DNA of 46,703 nt from a virus: positions 1 through 46,703 of IMG/VR virus record IMGVR_UViG_3300038566_000026; one strand, 5' to 3'. Below are positions 1 to 46,703 of this stretch, one piece after another. Under the pieces are notes generated by a model, which was not told the DNA's origin, did not search any database, and saw nothing but the letters and a program-made list of their open reading frames with translations. The translations under genes were made by a program, and so were the position numbers. The first letter of the stretch is position 1. Every line of letters starts with the position of its first letter.

Positions 1-17
1 GTTTCCCAGTCACGATC
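1..17 (+). other. Random-PCR (SISPA) linker primer, non-biological
   Basis: The first 17 bases, gtttcccagtcacgatc, are the fixed part of the linker primer used for sequence-independent random-primed amplification. The next nine or so bases (18-26) would come from the primer's random nonamer. They disagree with the homologous stretch near 44191 (aagagctta against agaggctta alignments), while agreement is good from base 22 on. This segment should be trimmed and not read as phage sequence. The primer identity is recalled from general knowledge; the mismatch with the second copy is visible directly. Confidence 0.9.
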
Positions 18-21
18 AAGA

Positions 22-171
22 GCTTATGAAATATTAGAGTTTGAGTTACCGGAAGAAATACTTGAATTCTTATGTTTCCAAAACCTTCAAAATTGTTTCT
101 GTGAGTATGATAAATTTATGCGGGTAACAAATGGAACAGGTCGTTCAAAACGTAAATATAAAGGTAACTAA
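22..171 (+). CDS. 3' fragment of aGPT-PPlase/HMUDK-helical family gene
   Basis: This is a partial gene, cut off by the contig end. It encodes the last 49 or so residues of the protein whose complete copy lies at 43496-44344, and ends with the same TGRSKRKYKGN tail. The stop is two bases before the thymidylate-synthase-like ATG at 173, the same junction as in the complete copy. The two copies differ only at scattered third positions. An ATG at 131 in another frame would extend the next gene by 14 codons. I reject it because it lies in this coding tail and the second copy has no such start. Confidence 0.85.
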   Translation, partial: AYEILEFELPEEILEFLCFQNLQNCFCEYDKFMRVTNGTGRSKRKYKGN

Positions 172-172
172 A

Positions 173-1192
173 ATGAAAGTATTAAATGTAAGAAATGCGA
201 TTGAAGCTTTGGGTCAGGGTATCCATCTAATCAAACATAGCGGTGAACATATTGACAGCCGAGCAGGTATGACAATTGAAGTTCCCTCACCAGTAGCCAC
301 AACATACAGTAATCCATGGGAACGTGTGTTGATTAGCAAGGTTCGTGACGCTAACCCGTTCTTTCACTTGATGGAAGCTATGTGGATTTTAGCTGGTCGT
401 GAGGACGTTAAGTTCTTAACAGAGTTCAATAAACGTATGTCTGAATATAGCGATGACGGTCAGGTGTTCAATGCGCCTTATGGTTATCGTTTACGGAATG
501 GTAACTACAATGCTCAGTTGGATCAATTAGCTGAAGTTATTAAACTGTTAGAGCGTGATCCAAATAGTCGTCAAGCAGTCTGTCAAATTTGGGATGAAGA
601 TGATCTTGTTCACACTACTAAGGACAAGGCTTGCAATATGTCCATAGTATTCCGCATCCGTAACGGTAAGCTCTGTATGACGGTCTACAACCGTTCTAAC
701 GATATGATCTGGGGTGCTTACGGTGCTAACGTGGTTCAGTTTAGTATGATCCAGGAATACGTCGCAGCTAATCTAGGATTACCGCTTGGCGAATACACTC
801 AGGTCAGTAATTCTTACCATATTTATACTGAAGATGCTGGCGGTGCTGTATGGGATCGTTTGAAAGATAACTATGACGGTTATTCAGCCGTGTACGATGA
901 AGCTGTTCACAATACTGTTTATATGTTACCTCACGACATGCCAGCATTTGAACATGATATCCGTCAATTCTTTAACGCTTATGACCAATTCGGTATTGAA
1001 GAACTCGGTGAACTTCGTTGCTGGCAATCACAGTATTTCAATCAGTTAATCATGCCTGTACTTTGTATCTATCTAATTCACAAGCAACACGGTCCAGAAC
1101 AGGCTCTTAAGTATACTCACACCATCTTAGCAGATGACTGGAAGTTAGCGTGTGAAGACTGGCTTACTAATCGCATGGAGGCTCGTAAGTAA
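173..1192 (+). CDS. Thymidylate-synthase-like dUMP hydroxymethylase (first copy)
   Basis: A 339-residue member of the thymidylate synthase/hydroxymethylase superfamily. It probably converts dUMP to 5-hydroxymethyl-dUMP (or dTMP) for phage DNA synthesis. The conserved Arg is in PNSRQAVCQIW, the nucleophile is Cys154 in DKACNMSIVF, and the NRSNDMIWGAYGANVVQF segment matches the dUMP-binding RSxD...N region. Asn186 is retained there; an Asn favours uracil and an Asp favours cytosine, so a dCMP hydroxymethylase is less likely. The usual PCH motif is replaced by ACN. The start at 173 (MKVLNVRN) matches the second copy and follows the upstream stop by one base. It overlaps the HD gene by one base. 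Hydroxymethylase rather than methylase activity is inferred from the neighbouring 5-hmdU kinase. Confidence 0.88.
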   Translation: MKVLNVRNAIEALGQGIHLIKHSGEHIDSRAGMTIEVPSPVATTYSNPWERVLISKVRDANPFFHLMEAMWILAGREDVKFLTEFNKRMSEYSDDGQVFNAPYGYRLRNGNYNAQLDQLAEVIKLLERDPNSRQAVCQIWDEDDLVHTTKDKACNMSIVFRIRNGKLCMTVYNRSNDMIWGAYGANVVQFSMIQEYVAANLGLPLGEYTQVSNSYHIYTEDAGGAVWDRLKDNYDGYSAVYDEAVHNTVYMLPHDMPAFEHDIRQFFNAYDQFGIEELGELRCWQSQYFNQLIMPVLCIYLIHKQHGPEQALKYTHTILADDWKLACEDWLTNRMEARK

Positions 1193-1695
1193 TGAATATT
1201 CGTAACGTATTACATAGCGGTGATGTGGTTCGCTTTCATAACCATGTAGGTATTAACAAACAGAAGACCTCAGAGCACCAGTGGGGCGTCGCACTTATTG
1301 TTGAGCATATTTACCCAGAAGGTTCCAAAGCGTTACTTCTAGCCGCTCTTACGCACGATGCAGCGGAATATTATATGGGTGATATTCCTGCACCTGTTAA
1401 GTGGGACAATCCTGAATTGAAAGCAATGCTTCAGCAAATGGAACGCAAGTGGGAAGAGCGTAACGGTGTAGACTTTGACTTACATAAAGATGAACACCGT
1501 GTTCTTAAAATGGCTGACACGCTTGAGGGAATGTGGTTCTGTGTCCATCAGGTGCGTATGGGTAACATTAACGCTAAGCGTCCATTCCGTAAGTGGCGAA
1601 CGTTCTTTCAAGATACTTTTTCAGACGTTATGCCTAAGTATCCAAAAGCGTTTGAATTCTACACCAGTTTAATCCAAGAGATGGAGGAATTATAA
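1192..1695 (+). CDS. HD-domain 5'-deoxynucleotidase-like protein (first copy)
   Basis: A 167-residue HD-superfamily phosphohydrolase resembling YfbR-type 5'-deoxynucleotidases. Metal ligands are visible as the early FHNH and EHQWGVAL histidines, the THDAAEYYMGDIPAPVK HD signature near residue 65, and ADTLEG near residue 105. It likely dephosphorylates deoxynucleoside monophosphates. In this operon it would adjust the pool, for example by removing dTMP in favour of 5-hmdUMP. Its start overlaps the TS-like stop (TAATG) and its stop abuts the DUF3310 start, so translation is coupled. The C-terminal 30 residues differ strongly from the copy at 45365. The substrate is inference. Confidence 0.85.
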   Translation: MNIRNVLHSGDVVRFHNHVGINKQKTSEHQWGVALIVEHIYPEGSKALLLAALTHDAAEYYMGDIPAPVKWDNPELKAMLQQMERKWEERNGVDFDLHKDEHRVLKMADTLEGMWFCVHQVRMGNINAKRPFRKWRTFFQDTFSDVMPKYPKAFEFYTSLIQEMEEL

Positions 1696-2090
1696 TGGAT
1701 GTTAATGAAATTCAAATAGGCGGTGAACATTATCGTAAAGAATATCAGCACTGGGATTTCGCTATCGATACTAATATGCCTTATCTGTTAGGATGTGCTA
1801 CTAAGTATCCAACACGTTGGCTTGATAAAAACGGTGTTCAGGATTTGCGTAAATCAATACATTATCTTAGCAAGGCACAAGATCGAGGAATAACTATGCC
1901 TTCCCATGATAAATGTCATGTGGAAGTATTCTGTAAACAATTACGCGAACCAGATGCTGAAGTTGTTCGTGCGATTTGTGCAAATGAGTTCAATAAAGCC
2001 AAAGAACTCATGGAAGAAATGATTACCGAAGTTGAGTGTGGTCCAGGTCCTAATTACGTTGATCCTGACAAAAATTATATCCGAGGTTAA
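1695..2090 (+). CDS. DUF3310 protein (first copy)
   Basis: A 131-residue DUF3310 (SaV-like) family protein. It has the family's IGGEHY opening, the YLLGCATKY helix and the DKNGVQDLRKSIHYLSKA segment near residues 45-63. The family is common in phage nucleotide-metabolism regions and its biochemical role is not settled. The N-terminal 60 and last 20 residues match the second copy (45871), but the middle is unrelated in sequence and three residues shorter. This gene shows the sharpest strain divergence in the terminal repeat. It is translationally coupled to the HD gene upstream, and its stop is one base before the next ATG. Confidence 0.85.
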   Translation: MDVNEIQIGGEHYRKEYQHWDFAIDTNMPYLLGCATKYPTRWLDKNGVQDLRKSIHYLSKAQDRGITMPSHDKCHVEVFCKQLREPDAEVVRAICANEFNKAKELMEEMITEVECGPGPNYVDPDKNYIRG

Positions 2091-2091
2091 T

Positions 2092-2637
2092 ATGTCTTTA
2101 TTATCTTTTAATTCACTTGTAAGTTTGGTTGAAGCTGGTGTTATTAACGCTCCTATGGAACATATTAGCGGAGCCAGTATTGATATCACCATTGGTGAAG
2201 ATATTCTTATTGAGAAGCCTATGTCGCAACAGTATATCGTTGATTTACAGGCTAAGCAGTCATTAGAATTACGTCGCCATCGCATCAACGAAAAAGGGTT
2301 CCGCCTTTATCCTGGTCAGTTTATATTGGCTACCAGTAATGAAACTTTTAACTTGCCAAATACAGTCGCGGCTGAATATAAGTTGAAGAGTTCTCTAGCT
2401 CGTTCTGGCTTACAACACATGCTCGCTGGATGGTGTGATCCAGGGTGGAATAATTCCAAGTTGACACTTGAGCTTAAGAACGTAACTCAGAACCATATTC
2501 TTCTAATTAAACCTGGAATGAAGATAGGGCAAATGGTGTTCTGGGAGTGTGAACCTGTTCCTGAAGAACATAGCTACGCTGTCAAAGGTCAATACAATGA
2601 CCAAGATACTGTAACTGAGAATAAGGGTGTGCGATAA
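2092..2637 (+). CDS. dcd: dCTP deaminase/dUTPase-family protein (first copy)
   Basis: A 181-residue trimeric dCTP deaminase/dUTPase-fold protein. Family motifs are KSSLARSG near residue 100, WCDPGWNN with Asp116, and TLELKN with Glu127. The Glu occupies the position of the catalytic glutamate of dCTP deaminases, so deamination of dCTP to dUTP is more likely than simple dUTP hydrolysis. It would feed the uracil nucleotide pool used by the TS-like hydroxymethylase. The start at 2092 matches the second copy at 46277; an in-frame ATG at 2032 would run through the DUF3310 gene and is rejected. A strong terminator follows at 2643. Confidence 0.82.
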   Translation: MSLLSFNSLVSLVEAGVINAPMEHISGASIDITIGEDILIEKPMSQQYIVDLQAKQSLELRRHRINEKGFRLYPGQFILATSNETFNLPNTVAAEYKLKSSLARSGLQHMLAGWCDPGWNNSKLTLELKNVTQNHILLIKPGMKIGQMVFWECEPVPEEHSYAVKGQYNDQDTVTENKGVR

Positions 2638-2642
2638 TGGTT

Positions 2643-2669
2643 AGGCGGCTTCGGTCGCCTTTGTTCTTT
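2643..2669 (+). terminator. Intrinsic terminator after nucleotide/modification operon
   Basis: A 7-bp stem AGGCGGC/GTCGCCT with one G-U pair and a UUCG tetraloop is followed by a T-rich tract (TTTGTTCTTT). It lies five bases past the dCTP-deaminase-like stop and ends just before the polymerase ribosome binding site. Confidence 0.85.
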
Positions 2670-2679
2670 GGAGCTTAAT

Positions 2680-4554
2680 ATGAAATACGATAAATTAGTA
2701 ACATGCGATATAGAGTGTTTTCGCAACTATCTCTTGATAATGTTCAGGAGAGTGACAGATGGTAAAGTTATCTACTTTGAAAAGTTTAATGACTCACCGC
2801 TGAATATTAAGAACGTTCTACATATTCTTAATAAATATACAATCATAACTTTCAACGGCAACAAGTACGATATTGTTATGATTGAGGCGGCTTGTGCTGG
2901 TTTCAATAACGAGACATTGAAGAAAATAAACAACCTGATAATTCCTTCAGATGAAGATAAAGCTAAAGGTGTCAAAGGGTTACAGCCTTGGCAAGTTAGA
3001 AAACAATGTGGTTTCGCAGCATTGAAAATAGACCATATTGATTTGATAGAAGTAGCACCACTGAAAGCAACTCTTAAAATCTATGCCGGTAGAATACACG
3101 CTCCTCGCCTTAAAGACTTGCCTATTCATCACGATGCTACTATAGCTGATTCTGATAGACCTGCGTTGATAGAATATTGTGGGATAGATAATGAGGATAC
3201 TGAATTACTGTTTAAACAATTGGAATCCGAATTAGATCTACGTTCCAATATGAGTGATGAGTACGGTGTTGACGTTCGTTCTAAGTCTGATGCTCAAATT
3301 GCCGAAGCAGTTATTAAGAAGGAAATGGAAGAAAAATATGGATTCATTCCTAAGCGACCTAAAGTTGCTGTCGGTACTGAATACTATTACCAAGCTCCTG
3401 ATAACTTGGTATTTGAAAGTGAAATACTTCAAGACGTATTTAGACAATATACCACTCGCCCATTCGTTGTCGGCAATAGTGGTCATGTAGAATTCAACTT
3501 TGAAATAGTTGAATCTGACCGTAAAAAGTCAGGTAAGAACAAAGGTGAATTTCCAGATAGTAAGAAAAAACTTCAATTCGTTATTGGTAATACTAAATAC
3601 ACTGTCGGCACTGGCGGTCTTCATAGTTGTGAAAAATCAACACGACATACCAATGAAGACGGTATATTGCGCGATTACGATGTGGCTAGTTATTACCCGC
3701 GAATAATATTGAATAACAGGCTATTTCCAAAACATATCGGTGAGCCGTTCCTAGACATCTATAACTCTATTGTTGAGCGACGTTTAAAAGCTAAGCGTGA
3801 AGGAAACAAAGTAGTTAATGAGAGTCTTAAAATTACCATCAACGGTTCCTTTGGTAAGTTTGGTTCCAAATGGTCTTGCTTGTATTCTCCTGATCTTATG
3901 ATGCAAGTAACAGTGACAGGTCAGCTCAGCTTACTCATGTTGATTGAACGCTTGGAAGCAGCGGGTATTTCTGTCGTAAGTGCGAATACAGATGGTATCG
4001 TTACTAAGATGACTAAAGAGCAAGAAACTACCGCTCAATCTATCGTTAGTGATTGGGAATTTGAAACCGATTATGAGATGGAAGGTGCCGACTATATAAG
4101 TCTTAATAGTCGTGACGTTAATAACTATATAGCTATTAAAGAAAATAGCACTAAAGGTAAGGGAGCCTATTCTGACCAGCGTGAGCACTTTTACAGCCTT
4201 AGAAGTAACCCTAGTAATGATATTTGTACTGAGGCCGCTAAAGCGTTTCTACAGACTGGTAAGCCCGTTGAGGAAACTATCCGAGCATGTAGTGACATCA
4301 CCAAGTTTTTAACGCTTAGAACCGTGAATGGGGGTGCTGTAAAGGACGGCGAGGTTATTGGTAAGGCTATTAGGTGGTATTACGGGGCGTATGAGCTTGA
4401 CGCTATATACTATAATACTAATGGGAACAAGGTTCCAAAGTCAGATAACGGTGTTCCTCTTATGGATTTACCAAATAAGTTTCCTGATGACGTGGATTTC
4501 CCTTGGTATATTAGAGAGGCGAAACGCATATTAAAAGACACGGGATGGAAATAA
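2680..4554 (+). CDS. Family B DNA polymerase with 3'-5' exonuclease
   Basis: A 624-residue replicative DNA polymerase. Exonuclease motifs are DIE (Asp10, Glu12), FNGNKYDI (Asp64) and EYCGIDNEDT near residue 165. Polymerase motif A is YDVASYYPRII near residue 331, motif B is LKITINGSFGKFG near 383, and motif C is SANTDGIV near 434. Motif C has TDG instead of the usual DTDS, as in several phage type-B enzymes. It is short for the family (about 800-900 residues is common). The ATG at 2680 has GGAG six bases upstream. It probably copies hmdU-containing templates and incorporates 5-hmdUTP, inferred from the neighbouring genes. It has no promoter of its own that I recognise, so readthrough of the terminator at 2643 may be its supply. 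Confidence 0.92.
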   Translation: MKYDKLVTCDIECFRNYLLIMFRRVTDGKVIYFEKFNDSPLNIKNVLHILNKYTIITFNGNKYDIVMIEAACAGFNNETLKKINNLIIPSDEDKAKGVKGLQPWQVRKQCGFAALKIDHIDLIEVAPLKATLKIYAGRIHAPRLKDLPIHHDATIADSDRPALIEYCGIDNEDTELLFKQLESELDLRSNMSDEYGVDVRSKSDAQIAEAVIKKEMEEKYGFIPKRPKVAVGTEYYYQAPDNLVFESEILQDVFRQYTTRPFVVGNSGHVEFNFEIVESDRKKSGKNKGEFPDSKKKLQFVIGNTKYTVGTGGLHSCEKSTRHTNEDGILRDYDVASYYPRIILNNRLFPKHIGEPFLDIYNSIVERRLKAKREGNKVVNESLKITINGSFGKFGSKWSCLYSPDLMMQVTVTGQLSLLMLIERLEAAGISVVSANTDGIVTKMTKEQETTAQSIVSDWEFETDYEMEGADYISLNSRDVNNYIAIKENSTKGKGAYSDQREHFYSLRSNPSNDICTEAAKAFLQTGKPVEETIRACSDITKFLTLRTVNGGAVKDGEVIGKAIRWYYGAYELDAIYYNTNGNKVPKSDNGVPLMDLPNKFPDDVDFPWYIREAKRILKDTGWK

Positions 4555-4567
4555 TCTTTATTTGGGG

Positions 4568-4596
4568 TTTACTTTTAAAACGGTTCGCCCCATACT
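4568..4596 (+). promoter_or_regulatory. Sigma70-like promoter upstream of coiled-coil gene
   Basis: The -35 TTTACT (4568-4573) and -10 CATACT (4591-4596) have an exact 17-base spacer. Seven bases later the transcript would carry AACAGCTAAACGG (4603), the leader element that follows most rightward promoters here. Confidence 0.6.
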
Positions 4597-4648
4597 TACT
4601 CCAACAGCTAAACGGCTGGGATCATTAATCAAACAATAGGTGAACACT

Positions 4649-5008
4649 ATGTCAAACAAAATGGAAGAGTTGAAGAAAATCAACGCTCAGAAAAAAGAAT
4701 TGGCTGAGAAGCAAAAAGCACTTCGTGAAGAGCTTGACGCTACTAAAGAAGAGCGTAAGCAAGCTCGCACAGCTAAGTCTGAAGCGCGTAAGCAAGCTCG
4801 TGAAATCAAAGGTAATCTTCGCGACCTCACTGCTACTGTTCTACCGACCTTTAAAAAAGGTACGGTTGAAGAAGTTGAGCAACTGGCTGATAACATTATG
4901 GAAGTTGCTTCTGAACTGGCTGGCACTATCCGCAAGTTTGCAGATGCTTCTAAAGATCCTGAAGTTGAAGCTGAGTCTGAAACTGAAGAAGCCGGTGACG
5001 ACCTGTAA
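4649..5008 (+). CDS. Charged coiled-coil protein, function unknown
   Basis: A 119-residue protein that is almost entirely helical. Residues 5-60 are a Lys/Glu/Arg-rich coiled coil with many KK and EE heptads, followed by a helix around LPTFKKGTVEEVEQLADNI, and the last 20 residues are acidic (ESETEEAGDDL). The ATG at 4649 follows AGGTG; a GTG nine bases earlier is possible but less well placed. It has its own promoter (4568) and terminator (5030), so it is an independent transcription unit between the polymerase and the nuclease. I do not recognise the family. A replication accessory or structural-scaffold role would be a guess. Confidence 0.75.
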   Translation: MSNKMEELKKINAQKKELAEKQKALREELDATKEERKQARTAKSEARKQAREIKGNLRDLTATVLPTFKKGTVEEVEQLADNIMEVASELAGTIRKFADASKDPEVEAESETEEAGDDL

Positions 5009-5029
5009 GGGTCTCTCACATAGCACCGG

Positions 5030-5056
5030 AAAGGCTGAGCATCGCTCGGCCTTTTT
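5030..5056 (+). terminator. Strong intrinsic terminator
   Basis: An 11-bp stem (AAAGGCTGAGC paired with GCTCGGCCTTT, one U-G pair) with a three-base loop runs directly into TTTTT. It ends five bases before the ATG of the VRR-NUC gene. Confidence 0.9.
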
Positions 5057-5061
5057 GCGTT

Positions 5062-5406
5062 ATGGATACTAATGAATTCTTATCAAGAGCTACCAAGCGC
5101 AAAGCTAAAAGAGCCGAAGTAAAAGAAGTAGACATTGAAAAGGCTTTTTGTAAATATGCTGATAAACTTGGTTGCAAAGCTCTAAAACTCATATTCCTTA
5201 ATAAGAAGGGATTTCCTGACAGAACTATTATTTGCCAAGGTGGTCGGATATTCTTCATAGAGTTTAAACGTGAAGGTAAAAAGCCCTCACCAGCTCAGGT
5301 TCTTGTTCGTAAGATGCTTGAATCGTTTGGCTTTGAATACTATGTATGCGACGCCAAAGGTCAAGCAGAATCCCACCTAGACAATTTCCTTGCTTTTGAC
5401 GAATAA
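5062..5406 (+). CDS. VRR-NUC domain nuclease
   Basis: A 114-residue stand-alone VRR-NUC (PD-(D/E)XK fold) endonuclease. Active-site features are KKGFPDRTI (Asp), the hydrophobic strand GGRIFFIEFKREG (Glu-x-Lys) near residue 70, and the KPSPAQ helix that typically follows. VRR-NUC phage proteins cut branched or flap DNA in replication and recombination. The ATG lies only five bases after a terminator T-tract and lacks an evident ribosome binding site, so expression probably depends on readthrough or an unusual initiation. A promoter for the next gene overlaps its 3' end. Confidence 0.88.
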   Translation: MDTNEFLSRATKRKAKRAEVKEVDIEKAFCKYADKLGCKALKLIFLNKKGFPDRTIICQGGRIFFIEFKREGKKPSPAQVLVRKMLESFGFEYYVCDAKGQAESHLDNFLAFDE

Positions 5407-5418
5407 CTAAGCCATACT
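5390..5418 (+). promoter_or_regulatory. GAGTTCA-class promoter for denV-helicase pair
   Basis: TTGCTT (5390-5395), a 17-base spacer and CATACT (5413-5418) are immediately followed by GAGTTCA. The leader then contains AACAGTTAAACAGG (5429-5442), which supplies the Shine-Dalgarno sequence of the gene at 5451. The -35 lies inside the end of the VRR-NUC gene. Confidence 0.7.
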
Positions 5419-5450
5419 GAGTTCACCTAACAGTTAAACAGGAACTCAGT

Positions 5451-5867
5451 ATGACACGCATAAATTTAGTTGATCCATCTCACCTCACAGATAAGCATCT
5501 GATGGCTGAGTACCGTGAACTACCTCGTATCTTTACAGCAGTTCTAAAACTGCAAGAACAGGGTAAAGCTCCAGATGACGTTGATATCCCTAACCTGTAT
5601 GTCTTAGGTAGAGGTCACGTCAAATTCTTCTACAATAAAATCGGCTGGTTACGTTTACGCTATGAGCGCATTCGCAAAGAATTAATCTATTCCAGAGGTT
5701 ATGATCTTGACGAACTGTTATGGCGTTCTGTAGTTCATAATTCATATTCTATCAGTGGTGACTGGAATATATCCTATACTCCTACTCCTGAGGAAATCTA
5801 CCTTAACATGGTTAGAATCTGCAAGCGTTCAAAGTTAGATAATGTTCTTGAGGAAATGTATGACTAA
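5451..5867 (+). CDS. denV: Pyrimidine dimer DNA glycosylase/AP lyase (T4 endonuclease V type)
   Basis: A 138-residue protein, the same length as T4 DenV. The first 28 residues can be aligned without gaps: MTRINL, then HLMAEYRELPR. The catalytic set of T4 endonuclease V is intact: Thr2 (the alpha-amine nucleophile after Met removal), Arg3, Arg22, Glu23 and Arg26. His16 and the GRGHVKFFY segment (T4 GAGHVTFFY) are also kept. It should excise UV cyclobutane pyrimidine dimers and nick the abasic site. It has its own promoter (5390) and is coupled to the helicase by an 8-base overlap. In a phage predicted to carry modified thymidines, its substrate range is worth testing. Confidence 0.95.
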   Translation: MTRINLVDPSHLTDKHLMAEYRELPRIFTAVLKLQEQGKAPDDVDIPNLYVLGRGHVKFFYNKIGWLRLRYERIRKELIYSRGYDLDELLWRSVVHNSYSISGDWNISYTPTPEEIYLNMVRICKRSKLDNVLEEMYD

Positions 5868-7293
5868 AGTTTGGAAGCCCCACGCTTATCAAAGGACAGC
5901 TATTTCATTCTTGCTGTCTAACCCTCGTTCAGGACTATTCCTAGATCCTGGTCTTGGTAAGACGTCAACCAGCCTAGCCGCTATCAAGATATTGAAATAC
6001 GCTGAACAGATTAAAGGTGTGTTGATGATTGCACCTTTACGGGTTGTCTATAGTGTTTGGCCTGGAGAGATAGATAAGTGGGGTAACTTCAAGAACCTTA
6101 ACCACACTATTCTTCATGAAGACACTAAACCCTCTATATGGGGTAAACAGAAAGACCTATATATTATAAATCCTGAAGGGCTTGAATGGCTTCACGGCGA
6201 ATTACTGGCTGGTTTAAAGGAGGGTAAGAAATGCCCGTTCAACTGTTTATGGATTGATGAAAGTACCAAATTCAAATCCCATGATTCTACCCGATTTGGT
6301 TTTGTCTGCGATATGCTTCCCCTGTTTAAACGTCGTCATATAATGACAGGAACACCAGCTCCAAAGAGCTTACTTGACCTATGGTCGCAAATGTATGTCC
6401 TTGACGAAGGTAAGGCGCTCGGTAGAAACTACTATGAGTTCCGTAAGAAGTATTTCCAATCTAACGACTGGAATAAATATAGTTGGGAAATAAAAGATTT
6501 CTCAGCAGAAAAGATCCATGAGTTGGTTGCGCCAATGGTTCTTGAAATGTCCGCAGATGATTATCTGGATATGCCTGAGCTGTTGTTCAACGATATACGG
6601 GTTGAGCTACCTGCTAAAGCTATGTCCCACTATAAGAAGATGGAAAAGGAATTCTTTATAGAATTAGATGGTTCGGAAGTATCAGCAGAAGCAGCCGCTC
6701 AAGCAAGTGCTAAATGTCATCAGATAGCTAACGGTCATGTCTACGAAGATGTGCCTGAAGGTCTTGACGAAGATGAAATCAGGGCTTTCAAACGTACAAG
6801 AAAAGCCATCTATGTTCACAAGGCTAAGATTGAAGCCTTGCGAGATTTAATAGACGAGCTTAACGGTAAGCCGCTGCTTATTGCTTACCATTACAAGCAC
6901 GATTTAAAGGCTCTCAGAAAGCTTCTAGGGAAGGATGTACCGTATATTGGGAGCGGTGTGTCACCAAGCCAAGCAAAGGCTATAGAAGCCGATTGGAACG
7001 CTGGTAAACTGCCGATATTATTGGGACACCCTGCGAGTATGGGTCACGGGCTAAACCTGCAAGAATGCGGGAATGATGTTTGCTTTTTCAGCCTTACTTG
7101 GGACTTAGAGTTATACGACCAATTCTTCCGTCGTATCTATAGACAAGGTGTGAAAGGTAATAGAGTTAGAGTACATCACTTAATAGCTGAACGTACTACA
7201 GATGAGGCCATGATGCTCCGTTTGGGTGAACGGGCAAGGGAGCAACATGACCTCAGAACAGCTTTGAAGAAATACAGAAGGTCTTTAGCTTAA
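5860..7293 (+). CDS. SNF2/DEAD-like superfamily 2 helicase
   Basis: A 477-residue SF2 helicase related to SNF2/YqaP-type phage enzymes. The Q-like motif HAYQRTAISFL precedes Walker A DPGLGKTSTS (residues 29-38). The DEAD-box equivalent is IDES near 132 and motif III is MTGTPAP near 168. The C-terminal RecA-like lobe ends with QFFRRIYRQG near 421, the arginine-finger motif VI. It likely unwinds or remodels forks or recombination intermediates. The ATG at 5860, six bases after GAGG, is preferred to an upstream ATG inside denV. Its 3' end overlaps the convergent spanin gene by four bases with no terminator between. Confidence 0.9.
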   Translation: MTKVWKPHAYQRTAISFLLSNPRSGLFLDPGLGKTSTSLAAIKILKYAEQIKGVLMIAPLRVVYSVWPGEIDKWGNFKNLNHTILHEDTKPSIWGKQKDLYIINPEGLEWLHGELLAGLKEGKKCPFNCLWIDESTKFKSHDSTRFGFVCDMLPLFKRRHIMTGTPAPKSLLDLWSQMYVLDEGKALGRNYYEFRKKYFQSNDWNKYSWEIKDFSAEKIHELVAPMVLEMSADDYLDMPELLFNDIRVELPAKAMSHYKKMEKEFFIELDGSEVSAEAAAQASAKCHQIANGHVYEDVPEGLDEDEIRAFKRTRKAIYVHKAKIEALRDLIDELNGKPLLIAYHYKHDLKALRKLLGKDVPYIGSGVSPSQAKAIEADWNAGKLPILLGHPASMGHGLNLQECGNDVCFFSLTWDLELYDQFFRRIYRQGVKGNRVRVHHLIAERTTDEAMMLRLGERAREQHDLRTALKKYRRSLA

Positions 7294-7763
7294 TCACTTA
7301 TGCTATCAGCCCATTTTTGCAAGGCTTCTAATCTAGCAGCGTTAACTCGGCAGATAGCATAGTTGTCAGTGACTGTTACTAATGCGTCTACATCTGTTTT
7401 AGTTCTTCCGGAGGTGTCATCAGTTCCGGCGGTGGTTTCGGTATCTGAGGACACTCCCGTTGAATCATTGTGGATCCGCACCCAGTCATCAGAAAGATCA
7501 CACTTACCAGCGTCATCGCTTTGAACATATTTTATGACCTCTTTAGTTATAGTTCGTGTTTTAACTACTTGAGCAGCAGCTTTAGCAGCGTGTAGAGCAG
7601 AGATAGCGTCAGCCTTTTCTGTATTAAGTCTTTCTATCTCTATGGTATCTCTTGCTCGCTGAGCTTCTGCTTCAGCTATGTTTTCACCAATACGCCAACC
7701 ATTAACAGCCCATCCAGCAAGGAAAGCAGCTATCACGATAGCGATTTTAATATAATTCATCAT
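7290..7763 (-). CDS. Rz: i-spanin (Rz-like)
   Basis: A 157-residue inner-membrane spanin subunit. It has a single N-terminal transmembrane helix (residues 4-23, IKIAIVIAAFLAGWAVNGW), then a periplasmic coiled coil rich in Ala, Glu and Arg (residues 28-70). In the final lysis step it bridges to the lipoprotein partner and fuses inner and outer membranes. The partner Rz1 is encoded inside it in another frame (7388-7528). It overlaps the holin-like gene by four bases and closes the late operon. The identification rests on topology, size, position and the nested partner. Confidence 0.9.
   Translation of the reverse strand: MMNYIKIAIVIAAFLAGWAVNGWRIGENIAEAEAQRARDTIEIERLNTEKADAISALHAAKAAAQVVKTRTITKEVIKYVQSDDAGKCDLSDDWVRIHNDSTGVSSDTETTAGTDDTSGRTKTDVDALVTVTDNYAICRVNAARLEALQKWADSISD
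7388..7528 (-). CDS. Rz1: o-spanin lipoprotein (Rz1-like), nested in Rz
   Basis: A 46-residue lipoprotein read wholly within the Rz gene in another frame. The signal peptide MFKAMTLVSVIFLMTGC ends in a lipobox with Cys17 as the lipidated residue. The mature part is proline-rich (PQIPKPPPELMTPPEE), typical of Rz1 proteins. A GAGGT Shine-Dalgarno sequence lies eight bases upstream of the ATG at 7528, and the stop is at 7388. It anchors in the outer membrane inner leaflet and pairs with the i-spanin. It is below common ORF-length cut-offs and easy to miss. Confidence 0.93.
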   Translation of the reverse strand: MFKAMTLVSVIFLMTGCGSTMIQRECPQIPKPPPELMTPPEELKQM

Positions 7764-7954
7764 CTTTTAGCACCTGTATTCATATAGGCGAAAAGACCCA
7801 ATATAACAGCCCCGACAGTTAAGTTCGCAAACCATTGAGCGTCATCTGCCTGAATATTTGCTTTAGCCCAAAGATAGGCGTCTGTGCCGACCCATAAGAG
7901 CCAGCACAGAGCTATCCTTGGAAACACCCGATAGTCATTCAGGAGTTGGTGCAT
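7760..7954 (-). CDS. Holin-like two-helix membrane protein
   Basis: A 64-residue protein (MHQLLNDYRVFPR start) with two predicted transmembrane helices, about residues 14-30 (IALCWLLWVGTDAYLWA) and 43-58 (LTVGAVILGLFAYM), separated by a short polar loop. The C-terminus is basic. Its place between endolysin and spanins makes a holin or pinholin the likely role. The ATG at 7954 overlaps the endolysin stop (TAATG) and follows GTGGGG. A longer form starting at 7981 would lie inside the endolysin gene and is less likely. Confidence 0.75.
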   Translation of the reverse strand: MHQLLNDYRVFPRIALCWLLWVGTDAYLWAKANIQADDAQWFANLTVGAVILGLFAYMNTGAKR

Positions 7955-8493
7955 TATATCCCCACTCGGTTTCTTAACCAACCATATAGGAACGATTCGT
8001 CTTTTTCACGACGCTCACATAGCTCTATGTAGAATGAACCCTGTAGGCAATTTAACGCCTTACACATAGCCCGTTCTTCACGCAGTTCTAAATAGCTTGC
8101 TAGAGCGCTTATTGTTGCCGGACCGATATCACGGTCAACAACTATATCCCCATACAAGTCACCACCACGATTCAAAACATTCAAAGAACGCTGAAGGAAC
8201 TCAGCAGCTCTACCGACACCCATATTAACACCAGTATCTACGACTTCTTCAGCAATAGCTTCAGAAAGCTCTACCAGTTGATCGCCACATAGACTATCCC
8301 AGTATTGTTCTGAATAGATGTCAAACGCAAGCTCACGAGGTAAATCTACCATCGGTCCGTGATAACCGTTCTTACGAGCTACCTGTTCAGTGATACCAAA
8401 TTTGGTTTCACCGCCTGAGTCATCAGGATCATCCGCATAACCGCCTTCAACAGCTATGATTTTGTTAATGGTGTTTTCTTTTAACGATCCCAT
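7954..8493 (-). CDS. Endolysin, glycoside hydrolase family 108
   Basis: A 179-residue GH108 (ZliS-type) lysozyme. The catalytic Glu16 is in IAVEGGYADDPDDSGGETKFGIT, the family signature. The C-terminal part (GDIVVDRDIGPATISAL) matches the peptidoglycan-binding domain 3 that follows GH108. It cleaves the glycan backbone of peptidoglycan at lysis. There is no signal peptide, so release depends on the adjacent holin-like protein. The ATG at 8493 lies inside the end of the upstream gene, eight bases after GGAG. Confidence 0.93.
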   Translation of the reverse strand: MGSLKENTINKIIAVEGGYADDPDDSGGETKFGITEQVARKNGYHGPMVDLPRELAFDIYSEQYWDSLCGDQLVELSEAIAEEVVDTGVNMGVGRAAEFLQRSLNVLNRGGDLYGDIVVDRDIGPATISALASYLELREERAMCKALNCLQGSFYIELCERREKDESFLYGWLRNRVGI

Positions 8494-8927
8494 ATCTTAT
8501 ACTCCATTTCAATACCGACTGCGTCGTAACTCGCATCGTCAGGACTAAAGGCACAAGAGTGATGAGTGTACTTAGCATTCGTACGGAACTTACCATCTTC
8601 TGATTCGTAGATGTTACCTCGCAATCCAAGATTACTGGTGGTATGACTATCTGGACCAGAGTCTTCACATTGAGGGCTTTGGTTCTTGGTATAATCAAGA
8701 CCAGCGTAAACAGAAGCATCGTTAAAGTAAGTACCTGAGCATCCAGGTAGAATCACAAGCACCATAGCAAACACGACTGCGATCACAATACCCTTCAGCA
8801 CACCTAAACCATCGTCACTCTTAAAGTAAGATTTAATTTCAGAAAAACTCTTACCTCTGAATGACCATAAGAACCAAACAACTAATGATACTATCAACGC
8901 CAACACATACTCTAAAGAACTAGACAT
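8481..8927 (-). CDS. Membrane/lipoprotein-like protein of lysis region, unknown
   Basis: A 148-residue protein with two hydrophobic helices (residues 5-23 and 41-61). The second ends in ILPGC, a lipobox-like sequence (Cys63). The remaining 85 residues are a beta-rich extracytoplasmic domain with paired cysteines and motifs such as AGLDYTKN, TSNLGLRGN, KYTHHSCAF and VGIEMEYKIW, looking like a small barrel or sandwich. The start at 8927 follows AGGAGG; an ATG at 8987 overlaps the neighbouring gene and lacks such a site. It lies directly upstream of the endolysin, so a role in lysis or superinfection control is possible but unproven. Confidence 0.7.
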   Translation of the reverse strand: MSSSLEYVLALIVSLVVWFLWSFRGKSFSEIKSYFKSDDGLGVLKGIVIAVVFAMVLVILPGCSGTYFNDASVYAGLDYTKNQSPQCEDSGPDSHTTSNLGLRGNIYESEDGKFRTNAKYTHHSCAFSPDDASYDAVGIEMEYKIWDR

Positions 8928-8940
8928 ACCTCGCCTCCTA

Positions 8941-9303
8941 TTAAAAGAAACTAGCTCGGAATGGAACCCAGACAGCTTCGAACGCATCGATGTTATCGTT
9001 ACTAAGTGTCAACACATTACCATTTTTGAATTCAAAGTTGGTGGTTTGACCTGCACGAATCCACTCTTTAGTTGAAGCTAATCCCCACATATCTTCAGAA
9101 GTAGCCGAGCACATAATACCTTCGAACTCAACACCTTCTAACTTCAATTCTTCTTTGGTCGGTTCCGGAACCGTATAGGGCAATATTTCGGCTTCCCCAT
9201 TTGCTTCCAATTCCAAAGCGTATTCATATAACCTATGTCCTATTGGAATGGTCGTTCCTTCACAATACAAACTTCCATCTTCTAAAGTTCTATAAGTTTT
9301 CAT
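8941..9303 (-). CDS. Tail-fibre-associated protein, DUF4376-like
   Basis: A 120-residue protein immediately downstream of the tail fibre. It opens with MKTYRTLEDGSLYCEG. The C-terminal part (FEFKNGNVLTLSNDNIDAF) resembles DUF4376-type domains found in tail-fibre assembly or accessory proteins. The ATG at 9303 has GGAG seven bases upstream, and the fibre stop lies inside that leader. A likely role is chaperone or partner of the fibre, inferred from position. It could instead be a small structural adhesin. Confidence 0.6.
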   Translation of the reverse strand: MKTYRTLEDGSLYCEGTTIPIGHRLYEYALELEANGEAEILPYTVPEPTKEELKLEGVEFEGIMCSATSEDMWGLASTKEWIRAGQTTNFEFKNGNVLTLSNDNIDAFEAVWVPFRASFF

Positions 9304-9304
9304 A

Positions 9305-10648
9305 TTATAACTCCGCATCTAATAAAAATGAACCTGAAACCCCTACTTTCCAGCCAATACCATCTCCTGCCGAAAGTCCAGCAACCACATTAACCCGCAT
9401 AGCTACAATCTTAGTGCTTAAATATGTATGAGTAGGTTCAAGAACAGCAGAAGTCATATTGACTCCCGAAGTAGTTCTAGCAACAATAAAATTAGCAGCA
9501 GTAACTATAGTAGACGCAGGGGGAACACGCATTTCAGTTTCTAACGGGACATATATTGTACCATTGGTTGAAGACCTCGCCCATCCTGTACCTATAGCTT
9601 CTTCTGCAGTGTAAACTACGGCGTATCGTTTACACTGCGATAGAACAAGACTAGTATCTAAATACTCAAATTCAGTTGCGAATTCACCATTTTCTAATTG
9701 AATGTCATCCACTTGAAAATGGTCATTGCTGTCTGATGAGTTTACCGCTGCATGATCGTAGTACACCTGAACTGCTAGTTGGGTGGTATTAGTAGGTACT
9801 ACAACAGTAGAAGTAAATTCTTCCTTAATAGAAGAAGTAGAAACTGTTAGGTCTTCATCTATTAGTATGGTTTCACCTGAAAATGGCGAATGACCTCTAC
9901 GGCTTTCTGTACCTGTTCCGGCAAATACACGAACTTTAAAATTGTCTGCATTTAAAGAAGAACCTTCGATATGACTTAAAGAGACTGTTATCTTTTTACC
10001 TAAATGCTGTTGAATGTTTTGAGTTTCATAAGCCTGCTCAAAAATATAATCTGTACCATTGCCGAATCCACTATCTACGATAACTTGAGCTCCAAAGGTA
10101 GACTCATTGGCTGCGTTCACTTGTAAGTAACGGAACCCGATATTACCTGCTGCTGCTTGTACATAAAAACGGTCAGCGACATAGTTTACAGAAGTAGTGG
10201 TTACTAGCCCACTGGTTATACCGTACTGCCATATATCAAAATTACCATTAATCAGGCTATTTTTTCTACCTGATTTAAGCTCTACTTTTTCAGAAGGAGT
10301 TAAGGCAAAAGCAGCGCTAAGTAATTGCCACTCAGTAGGTGAAGCAGAAGGTTCATCCCCTTGGTTAGTCGCTACCAAAGAAACATAAACTTCATCATCA
10401 ACAGTTGATCTAGCCCAACCGCCTAAAGGATATTCGGTATCTGTATCCCATTGCATGATACCGAATTCATTGGCGTGTGCTAAACCTTGAGTGAATAGTT
10501 GTTGAAGAAAGTTGAAGTTTTCAAAAGGTGGGATTTCTGCTTCCCATCCGGATGCGAACTTACCTGGAACGGTAACATCAGGATCTTCAATATTACCTCC
10601 AGGAGCTCCCGAAGCCCATACCCTTGTCAAATCAGGTTTTGTAGTCAT
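9305..10648 (-). CDS. Tail fibre / receptor-binding protein
   Basis: A 447-residue protein following the DUF2612 baseplate gene. The N-terminal 110 residues (PDLTRVWASGAPGGNIEDPD through YVSLVATNQGDEP) form a virion-attachment region common to fibre proteins. From residue 130 the RKNSLINGNFDIWQYG...ADRFY motif opens a carbohydrate-binding-module-like beta-sandwich. The C-terminal third is a second beta-rich domain with a glycine-rich SAGDGIG turn. It should recognise the host surface. Fibre specificity usually varies among strains, so this is a likely host-range determinant. Confidence 0.85.
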   Translation of the reverse strand: MTTKPDLTRVWASGAPGGNIEDPDVTVPGKFASGWEAEIPPFENFNFLQQLFTQGLAHANEFGIMQWDTDTEYPLGGWARSTVDDEVYVSLVATNQGDEPSASPTEWQLLSAAFALTPSEKVELKSGRKNSLINGNFDIWQYGITSGLVTTTSVNYVADRFYVQAAAGNIGFRYLQVNAANESTFGAQVIVDSGFGNGTDYIFEQAYETQNIQQHLGKKITVSLSHIEGSSLNADNFKVRVFAGTGTESRRGHSPFSGETILIDEDLTVSTSSIKEEFTSTVVVPTNTTQLAVQVYYDHAAVNSSDSNDHFQVDDIQLENGEFATEFEYLDTSLVLSQCKRYAVVYTAEEAIGTGWARSSTNGTIYVPLETEMRVPPASTIVTAANFIVARTTSGVNMTSAVLEPTHTYLSTKIVAMRVNVVAGLSAGDGIGWKVGVSGSFLLDAEL

Positions 10649-10659
10649 TACTTATATCC

Positions 10660-11364
10660 TCAAGATATTATAGATGAAAATTTCCCACCAATAGATGGAT
10701 CGTTTACTGAGCCGAAGCCCTTGCTGGTGGGAATACCACCGAAACCAAATGCAGAATCAGCTTCGTATTCTTGATACGAAACGCCTACAGCCGCAACCTT
10801 TGGAACTAAATCTGTATTCAATAAAAAGGCTTTTTCATTAGCTGTTAAGATTCTACCGAATTGAACTGTATAGTGCATAGCGCCGTCTATAATTACAATC
10901 TGTTCAACTTCAAATAGGAATTTCAAAAATGAAAGTAGCTCAGGTAGAGCGGGTATTATAGAATTTTTAACAATTCTAGCTCGTATATAAACCCTATATT
11001 CATCATCTGTTAATCTTCTATTACCTGTTGTAGACTCTTCTTTATTTCTAAACCTACCTCCTATACTAGGGTCGCTAACACTACCAAACGATTGAGATCC
11101 TGGATTAGGACTAAAACCAAAATATGAAAGAATAGCGGCATCAACTAATATACGAGGTTGACCAACAATAGCTCCAATGATATCTAATTGAATGCCTTCA
11201 GCAGTATCTATCCACCTTTTGTTCAATAGGTCTTGAAAAACTTCTTCTAAGTTATCTGCTTCAACAAGCAATGCTTTCAGATAGTTTATTAAGTTGGTAG
11301 CTTCTCTAAATTGAGTAGCAAGCCTGCTTTCGGCTAGATCTTTATGGTTTATAAGTTCAGCCAT
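10660..11364 (-). CDS. Baseplate protein, DUF2612 (tail protein I-like)
   Basis: A 234-residue DUF2612 protein, the equivalent of P2 gpI, linking the baseplate wedge to fibres. It has the early helical core WIDTAEGIQLDIIGAIVGQPR. The glycine-rich loop FGSVSDPSIGGRF near residue 92 is repeated almost exactly as FGSVNDPSIGGKF at the C-terminus, so the protein carries two copies of this element. The start overlaps the baseplate J stop. Position between J and fibre supports the call. Confidence 0.85.
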   Translation of the reverse strand: MAELINHKDLAESRLATQFREATNLINYLKALLVEADNLEEVFQDLLNKRWIDTAEGIQLDIIGAIVGQPRILVDAAILSYFGFSPNPGSQSFGSVSDPSIGGRFRNKEESTTGNRRLTDDEYRVYIRARIVKNSIIPALPELLSFLKFLFEVEQIVIIDGAMHYTVQFGRILTANEKAFLLNTDLVPKVAAVGVSYQEYEADSAFGFGGIPTSKGFGSVNDPSIGGKFSSIIS

Positions 11365-12542
11365 TATGAATTCACCGTTATATTTGCAATTACGAATTGA
11401 GATGTTTCATCAACAGCAATAGGAATATCAGCAGTTTGGTCAGCAGGAAAACTAGTCTTAATAAACATACTATCTACAGTATGTCCCTGAATAGTATTGA
11501 TAGGGGTGTATATTTCAGAATGAATTACATCGTCCCCTAAAAAGAAACCCCTACCTGTTATTAGATTGCCTTCAGCGTAGTCGATAATAGCTTGTTTTAT
11601 TTGATCATCTCCGTCTACAGGGTAATCTGAGAAAGTAGTTAAATTTACTTCCACATAAATCGCAATCTCAGTTGGTCTAGAAAAAGATACATCGTGAGGT
11701 ATACTTTGGTCATCATTAACCTGCACAGTTGTTGATCCAAAAGGAGTTGCTCCTAAGGTCTTCTTCAAAAATATAGCTTCGCCTATGTCCTGATCATCCC
11801 CGCCAACTACTATAACATGCACAGAGTGAGCAGGTAATCCGTTTGCATCCGGACCAGTATTTGTATCGTTTTCCAATACTGTTGTCTGAGTAACACCAGC
11901 TACAGACCTAACCTCAGCAAAAATAGCATCTATTATTGCCTGAGCATCACGGGCTACAGATTGTTCCCTTCTAGCTCTAAAGTCAACATCAGATTCTTCA
12001 TTAGTACCTACCAAGGCGTCGGCTAAATTGGTAACACTGTCCCATCCTGTTATCGGAGTATCTATAACAGTTAGTGTTCCTACTAGTGCAGAAATAGGTC
12101 CGGTAACTACTGCTGAAGCTATGACAGTTATAGATCCACTAACAGGTATAGTTACTTCTGATTCTGTAGAAAACTGAACATTAGTATCAGAAGTAGATAT
12201 CAGGCTACCTAAAGGGATAACTGTACTTTGAGTTCCTGAAATAGTTAAAACTGCTGAGGAACTTGTGGCTGGTAAACGAGTTATACCGTTCAACTCATAA
12301 AGGTTGTCTTGAGTAATACCTGTTACAGCAGAAGGATTAAAAGCATTGTATGATTCTTCTGCTATTTCCCATAGGTTAGCATTTGATTCTGATATAGTTC
12401 CGTTTATCTGACCATCTGGTGATTCAGGCGATACATTAAAGTTCTCACCAAATATACTTTGGACTTCGGAATTGAGTTCTTCTAATAATTGGTCTAAACG
12501 CTTACGCTTAAACCCTGTTTCTGTTACGCCAAAGTCAGCCAT
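11364..12542 (-). CDS. Baseplate J-like protein
   Basis: A 392-residue wedge protein of the Baseplate_J family. It has the NVSPESPDGQINGTISE N-terminal segment, the LPATSSSAVLTISGT domain, the TNEESDVDFRARREQSVARDA motif near residue 180 and a C-terminal QIKQAIIDYAEGNLITG helix region. It builds the ring around the central hub that triggers sheath contraction. It overlaps the gp25-like gene by eight bases, so the two are translated together, as in Mu- and P2-type baseplate modules. Confidence 0.93.
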   Translation of the reverse strand: MADFGVTETGFKRKRLDQLLEELNSEVQSIFGENFNVSPESPDGQINGTISESNANLWEIAEESYNAFNPSAVTGITQDNLYELNGITRLPATSSSAVLTISGTQSTVIPLGSLISTSDTNVQFSTESEVTIPVSGSITVIASAVVTGPISALVGTLTVIDTPITGWDSVTNLADALVGTNEESDVDFRARREQSVARDAQAIIDAIFAEVRSVAGVTQTTVLENDTNTGPDANGLPAHSVHVIVVGGDDQDIGEAIFLKKTLGATPFGSTTVQVNDDQSIPHDVSFSRPTEIAIYVEVNLTTFSDYPVDGDDQIKQAIIDYAEGNLITGRGFFLGDDVIHSEIYTPINTIQGHTVDSMFIKTSFPADQTADIPIAVDETSQFVIANITVNS

Positions 12543-12900
12543 TGATAGTCACCTTTTCTTGATCTAATGTGCCGTATATAGTCTCTGCTGAGAAAGATAC
12601 AGTTAGTCTTCTTGTGGAATTACCTTCATATTCCATGGCGAACTGTGTCAGTCTTTCGACTCCGGGCGTGTTTAGTATTCTAGATTTAAATATGGATTCT
12701 ATGTTAGCCAAGTTCGCAGGCTTTGTAAATATTTCTTGGAAATAAGGAGTACCAGCTTGTAAATCTAAAAACCATTCTTCCATATAGAATAACAATCTTG
12801 TCCGAACGTGCTGAACAGTTTCAGCACCTTCAGATACAAGCTTTAATTGACCGTTTTCTACGATAAGATCATTGTTTGAATCTAACGCTCTACCGATCAT
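12535..12900 (-). CDS. Baseplate wedge gp25/W-like sheath initiator
   Basis: A 121-residue protein of the gp25/gpW-like group (contractile sheath initiator). Typical features are the VQHVRTRLLFYMEEWFLDLQAGTPYFQEIF region (residues 30-60) and the helix of ILNTPGVERL near residue 95. It sits at the sheath-baseplate interface and seeds sheath polymerisation. It overlaps the spike gene by four bases and baseplate J by eight. Confidence 0.88.
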   Translation of the reverse strand: MIGRALDSNNDLIVENGQLKLVSEGAETVQHVRTRLLFYMEEWFLDLQAGTPYFQEIFTKPANLANIESIFKSRILNTPGVERLTQFAMEYEGNSTRRLTVSFSAETIYGTLDQEKVTING

Positions 12901-13550
12901 GATTGAGGTCCTCCTGTAGGTTGTTCTGAATTACCTCCTGAATCATTGGGTTGATCATGGAAGTGAGTATCAAATATGACGCCGTTAATATTGAACTTTC
13001 CGTCAGCCTGTAGTTCTACAAATCCTGATGAGTTCTCCATTCGTATTCCGTTATCATCCTTAATAGAAAACGAAGCATTCCCATCGTCCTTTTTAATTTG
13101 AACGCTAGTGGTGCTATAGTTTGGAACTGCATTGGGTTTTGATGAAAGACCGACAGTCGCTGTAGCATCTGACAAAGAATGAAAGCGTCTATCTAACGGT
13201 TCTTTAACCTCACCTGTTCTATACCAATTATCTATAGACCGTTCACAAAATTCCAATAGACATTCATCTCCCTTTTTAACAGGGAATGTCATAGAGTAAC
13301 CACCTCCCCTCGGGAAGTGAACAGGCACGTTAATCAATATTGGTAAATCGACAGGCGTCAGTATCTCGACATCTTCTTCAGTAGTTTTAAATATTCTTTT
13401 GACAGCAGGTTGAACTGAAGCTGTTTGAGAAACAGCATCAAAACTCTGGATTATTCCAGGCATTGAAGTATGTAGTTCTTTAAGTCTGTTTTCTATACCT
13501 TGTTTTATATTTGCTGACAAGGTTGCTAACTGGCTAGATTTATCAGACAT
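12897..13550 (-). CDS. Baseplate spike, Gp138-type
   Basis: A 217-residue spike protein. The Gp138 N-terminal OB-like domain (residues 30-135) includes the YSMTFPVKKGDECLLEFCERSIDNWY segment. It is followed by a beta-prism region with repeats such as VQIKKDDGNASFSIKDDNG. Near the C-terminus FDTHFH provides an HxH motif, the metal-binding tip motif of P2/phi92-type spikes that pierces the outer membrane. A Gly/Asn/Pro-rich tail follows. It overlaps both neighbours by a few bases. Confidence 0.9.
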   Translation of the reverse strand: MSDKSSQLATLSANIKQGIENRLKELHTSMPGIIQSFDAVSQTASVQPAVKRIFKTTEEDVEILTPVDLPILINVPVHFPRGGGYSMTFPVKKGDECLLEFCERSIDNWYRTGEVKEPLDRRFHSLSDATATVGLSSKPNAVPNYSTTSVQIKKDDGNASFSIKDDNGIRMENSSGFVELQADGKFNINGVIFDTHFHDQPNDSGGNSEQPTGGPQS

Positions 13551-14424
13551 TGAGTATCCTCCCTTTCACAGATGATAGCCAATCTCCTTCTCTAGAATCA
13601 CCCCTAAAAGTAACTTCTTGAACTTTATAGTTACCTTCAGCAGAAGTTCTTTTTATATCTCTGAAAAACAAATTGCCCAACTGTATATCAGCGTTTATGG
13701 ATTCTATTCTGAAAGCACTATTGGGAACCAATCTAGGATTCAACAGAGTAGTTACGTCTGCGCCTATTTCAGTTACGGTCGGTGACCCTATCATACCTGT
13801 AGCGGCATTTACCAACACTGCTTCATTACCTTGTAACGGAGATTCAACAGGAGTTATTATTACCTCGCCGTCTTGTATGTTCCAATTAAAACCATACTCA
13901 TCTGCAAAATTATCAAGTATATCTTTAGAAGTGCCTGATAAGGTTTGCCCTCTAAGCTTGTTAGCTACGTTTGGAATACCGTCAATAACACCTACCGTCA
14001 CTTCTTTAAATGTAGCTAAGACTTCTTCTATAGCTTTGCTGATAGTAATATTTTCAGTAAATGTTTTGTTGAAAGTTGCGTTCTGCCAATCTCGTTCACC
14101 ATCGCCTGCATAAATAGTTATTAGGCGGTCAACTCCTACCTTAGTTTGAAAAACATTCCTAACTTCACCTTTAAACAGTAAGCGGCTATTTCCTTCATAA
14201 CCTGCATTGAATACCAGCTTGGTGAACTTTTTCTGAAGTGAAGATAATGTGTCTTGATTAGGATTGTATATGACTATCTTAGCTAAGTTTGGAAAACTCA
14301 AAACGCTTTTAGTTATTTCGAAATTAACCCTCAGCTCTCTTATTATTCTAGATTCACCGTCAGTAGGTATGATGGTCAAATCATAGACTCTTTTATATTG
14401 TCTAGCCACCAGATACCTCCTCAT
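13543..14424 (-). CDS. Baseplate hub protein (gp27/gp44-like)
   Basis: A 293-residue hub protein of the Mu gp44/T4 gp27 type that joins the tube to the spike. The N-terminal strand-rich domain (LTIIPTDGESRIIRELRVNFEI) and a second domain with SGTSKDILDNFADEYGFNWNIQDGEV (near residue 165) fit hub proteins of small contractile phages. It lies between the plug and spike genes, where a hub is expected. The start overlaps the plug gene by 23 bases. Confidence 0.82.
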   Translation of the reverse strand: MRRYLVARQYKRVYDLTIIPTDGESRIIRELRVNFEITKSVLSFPNLAKIVIYNPNQDTLSSLQKKFTKLVFNAGYEGNSRLLFKGEVRNVFQTKVGVDRLITIYAGDGERDWQNATFNKTFTENITISKAIEEVLATFKEVTVGVIDGIPNVANKLRGQTLSGTSKDILDNFADEYGFNWNIQDGEVIITPVESPLQGNEAVLVNAATGMIGSPTVTEIGADVTTLLNPRLVPNSAFRIESINADIQLGNLFFRDIKRTSAEGNYKVQEVTFRGDSREGDWLSSVKGRILNV

Positions 14425-14716
14425 CTGTCAGTATGAATAATTTGGCAGAAGTTCCCAAATTAGATTTATTTGGATCAAGTCTAGGATTATCTAAATTTAC
14501 AACATAAGCGTTAGAAATAGGAATATTGTATTGGGAAAATATATCTACTCCGCCTAACAGATTGACTCCTGAAACAATATCTACACCTGACTGAGATAAA
14601 GACAGACTCCATATACCTGTTCTAGAACTTAGTTTTACCCTAGCATCATAAGTATTACCTTCCAAGGTAATAGAAAAGATTTGCTCAGGGTTAGAATTTA
14701 AAGGAACCTCTATCAT
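14402..14716 (-). CDS. Baseplate plug protein (Pam3 gp18-like)
   Basis: A 104-residue all-beta protein (MIEVPLNSNPEQIFSITLEG start) with DARVKLSSRTGIWSLSLS and the GVNLLGGVDIFSQYN loop. It resembles the small plug/dome proteins of simple contractile baseplates such as cyanophage Pam3 gp18. The ATG at 14716 overlaps the upstream stop (TAATG) with AGGTGG just before it; a TTG-initiated extension of five residues is less likely. Confidence 0.78.
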   Translation of the reverse strand: MIEVPLNSNPEQIFSITLEGNTYDARVKLSSRTGIWSLSLSQSGVDIVSGVNLLGGVDIFSQYNIPISNAYVVNLDNPRLDPNKSNLGTSAKLFILTDEEVSGG

Positions 14717-15330
14717 TATCCACCTACCCAATCTATTACTGATTTCAATACGGAAGAACTTGTAGACGAATTAGGAGTTACTGGTTCCTGTCTACCTTTT
14801 TGTTCTGCAGACGAAGCCTGTTCCCTAGCTGAACCTTCTTCCAATTGAGCAGGTTCCAACTGTACGATTTCAGACTCAGTTATAAGAGCTTCTTCAAATG
14901 TCATATTCATAGCTACTATCCTGGAAGAATCTTTATCCTGAACAGTATTTAAAGAAGTCAATATCATATCTTCATATAAAACTAACTTAGTCTGTAAATC
15001 TATAGGTTCTCTTAACTCCATAATTTGAATCATAGCGTTATAGGCGGCATTACTTCTTGTCAAGTTATCAGCCGTTGAAGAACCAAATAAACCAGTGACC
15101 AAATCTATAATTTGACCAAATGCCGCTAGACCTAAAGGTGTGTCAGAGACTTGAGCTACTACGTTTACAATTTTAGGTTCTATTATAACGTGATCTGTTA
15201 TGTCTGCTCCTAACTCAATAGGGTTTTTAGTCATCCTAGCAGTATTGTTATGACCTTCACTAAGAACAGCGTCTAATTCTATACCACCTATGGATTTCTT
15301 AGTTCTTACAAATAAGTTTTCAAAAGCCAT
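14716..15330 (-). CDS. Dit-like distal tail/baseplate protein
   Basis: A 204-residue protein directly after the tape measure. Residues 10-140 (IELDAVLSEGHNNTARMTKNPIELG, VAQVSD, VLYEDMILTSLN) match the Dit-like N-terminal domain of contractile phages. The last 50 residues are Gln/Glu/Ser-rich and disordered, ending with a helix. It would form the ring between tube and hub. It overlaps the tape-measure stop by one base. Confidence 0.8.
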   Translation of the reverse strand: MAFENLFVRTKKSIGGIELDAVLSEGHNNTARMTKNPIELGADITDHVIIEPKIVNVVAQVSDTPLGLAAFGQIIDLVTGLFGSSTADNLTRSNAAYNAMIQIMELREPIDLQTKLVLYEDMILTSLNTVQDKDSSRIVAMNMTFEEALITESEIVQLEPAQLEEGSAREQASSAEQKGRQEPVTPNSSTSSSVLKSVIDWVGG

Positions 15331-16694
15331 TATTGATCCACCGCGCTATTTAAATCTTGTGAAGTTTGCTGAAACACATTGAATACAGCATTTGCTATAT
15401 TTTCAGCAGTGTCTGCGCCTCCCTGAACAACTATGTCAATCTTGTCAACAACTGTAGAAGCTGTGTTAGAAATACTTTGACCTAGTTCTGGAATAACACC
15501 TCCGCCACCCACTTCAACTAAACCAGTTACATCACCTAAAAATCCAGGTAAGTCTTTAAAGAATTGACCCACATCTAAATCTAGCAGTTCAGACCAACCT
15601 TCAAATATCATTTTAGTTAAGTCCCATACCACTGCTAAAGCGGCTGCAACATTGGTGATAGCATTTTCCCACTCTGGGAACCTTTTAATCATATCTCCAA
15701 GGAAGGAATCCCCGCCTTCAAAGAATACCTTAGCGTCTTCAGCCAGAGCTACGAATGCTACTGCTGCTGAGGCTATTAAAGCGGGTAATAAAAAGGCTGC
15801 TGCATTTGCTGCTAATGTGGCTACCGTAACACCCTTTAGAAGACTTATAAGTGTTATTAGGTGACCAGCTAACCTGAATGCTAAAAACCCTCCCACGGCT
15901 ATTGTGAGAAGCTTGACAGACATTGTAAATTTGTCAATCCATTCAGGTAGTTTTAATTCTATGATTTCCCTATTTACTTTCCACCAATCTGTAAAGTCGG
16001 TGATTAGATCCTTCATAACAGGAGCTAACTCTTTAGATAGGGAACGAGTTATTTGTTTTGTTATTCTCCATAGATCTGTTAGACCATCTTGAAATTCGGC
16101 TGCTATCGCGGCGTCTTCTTCAGTAGTAACCCCTAAAGCCATAGCTTCAGCAGTTAATTCTCTAATAGCGCTCGGACCTTGTTGCAGTAGACGTATGGAG
16201 TCACGGATACCAAGTTTATCAGCTAATTCAATTTGCTGAGATTTACTTAGTCCTTGGAAGCGTTGTGATATTTCTAGGATTAAATCACTGGAAGATTTTA
16301 GATTTCCTTGAACATCTGTTGCTGATATACCTAACAGGCCGAAGGCTTCAACACCTGAACCAACTCCCCGAGCAGCCTCAGCCGCTCTTATGGAAAGTTG
16401 TCTCAGTGAAGAAGTCATACCATCAGCAGTACCTCCTGACCTCTGTAGAGCAAATTGCAAAGCGTCGACATTTTCTACAGTGTCGCCTATTTCATCTGCC
16501 AATTTACCCTGTTCATCAGAGGCTCGGGTGGAAGCTACGGTTAAACCTGTAATGGCTATCGCCCCAGTCACAGCAGCTCTAGCCAAATCTTTAACAAGCT
16601 TTGTAGATTTGGCTACATCGTCTTTAAATTGCGACATCTCTTTAGGGTCATATTTAAACCCTAAGCCGACTAGCAATTCATCGATTATAGCCAT
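15330..16694 (-). CDS. Tape measure protein (short)
   Basis: A 454-residue tape measure. A helical start (VGLGFKYDPKEMSQFKDDV) is followed by a TMP signature region (DEIGDTVENVDALQFALQRSGGTADGM) and hydrophobic segments near residues 245-325 (LLTIAVGGFLAFRLAGHLITLISLL and a later alanine-rich stretch) that can insert in membranes during DNA delivery. At roughly 0.15 nm per residue it predicts a tail shorter than 70 nm. It begins one base into the stop of the frameshifted chaperone extension. Confidence 0.9.
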   Translation of the reverse strand: MAIIDELLVGLGFKYDPKEMSQFKDDVAKSTKLVKDLARAAVTGAIAITGLTVASTRASDEQGKLADEIGDTVENVDALQFALQRSGGTADGMTSSLRQLSIRAAEAARGVGSGVEAFGLLGISATDVQGNLKSSSDLILEISQRFQGLSKSQQIELADKLGIRDSIRLLQQGPSAIRELTAEAMALGVTTEEDAAIAAEFQDGLTDLWRITKQITRSLSKELAPVMKDLITDFTDWWKVNREIIELKLPEWIDKFTMSVKLLTIAVGGFLAFRLAGHLITLISLLKGVTVATLAANAAAFLLPALIASAAVAFVALAEDAKVFFEGGDSFLGDMIKRFPEWENAITNVAAALAVVWDLTKMIFEGWSELLDLDVGQFFKDLPGFLGDVTGLVEVGGGGVIPELGQSISNTASTVVDKIDIVVQGGADTAENIANAVFNVFQQTSQDLNSAVDQ

Positions 16695-16927
16695 TACTTT
16701 TTACCTTTAGGTTTTGGAGCCATTGACATTTTTAAATCCAATAACTCATTCATCATATGTAAATCTTCTATAGAATAAGTTCCGTCTTGTAATTCTTTTA
16801 ACGAGCACATAGGCGGTTCGCACATTATCGGCCTATGTAGAAAAGAATTAACATTGGGGAACTTCTTTTCATCTATAAGTTTACCTTGGCTCTGGCCAGA
16901 AGGCGTTCTGCCAACTGGCCTTTGAGC
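16694..16927 (-). CDS. Tail assembly chaperone -1 frameshift extension
   Basis: A 77-codon open frame in the -1 register overlaps the last 17 codons of the chaperone gene and runs to the tape-measure ATG. The slip site is the heptamer A AAT TTG (minus strand, bases 16933-16927), a perfect X XXY YYZ arrangement in the chaperone's frame. After slipping, translation continues AQRPVGRTPSGQSQGKLIDE and ends in GTYSIEDLHMMNELLDLK and PKPKGKK. No good independent start is present. The product would be a 205-residue chaperone fusion, equivalent to lambda gpG-T or P2 E+E'. Confidence 0.85.
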   Translation of the reverse strand, partial: AQRPVGRTPSGQSQGKLIDEKKFPNVNSFLHRPIMCEPPMCSLKELQDGTYSIEDLHMMNELLDLKMSMAPKPKGKK

Positions 16928-17310
16928 AAATTTCCATAGTTCACCTGTAACACGAACATGAAAATTTTATATACCTCGATTAGGTCGTCGCCACTGAACA
17001 GTTCGTTAAACGATGTGTCAGTAATACGAGTTCCATCTCTAGCTACACCTACCACGCATTGTTTCATCAAAGATACGATTTCTTCAGGGGAGTTGCTTTC
17101 AAACATTTTTGAAAACCCTTCCGACAATGCTTTCGCATCATCTTGATCAGTATTCTTCTTAGAATCAGGTAGATTTGCTACGATGCTTGTTATGGTAGCC
17201 CCAAAGACTTTAGCCAATCGGAACTTCATAAGCATGGATTTTTCAGCAGGCCACTGAGTGACGCTGTATTCAATTTCACCAATAGGTTTTGTTTCTGTTC
17301 TACAAGCCAT
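16873..17310 (-). CDS. Tail assembly chaperone
   Basis: A 145-residue mostly helical protein located between tail tube and tape measure, the fixed place of tail-assembly chaperones. It begins MACRTETKPIGEIEYSVTQWPAEK and has a conserved FSKMFESNSPEEIVSLMKQCV helix. It coats the tape measure until the tube assembles. A fraction of ribosomes should shift -1 near its end to add the extension at 16694-16927. It is separated from the abundant tail tube by a long hairpin, which may help set their relative expression. Confidence 0.85.
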   Translation of the reverse strand: MACRTETKPIGEIEYSVTQWPAEKSMLMKFRLAKVFGATITSIVANLPDSKKNTDQDDAKALSEGFSKMFESNSPEEIVSLMKQCVVGVARDGTRITDTSFNELFSGDDLIEVYKIFMFVLQVNYGNLLKGQLAERLLARAKVNL

Positions 17311-17354
17311 AATAAACTCCGGTCCAGTTTATATAAGTTAATCCGGCCAAGGTG

Positions 17355-17416
17355 TCCTTGAGGAGGCTGTCTAAATTAGGCCGGGATCATAAAGACAGTG
17401 TGACCCTCCTCAAGGA
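17355..17416 (-). promoter_or_regulatory. Two-tier stable hairpin between tail tube and chaperone
   Basis: Arms TCCTTGAGGAGG (17355-17366) and CCTCCTCAAGGA (17405-17416) pair perfectly over 12 bp. An inner pair CTGTCT/AGACAG (17367-17372 with 17393-17398) adds 6 bp, leaving a 6-base bulge (TGTGAC) and a 20-base apical loop. It starts six bases after the tail-tube stop. No U-tract follows, so it is not a standard terminator. Partial termination, RNase III processing or mRNA stabilisation are possible. Confidence 0.75.
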
Positions 17417-17421
17417 ACTCT

Positions 17422-17844
17422 TTATGCTCCGCCTAAGTGAAGCAAATCCAGTCTCTCAACAACAATAACCCACTCTTGCCCGTTAGCGTTAGTTCCGCGA
17501 GTCATACCAGCAGGGCGAGTTATATATCCTTGAGTACCCGAACCTAAATCATTACCTCGGGTATCTTTAAATTGTACAAAAATAGGTACGAACGCCCCGT
17601 TCTCTTGAGCATTGATCAGACCTGACAAATATGAGTTAGAATCTGAAGTTTGCATCAAGCGGAATGTTACTGAACCTGAACGGTCAGCACTGATGGAAAC
17701 AGTCATTTCCCCATCAGTACCGATCTTATGAGCTGCCGAATCGTTTAGGCGATCTAAGTTAATAGTATCGTCACCCTCATCGTAACCCCCAATTTCAACA
17801 CCATTCACAAGCAGTAAGGTGTCTAAAAAGCTATACTCTTTCAT
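17422..17844 (-). CDS. Tail tube protein (DUF3277)
   Basis: A 140-residue DUF3277 tail tube subunit. It has the YSFLDTLLLVNGVEIGGYDEGDDTI opening, the DGEMTVSISADRSGSVTFRLMQTSDSN strand pair (residues 42-70) and the GTQGYITRPAGM loop. It polymerises as the inner tube within the sheath. It follows the sheath gene by 11 bases, the standard order, and is followed by the long hairpin at 17355-17416. Confidence 0.93.
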   Translation of the reverse strand: MKEYSFLDTLLLVNGVEIGGYDEGDDTINLDRLNDSAAHKIGTDGEMTVSISADRSGSVTFRLMQTSDSNSYLSGLINAQENGAFVPIFVQFKDTRGNDLGSGTQGYITRPAGMTRGTNANGQEWVIVVERLDLLHLGGA

Positions 17845-17855
17845 TGTTTATCTCC

Positions 17856-19334
17856 TTATCGCTCAAATATGCCGTTGATTTGGGCGCTATGAATAGCTCC
17901 CGCCCCCAATACCACAAAGCTGAGTCCCGGATAGTTACGAGCTTCTTTGTCAGATTGGTTAATGTCTTCAACAGGAATAACTACTGTCTTATAACCGTTA
18001 GGTAAGAACTCACCATCAATAGTTTCGCCTGGAGCGATTAAGCCGTTACGAACCGCCTCATCAAGAGCGTTAATAACCTGTTGCTCAATAGCTGCTACAC
18101 CTTTATTAGTGTAGGGAACTTTGGTGGTACGAGTTAGTAGATATCCAAACACGTTAGTTTCAATAGCGTTTGTCAACCAGTCAACACCATGTACTTCATC
18201 AAAGAAAGTACCATTTGCCATGAAGGATTCAGCAAACATATCGCTAGAACCTACTTCAATCAGAGCATTGGCTCGCTTACTATCTAGAACAGCTTTCTGG
18301 CTTTGCGTCAATTGCTCAACGGTAATTCCAGGCATCTGTTTGAACTTCAACGTAATGGTGCTGTCGGGTTGATTAAAGTTTACAGTGAAGGCTCTACCTA
18401 CAATGCTACCTGAAGGATACTGATTGGGGAAAGAACTATAAGTGGTCATGGTTCGACGTAAGTTCTTAGCTTTCAATATAGATGCGATGTCATTGGTAGT
18501 AACACTGTCAAGCACGTCCAAATCATTAGAAGTATTGACGAATGTTTTAACCCTTGCTTCACACCAGTCTGCCGCCGCTTCAACAGCATTTTCAGAATTG
18601 ATTGTCACTAGGTCACGAACTTCTTTAGTGAACATTAGGCCGTACCAATCCGGATTGATGTTCTGAATAGCGTTTAAAGAAGCTGTGATTGTTTCTGCTG
18701 CGATACCGTCTACCTTAGTACCTTCACCTTGTTGCATTTGCAGCAATGATGAAATATCAGTACCAGTAGCAGGACTTACCGGAGTCAAGAAACTAATGGT
18801 TGAAGACACACCTGTAGTACCTGATTCAATAAAGAAACGAGTTCCGTCATGAACACAAGTAGCAGCGGTATAGCCACCAGTAGCAACCGCTTGAAGAGCA
18901 GCTTGGATAGAAGCCGCAATATCATCAAGGGTTGTTTCTGTATCAGTAAAGTCAAGACCCGTGATGTCTTGAGCATCACCGTCAATACTGATAGCAAAGC
19001 TACCATCTGCAACAAGTAGTAAGGCCGTCGCATCAGTTACAGCACCGCCTCGTAATTGAGCTGACTGATCAGCTTCATAACGAGTGGATACTCTTAGAGA
19101 AGTGGGTTTAGGTTGCTGGCTGAAATAAGCTGTAGCGGCCTTAACCACTTCAGAATCAGCAGGCCAGTCAGCCGTCACTCCATCTAGGTTTTGATACGAA
19201 CGAATACGCTCAGCAATCCCAATAACACCAGTTTCCTTAGTTACGATGTTAAGAGTGCCGAACCCTGCTCGCGCTGGAAATGTAGCACCGATTGCGATGC
19301 TGACATTAACCACACTAGAAACTGGGATTGTCAT
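17856..19334 (-). CDS. Tail sheath protein (DUF3383)
   Basis: A 492-residue contractile sheath protein of the DUF3383 family. The N-terminal segment PVSSVVNVSIAIGATFPARAGFGTLNIV is characteristic. The central insertion domain holds DLDVLDSVTTNDIASILKAKNLRRTMTTYS, and the C-terminal interlocking domain ends LGAGAIHSAQINGIFER. It defines the phage as a myovirus. It lies between the neck terminator and tail tube genes. Confidence 0.95.
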   Translation of the reverse strand: MTIPVSSVVNVSIAIGATFPARAGFGTLNIVTKETGVIGIAERIRSYQNLDGVTADWPADSEVVKAATAYFSQQPKPTSLRVSTRYEADQSAQLRGGAVTDATALLLVADGSFAISIDGDAQDITGLDFTDTETTLDDIAASIQAALQAVATGGYTAATCVHDGTRFFIESGTTGVSSTISFLTPVSPATGTDISSLLQMQQGEGTKVDGIAAETITASLNAIQNINPDWYGLMFTKEVRDLVTINSENAVEAAADWCEARVKTFVNTSNDLDVLDSVTTNDIASILKAKNLRRTMTTYSSFPNQYPSGSIVGRAFTVNFNQPDSTITLKFKQMPGITVEQLTQSQKAVLDSKRANALIEVGSSDMFAESFMANGTFFDEVHGVDWLTNAIETNVFGYLLTRTTKVPYTNKGVAAIEQQVINALDEAVRNGLIAPGETIDGEFLPNGYKTVVIPVEDINQSDKEARNYPGLSFVVLGAGAIHSAQINGIFER

Positions 19335-19335
19335 G

Positions 19336-19872
19336 TTATTGCACCTCTATATTGAAGTTATAAATTAAGCCGCGAGCCTGATACTCACCCGCCATATCCA
19401 CAGCAAGTATGGAGTTGACGATATCAGTATCTGTACCAACAGCACTTAGGAAGACGTCTAACTGAGCACGTTCTTCCCATCCGTTTTCTAAAGCTTCAGA
19501 TATTTGCCTAACTTCAGACCTACGAATAAGACCTATTCCGCCTGCGCGGAACAAACTTTGCACCGATTCACGAACTAAACCTTGGTGAACCTTTCTGGCG
19601 TTATCTATAGAGCTATCTCTATAGAAACTAACAGACATCATTATTTCTCGCATACCTTCAGAAGTACCATCTAAGTCTGAATCCTGCTGTCTGTTTTCAT
19701 ATTTAAACTGTTCCCACCCTACTCCGGTATCGGTGACAAAATCGACGTCTCCATAGTCGCCTGTTGGCCTTGGTGCGTCTTTTTGCTTAGCTTTAATGGT
19801 ATAACCTGGAGAGGCCAAAAGCAAGTCCACAGTGTCTCTTATAAGCTTATTTATAGTCTCTTCTAAAATCAT
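19336..19872 (-). CDS. Neck/tail terminator protein (LIC_12616-like)
   Basis: A 178-residue neck protein. It has an N-terminal helix (LIRDTVDLLLASPGYTI), then an alpha/beta core with FVTDTGVGWEQFKYENRQQDSDLDG and MREIMMSVSFYRDSS, ending in AVDMAGEYQARGLIYNFNIEVQ. This fits the LIC_12616-family tail terminators that cap the tube of DUF3383 phages. It overlaps the preceding gene by four bases. Confidence 0.82.
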   Translation of the reverse strand: MILEETINKLIRDTVDLLLASPGYTIKAKQKDAPRPTGDYGDVDFVTDTGVGWEQFKYENRQQDSDLDGTSEGMREIMMSVSFYRDSSIDNARKVHQGLVRESVQSLFRAGGIGLIRRSEVRQISEALENGWEERAQLDVFLSAVGTDTDIVNSILAVDMAGEYQARGLIYNFNIEVQ

Positions 19873-20222
19873 TGGTCACGAGCTCCGAATGATGTGGTGT
19901 GACCATAAGCATTCCAGTCACCGCTAGATATAAGTTTGTATTTGAACCCTTTGTATAGGACAGAGTCAGCTATAGTTCCATCCCTGTCTTTGGTTGTGAA
20001 CAAAGGTTTTTTAGAAATAAATTTACGGATGTCTTTATCGCGTTCACCTTCTGGTAAATTTTGAAGTTCGTCAGGTGAAGGCTGCTGTACGCTACAAATA
20101 GTTTTAAATGTGGTGGGAGGGTTTTTGACATAAAGACCATCTACATAGCCACCTGTTGTTCTTTCAACGGTTACTATTTCAGCAGTGTCTGTACACAATG
20201 CTTCTGAAACATTTATAGGCAT
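19869..20222 (-). CDS. Head-tail joining/head closure protein
   Basis: A 117-residue beta-rich protein located between the gp10-like and tail-terminator genes, the usual place of a head-closure (stopper) protein. Visible features are a VERTTGGYVDGLYVKNPPTTF strand pair, a CSVQQPSPDELQNLPEGER motif shared by such joining proteins, and SVLYKGFKYKLISSGDWNAYGH at the end. It overlaps both neighbours by one to four bases. Confidence 0.75.
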   Translation of the reverse strand: MPINVSEALCTDTAEIVTVERTTGGYVDGLYVKNPPTTFKTICSVQQPSPDELQNLPEGERDKDIRKFISKKPLFTTKDRDGTIADSVLYKGFKYKLISSGDWNAYGHTTSFGARDQ

Positions 20223-20674
20223 TAGTCTTCAACCTCAAAAATTATAGATTGGCGCAAATGTCCAGTATCTATTAAAGGAGTACCTTCTCTAGATTTAAGG
20301 TCAGGAGCGATACCATCTGTTATTCTTCCTTGCACATCACTTTGAACCTGCAAGCCTATTATACCTAACGCTTCTTTCTTAGAAATTTCCCCGTCTACAA
20401 TCTTCTTAGACAGCCTTTTGAAGAGCTGTCTATATTTCCTACGACCTGATTCAACAGTAGCTCTTAAGAAACTTCTTTGCGGTATGTTTCTAGCAGGGCT
20501 ACCAAATTCATGAACAGCTCCTACCATTATTACTGATGTTCCATCTGGATAATCGTTGGAACCTTTAGGTAGTCCTACCTTAACCAAATCAGGGCCGACT
20601 AAAGACTTGGCTAGTTTTTCTAATTCTTTAGTAGCCTTCTTAGCAGGTTTTATGACTTTGGTTTTTGACTTCAT
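20222..20674 (-). CDS. HK97 gp10-like tail completion protein
   Basis: A 150-residue protein of the HK97 gp10/neck group. The signature is VGAVHEFGSPARNIPQRSFLRATVE (residues 52-76), followed by a helical part and LIDTGHLRQSIIFEVED at the end. It participates in head-tail completion. The N-terminus is Lys-rich. The four-base overlap (20671-20674) with the DUF4054 gene indicates coupled translation. Confidence 0.88.
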   Translation of the reverse strand: MKSKTKVIKPAKKATKELEKLAKSLVGPDLVKVGLPKGSNDYPDGTSVIMVGAVHEFGSPARNIPQRSFLRATVESGRRKYRQLFKRLSKKIVDGEISKKEALGIIGLQVQSDVQGRITDGIAPDLKSREGTPLIDTGHLRQSIIFEVED

Positions 20675-21066
20675 AAGCAGTTAGCCACTACAACACCTAC
20701 GAAACAAGTATTTCTTATAGTTAAGAATTGTTGTCCATATGTTGTACCCATATAAAAATCATCTAAATCTGAACGGTCTTTGGCAACAACGGCTCGGCTA
20801 ACAGAAACACCCCCTGCTGTCTTAGAAGATATGGGTCCGGCCTTGGCTGAACTATCGCCTGCTTCAGCCCCAGTGCCTACCGTTAGTAAGTGAGCGGCTA
20901 AGTATGCCTGAGCATAATCATATTTGCCGCACCATCTATTTTCATCTGTTCCCATGTAACAGTTTGCAGCATCGTCTAGAAATAACTGAACACGAGCATC
21001 AGGGTATTCAGTATCATCGCTGAATTCTGGGAATCTTATTCTAAAAGTCGCTACGTCTGTCGCCAT
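20671..21066 (-). CDS. Head-tail connector (DUF4054)
   Basis: A 131-residue DUF4054 adaptor protein. It has the typical FRIRFPEFSDDTEYPDARVQLFLDDA start, the YDYAQAYLAAHLL helix and the TYGQQFLTIRN C-terminal motif. It attaches below the portal as the first neck ring. Confidence 0.92.
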   Translation of the reverse strand: MATDVATFRIRFPEFSDDTEYPDARVQLFLDDAANCYMGTDENRWCGKYDYAQAYLAAHLLTVGTGAEAGDSSAKAGPISSKTAGGVSVSRAVVAKDRSDLDDFYMGTTYGQQFLTIRNTCFVGVVVANCL

Positions 21067-21071
21067 TTCAT

Positions 21072-21503
21072 TTATCCTTTAGTAAGCATATATACTAGAG
21101 TTGCGCCCAATATACCCGCTAACCATTTCAATACTTCTTTACCTATGTCTCTCTGACCAGCGATAATATCTTTACTAGATTCAAGCTGATCAACCTTTTT
21201 CTTAAGACTTCCTACTTCTTCTTGAACGTTTGTTACTAAGCGTTCTACTGATGATTTATCACCATAGCTCGCTTGCCAAAGTTCTGTCTCATGCAATCTT
21301 CTATCATGGGTATCCAACCTATTACCGTAACGGGAAAGGGCTTGTTCATGATTATTAACACGTTCTTCTAAGCGAACAACTTCACCGAGTTGTCTTTCGA
21401 TACTTGTCAGTCTATCGCTTATGGAATCTAAGGTCTTCCATAACCTTGTCTCTGACAATTCGTTCACATTAGATAAACCTCTTAAATCCGGCCTTTCACT
21501 CAT
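21072..21503 (-). CDS. Coiled-coil protein with C-terminal membrane anchor
   Basis: A 143-residue protein. Residues 20-120 are predicted coiled coil (ISDRLTSIERQLGEVVRLEERVNNH and a later VQEEVGSLKKKVDQLES stretch). A single hydrophobic helix (VLKWLAGILGATLVYML) ends the protein. This plan resembles small phage XhlA/DUF1515-like membrane proteins. Its place between the head and neck genes is odd for a holin-type protein. It follows a double hairpin (21517-21577), and its Shine-Dalgarno GGGG touches the hairpin base. The function is unknown. Confidence 0.7.
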   Translation of the reverse strand: MSERPDLRGLSNVNELSETRLWKTLDSISDRLTSIERQLGEVVRLEERVNNHEQALSRYGNRLDTHDRRLHETELWQASYGDKSSVERLVTNVQEEVGSLKKKVDQLESSKDIIAGQRDIGKEVLKWLAGILGATLVYMLTKG

Positions 21504-21516
21504 TTGGATTATCCCC

Positions 21517-21555
21517 TTTTAAATTGTGCATCTCATAGAAATGCACAATTTAAAA
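21517..21555 (-). repeat. Perfect 15-bp inverted repeat before coiled-coil gene
   Basis: TTTTAAATTGTGCAT and ATGCACAATTTAAAA are perfect reverse complements separated by nine bases. On the minus strand the hairpin begins in the T-tract of the terminator at 21558-21577 and ends against AAGGGG, the likely ribosome binding site of the gene at 21503. The two hairpins therefore share bases and cannot both use the T-tract freely. Confidence 0.9.
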
Positions 21556-21577
21556 GAGCCTCGGCCGAAACCGAGGC
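21552..21577 (-). terminator. Intrinsic terminator after head genes
   Basis: On the minus strand GCCTCGG/CCGAGGC (7 bp) with a six-base TTTCGG loop is followed by TCTTTT. It lies seven bases after the stop of the coiled-coil head gene at 21584 and would reduce transcription into the neck and tail genes, unless overridden by the overlapping 15-bp hairpin. Confidence 0.8.
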
Positions 21578-21583
21578 AATTTA

Positions 21584-22033
21584 TTATTTGGAAGCTGTAG
21601 ACTTTTTAAGTTCTGCAAGTTCCAGTTCGGCTTTTTCAGCTTTGGCTTTAGCTTCCTTAGCTTCTTCCTTAGCTTTTTCAGCCTCGGCTTTAGCTTTTTC
21701 AGCAATGTCCTTATTAGCCTCAGCTTCTTCTTTAGCTTTATCAGCTTCTTCTTTCAGCTTAGCCATAGGTTCAGATTTGGACTTAGCTTGAGTGTCAGGA
21801 GCCATTTCAAGCTCCATGTCATCAATCTTAGAACCAAACTCAATGTCGCCTTTCTTTTTAAGACTAGCAACATAAGGGTCTACTTTCTTACCGTCTTTAG
21901 ATACGAAAGCTTGCCAGTGAGCATCTTCAACTACGTTAAATCCAGGAGCAATGCGAACTACTACACGGCTCCCACCTTTTGTGATGCACTTCAAATTAAA
22001 TTGACGTGCAGTGTGGTTCATAATCCCGGCCAT
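21584..22033 (-). CDS. Head-associated protein with long coiled coil
   Basis: A 149-residue protein directly after the major capsid gene. Residues 1-65 form a small folded part (LKCITKGGSRVVVRIAPGFNVVEDAHWQAF). Residues 85-145 are a highly repetitive Ala/Lys/Glu coiled coil (KAKAEAEKAKEEAKEAKAK). The repeated DNA is biased to one composition on both strands, producing long false open frames opposite. It may be a capsid accessory or scaffold-like protein. The family was not recognised. A terminator follows. Confidence 0.75.
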   Translation of the reverse strand: MAGIMNHTARQFNLKCITKGGSRVVVRIAPGFNVVEDAHWQAFVSKDGKKVDPYVASLKKKGDIEFGSKIDDMELEMAPDTQAKSKSEPMAKLKEEADKAKEEAEANKDIAEKAKAEAEKAKEEAKEAKAKAEKAELELAELKKSTASK

Positions 22034-22035
22034 GA

Positions 22036-23079
22036 TTAGATCCCCGTTGCGATAGCTAGTGAAAGAGGGTAGTAAATATTCAGACCACCCAAGCGTGAAC
22101 GTCCAGGAACAACAAACTCAAGGTTCTTCTGCTGAACAGGAAGCATTTCCAATTCTACAGGAATCTCAAGCTGAAGCTTGTCTGGGTTACGGTCATAAGC
22201 AACCATAGCGTCAGCAGCAAGCAAAGGGTTGTTCGCAGCAGCACATTCATTAACAGGAATGATATCTTCCATGCTGTTCAGGTACGGGCTGTTCTGCACC
22301 AGATACTGAGCAATGGTTGTATCGCTGTTAGAAGAACGTGGGGTGGACATAATGTAAGACCACTGACTAGGTGGAAGAAGCAAAGTATTACCCTGCTCAA
22401 CCATCTTAGTGGTTTCAAAAATGTCAGCAAACAAATCATTGACGTCAAACAAAATTTCGTCAGGAGTTTTGTTCACCCACTCTGTACCAGCACCTGGATT
22501 GACTACCGCGCCTGTAGGAATGTTAGGGTTGCTAAACAAGCCTGGAAGACCGCTAGTAGCGTCACCAAAGAACGATACATCGTTGACCACTTGTTCGTTG
22601 GAACGACGAGCAGCATTAGCACGACGCTGATCAAGAGCAGCACCAGTCAACTGAGAGGCTTGAATTTCATCTAGGTTATACCCGTATGAAATACCTACAG
22701 AACGAACCGGAATGGTTGTTTCCTTACCTGCAACGTCAGCACGAGGCAAATCATCAGCATAAGCGTTGATAATTTTAGCCGCACCTGATTGGTCGTAGGT
22801 ACGATAAGTGATAGAGGTAATACCTGGACCACCTTCATTGGAAACAGGGAACAGCATACGAGCCTTCAGTTCTGCATAACGAACATCATAACTACGAGCC
22901 TTGATAAGCTCCAACTGTCGCTGGAAGAAGAACGCACCGTCAGCATCGACAATACCGTTATTCAAAGCAGTTACGACAGCACCGTCCAGTTGAACTTGTT
23001 TGCCATCTTTAGCGGTTACAGTACCGATCATGCCGTCAAAAGCAAGGGTAGAACCGTCACGAAGAGTAAATTTTTTCAT
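22036..23079 (-). CDS. Major capsid protein
   Basis: A 347-residue HK97-fold major capsid protein, of the DUF2184-type group. An N-terminal domain with FFFQRQLELIKARSYDVRYAELKARM is followed by a core with VPVSNEGGPGITSITYRTYDQ-like strands (residues 74-95), an EQVVNDVSFFGD loop near 165 and GLPGLFSNPNIP. The A-domain region is LLLPPSQWSYIMS and the C-terminus is PGRSRLGGLNIYYPLSLAIATGI. It follows the decoration protein and the fused protease-scaffold gene, the normal head-gene order. Confidence 0.92.
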   Translation of the reverse strand: MKKFTLRDGSTLAFDGMIGTVTAKDGKQVQLDGAVVTALNNGIVDADGAFFFQRQLELIKARSYDVRYAELKARMLFPVSNEGGPGITSITYRTYDQSGAAKIINAYADDLPRADVAGKETTIPVRSVGISYGYNLDEIQASQLTGAALDQRRANAARRSNEQVVNDVSFFGDATSGLPGLFSNPNIPTGAVVNPGAGTEWVNKTPDEILFDVNDLFADIFETTKMVEQGNTLLLPPSQWSYIMSTPRSSNSDTTIAQYLVQNSPYLNSMEDIIPVNECAAANNPLLAADAMVAYDRNPDKLQLEIPVELEMLPVQQKNLEFVVPGRSRLGGLNIYYPLSLAIATGI

Positions 23080-23093
23080 TATTCAGTTCTCCC

Positions 23094-23573
23094 TTATGCG
23101 CCAGCAGTGGTTGCTGAAGAGTCGATACGAATAACTGCCAGCTCACCAGCGGCGGCAACAGTCTCCCATTGAGCTCCGTCTAGCTGAGTCTCACCAGCTA
23201 CAGCAGCGCCCGAATCAAGAACACCAGTCGCATTGACATAGTTTACTTGATCACCTGGATTACAACCTGAAGGACAAGTCGCCCAGATGTAACCGTCACG
23301 TAGGATGCCAGCGGCTTCTTTTTCATTCCACTGAATAGCTCCGGTGTTCGCAGCACCTTCTTTATCCAGGGAGCGAATGGTGATACCTAAGAAATCAGTA
23401 CCTCCAGCTACCACTTGACGTTCTTTGTCAGTACCACGACTAACGACAACACCAAAACCAATTCCGGCTACTGTTTCAACGTCACGTGAAACAATATCGT
23501 GCGGAGCTTGAGCGTAGACCAAACCCGCATAGGCTTTAGGTTGCTTGATTTCATATGAAGTTTGAGCGCTCAT
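23094..23573 (-). CDS. Head decoration / structural cement protein
   Basis: A 159-residue beta-rich protein between protease-scaffold and capsid genes. Features include QPKAYAGLVYAQAPHDIVSRDVE at the start, FGVVVSRGTDKERQV and GYIWATCPSGCNPGDQVNYV near residue 95. This matches the structural-cement family that decorates or reinforces capsids of DUF2184-type phages. The start overlaps the scaffold stop. Confidence 0.85.
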   Translation of the reverse strand: MSAQTSYEIKQPKAYAGLVYAQAPHDIVSRDVETVAGIGFGVVVSRGTDKERQVVAGGTDFLGITIRSLDKEGAANTGAIQWNEKEAAGILRDGYIWATCPSGCNPGDQVNYVNATGVLDSGAAVAGETQLDGAQWETVAAAGELAVIRIDSSATTAGA

Positions 23574-24718
23574 TATTTAGCTCCTCCTTTCCAAGCATTT
23601 TGACTATCGGCCATCATCTTTTCACGGGCGATGACGTCAGCCGGACGATTGTCAACGCCTTTGTCTTTGTTCTCAACCTGTTGGCTGATAGCATCGTCAA
23701 GTTGTTGTTGACTATTATTTTCAACAGATTCCACTAACATATCGAAACGAGCGTTAATGTAATCCGCAGAAACAGAATCCAACTGAACATTAGGGCACTT
23801 AGCAGCAACCACTTCGCGACGAAGAGTGTCAGCGTCTTTACCTTCCCACTCAACTTCTGGAGCTACTTTACGAACTGTGTCTACGACAGCAGTACGATCA
23901 GTTACCAGTTTGTCAAGGGTATCGGCAGTTGGGATTTTAGATGTAGCGTCATCTAGTTTAGCCTTCAAAGAATCTTCGGTTTTCTTGGCCTCTTTAGCCT
24001 TTTCTTCCATTTCATCTTCTTTAGCTTCTAGCTCATCAGCCTTCTTTTGGGTTTCTTCTTCAGCATCTGAAACTCGTGCTTGCAGTTTACCAACCGCTTG
24101 AGCAGCTTGATCAGATACCTCAAAGTCAACCCCATCAATGGTGATTTTAGCCATAGCGACTGTATCTCCTGTTATGGGTAAGTTGTCGGCCACTCTGCAA
24201 GCAGGTCCAGCGCGACCACGTTCAACGATAGCAATGTGATTGCCCTTAATGTTCCTCTGAATGGCGTCGTATTGCTCACCATCCGGAGTAACTCCTGAGA
24301 CCCACTCGATATCAGCGGTGTAGCCGTTAGAAAGCTCTGTCTTACCGCTTTCTATGCTTTTAATGGCTTCACCGTCGGTAACGTGTAGGACTGTTTTAGC
24401 GAACATCCCATCCCGAGTAACATCTGGTCCGGACATTCCGACACTAAACTGTTTGGAATTATCCGGACTAACTAACTCAGGGGGATGGTTATTTGTGACA
24501 GGCTTATTAGCGAAAGATACTAAGGACTCGTCGTTAAACACCTCTTCTTCTGGGCGATATACTCTGACGACATCGGTAGGGTCTCTATCAGTGAGACCCA
24601 TCTCAATAGCTAAATATTCCTGAATACCTGTACGGGAAATACGAGCAGGAACTTTAAGGAAGCCCTCGTCAGTGTATTCACGTTCTGTGGTTATTTTCAG
24701 TCTATCTGCTAGAAACAT
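23573..24718 (-). CDS. Prohead protease-scaffold fusion (DUF2213)
   Basis: A 381-residue fusion. Residues 1-180 are a DUF2213 prohead protease: YTDEGFLKVPARISRTGIQEYLA, TNNHPPELV with the catalytic-type His, and LSNGYTADIEW with the Ser-containing strand. Residues 195-270 form a long coiled coil (DAEEETQKKADELEAKEDEM) typical of internal scaffolds. The last 110 residues are helical and Gln/Asn-rich. It would guide capsid assembly and then cleave scaffold and capsid N-termini. A sigma70-like promoter lies upstream at 24744-24772. Confidence 0.88.
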   Translation of the reverse strand: MFLADRLKITTEREYTDEGFLKVPARISRTGIQEYLAIEMGLTDRDPTDVVRVYRPEEEVFNDESLVSFANKPVTNNHPPELVSPDNSKQFSVGMSGPDVTRDGMFAKTVLHVTDGEAIKSIESGKTELSNGYTADIEWVSGVTPDGEQYDAIQRNIKGNHIAIVERGRAGPACRVADNLPITGDTVAMAKITIDGVDFEVSDQAAQAVGKLQARVSDAEEETQKKADELEAKEDEMEEKAKEAKKTEDSLKAKLDDATSKIPTADTLDKLVTDRTAVVDTVRKVAPEVEWEGKDADTLRREVVAAKCPNVQLDSVSADYINARFDMLVESVENNSQQQLDDAISQQVENKDKGVDNRPADVIAREKMMADSQNAWKGGAK

Positions 24719-24743
24719 TTACTAGTCCTTACGTTTAAATTCA

Positions 24744-24772
24744 ATATTATTTTATGTTCAGTCTAAAAACAA
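24744..24772 (-). promoter_or_regulatory. Possible sigma70-like promoter for capsid genes
   Basis: On the minus strand TTGTTT (24772-24767), a 17-base spacer and TAATAT (24749-24744) lie 25 bases before the protease-scaffold ATG, in the 79-base gap after the Mu F-like gene. Both hexamers are imperfect, so this is tentative. Confidence 0.4.
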
Positions 24773-24797
24773 GGTAAAGACCAAACTTTCATCACAA

Positions 24798-25619
24798 CTA
24801 AACTTTAATAATGGGCTGAGCTACGCAACGACACTGAATGTCCTGACCTGGATGACCAGTATCTTTAGGAGGGTCGTCCCATCTAAAGACTTTACCATTC
24901 TTAGAACGGTGCGATTCCCTAACTCTATCGTCACCAGCAGTTCTCCATATATACTCTTCTACTCCTAGATTCTGTTGACGCTGCTGGTTTAATGCCGAGT
25001 TTAATTTTGAAGTCTGATCCCTAGCTATTAACTTAGCTCTCTTTGTTGTTGAGCGACCTGTCTTCATTATTTGTTGAATCATAGAGCCTGCTGTGTTTCC
25101 CTGAGTGGTTCCAGTAAATACAATAGTTTCTATCTTCTTAAAATATTCCTCAGGTATAGAGCGTATCAGACTAACATTTTCACGAGTAGTTGCTACGAGT
25201 ATATCTTCAAGGTTTTCATTCTGAATAACGCTTTGTAAGTTGACACCCACGCTTTCTTCAATCGCAGAATAGAAGCGTCGCTTATTAGTATCGTTAGTGT
25301 TCGTAGTAAAAGAGTTAGCGACTATCTGAGCATTCTCATTGATATCAACATAAGCTCTTCTTAAACGATTAAAAGCTTCTTCCAAAGTACGAGCATAAGC
25401 ATCATTCACATACTCGGGTTGTAGCTGACGCAGAAGAGGAATAATCTGCGTAGCTACGTCTTTTCTTAATCGCTTAGTTAAAACATCAAGCTGTCTACGA
25501 TACTTCACTTCCGGATTCTTGGGAGTCTTCACTGGACGCCCCTTCCTCTTCTTCTCCTTCTTCAGTTTCCCGTTCAGTTCCAAGGAGATCGTTGTCGGTA
25601 TCGGTGTCAAAGCCATCAT
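24798..25619 (-). CDS. Mu gpF-like minor head protein
   Basis: A 273-residue minor head protein with the SPP1 gp7/Mu gpF domain: IARDQTSKLNSALNQQRQQNLG, then WRTAGDDRVRESHRSKNG, KVFRWDDPP and the Cys pair IQCRCVAQP at the end. It helps start DNA ejection or head morphogenesis with the portal. The ATG at 25619, with AGAGGA upstream, makes it overlap the portal gene by 125 bases. A GTG at 25532 with AGGAAGGGG six bases upstream would shorten it by 29 Lys-rich residues. Both starts look usable. Confidence 0.88.
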   Translation of the reverse strand: MMALTPIPTTISLELNGKLKKEKKRKGRPVKTPKNPEVKYRRQLDVLTKRLRKDVATQIIPLLRQLQPEYVNDAYARTLEEAFNRLRRAYVDINENAQIVANSFTTNTNDTNKRRFYSAIEESVGVNLQSVIQNENLEDILVATTRENVSLIRSIPEEYFKKIETIVFTGTTQGNTAGSMIQQIMKTGRSTTKRAKLIARDQTSKLNSALNQQRQQNLGVEEYIWRTAGDDRVRESHRSKNGKVFRWDDPPKDTGHPGQDIQCRCVAQPIIKV

Positions 25620-26943
25620 CTGGTTCCTCTAGTTCTTCAATATCCTCATCTGTGATATTTGTATATGTGCCGTCTTGTTTTAGCTCTTTGGCTACAGTAG
25701 CCTCACTAACAATATCACGGTCAAGATAAATACCATCTCGCTGAGCATTAACAAACTGTAAGTCTGCTATTTCTTTAGGTGTCATTTGGAACAAAGACTT
25801 AAACTCATAATCCAAATCTACATCTTCAGATAAGCCTAAGCTTCTAGCCATGATTTCATCAAAGTAATCAAGCTTAGGCTTATAGTCTTTCTTCTGTGCG
25901 GAACGTACTGTGTCATAATAGTTCTTAAGGTCGCCCTCACCAGTAGCGTTTAGACCGCTTGCAGAAGACCCTAGAAGACGAGTAGCAGGGATATCACTAG
26001 CAGCACTAAGGAACAAAGCGTAACGGTCTAGCAGGTCAGGTAGACCGCTGAAGGTATTGTTCTTAGTTTGGAAATCTTCCTCATTATCTAAAAGCATCAT
26101 ATTATTGAAGCTTTTCATCATACCTGCTAAAGTGAAACGCTTGCGAAGCAATGATTCACCGTCAGCGGTTTGAAGATATCCCATCAAACCTTTAACCTTC
26201 ATTATATCTACGTTTGTTTCGTATACCATACTAGCAGCACCGTCGGTAGTGGTGTTGAAGTTGGTAAGGGCTTCATAAATACGACTTAATACTGAATCTG
26301 AATAGTAATTATTACGGCGGAATTCATCAAACGGAAGTGGGATACCGTCAAAACGTAAAACGCGACTATGGTGGATTTTAACGCTAGTTTCATTAAACCG
26401 ATAAAACTCAGGCATACCAAAGTTTTTGTCCATAGGGTCAGCAATAGGTACGACTTCAGCATTGCTTACACGATGACGGTCAATAGCTTTAATATGACGA
26501 AGACTACCTTCCTTAATCTTATTTAGATCAAGAGGCTTATCAGGCGTTTGTCCATCATCAATAGACATAACGATAAAAGCTGTACCATATAGTCGCGCCC
26601 ACTTATGAGCAGAATTAAAATTACCTGATAGGTCTAAACGATCTTCTTCATCTTCTAATTCTTTAACTATTTCTGGCTCAATATCACCAGTGAATTCACG
26701 CCACTCACGAGTCATATCATCAGGGATAATATCAACGACCTTACCAGCAAGCCAGTCGGTACGATACATTGCATTGAGTTCATCCTGAGCACCGTCCGCT
26801 GATAACTGTTTATTATTTACGAACCGTGAGTGATGCCGTTTGTCTTGTTCAGTACCTAACTGAGCAACGAGGTTTTCCAGGCCGTCTTTAAGTTTTGCCT
26901 CTTCGTCAGATAAGATCCTGGCTTCTTGAACATTTTCGCTCAT
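25495..26943 (-). CDS. Portal protein (DUF1073)
   Basis: A 482-residue portal protein of the DUF1073 group. Features are LNAMYRTDWLAGKVVDIIPDDMTREWREF (residues 59-87), LYGTAFIVMSIDDGQ, HIKAIDRHRVS, the IHHSRVLRFDGIPLPF motif near 210 and SGLNATGEGDLKNYYD near 330. The last 40 residues are very acidic (TEEGEEEEGASSEDSQ). This acidic tail is the region that overlaps the Lys-rich start of the next gene in another frame. It forms the packaging vertex with the terminase. Confidence 0.93.
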   Translation of the reverse strand: MSENVQEARILSDEEAKLKDGLENLVAQLGTEQDKRHHSRFVNNKQLSADGAQDELNAMYRTDWLAGKVVDIIPDDMTREWREFTGDIEPEIVKELEDEEDRLDLSGNFNSAHKWARLYGTAFIVMSIDDGQTPDKPLDLNKIKEGSLRHIKAIDRHRVSNAEVVPIADPMDKNFGMPEFYRFNETSVKIHHSRVLRFDGIPLPFDEFRRNNYYSDSVLSRIYEALTNFNTTTDGAASMVYETNVDIMKVKGLMGYLQTADGESLLRKRFTLAGMMKSFNNMMLLDNEEDFQTKNNTFSGLPDLLDRYALFLSAASDIPATRLLGSSASGLNATGEGDLKNYYDTVRSAQKKDYKPKLDYFDEIMARSLGLSEDVDLDYEFKSLFQMTPKEIADLQFVNAQRDGIYLDRDIVSEATVAKELKQDGTYTNITDEDIEELEEPDDGFDTDTDNDLLGTERETEEGEEEEGASSEDSQESGSEVS

Positions 26944-27087
26944 ATTAAGTCACCTTATTGTTGAGTTAGTTTAGTTAGGTTTGAAGCTAACCTTTACCCT
27001 ATATAGTAATTATTTCTATACTAAAAGTTTTTCTTATACATTAAAAGGTAAGGCTAGAAACTATCTAAACTAACCTTACCTATAATG
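26944..27087 (-). promoter_or_regulatory. Non-coding gap upstream of portal gene with promoter-like element
   Basis: A 144-base AT-rich gap. Next to the terminator at 27040-27081, the minus strand carries GTATAAGAAAAA (27039-27028) and TATATAGG (27005-26998). The same two words occur in the gap at 33680-33956, which also precedes a leftward gene. The portal Shine-Dalgarno (AAGGTG) follows. The gap may hold a promoter that restarts transcription after the terminator; the class is unclear. Confidence 0.45.
27040..27081 (-). terminator. Intrinsic terminator downstream of 177-residue structural gene
   Basis: On the minus strand AGGTAAGGTTAG pairs with CTAGCCTTACCT over 12 bp (one G-U) around a 12-base loop, followed by TTTTAA. 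It sits seven bases after the stop of the gene at 27088. Confidence 0.75.
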
Positions 27088-27621
27088 TCAAGCAGCGTTA
27101 AATTGAAAGAAACCATTCAAGGAGGCTTCATGTAAAGCCAACCCTGTCAGGTCGTCGTTAATACGAACACCAAAGATATCGCCTTCGTTTAACTGAATAC
27201 CTTCAGAATAATCAAACAAACTAAACGAATAAACAGCTAAACGTGAATTACCTGATAGCTGAACGAATTGAGAACTTACTCCGATAGCAAAGAAATCAGC
27301 AGCCCGTTTAATAATCGGCGTTAATGGTACTTCTTGACCGCCGATAATAGTGTAAAGAGTCATACCATTGGTAAGAGGTCCAGCAACACTACCGTAATCA
27401 TCAAAGCTGGTATTACCGCTATCACTTACAGAAAAACTAATTCCGTCTATCTGAACATAGCGATTTGATTCTGCTTCAAAGAAAAACTCCTGAGGTGTTA
27501 CGGAGCCATCTACATTCATATTAGGATCGCCAGTCAAAGTTCCGTCGTCCGTAAAACTCCTCTGGATAGGGAATCTACGTGGATCAGCAATTTGCCTGTA
27601 CGATTGTTTTAAAGAACTCAT
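27088..27621 (-). CDS. Putative structural protein between terminase and portal
   Basis: A 177-residue protein that appears all-beta. It has YVQIDGISFSVSDSGNTSFDDYG, SVAGPLTNGMTLYTIIGG, NSRLAVYSFSLFDYSEGIQLNEGD and ALHEASLNGFFQ. Such jelly-roll-like proteins occur among head genes of related phages and may decorate the head or act as fibre-like appendages. I do not recognise a named family. It is preceded by a GGCCGGATTA leader word and followed by a terminator, so it may be expressed at a different level from the terminase and portal. Confidence 0.7.
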   Translation of the reverse strand: MSSLKQSYRQIADPRRFPIQRSFTDDGTLTGDPNMNVDGSVTPQEFFFEAESNRYVQIDGISFSVSDSGNTSFDDYGSVAGPLTNGMTLYTIIGGQEVPLTPIIKRAADFFAIGVSSQFVQLSGNSRLAVYSFSLFDYSEGIQLNEGDIFGVRINDDLTGLALHEASLNGFFQFNAA

Positions 27622-27650
27622 AATACTTTCCTTCTAGTAGGTAATCCGGC

Positions 27651-28397
27651 CTACATTGAATTTTCATTATATAGCATGTCTTCAAACACAATTAAATCTT
27701 CAACTGCATCCATTGTCGGATCTATTTGGTCATCATGCTTATGTGTCATTAAGGGGGTGAACTTTCTAAACTCTTCCTTGTAGTCATGTAGCCACTCAGC
27801 GTTCCGTGGTAAGTGAATATAATTAGCAGCGAAGTATTTCACCACACCCATAGCCCGTAGAACCTTGTCAGTGTTACGTTGGATAGGCTCAACAGGAATA
27901 AAATAATCTTTCTTAATAGATTGTATCAAAGAACTACCTGAGCTCTTATCTTCAATCTTAACAACTTGCGCTCCTAACGGTTTGAACTGTGTTGGCTTAT
28001 GCTTATTCCAAAACTCTACCAGTTTAGATTCCAACTCAGGAGCTTCCCATTTACCTCGGAACTGATCAACTAAAAATATACCTTTAGTCATTGATCTAGC
28101 CCATAGTTGGAAAACAGTATAGTCGTTTCGTTCAGCAGTTTTTTGAGCAGTATCGCCATAGATACGCATCAAATCTATATCGGCGGGTAAAACTTCGTAA
28201 TACTTCCAGTAAGCATCTTTAAACATACCACCGCCCAATGGGCTCGGGTTTTGTTGATACTGACTGGCAAAAGTATACTTGTCGCCGTGTTCAAGAACTT
28301 TTAGTTTGGATAAATCCTGTTTAAAGCCCCATAGCGGATCACCTAGCGGAACTTCCTGTGGACATAGGGTAAGTATAGCGTCATTACTAAAAAGCAT
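27651..28397 (-). CDS. Terminase large subunit, nuclease half (second frame)
   Basis: 248 codons encode the C-terminal half of TerL: KYTFASQYQQNPSPLGGG linker, RIYGDTAQKTAERNDYTVFQLW (first metal-binding Asp of the RNase H-like nuclease), VVKIEDKSSGSSLIQ (second acid) and HKHDDQIDPTMDAVEDL (third acids). It is +1 relative to the ATPase half and overlaps it by 11 bases. A +1 slip on CTTTTTAG would read ...AQYAFSNDAIL and give a 534-residue TerL. Alternatively it could start separately at the ATG at 28397, which has GCGGAG six bases upstream, or the split could be a one-base homopolymer error. Confidence 0.88.
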   Translation of the reverse strand: MLFSNDAILTLCPQEVPLGDPLWGFKQDLSKLKVLEHGDKYTFASQYQQNPSPLGGGMFKDAYWKYYEVLPADIDLMRIYGDTAQKTAERNDYTVFQLWARSMTKGIFLVDQFRGKWEAPELESKLVEFWNKHKPTQFKPLGAQVVKIEDKSSGSSLIQSIKKDYFIPVEPIQRNTDKVLRAMGVVKYFAANYIHLPRNAEWLHDYKEEFRKFTPLMTHKHDDQIDPTMDAVEDLIVFEDMLYNENSM

Positions 28398-29256
28398 ACT
28401 GAGCTCCGCTGTGAAGAGCCTGTAGGATACCGTTTAGGTCTATACGTTTGCCGTGTGTATAATCGTCAGGATACTTACGGTTTATTTCCTCGTCATTCAA
28501 CAGGGTCGGGATGGTTAAGTGATGCCAAATATCACCTGAGCCGCCTTTAAGTAGATAACCAGAAAGGTCATCTTCGTGAATACGCTGCATAATAACAATC
28601 ATTGGAACTGTCTCTACAGCTAGACGTGAACGCATAGTATTGTTGAAACGGTTGTTAATAGCAGCACGTTTAACGACAGAATAAGCATCGTCAGGTTTAA
28701 CAGGGTCATCAATAACAAAGGCTCCAGTGAATCCCTCTTCCATGCGACCTGCACGGAAACCAGTAATCTGACCTCCAGCAGCCGCCGCCATCATACCGCC
28801 GCCATCTTCCGTGAACCATCGTTTCTTACCTTTGGTGTCAACCCTAACATCCATAGGCCAGAGTTCTTGAAACTCTTGTAGATTAATAGTCTCTTTAATT
28901 TTAGAAGAGTTTTCTTGTGCAAGGTCTGCAGAATAAGAAGCATGAATGTATTTGGAACGTGGATTTATTGCCAAACCACGAGCTATGAAATTCAATACAG
29001 CTTGCTCAGTCTTAGTATAACCAGGAGCAATATTGATTATCAGCCTGTTAATCTTACATTCATAAATAGCTTGTAGGACATACTCAATAACATAATGATG
29101 CCAGTTACGGAGCATCTTAGTACCTTCTCGGTGCTTGAAGAAGTATCTCATAAACTGGATACCGTCGTTTTCAAGCATATACTTCAACATCCGCAATTCA
29201 TTTAGTGACCACGGTTCAAAGTCATCAGGAGCTATTATAGGGCTAGAAGTCGTCAT
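28387..29256 (-). CDS. Terminase large subunit, ATPase half (first frame)
   Basis: 289 codons encode the packaging ATPase domain. The Walker A-like motif is NIAPGYTKTEQA near residue 75 (a degenerate P-loop), Walker B is GAFVIDDPVKPDDA near 180 and motif C is IVIMQRIHEDDLSGYL near 213. The frame ends at TAG (28389-28387) in a run of five T, exactly where the nuclease-half frame takes over. Two separate polypeptides, programmed +1 shifting and sequencing error all fit the sequence. The start overlaps TerS by 14 bases. Confidence 0.9.
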   Translation of the reverse strand: MTTSSPIIAPDDFEPWSLNELRMLKYMLENDGIQFMRYFFKHREGTKMLRNWHHYVIEYVLQAIYECKINRLIINIAPGYTKTEQAVLNFIARGLAINPRSKYIHASYSADLAQENSSKIKETINLQEFQELWPMDVRVDTKGKKRWFTEDGGGMMAAAAGGQITGFRAGRMEEGFTGAFVIDDPVKPDDAYSVVKRAAINNRFNNTMRSRLAVETVPMIVIMQRIHEDDLSGYLLKGGSGDIWHHLTIPTLLNDEEINRKYPDDYTHGKRIDLNGILQALHSGAQYAF

Positions 29257-29647
29257 TAAACTTCTCCTTAAATAACTCTATTTCTTCATCGGTCAAAGGG
29301 TTATCAGCAGCAGAAGCTGAGCCTGAATTACCTCCGTTGACTTCTACCTGTTTGCGCTTAGCATGTAGGTACTCTGCAAGAGTTTTACTAGCGGTGATAG
29401 ATTCGGACAATGTGACCGTATGATATTTGAAATTGTTCATCACTAAGTCAACAATCTCATACCAGTCGCCTTTAGAAATGTCACCATCACTAAAGCTATC
29501 AATCTCCATAACGAGTTCATATATGGAAGAAAGTCTGCGAGGGTCTTGCCCATTCATCACCGCTTCTAAAAAGACAAGGGGATCCTTCGCTTCACCTTCG
29601 TGGATGAGTTCCCTTAAATCTTGAATGGATAGCGGTTTATGCTGCAT
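29243..29647 (-). CDS. Terminase small subunit (putative)
   Basis: A 134-residue helical protein immediately upstream of TerL and first in the late operon. DPLVFLEAVMNGQDPRRLSSIYELVMEID (residues 22-50) resembles the DNA-packaging small-subunit helical core. The segment TASKTLAEYLHAKRKQVEV and a short acidic C-terminus (TDEEIELFKEKFNDDF) fit a TerL-contacting tail. A promoter lies at 29681-29709. The call rests largely on position and general make-up. Confidence 0.72.
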   Translation of the reverse strand: MQHKPLSIQDLRELIHEGEAKDPLVFLEAVMNGQDPRRLSSIYELVMEIDSFSDGDISKGDWYEIVDLVMNNFKYHTVTLSESITASKTLAEYLHAKRKQVEVNGGNSGSASAADNPLTDEEIELFKEKFNDDF

Positions 29648-29680
29648 AAGTTCTATCTATATTTCCGGCCAATTGACCTC

Positions 29681-29709
29681 AATATAAACTAGAACCTTTT
29701 GCAAGTAAA
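29681..29709 (-). promoter_or_regulatory. Promoter for late (packaging-structural) operon
   Basis: On the minus strand TTTACT (29709-29704), a 17-base spacer and TATATT (29686-29681) are followed by GAGGTCA, close to the GAGTTCA word of other promoters here. It lies between the terminator at 29742-29770 and TerS. Confidence 0.6.
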
Positions 29710-29741
29710 TTTAGAACTGAACAAAAGAATTCCCAAACGTC

Positions 29742-29770
29742 AAAAAGCCCATCACATGGACGGGCTTTTT
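29742..29770 (-). terminator. Bidirectional-type terminator between early and late leftward genes
   Basis: AAAAAGCCC (29742-29750) and GGGCTTTTT (29762-29770) form a 9-bp stem with an 11-base loop, giving A- and T-tracts on both sides. It separates the replication-side leftward genes from the late operon. The adjacent 29771-29911 stretch holds no gene I can support. Confidence 0.85.
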
Positions 29771-29911
29771 GTTTCTAAGGCTTTCGCCTTGGTGTCTTTA
29801 TGGTTGAGTTAGCTTCGCCAACCTACCTCAAATGGAAGATGACTTCCAGCAACATTATCAGTCACTTTATGAGGTGTCGCCACTTGAACCAATATTAGAT
29901 GCTCGTTATGG

Positions 29912-30100
29912 CTAGGTTGAGTGCTCTCCAGTCACGTTAAACAATCGTTCAGGTAAAGCGGGTTGAGCAGCCATCGTAACACTGTCGTGACTGACTTCAA
30001 TCTGTTGAACATCCCAGTCTGGTGATGCCGTTACAGATTGAGCCTGTACCGATAGTGAAAACGAGAACAGCAGTAGAACGCTGAGCAAGATTTCACGCAT
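29912..30100 (-). CDS. Small exported protein, unknown
   Basis: A 62-residue protein with a clear Sec signal peptide (MREILLSVLLLFSFSLSVQA, likely cut before Gln-Ser). The 40-residue mature part is unstructured and has no cysteines or recognised motif (DWDVQQIEVSHDSVTMAAQP). AAGGAG lies nine bases upstream of the ATG. It is the last gene before the terminator at 29742. Periplasmic action, such as a lysis-timing or exclusion factor, is only a possibility. Confidence 0.7.
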   Translation of the reverse strand: MREILLSVLLLFSFSLSVQAQSVTASPDWDVQQIEVSHDSVTMAAQPALPERLFNVTGEHST

Positions 30101-30162
30101 GATAATTCTCCTTTAAAGGTTGAGTTCTAACGATTATCGCTGTGTTAGAAGTTTCAGTATTG

Positions 30163-30459
30163 CTAATAATCTTCATCTTGTAAAGAGGGATATTCTGGTT
30201 CTTCTATCTCTAACTGTAGATGTTCACCTGGATTATAATGCTTGGCTTCAATGTAGCACTCAGCCTCAGAAATAGATTCCTGACCAGTAGCTACATCGCA
30301 ATGATCGCCAGCGTTACAGTTACAGAACTGACAGGCTGAGCGCACATTATAGAAATAGAATTCAGTGAACGCTGAACCAGTGCAACGTCCACCGATACGA
30401 TGAGGGAATGGGTAGGCCGAACAATTACATATCGGTCTATCATCACACCTCTTACCCAT
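30163..30459 (-). CDS. Cysteine-rich small protein, unknown
   Basis: A 98-residue protein with eight cysteines arranged as C-x6-C-x-C, CTG, C-x2-C-x-C and later single cysteines. It includes CNCSAYPFPHRIGGRCTGSAF and CQFCNCNAGDHCD. The pattern suggests a metal-binding (zinc or Fe-S) fold. The family is unnamed but of a type seen among phage small proteins. The acidic C-terminus ends LQDEDY. Its ATG overlaps the preceding stop (TAATG), so it is coupled to the gene at 30459-30944. Confidence 0.7.
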   Translation of the reverse strand: MGKRCDDRPICNCSAYPFPHRIGGRCTGSAFTEFYFYNVRSACQFCNCNAGDHCDVATGQESISEAECYIEAKHYNPGEHLQLEIEEPEYPSLQDEDY

Positions 30460-30944
30460 TAGTTTATTCCGCCTACATTGTGTTTCAAATGTCTAACAAG
30501 TTCTTCTACTATTTTATCAGTAGGTTGATACTTAAAACCTTCAGCACTTATACGGTAAGCTGATTTCAACTTACCATTGTTAGGATTGAACATAGTGCAT
30601 TCGAAGTGAACCATATCTTTAAACTCAGAAATTTCTACTTCTAAATCATAAAGATCTATGGTACGGATGTCTATCATACTAGGCTGATAATCGCGCTGAT
30701 TTAATCTAACCATAGGGCTAAACCTATCGTCAGAAGAGCGGTAATGATCAGGGTGAATTTGACTAGGGCGGAAAATAATAGACATAGGTTGGATTCTCTG
30801 AACCATATTCACTATATCTCTAGCAGCCATTATAGTTGAATGATGATGCTCTATTTGTTCGCGCATCTGCTGCTTTTCTAACTCTAAGCGAGCTATTTGT
30901 TCACGAGCCTTTCTCTTTTGGTTTCTACCGTAGCGTTTAGACAT
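30459..30944 (-). CDS. Basic N-terminal coiled-coil protein, unknown
   Basis: A 161-residue protein. It begins MSKRYGRNQKRKAREQIARL, a basic helix followed by a short coiled coil (LELEKQQMREQIEHHHSTIM). The rest is an alpha/beta domain (IRTIDLYDLEVEISEFKDMVHFECTM) with no recognised motif. AGGAGA lies eight bases before the ATG at 30944; the longer version starting at 30977 would overlap the upstream gene. The basic start could bind nucleic acid. The function is unknown. Confidence 0.7.
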   Translation of the reverse strand: MSKRYGRNQKRKAREQIARLELEKQQMREQIEHHHSTIMAARDIVNMVQRIQPMSIIFRPSQIHPDHYRSSDDRFSPMVRLNQRDYQPSMIDIRTIDLYDLEVEISEFKDMVHFECTMFNPNNGKLKSAYRISAEGFKYQPTDKIVEELVRHLKHNVGGIN

Positions 30945-30945
30945 T

Positions 30946-31146
30946 TCACTGTTCTCCTGTTTTATAATAGAAATCACCTTCAGGAGTCACTTCACGTACA
31001 GCCAACACAACACCATTGGAAACCAGCTTGACAGTCGCCTGTTTCTTACCTCGGATAGAGGAACGCTTGAAACTACGCTTCTCAGTGACCGGAATGTTTG
31101 GATTAAAGAGGATATCTTCAAACTGGTCTTTGGTTATACACTGCAT
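30946..31146 (-). CDS. Small basic protein, unknown
   Basis: A 66-residue protein rich in Lys and Arg (VTEKRSFKRSSIRGKKQATVKLVSNGVVLAV) with a probable beta-hairpin end. It is the first gene after the GAGTTCA-class promoter at 31176-31204, with AGGAG seven bases or so before the start. A nucleic-acid-binding or host-takeover role is conceivable. I do not recognise it. Confidence 0.7.
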   Translation of the reverse strand: MQCITKDQFEDILFNPNIPVTEKRSFKRSSIRGKKQATVKLVSNGVVLAVREVTPEGDFYYKTGEQ

Positions 31147-31175
31147 GATTGTGACTCCTGTATTAACTTGAACTC

Positions 31176-31204
31176 AGTATAGGTCAGGCTAATACAGAAA
31201 GCAA
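31176..31204 (-). promoter_or_regulatory. GAGTTCA-class promoter, leftward
   Basis: On the minus strand TTGCTT (31204-31199), exactly 17 bases, then TATACT (31181-31176) followed immediately by GAGTTCAAG. The leader contains ACAGGAG. It is the best consensus match of this class on the minus strand, placed between ligase and the gene at 31146. Confidence 0.75.
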
Positions 31205-32098
31205 CTATAAATCGTCCTTATGTCGTTCGCCGAGTAACTTACCGAAACGAGGGATACCGTCACGGCTTAACTCTTGATAGCTGAACTTGTATAGGCGACC
31301 ATACAGGTTCTCACGATTGTCCCACATCTCCTTCTTGATAGCATCGGTAAATCCAGGTCCGAACCCTACCTTGAATTGAACGCCATTCCAATCCATAACA
31401 CACGAGCCAGAAGTGTCAGCTGGTACTTGACCGTCTTTGGCTGATGACCGTTTAGCATGGCCGAGTTCGTCACGTTCAAGCTCGTTGGTGTTTGTCATCT
31501 TCTCAATGATTTCAACCAGCGTAGCCTCGTCATCAAAGAACCGCTTAACCTTGAGGAGGATACCCTCTTTAACAGTAGAACGTCCGTGCTTGTATTTACC
31601 TGTAGGATCACGGAGCATAATACCTTCGTAACCTTCGTTGACACACTTGTCCAGGTAGGCTTCCAGTTCTTCTTCATTGTTGATTTGCACTGGCTTGAGT
31701 ATTTCACAGCGTGGATGCCAGTCAAGTTCTTCGTCTTCAAGATACTGCAAACGACCCGCATAGCCGAACGGCTTTTCAGGTTCATCAGGGTCAAACTCAA
31801 CAGCACGATCCCACATATCAAAAACATGGAAGAAGAAATCAGGCTCTCCATCACGTGACATAATAGCAGAGCTGACAGCGTTGAAATCACCCTTAACCAT
31901 AAGCTCACCGTCTAAGCCGTTAAGCCCTGCAAGCTCTTCTTGAACAAACTGGTTAGGGATAGGCTTCATGGTGCGTGACATTGCCACACCTTCAACCATC
32001 AAACAACGAATCCCGTCTAGCTTAGGAGTAGCCAGAACAGGGTATTGGATTTTGTCGTATTCGGCTTTCTTAGCCAGCAAGGGTTGGATGACACTCAT
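31205..32098 (-). CDS. ATP-dependent DNA ligase
   Basis: A 297-residue minimal ligase of the T7 type. Motif I is TPKLDGIRCL with the AMP-accepting Lys26. Motif III is LDGELMV near 93, IIIa is FFFHVFDMWD near 117, motif IV is EGIMLRDPTG near 178 and motif V is LLKVKRFFDDEATLVE near 200. A C-terminal OB domain follows (VMDWNGVQFKVGFGPG). It seals nicks during replication and repair, and would complement the DenV-type glycosylase. It overlaps the zinc-ribbon gene by one base. Confidence 0.95.
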   Translation of the reverse strand: MSVIQPLLAKKAEYDKIQYPVLATPKLDGIRCLMVEGVAMSRTMKPIPNQFVQEELAGLNGLDGELMVKGDFNAVSSAIMSRDGEPDFFFHVFDMWDRAVEFDPDEPEKPFGYAGRLQYLEDEELDWHPRCEILKPVQINNEEELEAYLDKCVNEGYEGIMLRDPTGKYKHGRSTVKEGILLKVKRFFDDEATLVEIIEKMTNTNELERDELGHAKRSSAKDGQVPADTSGSCVMDWNGVQFKVGFGPGFTDAIKKEMWDNRENLYGRLYKFSYQELSRDGIPRFGKLLGERHKDDL

Positions 32099-32355
32099 CA
32101 GTGCAATACTCCTTCAACTTTAATTTCTTGAAGCTCGCCTGGAACCATGTAGTTGGCCTGGATACCGTCAGCTCGGCATTGAAGCTCAAATATAACACAT
32201 TCCTTTCCGTCACGCATGACTATAGGAGGAATGCCAAATTGAATACAAAGCATTATTAGAGCATTAGTTGGCTGAATAGCTTCACCGCAATGAGGGCAAG
32301 TGGTATCAGACTCGTTAACCATATTCGGGCAGTGTGGACACATTACTTCGCTCAT
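32098..32355 (-). CDS. Zinc-ribbon small protein
   Basis: An 85-residue protein (MSEVMCPHC start). Residues 6-24 hold two CxxC knuckles, CPHC and CPHCG, spaced 14 residues apart, forming a zinc ribbon. The remaining 60 residues (ALIMLCIQFGIPPIVMRDGKEC and FELQCRADGIQANYMVPGEL) form a small alpha/beta domain. The start at 32355 follows AAGGTGGA and lies within the end region of the SEC-C gene. A longer GTG start at 32382 is rejected. It is probably a nucleic-acid or protein adaptor. Confidence 0.72.
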   Translation of the reverse strand: MSEVMCPHCPNMVNESDTTCPHCGEAIQPTNALIMLCIQFGIPPIVMRDGKECVIFELQCRADGIQANYMVPGELQEIKVEGVLH

Positions 32356-32357
32356 GA

Positions 32358-32531
32358 CTAATCCACCTTGCTTATACAGCACTTCTTGAACTTCTTACCG
32401 CTACCACAAGGACAAGCCATATTGCGATATTTGTTCTTGACTCTAGAACGCTTATGAGTCTTGTGAGACTGGTTAGGATATGCTTCCTCAACCTGAGGTT
32501 TCTCATGAGCTGTTACTGTTGATTCTTTCAT
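32358..32531 (-). CDS. SEC-C motif mini-protein
   Basis: A 57-residue protein, too short for many gene finders. The C-terminus carries CPCGSGKKFKKCC, a complete SEC-C zinc-binding motif like that at the end of SecA. The N-terminal 35 residues are polar and basic (NQSHKTHKRSRVKNKYRN). It abuts the zinc-ribbon gene and follows a small membrane-protein gene. Phage SEC-C proteins have no settled role. Binding to ribosome, SecB-type partners or nucleic acid is possible. Confidence 0.85.
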   Translation of the reverse strand: MKESTVTAHEKPQVEEAYPNQSHKTHKRSRVKNKYRNMACPCGSGKKFKKCCISKVD

Positions 32532-32539
32532 ATTATCAC

Positions 32540-32752
32540 CTATTTATGATTCCACCATACGCGGATACGAGTTACTGTTAAATGACCAAAGCCATATAGA
32601 CAAATTAGACTTCCCCATGCTACCGAATGCTTGCTATCACCTGCTCCGGTGAGAATCAGTATAGCACCGATGGTAATACATGCCCATGAAACTAGCTTAT
32701 TAAATTTCAGCCGCTTACTTGTCAGTTGAGTTGTTACAATTTGTTCATCCAT
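32540..32752 (-). CDS. Small two-helix inner-membrane protein
   Basis: A 70-residue protein with two hydrophobic helices, about residues 20-40 (LVSWACITIGAILILTGAG) and 45-60 (VAWGSLICLYGFGHLTV), and a basic tail. It lies within the replication-side leftward genes, not the lysis cassette. It may be an early host-membrane factor such as superinfection exclusion, but there is no direct evidence. Confidence 0.7.
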   Translation of the reverse strand: MDEQIVTTQLTSKRLKFNKLVSWACITIGAILILTGAGDSKHSVAWGSLICLYGFGHLTVTRIRVWWNHK

Positions 32753-32753
32753 G

Positions 32754-33299
32754 TTACTTCTCCTGATTAGGGTTTAATATACGATTCCACATCATTGTGA
32801 TGTAGCCAGCCTGAAACTTAGCATCTTCAAGAGCATTGTGACAGCCTTTTCTGTTTGTAGTCTTATTAAAGCCACCACGAGCTGACTCGTACATATCCAA
32901 TACGGTACGGCAATCACGGACGTTCCAAAACTTCCAAGGGATTTCAATACCGAGTTGTCGATAAGCATGTTCAAGACATGAGATGTCAAAAGTTGCACCG
33001 TTACCCCATACCTTACAGTCTTTCGGGAGCCACTCTGCAAGGGCGATTAGAGACTCTTCTAGTTCGTCCAAACCATCAAGAGCAGCGCGAGCCTCTTTAG
33101 ACTGTTTTGACCACCACTCCTGAGTTTCTGGACAGATGAAACGATCCTGGCTTTCCCAGTCGAGTTCCATATAGAAAGTCTCTTTGCTGACTTTGCCGTA
33201 TCGTGGATCAAAGATCACAGCTCCGATAGACACAATAGCCATTTCGGGAACCTTACCCATCGTTTCCAAGTCGATCATTACGTGTCTGAGTTTCTGCAT
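32754..33299 (-). CDS. DEDDh 3'-5' exonuclease (Rv2179c-like)
   Basis: A 181-residue RNase H-fold exonuclease. Motif I is VMIDLETMG (Asp10, Glu12), motif II is VWGNGATFDISCLEHA near 94 and motif III is GCHNALEDAKFQAGYI near 155, with the His of the DEDDh class. The arrangement resembles the Rv2179c-like exoribonuclease group rather than the Pol III epsilon group. It could degrade RNA or DNA ends in replication. The ATG at 33299 lies three bases past the upstream stop; an ATG three codons earlier overlaps that gene. Confidence 0.88.
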   Translation of the reverse strand: MQKLRHVMIDLETMGKVPEMAIVSIGAVIFDPRYGKVSKETFYMELDWESQDRFICPETQEWWSKQSKEARAALDGLDELEESLIALAEWLPKDCKVWGNGATFDISCLEHAYRQLGIEIPWKFWNVRDCRTVLDMYESARGGFNKTTNRKGCHNALEDAKFQAGYITMMWNRILNPNQEK

Positions 33300-33301
33300 G
33301 A

Positions 33302-33679
33302 TTACCACTCCTCATCTTCATCAAATATGTCTTCAAGTATTAAGCCGTAGACCTTCAAAACATTACCGCCTCCAGGTCTGACTATAAACCCACATTCTTC
33401 TAAATACAATTTAAAGTATTTCTTTTTAATCGGTGTTATCTTTAGCTCAGAACAGTAATGTTCGTAAGAAGAAAATAACTTGGCTAAGGTTACGTTGTCA
33501 GAAAGATCTGATTTACATATATGCTGATTGACAAATTTATCTACCGAACTTATATTGTCATAACGCTTACCAACAAGTCTACAGATACCTTTATTGATAT
33601 CGCCTCCTCCCAATTTTATAAGTCTGCTTTCAACTTCGCTATCTATAATGATATCTATATGTTTCACATTAAACCTCAC
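33302..33679 (-). CDS. RHH-like protein with primase C-terminal domain
   Basis: A 125-residue protein. The first 40 residues (IDIIIDSEVESRLIKLGGGD, then NKGICRLVGK) look like a ribbon-helix-helix DNA-binding motif. Residues 46-125 are homologous to the last 90 residues of the primase-helicase encoded upstream. Both have a FV start, a long helical stretch, GFIV-x-PGGGNVLKVYG-type sequence and an acidic end finishing in Trp. It is thus a detached copy of the primase's C-terminal domain attached to a new DNA-binding head. It might target the origin or regulate replication. Confidence 0.75.
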   Translation of the reverse strand: MRFNVKHIDIIIDSEVESRLIKLGGGDINKGICRLVGKRYDNISSVDKFVNQHICKSDLSDNVTLAKLFSSYEHYCSELKITPIKKKYFKLYLEECGFIVRPGGGNVLKVYGLILEDIFDEDEEW

Positions 33680-33956
33680 AACTAATAATTAGAGTTGTTA
33701 GTGTAGTTATTAAATCACAAATTGTAAAGGATTATTCTAACTTTTGTAACCCATAAACTCACCAGTCTAGAGCCAAGTTAGTAGGGTTATTAAATCAGGG
33801 TTAGTTTCAGTATCTTTTATAGCCCCTAATACCTATATACACATTAGAATCACTATATTTACAAAATCTTTTTCTTATACTTATAATAGTACCCTTCAAA
33901 GATAACTAAACTAACTGATAAACAATAACTCTTTAGAACCTAATAACTGCACTAAC
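33680..33956 (-). promoter_or_regulatory. AT-rich non-coding region, candidate regulatory/origin region
   Basis: 277 bases without a supported gene between the primase and its C-terminal-domain paralogue. It contains a twice-repeated GTTATTAAATCA-like word (33705-33716 and 33786-33797). The minus-strand words GTATAAGAAAAA (33880-33869) and TATATAGG (33839-33832) are shared with the portal-gene leader. A CTAGACTGGTGA stretch looks like the primase gene's last codons. It probably carries the promoter for the 33679 gene. An origin role is suggested only by AT-richness and the neighbouring replication genes. Confidence 0.45.
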
Positions 33957-36548
33957 TTACCAGTCTAAGTCCTCTTCCTTCTGTATGAGTTTACCACCAT
34001 AAACCTTGAGCACATTACCACCACCAACCTTTACGATGAAACCTAAGTCAACCAAGTCACGTTTGAAGTGTTGTTTCTTCTTACGCATTTTATCTTCTAT
34101 GTCGTTTTCTTGACACCAGGATTGATAAGTTAGATCGTATAATGTACCGAAGTCACCTGCACAGTCTTTACCATTGGTACTTGTCAAGTTTTCTTTTACG
34201 AACCTAACAACATTGTTCGCATGACCTAGCCATTCTTCCTTGGCAAGTTTGCACGACTCAGGTTCTAAGAAACGACCGCGATTACGCAAGCGTTGAAGAC
34301 CTTCAAGCATAAAGTTTAAAACTCCTGACATTTCTTTAGGGTCTTGGAGTATCTTTAATGGTCTGTCTAAATCCTCAGAACCTGTTTTGTCAAACTGACG
34401 GTTGAATGGAATCACGTTAGCGCGACGGAACATACCGTGTGATAAATCACGTGTAGCTGGGAAACCATTACTGCACATAATAAGATTCCCTGAGTACATA
34501 AAGTTGAAGGCTTCGCTCCCTTTAGGGTTAGCTTCCATCTTTGTATTCTCAGATAACATTTTCATACCAGCGTCTTTCAACAAGTAGTTAGCCGGAAGTT
34601 CCTCAATAATAACGCTGAGCTTTCCAATCAAACTGTTTGCCGCATGATTATAACTTTCGTTAGAACCAAGTGACAATAATTTAACACCAGTCATGAGTTG
34701 GGCGTCTTGCAATATTCCCTCAAGAATCTTAAGGATTGTCGATTTACCGTCACCGCCTGGACCTCTGAATAACCACCAAGATGCGATATTCTTATAAGGT
34801 TGAATCGTATAACCTAGCATCTCACCAACGTGACGAACCATATCATCTGTATCAGGGAAGTTTTCAAATATCTCATGTAGCGTCTGCATAAACAACGGAC
34901 ACTCGGCACTAGGGTCGTAATCAACATTCAAACAATTGAGTAAGTATGAACGATAGTTATGAGGTTTAAGTGTATGACTACCATCACGTTCAAGCCATAA
35001 CTCCCCATTCTTACAATTGATAACACTGTAAGGAAGTTCAGTCCTATGTAGTTTATCTTTTAGGGTTGCTACTGCGATTCTGCTCAACTTGACCGCCTGA
35101 TTAATAAGACTAAGTTCCTGACCGTCAATATCCATCTTTTCTTTTAATGAATATAAGGTTGTTTGAACTAACTTACCCATGAACTCATCCGATAAAGGTA
35201 TCCAGTGAGTATTGCGAAATCCGTAAATCATACCGCTAGGTGGGCATGTAAGATGTTTACCTTTATTGAAACTAACTTCCAATGTTTTGTCAGATATTAG
35301 GCGACCTAAGTCTCTATTGATTTTGGCCTCTAAGTCTTTCATCATTTGATTGATGGTGCTTTTAGAAAGTTTAGTTTTCTTTTGGAGTAAGTCTTTAGCA
35401 CGAGCCGATTCGTAAATGTCTGCATTTTTGATAAGGCGTAAACATTTAGCTATCTCCTCACCGGAAGGTTCGGGCGACATTGCGTTAATTGCTTCTATCG
35501 CTGCACCTTCAACCCCCTCTTCCATTTCGGGGTCGTCGTAAACATCGCTAACATCAATCTCCGCTGCGATACGTTTGGCCTGTTTAAGTAGTTCGGCTTC
35601 TTCTGTATCCTCATCATCAGATTCTAATTCAGGGTGAGTACTAAACTCCAATATAGCCCGAGCGTCGGACATATCTTCACCGTTCTGCTTAAGCTCACGA
35701 ATAAGAGATGCAGCAGTACGTTGGACGCTTTTAGTATCATCTAGTGATTCCCAGCGATTACGGATCTTGTTTTCATCACCTTCAAACTGAGTATCAGACA
35801 ACGACCAATCTAAGAACTCTTCAATACCATCACCAGCCGTAGCATGATGAGCAGCCATCATAATTGGCTCCCATGTATCATTACTATCGTAGTCGTTAAT
35901 ATCAAGCTTGCTTAATATTAAGTCGTAAAGCTGAGTTCCGTTAAACGCACCATAACCCGACTGATAATCTTTATCGGCTAGTTTATCGCGCTTAATAAGG
36001 AACAACAGTTCTTCCGGTACTACAGGGCGAGGAGCTTCGTTTTCCCATACATAGTAATCACCGTCAGGGTGTTTACTACCAGCGGCGACAACATAACCGC
36101 CTTTCTTTTTAAAGTCAACACCAGGAAGGTTATCAACACATTTACGAATCAGCTTATAGTCTACGTCATTTGGTAAGGTACAGTAGATGTGATAACCACC
36201 GCCACCAGTACGGACAACAGGTAATTCCCACATGAGTTCTTCAAAGTCAAAGAAGCCGAACAGTTCAGCTATTAACGCTTCTGAATCAATGTTGTCAACA
36301 TAGTTACGAGGGTCAAGGTCAACTATTAGTTCGTGTTCACCAATGCGATACCCGATATTGTAGCCAGACTCTATCCAGTGTTTTAACTGTTTGGCGTCCT
36401 GCTTATATTCTTTAGTGTTCCAATCATTATGAAGCGGTGTCTTACCACGTTGATCACCCTTAATCATCTTATTCCAAGGATAAAGAGGTATTAACTCGCC
36501 CTGGATGTGATCAGTGTAATGCTTCAATTGTTTTGATTTGTAGTTCAT
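33957..36548 (-). CDS. Bifunctional primase-polymerase / D5-type helicase
   Basis: An 863-residue replication protein. The N-terminal prim-pol domain (residues 10-180) has LIVDLDPRN with the DxD pair, VRTGGGGYHIYC and GGYVVAAGSKHPDG. A linker with PriCT-like and acidic segments follows. The C-terminal SF3 helicase of the P4/D5 type has WLFRGPGGDGKSTILKILEG (Walker A near 580), SVIIEELP (Walker B near 633) and LIMCSNGFPAT (motif C near 673). The last 90 residues form the domain duplicated in the next gene. It follows GGAGG and is second in the leftward early operon, after the HTH gene. Confidence 0.94.
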   Translation of the reverse strand: MNYKSKQLKHYTDHIQGELIPLYPWNKMIKGDQRGKTPLHNDWNTKEYKQDAKQLKHWIESGYNIGYRIGEHELIVDLDPRNYVDNIDSEALIAELFGFFDFEELMWELPVVRTGGGGYHIYCTLPNDVDYKLIRKCVDNLPGVDFKKKGGYVVAAGSKHPDGDYYVWENEAPRPVVPEELLFLIKRDKLADKDYQSGYGAFNGTQLYDLILSKLDINDYDSNDTWEPIMMAAHHATAGDGIEEFLDWSLSDTQFEGDENKIRNRWESLDDTKSVQRTAASLIRELKQNGEDMSDARAILEFSTHPELESDDEDTEEAELLKQAKRIAAEIDVSDVYDDPEMEEGVEGAAIEAINAMSPEPSGEEIAKCLRLIKNADIYESARAKDLLQKKTKLSKSTINQMMKDLEAKINRDLGRLISDKTLEVSFNKGKHLTCPPSGMIYGFRNTHWIPLSDEFMGKLVQTTLYSLKEKMDIDGQELSLINQAVKLSRIAVATLKDKLHRTELPYSVINCKNGELWLERDGSHTLKPHNYRSYLLNCLNVDYDPSAECPLFMQTLHEIFENFPDTDDMVRHVGEMLGYTIQPYKNIASWWLFRGPGGDGKSTILKILEGILQDAQLMTGVKLLSLGSNESYNHAANSLIGKLSVIIEELPANYLLKDAGMKMLSENTKMEANPKGSEAFNFMYSGNLIMCSNGFPATRDLSHGMFRRANVIPFNRQFDKTGSEDLDRPLKILQDPKEMSGVLNFMLEGLQRLRNRGRFLEPESCKLAKEEWLGHANNVVRFVKENLTSTNGKDCAGDFGTLYDLTYQSWCQENDIEDKMRKKKQHFKRDLVDLGFIVKVGGGNVLKVYGGKLIQKEEDLDW

Positions 36549-36559
36549 CCGAACCTCCG

Positions 36560-36793
36560 TTACAGGTCAGGACGTAAGTAATTAGCAGTGAAATGCTCTT
36601 TTAATGTTGGATGTTCCTCAACGAGCTTTGCCCCTGCTTTACTTATACGGCCACGAACTACCCACCCTTGAACGGTGCTGCTTGGTTGCCCTAGCATCTT
36701 GGCTAAATAGTGGTAACTGGTGGCTAAGGTAATAAGCTCCTCCAGATGCTCTTTGTGGAGCTGTTCAAGCTCTTCTTTTGTATGTTTTAACAT
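36560..36793 (-). CDS. Small helix-turn-helix regulator
   Basis: A 77-residue protein. Residues 20-62 (LITLATSYHYLAKMLGQPSS then TVQGWVVRGRISKAGAKLVE) form a Cro/YdaS-like HTH where VQGWVVRGR is the recognition helix. It is the first gene of the leftward unit, directly beside the divergent promoters, so it probably binds there and controls both directions. GGAG lies seven bases before its ATG. With no integrase in view it need not be a lysogeny repressor. Confidence 0.82.
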   Translation of the reverse strand: MLKHTKEELEQLHKEHLEELITLATSYHYLAKMLGQPSSTVQGWVVRGRISKAGAKLVEEHPTLKEHFTANYLRPDL

Positions 36794-36839
36794 TTATGTA
36801 CTCCGGCTTATATAGAGGGTTAAATAAGTAACAGACTCA

Positions 36840-36868
36840 ACTATGCGTCATAAAACACGTTTTGTAAA
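36840..36868 (-). promoter_or_regulatory. Leftward early promoter
   Basis: On the minus strand TTTACA (36868-36863), 17 bases, CATAGT (36845-36840). The predicted transcript starts about 40 bases before the HTH gene. It lies back-to-back with the rightward promoter, the two -35 boxes being 27 bases apart. Confidence 0.65.
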
Positions 36869-36895
36869 GCGTTAAAAATAAAATCGTAAAAAGGG

Positions 36896-36924
36896 TTGCA
36901 AAACAAATCACGCTTAGCTATAGT
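36896..36924 (+). promoter_or_regulatory. Rightward early promoter
   Basis: TTGCAA (36896-36901), 17 bases, TATAGT (36919-36924), the strongest consensus match in the control region. The transcript start would be near 36931. Its leader contains CCAGTTAAACAG, then AAGGAG before the ATG at 36988. The interval 36869-36895 between the divergent -35 boxes is a likely operator site. Confidence 0.8.
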
Positions 36925-36987
36925 GACATCACTGGCATCAAACAGCAAGCCAGTTAAACAGATAACCAACCTATTAAGGAGTCAGTA

Positions 36988-37620
36988 ATGACAAATCAAG
37001 TAACTTATGCAATTGAACTAACACCTGAGAACGCACCGAAGATTGACGCTATTAACCGCATCATCCTAGGTACAGCGTACACCAGCGTTGATAGCAAGGT
37101 TGCAGCTACTGAAATTGAAAAAGAAGCCACGACAGCCTCATCTAAAGCACCAGCCGCCAAAGAGCCAGCCAAAACTGAAACTTCGGGCTTAACCCTGGAT
37201 CAGGTCAAACGTGCTGCTAAGAAGGCTAAATCAGCCCATGATGAAGACTTCGCCAATAGCGTACTGGATAGCTTCGGTGTTAAAGAAGCTTCAACCCTTG
37301 GTCGCCGTATGTCTTCTATTGACGAGTCTGATTATCAGGCAATCGTTGACGCTTGGGCTGCTGGTCCACAAGTAGCTGAACAAGCCAGTGATGAGCCAGA
37401 AGATGATCTGGACGACGGTTTTGACGATGACGACGGCCTAGGCGATGATGAGTCTGAAGTAACGGCTGAAGCTGTTAAGACAGCTCTTAAGGCATACGCT
37501 AAAGAAGTCGGTCGTGACGAAGCTAAAGAAATCATGACTAAACACGGTGCAGCGGCACTAAGTAAAGTTGACGACTGTACTCCGGCTCAGTTGAAGGCAA
37601 TGTTCGCCGAATTGGTTTAA
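36988..37620 (+). CDS. Acidic two-domain protein, first rightward early gene
   Basis: A 210-residue protein. Two related helical units of about 50 residues, one near 68-122 (LTLDQVKRAAKKAKSAHDED...) and one near 157-210 (VTAEAVKTALKAYAKEVGRD...), share the pattern V-K-x-A-x3-A, a middle G, a serine-containing turn and an aromatic end. They are joined by an extremely acidic linker (EPEDDLDDGFDDDDGLGDDE). The N-terminal 35 residues may be a third small domain. Highly expressed acidic phage proteins can mimic DNA or bind ssDNA-binding proteins. No function can be assigned from sequence. Confidence 0.78.
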   Translation: MTNQVTYAIELTPENAPKIDAINRIILGTAYTSVDSKVAATEIEKEATTASSKAPAAKEPAKTETSGLTLDQVKRAAKKAKSAHDEDFANSVLDSFGVKEASTLGRRMSSIDESDYQAIVDAWAAGPQVAEQASDEPEDDLDDGFDDDDGLGDDESEVTAEAVKTALKAYAKEVGRDEAKEIMTKHGAAALSKVDDCTPAQLKAMFAELV

Positions 37621-37627
37621 TACCTTT

Positions 37628-37654
37628 TGTCCTGATGGCTCCGGCTGTCAGGAC
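37628..37654 (+). terminator. Probable terminator after acidic protein gene
   Basis: GTCCTGA/TCAGGAC (7 bp) with a GC-rich 12-base interior is followed by TATTTC. The T-tract is weak and is shared with the left arm of the following 15-bp hairpin. Confidence 0.6.
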
Positions 37655-37698
37655 TATTTCATAAAAGTAATGATTATTCCTTGCTTTTATGAAATAGT
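37653..37698 (+). repeat. Perfect 15-bp inverted repeat overlapping a promoter
   Basis: ACTATTTCATAAAAG (37653-37667) and CTTTTATGAAATAGT (37684-37698) are exact reverse complements with a 16-base loop. The right arm overlaps the -35 and spacer of the promoter at 37681-37709. It could be an operator or a second hairpin. The GC-rich hairpin followed by a 15-bp AT-rich hairpin also occurs at 21517-21577. Confidence 0.9.
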
Positions 37699-37709
37699 TA
37701 GGTAATAAT
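37681..37709 (+). promoter_or_regulatory. GAGTTCA-class promoter
   Basis: TTGCTT (37681-37686), 17 bases, AATAAT (37704-37709), then GAGTTCAAG. It shares GTAATAATGAGTTCAAG with the promoter at 41527. The leader element AACAGTTAAACAGG (37723-37736) provides the Shine-Dalgarno of the next gene. Confidence 0.7.
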
Positions 37710-37745
37710 GAGTTCAAGCTAAAACAGTTAAACAGGAAACCAGTT

Positions 37746-38543
37746 ATGTCTAAGTCAAACCTAGTTCTTATCATCAAAGAATACGTCACTCAAGCCAATA
37801 AGCACTATAGCGATGTTCGTAAACGTGTTATGGAAAAGGCTGCGACAGCTAATAATGACCTTGAACCTACTGTAGATTGTTACGGTCGTCTTCACGCTCC
37901 TTGTGATGGATATCACTGGGAAGATAATATTTATCCTGGTGGGTCTTACTTACCTTTACCTCCTGAATTTTACGAAATGCTTAGTGAATTATCAGGTCGT
38001 GATTGCTTTCCTTCTAGTAATAAATTTAAAGGTCGTACCACTCGTATTAAGTCTAACATATCTGAAGCTAAGGAAATCAGTGAGTCTTGTAAAGATTACG
38101 CCAAAGTCGGAAGCGGTAAAGTTTGGGATGACGGTATTACTTGCTATGTCTATATTGAAACGACTCGTAATAAGCTGACTGAGCTGGTTGAGCTATATAA
38201 GCAAGAACAAGAAGAAATCCGCAAAGCTAAAATAGAAGCTGAGCGTAAAGCTAAGAAAGCTCTTAAAGGCGAAGCTCCTGAAGGTCGTGTTCATGTCAAA
38301 GGTAAAGTCTTAGCTATAAAAGAAGTTCAAGGTAAGAGTTTCAGCTATTACGATAGCGGTATTAGTTATAAAATGCTTGTAGAATTAGAAAATAAATCTA
38401 CAGTATGGGGTTCAATACCTTCTAAAATATACGATGTAGAAGTAGGTCAAAATATTGAATTCACAGCTACATTCTCAAAAGCTGAAAATGACGATACTCA
38501 TGCTTTTTATAAGCGACCAGCTAAAGCTAAATTGTTAAATTAA
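37746..38543 (+). CDS. Phage protein with C-terminal OB-fold-like domain
   Basis: A 265-residue protein. Residues 1-150 have HAPCDGYHWEDNIYPGGSYLPL and no recognised fold. Residues 150-180 are a basic-acidic coiled coil. Residues 180-265 (GRVHVKGKVLAIKEVQGKSF, KMLVELENKSTVWGSIPSKI, GQNIEFTATF and AFYKRPAKAKLL) match a domain common in phage early genes that looks like an OB fold. Nucleic-acid binding is plausible. It is first behind its own promoter (37681). Confidence 0.78.
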   Translation: MSKSNLVLIIKEYVTQANKHYSDVRKRVMEKAATANNDLEPTVDCYGRLHAPCDGYHWEDNIYPGGSYLPLPPEFYEMLSELSGRDCFPSSNKFKGRTTRIKSNISEAKEISESCKDYAKVGSGKVWDDGITCYVYIETTRNKLTELVELYKQEQEEIRKAKIEAERKAKKALKGEAPEGRVHVKGKVLAIKEVQGKSFSYYDSGISYKMLVELENKSTVWGSIPSKIYDVEVGQNIEFTATFSKAENDDTHAFYKRPAKAKLLN

Positions 38544-38570
38544 CTTTAAACAGTGAAACAGGAGAACAGT

Positions 38571-38786
38571 ATGAAAACTTTAACTATCTTAGTAGTCGCG
38601 CTTTTAATGTCAGCGTGTTCATCTAACCCTAACCAACAATTCTTTGACGAAGCTGAATTATTCAACAGAGCTTCCGCCATGTATTGTGACGACAAAGGTG
38701 TTAGAACTTACATGCAAGGTAACAGAGGTATTTTGTTTATCGTGTGTAAAGATGGTACTCGTTTTACAATAAACGGAGGTATCTAA
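38571..38786 (+). CDS. Small lipoprotein
   Basis: A 71-residue protein with a signal peptide and lipobox, MKTLTILVVALLMSACSS (lipidated Cys17; Ser-Ser after it would favour outer-membrane sorting). The mature 55 residues contain two more cysteines (YCDDKGVRTYMQ and FIVCKDGTRFTING), probably a disulphide-linked beta hairpin. The start at 38571 follows AGGAGAACAGT. As an early lipoprotein it is a candidate for superinfection exclusion, inferred only from class and timing. Confidence 0.82.
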   Translation: MKTLTILVVALLMSACSSNPNQQFFDEAELFNRASAMYCDDKGVRTYMQGNRGILFIVCKDGTRFTINGGI

Positions 38787-39118
38787 TGGAAACTAATATG
38801 TCCGATGAAAGTTGGGCTAATTGGTTAGCCGAGTGGGAGGAGTCATTAGAATATCTATATGGTTCCTCCACTCAAGCTAAACCACCAGCTCCACGGCAAT
38901 CTAGCGAACCCATTGCATCCGGTAAAGATTCAAAGGTCTATAGCTTTATTAGAAAGGTCAGAAGTACAGCCAAGGCGACATTCTTCTTAACAGAAGACGG
39001 TATAGCTGGTGACTTTGGATTCTGGTGTCCTAAATCGGCAATTCTACAAACTAAGAAAAATGAGGTAGAAATTGCTAAATGGTGTAAACTGAAAATTATT
39101 CAATATACGGAGTATTAA
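38786..39118 (+). CDS. Hypothetical protein
   Basis: A 110-residue protein starting METNMSDESWANWLAEWEES, Trp- and Glu-rich at the N-terminus. A proline/serine linker (AKPPAPRQSSEP) follows, then a small domain (KDSKVYSFIRKVRSTAKATFFLTEDG and IAGDFGFWCPKSAI). The start overlaps the lipoprotein stop (TAATG) after GGAGG. The C-terminal part may be a small nucleic-acid-binding beta domain. No family was recognised. Confidence 0.72.
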   Translation: METNMSDESWANWLAEWEESLEYLYGSSTQAKPPAPRQSSEPIASGKDSKVYSFIRKVRSTAKATFFLTEDGIAGDFGFWCPKSAILQTKKNEVEIAKWCKLKIIQYTEY

Positions 39119-39120
39119 AG

Positions 39121-40377
39121 ATGGCCGATTTGGTTGAAGAAAAAGCTCATGCGCGATTATCACCTTCGGGTGCTAAGCGTTGGATGACATGTCCGGGTTC
39201 CATTCAGTTAGCTGAAAAGTTAGGTATTAAAGACAAGACGTCTAAGTATGCCGCTGAAGGTACTGTTGCTCACGAAGTACACGAACTCTGTCTTGTTAAA
39301 AAGCAGCAAGCGAAAGAGTATCTTGGTCGCACCATTGAAGCAGATGGTATGAAGTTCAAAGTCAATCAGAATATGGTTGATGCCGTTCAGTTAAGCCTTG
39401 ATTATATCTGGGACAGAATTGAAATGGCTGATTTGGAAGGCTTACGTGTAGAAATACAGGTTGAAGTCCGTTCCTCACTTGAGTATCTGGGTATTCCTGG
39501 TCTTGATGGCGGTACTTCTGACGTCGTGTTATTGTTCTGGAATGATCAAGACGACTTGGTAGCTATTGAAGTATTTGACTATAAGCACGGAGCAGGGGTA
39601 GCGGTAGAAGCTATTGATAATCCTCAGGCTATGTGTTACGGCTTGGGTATTGTTGAAAAATACGATGCTAATCCAGAAACTACTATTGAGATAACTATTT
39701 CTCAGCCTAGAGCACACCATCCTGACGGTCTTATTCGTACTTGGACTACTAAGGCTAAAGAGCTTAGAAACTGGCAAGATGAAGAGCTTGTACCAGCCGC
39801 TAAGGAAACACAGAACCCTGATGCAGACTTAGTACCTAGTGACAGCGGTTGCCGCTTCTGTAAAGCTGCTGGAGACTGTCCAAAGCTGTTTGAGCGTACC
39901 CAAGAAGTCGCGATGATGGACTTTGATGACCCAGAGCCACAACTACCCGACGTTCAGAAACTAACTGCCGATCAGAAGCGTTTCGTTATGGATCATGCGG
40001 CTATGTTGCGTTCGTTTATCGTAGCGGTGGAAGACCAAGTTAAGTCAGAAGTTGATCACGGAAGTAAAGAGTACGAGGGTCACTATAAGCTCGTACGCAA
40101 AACTACCCGTCGTAAGTTTATTGAAGACGCTACTGATGAACTTGTGTCCCCATTGTTTGATCACCTGGAACACGGAGATGTCTTTGAAGAAAAGTCACGC
40201 TCTATGACAGAAATTGAACGTCGTCTTAAGAAAGCTGTAGGAGCTAAGGCGGCGAAAGAAATTATGGCTGACATTACCACTAAGCCCGAAGGGGAACTGG
40301 TAATAGCACCACAAACTGACAAGCGTAAGGCCGTAGAGCCTACTATTGTTAGTGACTTTACAGGCTTAGAAAATTAA
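39121..40377 (+). CDS. DUF2800 PD-(D/E)XK nuclease-like protein
   Basis: A 418-residue DUF2800 protein, a RecB/Cas4-like nuclease. The N-terminal ARLSPSGAKRWMTCPGSIQLAE box has its conserved Cys. The active-site region is GLDGGTSDVVLL, then VAIEVFDYKHGAG (Asp, Glu/Asp-x-Lys) near residues 125-160. The cluster SGCRFCKAAGDCP near 240 completes an Fe-S-binding cysteine set with the N-terminal Cys. It probably works with the DUF2815 protein next door in recombination or end processing; the two families are regularly adjacent in phages. Confidence 0.9.
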   Translation: MADLVEEKAHARLSPSGAKRWMTCPGSIQLAEKLGIKDKTSKYAAEGTVAHEVHELCLVKKQQAKEYLGRTIEADGMKFKVNQNMVDAVQLSLDYIWDRIEMADLEGLRVEIQVEVRSSLEYLGIPGLDGGTSDVVLLFWNDQDDLVAIEVFDYKHGAGVAVEAIDNPQAMCYGLGIVEKYDANPETTIEITISQPRAHHPDGLIRTWTTKAKELRNWQDEELVPAAKETQNPDADLVPSDSGCRFCKAAGDCPKLFERTQEVAMMDFDDPEPQLPDVQKLTADQKRFVMDHAAMLRSFIVAVEDQVKSEVDHGSKEYEGHYKLVRKTTRRKFIEDATDELVSPLFDHLEHGDVFEEKSRSMTEIERRLKKAVGAKAAKEIMADITTKPEGELVIAPQTDKRKAVEPTIVSDFTGLEN

Positions 40378-40385
40378 GCCATAAT
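40357..40385 (+). promoter_or_regulatory. Promoter for DUF2815 gene
   Basis: TTTACA (40357-40362), 17 bases, CATAAT (40380-40385); the -35 lies in the end of the DUF2800 gene. The leader contains AACAGTTAAAAAGG (40414-40427), the element seen after other promoters. Confidence 0.7.
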
Positions 40386-40437
40386 AACCACGACCATTCG
40401 GTCAATCAACTTAAACAGTTAAAAAGGAAACAGTCTA

Positions 40438-40986
40438 ATGGCTAAAGTAATTATTCAAAACGTTCGTTGTTCTTATGTATTCGTAACCGAGCCTCGCAAG
40501 GGCGATAACGGTGAAGATGGTAAGTATTCCCTTCAGGTCATTCTACCGAAAGACCACGCTCAAGTCAAAAAGATCAAGGCCGCTATTAAAGCCGCTGCTG
40601 AAGAAAAGTTTGGCTCCAATGTTAAGATGGGTATGCTGAAGCTTCCTCTACGTGACGGTGACGAAGAACGCGAAGGTGAAGAATACGAGGGTTGTTACTT
40701 CCTGAATGCGAACTCTGCTCGTAAGCCTGGAATCGTAAATCGTAACAACGAACCTGCTGACCAAGATGACTTGGAAGAGTATTGCTACTCCGGTGCATAC
40801 TTCCACGCATCTGTCAACTTTTACGCCTACAACTTTGAAGGTAAGAAAGGCGTTGCAGTTGGTTTGAACAACGTCATGCTTCGTAAGAAAGGTGAACGTC
40901 TTGACGGTGCGGTTGCCGCCACAAGTGAGTTCTCTGATTTTGCAGATGGGGATGACGAAACTGACAACGGTGATGACGACTGGTAA
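40438..40986 (+). CDS. DUF2815 single-stranded DNA-binding-like protein
   Basis: A 182-residue DUF2815 protein with an OB fold. It opens MAKVIIQNVRCSYVFVTEPR, then GKYSLQVILPKDHAQVKKIKAAI, a central DGDEEREGEEYEGCYFLNANS strand and FYAYNFEGKKGVAVGLNNVML. The C-terminus is acidic (FADGDDETDNGDDDW), ending in Trp like the acidic tips of SSB proteins that recruit partners. It has its own promoter and terminator, consistent with high expression. Confidence 0.9.
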   Translation: MAKVIIQNVRCSYVFVTEPRKGDNGEDGKYSLQVILPKDHAQVKKIKAAIKAAAEEKFGSNVKMGMLKLPLRDGDEEREGEEYEGCYFLNANSARKPGIVNRNNEPADQDDLEEYCYSGAYFHASVNFYAYNFEGKKGVAVGLNNVMLRKKGERLDGAVAATSEFSDFADGDDETDNGDDDW

Positions 40987-40997
40987 GCAGTTGAGGG

Positions 40998-41022
40998 GAG
41001 GGGCTTCGGCTCCTCTTTCTTT
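40998..41022 (+). terminator. Intrinsic terminator after DUF2815 gene
   Basis: GAGGGGC/GCTCCTC (7 bp, one G-U) with a TTCG tetraloop is followed by TTTCTTTA. It ends three bases before the ATG of the next open frame. Confidence 0.85.
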
Positions 41023-41025
41023 ATT

Positions 41026-41235
41026 ATGAACGATAATCAAATGTGGACTTGGACTTTAAATATGTGTATTGCCGCTTATATGCACCGTGACCCTGATACT
41101 CAGGTTCGTAGGATGGCAAAACGCTATAAGAAATTAACAAATAACAAAACTACACAGCGGACGCTTAGAACCATCATAAAGAGTAGTCGGCCGTCCTTAG
41201 TGGTTAAGGTAGCCTATGATGAACTCACCAATTAG
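41026..41235 (+). CDS. Small basic hypothetical protein
   Basis: A 69-residue frame (MNDNQMWTWTLNMCIAAYMH start) with a basic helical second half (VRRMAKRYKKLTNNKTTQRTLRTIIKSS). The ATG lies three bases after a terminator's T-tract and has no visible ribosome binding site. It overlaps the next frame by 20 bases. It is probably real because the interval would otherwise be empty on both strands, but the evidence is modest. Confidence 0.5.
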   Translation: MNDNQMWTWTLNMCIAAYMHRDPDTQVRRMAKRYKKLTNNKTTQRTLRTIIKSSRPSLVVKVAYDELTN

Positions 41236-41551
41236 ATCGCTCCCACAGGCCGGAGCAAACGGGTTAAGACCTAGCGATATAAGCCCCTATAAACACCGCT
41301 CAGCCCTTGCTAAGCGACAAGCCCGTGACAAGGCTATAGACGTCCTACAGCGGCTAGTATTAGGTCGTACAGAAACCTCCATATTACCTCCTCACCTAAT
41401 ATCCGAACTTTGGCACAACATAGCCGATAATGGACTAAAAACGTCCAAATTAATACTCTGGGACGCCTTTGATGGCGGTACTAACTTCAGGTTAGAAGAA
41501 AAGTCCCGAATTAGTTCAAATAGTCCTTGCAAGCTCATCCATGATGAGTAA
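41216..41551 (+). CDS. Hypothetical protein
   Basis: A 111-residue frame. The first 35 residues are polar (SPIRSLPQAGANGLRPSDIS), and the middle is helical (RSALAKRQARDKAIDVLQRLVL). ILPPHLISELWHNIADNGLK follows. Codon choice is richer in C-ending codons than the neighbours. Its stop lies in the -10 region of the promoter at 41527. No family was recognised. Confidence 0.55.
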   Translation: MMNSPIRSLPQAGANGLRPSDISPYKHRSALAKRQARDKAIDVLQRLVLGRTETSILPPHLISELWHNIADNGLKTSKLILWDAFDGGTNFRLEEKSRISSNSPCKLIHDE

Positions 41552-41555
41552 TAAT
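41527..41555 (+). promoter_or_regulatory. GAGTTCA-class promoter for modification-side operon
   Basis: TTGCAA (41527-41532), 17 bases, AATAAT (41550-41555), then GAGTTCAAG. A double leader element (AACAGCTAAACAG followed by TTAAAACAGG, 41591-41613) precedes the next ATG. This is the last promoter I can see before the hypermodification genes. Confidence 0.7.
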
Positions 41556-41622
41556 GAGTTCAAGGTTAAGCAATACCGCTTAGCCCCTAAAACAGCTAAA
41601 CAGTTAAAACAGGAAAACAGCC

Positions 41623-42261
41623 ATGAATACTAAACTTACTATCCGCACCGAAGCCCAAATCACCGAGCTTAAACTGTCTGAAATCACTACCATCAACAAT
41701 GAGTTTGCAGTCGCTAACGGTACTAAAGAAACCAAGCGTTTCGGTACTAAGCCAGCGGCTATCAAAAAGTGTCTATCAAATCAGGCGGCTTATGTTGAAC
41801 AGCGTGACCAATACCTAGCTGACAATAAGGATCCAGTTGAAGACTTTATTGAAAAAGGCGGCGAGGTTACACAATGTCCACCGCAAAAGAACCCTAAGCA
41901 AAAAGCACCTACTTCTAAAAGTGCTTTGTTATCTACTAAGGGTAATCGTTTAGGTCGTTCAGGTGGCGAACGCAAGCCAGCTAATTCATTCTCAATGAAT
42001 ATTGGTGGTTCACGTATTGTTTACGACATCCCAACTACTTTGGTATCTGTTGTAAAAACTACCGACAAAGCTGATTCAATGGTCGGTACGTTAATCCAAG
42101 CAATAGAAGACAGCTTGGAGCCAACAGTTGAAGAAATAGTTAATTATGTTGTCACTAACTATAAGCGTCCTAAAAGTGCTAAAGAAGTTGACCGCTCATT
42201 CGTAATTCGTAAAATCAAACGTGCTGTTCAAAAAGGTTACTTGAAACTTGAGTCAGCATAA
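41623..42261 (+). CDS. Unknown protein with C-terminal helical domain, upstream of modification genes
   Basis: A 212-residue protein. The N-terminal 70 residues (LSEITTINNEFAVANGTKET and the KRFGTKPAAIKKC box) resemble a short conserved phage motif with phenylalanine and tyrosine contacts. A basic linker follows (residues 85-115). The C-terminal 60 residues (MVGTLIQAIEDSLEPTVEEI and KIKRAVQKGYLKLES) look like a winged helix. A similar C-terminal plan recurs in the next gene (42311), suggesting duplicated DNA-binding proteins. The function is unknown. It is followed by a terminator. Confidence 0.75.
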   Translation: MNTKLTIRTEAQITELKLSEITTINNEFAVANGTKETKRFGTKPAAIKKCLSNQAAYVEQRDQYLADNKDPVEDFIEKGGEVTQCPPQKNPKQKAPTSKSALLSTKGNRLGRSGGERKPANSFSMNIGGSRIVYDIPTTLVSVVKTTDKADSMVGTLIQAIEDSLEPTVEEIVNYVVTNYKRPKSAKEVDRSFVIRKIKRAVQKGYLKLESA

Positions 42262-42271
42262 TTTATAATAA

Positions 42272-42300
42272 GGCTCTGGGAAACCGGAGCCTAAACTTTT
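42272..42300 (+). terminator. Intrinsic terminator between the two unknown proteins
   Basis: GGCTCTGG/CCGGAGCC (8 bp, one U-G) with a GAAA tetraloop is followed by TAAACTTTT. GGAGG of the next gene begins immediately after it. Confidence 0.8.
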
Positions 42301-42310
42301 GGAGGTCATC

Positions 42311-42925
42311 ATGTTTTACGCAATAGATTTCGACACTAGGTCAGTTGAATCAAAAAGCACCGACGGTGAAATACTTGCTGCTTATATTATAGATAACGAT
42401 CTTACTATGGCTGTAGCCTTAGTGGATAGTGAAGATGAATTATGTCTTCAATTTAGCTTAGGTGAGATGCAAGAGCTGTCTAAGAATTTGGGCGGCAATA
42501 AAGAATATGAGTCTGATGAACAGGCCGCTGAATGGTGTTGGCGTTTATTGGAACAATCTCAAGATGACTTCCCAAAGTTTACAAACGCACTAGGTAAAAA
42601 GCTACTCAAAGCAGCCGCTAGACGTTGCAAAGACAGCCCTAGTAAAAGTACCAGTGGTAACGCTGCAAAGCCAGCCAGGAAGCCTAGAACGTCTTCTAAA
42701 CCTGCTGGTAAACGACCAACAGATGCAACAGTACTAACCCTTGGTAAACAACCGAAGGAAACCACTGTTCTATTTAAAGTATGGCAAACCGTTGAGGATA
42801 ACCTTGGTGATATGTCAATAGGTGATATCGTGGCTGAATGCGAGTTAGACGAGCAACAATGCCGCAAGCAGATATCACGCTGTATCCGTAAAGAAGTTCT
42901 AATTAAAGTAGAGGAAGAGTTATGA
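42311..42925 (+). CDS. Unknown protein directly upstream of 5-hmdU kinase
   Basis: A 204-residue protein. The N-terminal 80 residues are acidic and alpha/beta (MFYAIDFDTRSVESKSTDGE). A Lys/Ser/Pro-rich linker is at about 105-145. The C-terminal 55 residues (FKVWQTVEDNLGDMSIGDIV then QCRKQISRCIRKEVLIKVEE) look like a winged helix similar to the end of the 41623 protein. The start at 42311 follows GGAGG; an ATG four codons earlier is unlikely. It overlaps the kinase by four bases, so it is translationally coupled to the modification genes and is a candidate DNA-targeting partner. Confidence 0.75.
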   Translation: MFYAIDFDTRSVESKSTDGEILAAYIIDNDLTMAVALVDSEDELCLQFSLGEMQELSKNLGGNKEYESDEQAAEWCWRLLEQSQDDFPKFTNALGKKLLKAAARRCKDSPSKSTSGNAAKPARKPRTSSKPAGKRPTDATVLTLGKQPKETTVLFKVWQTVEDNLGDMSIGDIVAECELDEQQCRKQISRCIRKEVLIKVEEEL

Positions 42926-43494
42926 TAATTAATATTCGAGGCACAAGTGGTTCAGGTAAAACCACTCTTATCCGTAAGTTCTTTGAGTTATGTGACAGCA
43001 AAGAAACTATTCAACCAGCCGATAGCAAAAAGCCAAAGGGCTATAAATGCTCATATAAGGGTGAGACTATTTTTGTAGTCGGGTCTTATGAGAATGTTTG
43101 TGGTGGTTGCGATACTGTATCCACACAAGATGAAATTGAACAGTTGATTGAAGACTATGCGTTTGACGGTCATGTATTGTTTGAGGGCTTATTTATATCC
43201 CACATCTACGGACGTTATGCTGAGATGGCTAAACGTGATCCAGACAACTTTGTTTTCATTATGTTGGAAACTCCGTTTGATACCTGTATGGATCATATTA
43301 GACAGCGTCGTGAAGCTTCTGGTAAGTCTACCGTTCTAAAAGACAGTGTTTTTAACAATGCCCGTAAAACATACGACTCTACCTATCGTATTCGTAACAA
43401 GCTCACAAACGACGGCCTGACTTGGGAAGAATTACCATTGGAAAACCGCTTCCAGTTGTTTGAAGAGTTTCTAGACTTTTATTTGGGAGTGTGA
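42922..43494 (+). CDS. P-loop 5-hydroxymethyl-dU DNA kinase
   Basis: A 190-residue P-loop kinase with Walker A RGTSGSGKTTLIRKFF (Gly7-Thr15) and a Walker B-like strand HVLFEGLFIS near 75-85. A lid-type arginine segment follows (CMDHIRQRREASGKSTVLKD) near 125. This matches the phage 5-HMUDK family, which phosphorylates 5-hydroxymethyl-dU in DNA to a (pyro)phosphorylated intermediate for further substitution. Its direct neighbours, an aGPT-PPlase-type gene and a TS-like hydroxymethylase, are the family's usual partners. Activity on DNA rather than free nucleotide is inferred from the family. Confidence 0.85.
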   Translation: MIINIRGTSGSGKTTLIRKFFELCDSKETIQPADSKKPKGYKCSYKGETIFVVGSYENVCGGCDTVSTQDEIEQLIEDYAFDGHVLFEGLFISHIYGRYAEMAKRDPDNFVFIMLETPFDTCMDHIRQRREASGKSTVLKDSVFNNARKTYDSTYRIRNKLTNDGLTWEELPLENRFQLFEEFLDFYLGV

Positions 43495-43495
43495 T

Positions 43496-44344
43496 ATGCT
43501 TACACCAAATCAGGAACAACTAATCTATTGGATAACTGAACGTGAGTCTATTCGTAAGAAGAAAGAAGCTAGCCTACCTGCACCTTGGTCAGATAACCCT
43601 GTTATGCAAGTGACCTATTTCTGCAACGTGAATCGTGAAGATGATAAAGTCACCAAGTGGATACGACAGAACTGGACTTACCCTTGCGATACATTGGGTG
43701 AGGAGTGTTCTGAGTATTATGACTTCGCTATGATCGTGGCTCGTATCTTTAATCTACCTTCTACGCTTGAAGAGCTTCAGCAACCGATAGAAACTTACTA
43801 CTGGTTAGAACATGCAGAAGAGGTATTTCATGACCGCAAGGTACGAGGTGACAATATATGGAACGGAGCTTATATTATCTCAACGAACGGTAAGAAAATG
43901 GATAAAGCATCGTATTGTTTGATGCTTCTAGAAAAACTTGCAAAGTCGCACAAAGTCACGCATAATTGCTCTACGCTTAAAGAAGCTCATCAAGCACTTA
44001 TGAAGGTTGAAGGCTTGGCTAGTTTCTTAGCTGCTCAGGTGGTAGCTGACCTTAAGAACACTGTCGGTCATCCACTTAATAAGGCTGAGGACTGGTTCAC
44101 ATTTAGCGCTCCAGGTCCAGGTAGTCTTAGAGGGCTTAGTTGGTTCTTTGAAGAAAAAGTATCAGCAAAGAATTATCATGAGAAGATTAAAGAGGCTTAT
44201 GAAATATTGGAGTTTGAGTTACCGGAAGAAATACTTGAATTCTTATGTTTCCAAAACCTTCAAAATTGTTTCTGTGAGTATGATAAATTCATGCGGGTGA
44301 CAAACGGAACAGGTCGTTCAAAACGTAAATATAAAGGTAATTAA
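43496..44344 (+). CDS. aGPT-PPlase / HMUDK-helical family protein
   Basis: A 282-residue helical protein. A region with DTLGEECSEYYDFAMIVARIFN (residues 63-85) and WLEHAEEVFHDRKVRGDNIW precedes LASFLAAQVVADLKNT and AEDWFTFSAPGPGSLRGL near residue 205. The GPGSLRGL loop is typical of the alpha-glutamyl/putrescinyl-thymine pyrophosphorylase and 5-hmdU-kinase helical families. It is expected to act on the kinase product in DNA, possibly transferring a substituent to the methylene. The acidic middle and basic end (SKRKYKGN) are visible. A truncated second copy begins the window. Confidence 0.75.
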   Translation: MLTPNQEQLIYWITERESIRKKKEASLPAPWSDNPVMQVTYFCNVNREDDKVTKWIRQNWTYPCDTLGEECSEYYDFAMIVARIFNLPSTLEELQQPIETYYWLEHAEEVFHDRKVRGDNIWNGAYIISTNGKKMDKASYCLMLLEKLAKSHKVTHNCSTLKEAHQALMKVEGLASFLAAQVVADLKNTVGHPLNKAEDWFTFSAPGPGSLRGLSWFFEEKVSAKNYHEKIKEAYEILEFELPEEILEFLCFQNLQNCFCEYDKFMRVTNGTGRSKRKYKGN

Positions 44345-44345
44345 A

Positions 44346-45365
44346 ATGAAAGTATTAAATGTAAGAAACGCGATTGAAGCATTGGGTCAGGGTATCCATC
44401 TAATTAAACATGGCGGTGAACACATTGACAGCCGAGCGGGTATGACGATTGAAGTTCCTTCACCAGTGGCTACAACATACAGCCATCCATGGGAACGTGT
44501 GTTAATTAGCAAGGTTCGTGACGCTAACCCATTCTTCCACTTAATGGAAGCTATGTGGATTCTAGCTGGTCGTGAGGATGTTAAATTCCTTACTGAGTTC
44601 AATAAGCGTATGGTTGAATATAGCGACGACGGTCAGGTATTCAATGCCCCATACGGTTATCGTCTACGGAATGGTAATTGTAACGCTCATTTAGATCAAT
44701 TGTCTGAAGTTATAAAACTATTAGAACGCGACCCAAATAGCCGTCAAGCCGTCTGCCAAATTTGGGATGAGGATGACCTTGTTCACACCACTAAGGACAA
44801 GGCTTGCAATATGTCCTTAGTGTTCCGCATCCGTAACGGCAAGCTCTGTATGACGGTCTACAATCGTTCTAACGATATGATCTGGGGTGCTTACGGTGCA
44901 AACGTAGTTCAGTTTAGTATGATTCAGGAATACGTCGCAGCTCATCTGGGACTACCGCTTGGCGAATACACTCAGGTCAGCAATTCTTACCATATTTATA
45001 CTGAAGATGCTGGCGGTGCTGTGTGGGATCGCTTGAAAGATAACTATGACGGTTATTCATCTATTTATGATGAAGCTATTCATAATACTGTTTATATGTT
45101 GCCGCATGACATGCCAGCGTTTGAACATGACATCCTTCAGTTCTTTAACGCTTATGACCAATTCGGTATTGAAGAACTAGGTGAACTTCGTTGCTGGCAA
45201 TCGCAGTATTTTAATCAGTTAATCATGCCTGTACTTTGCATCTATCTGATCCACAAGCAACATGGTCCAGAACAGGCTTTGAAGTATACTCACACCATCT
45301 TAGCAGATGATTGGAAACTGGCGTGTGAAGACTGGCTTACTAACCGTATGGAGGCTCGTAAATAA
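44346..45365 (+). CDS. Thymidylate-synthase-like dUMP hydroxymethylase (second copy)
   Basis: A 339-residue protein, about 96 percent identical by eye to the protein at 173-1192, with the same Cys154 (DKACNMSLVF) and Asn186. In this copy the gene stands in its complete context, directly after the aGPT-PPlase-type gene (one base after its stop) and overlapping the HD gene by one base. On a circular genome it is the same gene as the first copy from another strain. Confidence 0.88.
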   Translation: MKVLNVRNAIEALGQGIHLIKHGGEHIDSRAGMTIEVPSPVATTYSHPWERVLISKVRDANPFFHLMEAMWILAGREDVKFLTEFNKRMVEYSDDGQVFNAPYGYRLRNGNCNAHLDQLSEVIKLLERDPNSRQAVCQIWDEDDLVHTTKDKACNMSLVFRIRNGKLCMTVYNRSNDMIWGAYGANVVQFSMIQEYVAAHLGLPLGEYTQVSNSYHIYTEDAGGAVWDRLKDNYDGYSSIYDEAIHNTVYMLPHDMPAFEHDILQFFNAYDQFGIEELGELRCWQSQYFNQLIMPVLCIYLIHKQHGPEQALKYTHTILADDWKLACEDWLTNRMEARK

Positions 45366-45871
45366 TGAATATAAGAAATATACTTCATAGCGGTGACGTG
45401 GTTCGTTTTCACAACCATGTTGGTATTGACAAACAAAAGACAGCCGAACATCAATGGGGCGTTGCACTTATTGTTGAGCACATTTATCCAGAAGGTTCTA
45501 AAACATTGCTTCTAGCAGCTCTAACTCACGATGCAGCGGAATATTATATTGGCGATATTCCCGCACCTGTTAAGTGGGATAACCCTGAGCTCAAGAAAAC
45601 ATTGCATGAGATGGAACGTCGGTGGGAGGAACAAAACGGCGTTCATTTTGACTTGGCTCCTGAAGAACAAATGGTTCTTAAAATGGCAGACACCCTAGAA
45701 GGAATGTGGTTCTGTGTTCATCAGGTTCGTATGGGTAACATAAACGCCAAGAGACCTTTTCGCAAATGGCGTGAGTTCTTTCAAGATAGTTTCACTGTCG
45801 TTTGTTCTAATCACTTTACTAAAGCAGGTGAATTATTTCACGCATTGGTTCAAGAAATGGAGGAGCTGTAA
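45365..45871 (+). CDS. HD-domain 5'-deoxynucleotidase-like protein (second copy)
   Basis: A 168-residue version of the protein at 1192. All metal-binding residues of the HD signature (THDAAEYYIGDIPAPVK) and EHQWG are kept. Residues 85-105 and the last 25 residues differ (SFTVVCSNHFTKAGELF instead of TFSDVMPKYPKAFEFY), including one extra codon. The changes lie outside the active site. Confidence 0.85.
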   Translation: MNIRNILHSGDVVRFHNHVGIDKQKTAEHQWGVALIVEHIYPEGSKTLLLAALTHDAAEYYIGDIPAPVKWDNPELKKTLHEMERRWEEQNGVHFDLAPEEQMVLKMADTLEGMWFCVHQVRMGNINAKRPFRKWREFFQDSFTVVCSNHFTKAGELFHALVQEMEEL

Positions 45872-46275
45872 TGGACGTAAACGAATATCAAATTGGTGGC
45901 GACCACTACAACAAGCGCAATTATCAGCATTGGGATTTTGTGTGCGATGCAAACCTTCATTATCTGTTAGGTTGTGCCACCAAGTATTCCCGCTGGCGTG
46001 ATAAAAACGGTCTTCAGGACTTGCGTAAAATCGCCCATTATATTTCCAAGGCTGAAGACCGTGATGTTTGGCCTCCAGGATTGGAAACCATTGAAGAGCA
46101 GGTTGAAAAGTTTGCTAGTCAGTTCGAACATAAGGATGATCGTGAGCTTATTGTTCTTATTTGTTCCGGCGAGTATGAAGCGGCTCAAAAGCTGATTTGT
46201 GAAATGATTGACGAAGCTGAATGCGGTCCGACTGCAAACTATGTTGATCCTGACAAAAATTACATCCGAGGTTAA
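45871..46275 (+). CDS. DUF3310 protein (second copy)
   Basis: A 134-residue version of the protein at 1695. The IGGDHY start, YLLGCATKY, DKNGLQDLRK and the ECGP...NYVDPDKNYIRG end are shared. Residues 67-112 (RDVWPPGLETIEEQVEKFAS and the following helix) bear almost no resemblance to the other copy, as if a cassette had been exchanged between conserved flanks. Confidence 0.85.
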   Translation: MDVNEYQIGGDHYNKRNYQHWDFVCDANLHYLLGCATKYSRWRDKNGLQDLRKIAHYISKAEDRDVWPPGLETIEEQVEKFASQFEHKDDRELIVLICSGEYEAAQKLICEMIDEAECGPTANYVDPDKNYIRG

Positions 46276-46276
46276 T

Positions 46277-46703
46277 ATGTCATTGCTATCTTACAACTCA
46301 CTTATCAATCTTGTTGAAGCTGGTATTATTACCGCTCCAATGGATCATATTAGCGGAGCTAGTATTGATATTACCATTGGTGACGATATTCTTATTGAGA
46401 AACCTATGTCCCAGCAATATGTTGTTGACTTACAGGCTAAGCAGTCTTTGGAATTACGTCGTCATCGTATTAACGAAAAAGGCTTCCGTCTTTATCCTGG
46501 TCAGTTTATTTTAGCTAGTAGTAATGAAACTTTCAATTTACCAAACACAGTCGCGGCTGAGTATAAGTTGAAAAGTTCATTGGCTCGTTCTGGCTTACAA
46601 CACATGCTCGCAGGATGGTGTGATCCAGGGTGGAATAATTCCAAGTTGACACTTGAGCTTAAGAACGTAACTCAGAACCATATTCTTCTAATTAAACCTG
46701 GAA
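46277..46703 (+). CDS. dcd: dCTP deaminase/dUTPase-family protein (second copy, truncated by window end)
   Basis: The first 142 codons of the protein at 2092; the gene runs off the contig. KSSLARSG, WCDPGWNN and TLELKN are present. From 46613 the DNA is identical to the first copy. Confidence 0.82.
   Translation, partial: MSLLSYNSLINLVEAGIITAPMDHISGASIDITIGDDILIEKPMSQQYVVDLQAKQSLELRRHRINEKGFRLYPGQFILASSNETFNLPNTVAAEYKLKSSLARSGLQHMLAGWCDPGWNNSKLTLELKNVTQNHILLIKPG

Follow-up and report, generated by a model that had tools for sequence, protein, structure and literature searches.

The DNA analysed here is a phage record from IMG/VR of 46,703 bases (41% G+C), and we refer to this whole stretch as the window. 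It contains genes for a DNA polymerase (labelled polymerase B in named relatives), a primase, exonucleases, a terminase and a portal protein. The large terminase is divided between two overlapping open reading frames on the minus strand, 27651–28397 and 28387–29256, which match successive parts of phrog_38, and a gene at 30946–31146 (minus strand) encodes a homologue of T4 Cef, a modifier of suppressor tRNAs, in a record in which we found no tRNA gene. The window starts with a 17-base random-PCR (SISPA) primer tag, GTTTCCCAGTCACGATC, that is also printed in published papers, and positions 18–2518 are 84% identical to 44190–46703. Because relatives carry this sequence as a single copy, and one of them (G001) fuses the right copy to window position 2701 and onward at 100% identity, we regard the left 2.5 kb as a probable strain chimera or wrap-around, and the apparent pair of thymidylate synthases as a probable assembly artefact.

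Four sites in the window match the pattern TTGNNN, 17-bp spacer, NATANT, GAGTTCA. Promoter 1 (5390–5425, plus strand) consists of a –35 element TTGCTT (5390–5395), a 17-bp spacer, a –10 element CATACT (5413–5418), the discriminator GAGTTC (5419–5424) and a predicted start A (5425), and lies upstream of a denV-like UV-repair gene (5451–5867). Promoter 2 (31204–31169, minus strand; TTGCTT-17-TATACT-GAGTTCA) precedes the Cef-like gene, promoter 3 (37681–37716, plus strand; TTGCTT-17-AATAAT-GAGTTCA) precedes gene 37746–38543, and promoter 4 (41527–41562, plus strand; TTGCAA-17-AATAAT-GAGTTCA) precedes gene 41623–42261. These exact matches, all of which also fit TTGC-N20-ATANT-GAGTTCA, bear out the first-pass annotation in its description of four –10 elements that run straight into GAGTTCA behind 17-bp spacers. 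The expected count of the pattern was 0.005 (mean over 200 second-order Markov sequences) compared to the four observed, and a reversed control pattern had no match in the window. The same annotation had placed the word on both strands and before replication, repair and late genes; both strands are indeed used, but the minus-strand copy precedes the Cef-like gene and no late gene.

A fifth member, promoter 5 (36896–36931, plus strand; TTGCAA-17-TATAGT-GACATCA), lies upstream of gene 36988–37620; the first-pass annotation had not tied this site to the word. It scored 34, versus 12.8 for the next site, with a profile in which it was itself one of the five training rows, and it was recovered again by a clade-left-out profile with the discriminator masked. 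All five promoters sit directly 5′ of genes, with a Shine-Dalgarno sequence 3′ of the word, and the start codon falls 23–61 nt past the word at the four GAGTTCA promoters. As a bare word, GAGTTCA occurs 11 times in the window versus 7.2 expected, which is chance level, and the seven other copies have no intact –35/–10 pair before them; thus, only the fixed position after the –10 element is enriched. A generic sigma70 scan of 29000–46703 returned 52 sites compared to 40.7 in shuffled sequences, indicating that lists of generic sigma70 sites, such as the nine promoters with 17-bp spacers of which the first-pass annotation named five, mean little here. The divergent promoter of the operon that holds a helix-turn-helix (HTH) gene and the primase gene (36840–36868, minus strand; TTTACA-17-CATAGT) falls outside the GAGTTCA family, and a similar site is present in the relative G002.

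The first-pass annotation had named a lack of GAGTTCA conservation at orthologous sites as the result that would count against it, and we ran this comparison on DNA polymerase relatives fetched from IMG/VR, whose records were read in pieces. The family recurs at orthologous positions, the most distant relatives concerned having about 59–62% polymerase identity, and promoters are kept before orthologous genes even at 20–50% protein identity. Promoter 1 is identical in G001 and conserved before the denV-like gene in G002 and G003, and three relatives with 59% polymerase identity (L044, L069 and L106) have an exact GAGTTCA at the corresponding place. Promoter 2 is conserved before the same Cef-like gene in G002 and G004, promoter 3 in G002 and, with GAATTCA, in G003, and promoter 4 in G002 and G003 and, with GAAATCA or GAATTCA, in G007, G008, G010 and G012; the gene 41623 orthologues behind promoter 4 in these six relatives share 20–90% protein identity. 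An orthologue of promoter 5 precedes gene 36988 in G002, G007, G010 and G012. Family promoters also occur before gene 4640 in G007, G008 and G009, and upstream of the terminase region in L101, where the word is exact. In this comparison, close relatives have the word unchanged and distant relatives have degenerate forms of it. A spacer of exactly 17 bp, which had been offered as a mark of the family, does hold for the copies in the window, but 17 bp is the normal sigma70 optimum and a G007 copy near position 210 is best read with a 16-bp spacer.

Profile searches found no match in the cultured relatives R7M and Loki and only weak look-alikes in Klebsiella phage Kmi2C. A pattern search of IMG/VR found 103 stretches with a 17-bp spacer; shortening the spacer to 16 bp gave 48, and the reversed control gave 52. 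Contigs of this phage group account for about 10 of the 103, and the remaining excess is modest, as would be expected of a combination that is just a good promoter. Behind promoter 3, gene 37746–38543 is replaced in G002 and G003 by genes without detectable similarity while the promoter is kept, and a protein search with this gene found no relatives in IMG/VR; this position is possibly a cargo slot.

In a comparison of 26 sites, conservation falls at columns –42 to –40 (A/T), –35 to –32 (TTGC), –17 (T), –11 to –7, –6 and –5 (GA), and –2 to +1 (TCA), with –4 and –3 loose. The family design comprises an A/T block at –42 to –40, a TTGC(T/A)T –35 element, a 17-bp spacer with T at –17, and an (A/C/T)ATA(A/C)T –10 element. 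The training sites of the profile were found partly via the discriminator, and several of its rows come from close relatives. Because the sites had first been collected partly through the word, we rescanned with –6 to +1 hidden and with each clade left out of training in turn. Among the top 19 matches, which include close relatives and so are not 19 independent events, G–6 was present in 19, A–5 in 18 and A+1 in 17, with the first exceptions at rank 20 and lower. These counts show that the conserved core is GA-nn-(T/C)(C/T)-A rather than GAGTTCA as such.

With a discriminator of the usual six bases, the final A of GAGTTCA is the predicted +1, so that the word would cover exactly –6 to +1, in line with the proposal that it spans the discriminator and start site. 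Transcription preferentially starts 7 bp past the –10 element (PMC5730371), sigma makes contacts at –6 to –4, and the core recognition element of RNA polymerase extends from –4 to +2 (PMC10911233). The C–1 and A+1 of the family sites fit the pyrimidine –1 and purine +1 expected of a start about 7 bp past the –10 element, +1 itself being predicted from the letters. The kept letters (G–6, A–5, the pyrimidine at –1 and A+1) are those read by sigma, by RNA polymerase and in start selection, which supports the earlier suggestion that the word may tune initiation.

Predicted leader hairpins fit this placement of the start. A hairpin at 36931–36954 (plus strand; ACTGGC...GCCAGT, z –2.9) would have its stem begin at +1 of the promoter 5 transcript, and another at 41564–41585 (plus strand; GGTTAAGC-aatacc-GCTTAGCC) would begin at +3 of the promoter 4 transcript. 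In relatives, the promoter 4 element (TTAAGC-AATACC-GCTTA) is confined to leaders of this family, with a single loose match in G005 as the exception. An alignment of six such leaders had 93.8% paired cells and no two-sided changes, and we rejected the hairpin as a covarying RNA element, since covariation adds nothing beyond conservation. The leader word CAGTTAAACAG was likewise rejected as a separate signal; it occurs in close relatives only in the leaders of this set and is read as part of the leader ahead of the ribosome-binding site. Around promoter 3, a terminator-like hairpin (37629–37654, plus strand) lies between gene 36988–37620 and the promoter, and G002 has a hairpin with a UUCG loop at the same place. 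A 15-bp perfect inverted repeat (37653–37698, plus strand), with one compensated change from T-A to C-G in G002, has its right arm over part of the –35 element and spacer of promoter 3. Rfam gave no match in the window.

The first-pass annotation had also counted in a late promoter at 29681 with GAGGTCA. This site (29674–29709, minus strand) reads TTTACT-17-TATATT, and GAGGTCA does follow its –10 element, at 29686–29681, within a conserved AATTTAC...TATATTGA...GCCGGAAATATAGAT arrangement. Of the relatives checked, the majority retain (A)ATTTAC...TATATT ahead of gene 29243, usually followed by a sequence resembling GCCGGAAATATAGAT, but the bases after the –10 element vary freely among orthologues (GAGGCTA, GAAGGCA, GAAACTA, ACCCTTA and GAATTTC). 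We therefore rejected this site as a family member and assign it to a separate, late class.

The closest known parallel to the family design is found in phage T5, in which all genes are transcribed by host sigma70 RNA polymerase only (PMC7472727). We examined the 38 annotated T5 promoters in records AY543070 and AY587007, including the N25 promoter; most have TTGC(T/A), a 17-bp spacer and TATAAT, and several discriminators end in TTCA. The T5 early layout (TTGCTT, 17, TATAAT, NGATTCA) matches that of the family, and the two have in common a TTGC(T/A) –35 element, a 17-bp spacer, an ATAAT –10 element, and a six-base discriminator that often ends in TTC before an A start. In both, many copies are present per genome, on both strands and often beside terminators. 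Five copies of a multi-copy consensus with a shared discriminator occur in the window and are conserved in relatives, and the masked profile picks several T5 early promoters. In T5, however, the discriminator mostly has A as its first base (ATATTCA, AGATTCA) and TAAATTGA comes after it, whereas in the family it begins with GA and the leaders carry (A)AACAG...AGGA; no copy equals T5 in both discriminator and downstream sequence (ATATTCA TAAATTGA). This mismatch suggests that the family works like a T5 promoter rather than being one, and we take the resemblance as one of design that need not imply shared ancestry.

In phage lambda and in early T7, the masked profile found nothing scoring 10 or more. 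Read from the start sites of lambda PR and PL, these promoters (GATAAT-GGTTGC-A and GATACT-GAGCAC-A) have the same discriminator length as the family and the same G–6. They differ in having –35 elements of TTGACT and TTGACA and overlapping CI/Cro operators, for which we saw no counterpart in the family.

Could GAGTTCA be an operator through which a phage regulator switches the set jointly on or off? The first-pass annotation had suggested such a regulator, with a small HTH protein as the binding candidate. This 77-residue protein (36560–36793, minus strand) matches PHROG 2856, a transcriptional regulator, with an E-value of 1.7e-8, and has homologues 44–62% identical in seven relatives. The recurrence of one word at four promoters, the location of this conserved gene beside the divergent promoter region, and the inverted pair of GAGTTC at promoter 1 would each suit an operator. 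Among the features of operators (a dyad, repeated half-sites, out-of-register copies), however, that inverted partner is the only one we found, and the other three promoters have no second half-site. GAGTTCA itself has no dyad, is not in excess away from promoters, and varies at its middle letters (–4 and –3) from one relative to another, whereas the letters that sigma and RNA polymerase read are retained. T5, moreover, has a similar shared discriminator and uses host polymerase alone (PMC7472727). Given the missing dyad, the lack of stand-alone copies and the unconserved middle letters, we dropped this reading, which we regard as very unlikely; nothing in our results links the HTH protein to GAGTTCA, although relatives keep it.

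The explanation that we favor, and consider very probable, is that these are multi-copy, strong host sigma70-type promoters of the T5 early design, with GAGTTCA serving as discriminator and start A and with no need for a regulator. Sequence, position, conservation and predicted folding are what the analysis shows, whereas sigma70 use, start site, strength and hairpin function are inferred. The –35 and –10 hexamers stand at about 17-bp spacing, and the phage most likely carries at least five copies of one promoter type for host RNA polymerase. In mechanistic terms, G–6 and A–5 would contact sigma region 1.2 and stabilize the open complex, initiation would be fixed 7 bp past the –10 element by the (T/C)(C/T)A end, and host sigma70 polymerase would suffice without a phage regulator. 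The bases of promoter 1 may have a second, post-transcriptional role: in RNA that arrives from upstream, they would mask the ribosome-binding site of the denV-like gene and its start codon by base pairing.

A counter-possibility is a phage-coded co-factor of host RNA polymerase: the set might be read as middle promoters by a host polymerase that the phage has modified, or with the help of a phage co-activator, by a logic like that of T4 middle or phiEco32-like promoters. The separation of the family from the late class is compatible with this idea, as is the family –35 element TTGC, which deviates from the E. coli consensus TTGACA, although T5 has TTGC too. Both the –35 and –10 elements are nevertheless intact at optimal spacing, so an activator would have no absent element to stand in for. 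In addition, we detected no sigma70 region 2 or 4 domain in four genomes, in searches with working positive controls. The absence of a phage polymerase refers to PHROG annotation of about 40 open reading frames, most of the remaining frames lying in the structural region; a search for single-subunit RNA polymerase (PF00940) lacked a working control and was given no weight. On this evidence we judge a modified polymerase or co-activator unlikely.

Promoter 1 also has a predicted RNA-level feature. A perfect 12-bp inverted repeat (5413–5453, plus strand) pairs CATACTGAGTTC (5413–5424), which is the –10 element plus discriminator of promoter 1, with GAACTCAGTATG (5442–5453), which comprises the end of the Shine-Dalgarno sequence and the whole ATG start codon (5451–5453) of the denV-like gene. 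No 12-bp repeat of this kind appeared in eight Markov sequences, although the window itself holds several others, and the same hairpin is present in G002 and G003. Predicted folding gave –16.7 kcal/mol (z –4.6) for read-through RNA but –1.4, with no structure, for RNA begun at the predicted promoter 1 start. In read-through RNA the hairpin would thus block translation of the denV-like gene, and mainly RNAs begun at promoter 1 would be translated. The stop codon of the upstream open reading frame lies 7 nt before the 5′ arm, and a ribosome terminating there might open the hairpin.

Pairing this complete raises the question of whether GAGTTCA is kept mainly for RNA reasons, such as 5′ leader structure or ribosome-binding-site pairing, instead of initiation. 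Promoters 2–4, however, have no such partner, and L044, L069 and L106 keep the exact word although they lack the partner arm and no longer have the denV-like gene beside the promoter. We therefore consider conservation mainly for RNA reasons extremely unlikely. Absence of the arm where GAGTTCA stays suggests that the promoter word is older and that the start region of the denV-like gene adapted to it.

The arrangement at promoter 1 resembles that of T4 genes e, soc, 49 and I-TevI, in which the ribosome-binding site is buried in a hairpin of the read-through RNA and a promoter that overlaps the 5′ arm yields hairpin-free RNA (PMC3014915). By predicted folding, promoter 1 follows the same logic, with a hairpin in read-through RNA that is lost from promoter-derived RNA. 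T4 uses late promoters (gp55) for this purpose, for example upstream of lysozyme, whereas here the elements are a sigma70-like promoter and a UV-repair gene. One 12-base word might accordingly determine the site of transcription initiation as well as which transcripts are open to translation, applying the T4 gene e logic at an early or middle promoter of an unrelated phage group; we consider this proposal about as likely as not. If true, the denV-like case would show a device known from T4 late promoters at work on a sigma70 promoter. More broadly, a promoter consensus with predicted starts would make operon structure and gene timing predictable in this group of uncultured siphophages, and the family would represent, besides T5, a further phage in which the discriminator and start are fixed along with the –35 and –10 elements, which bears on what makes promoters strong for host polymerase.
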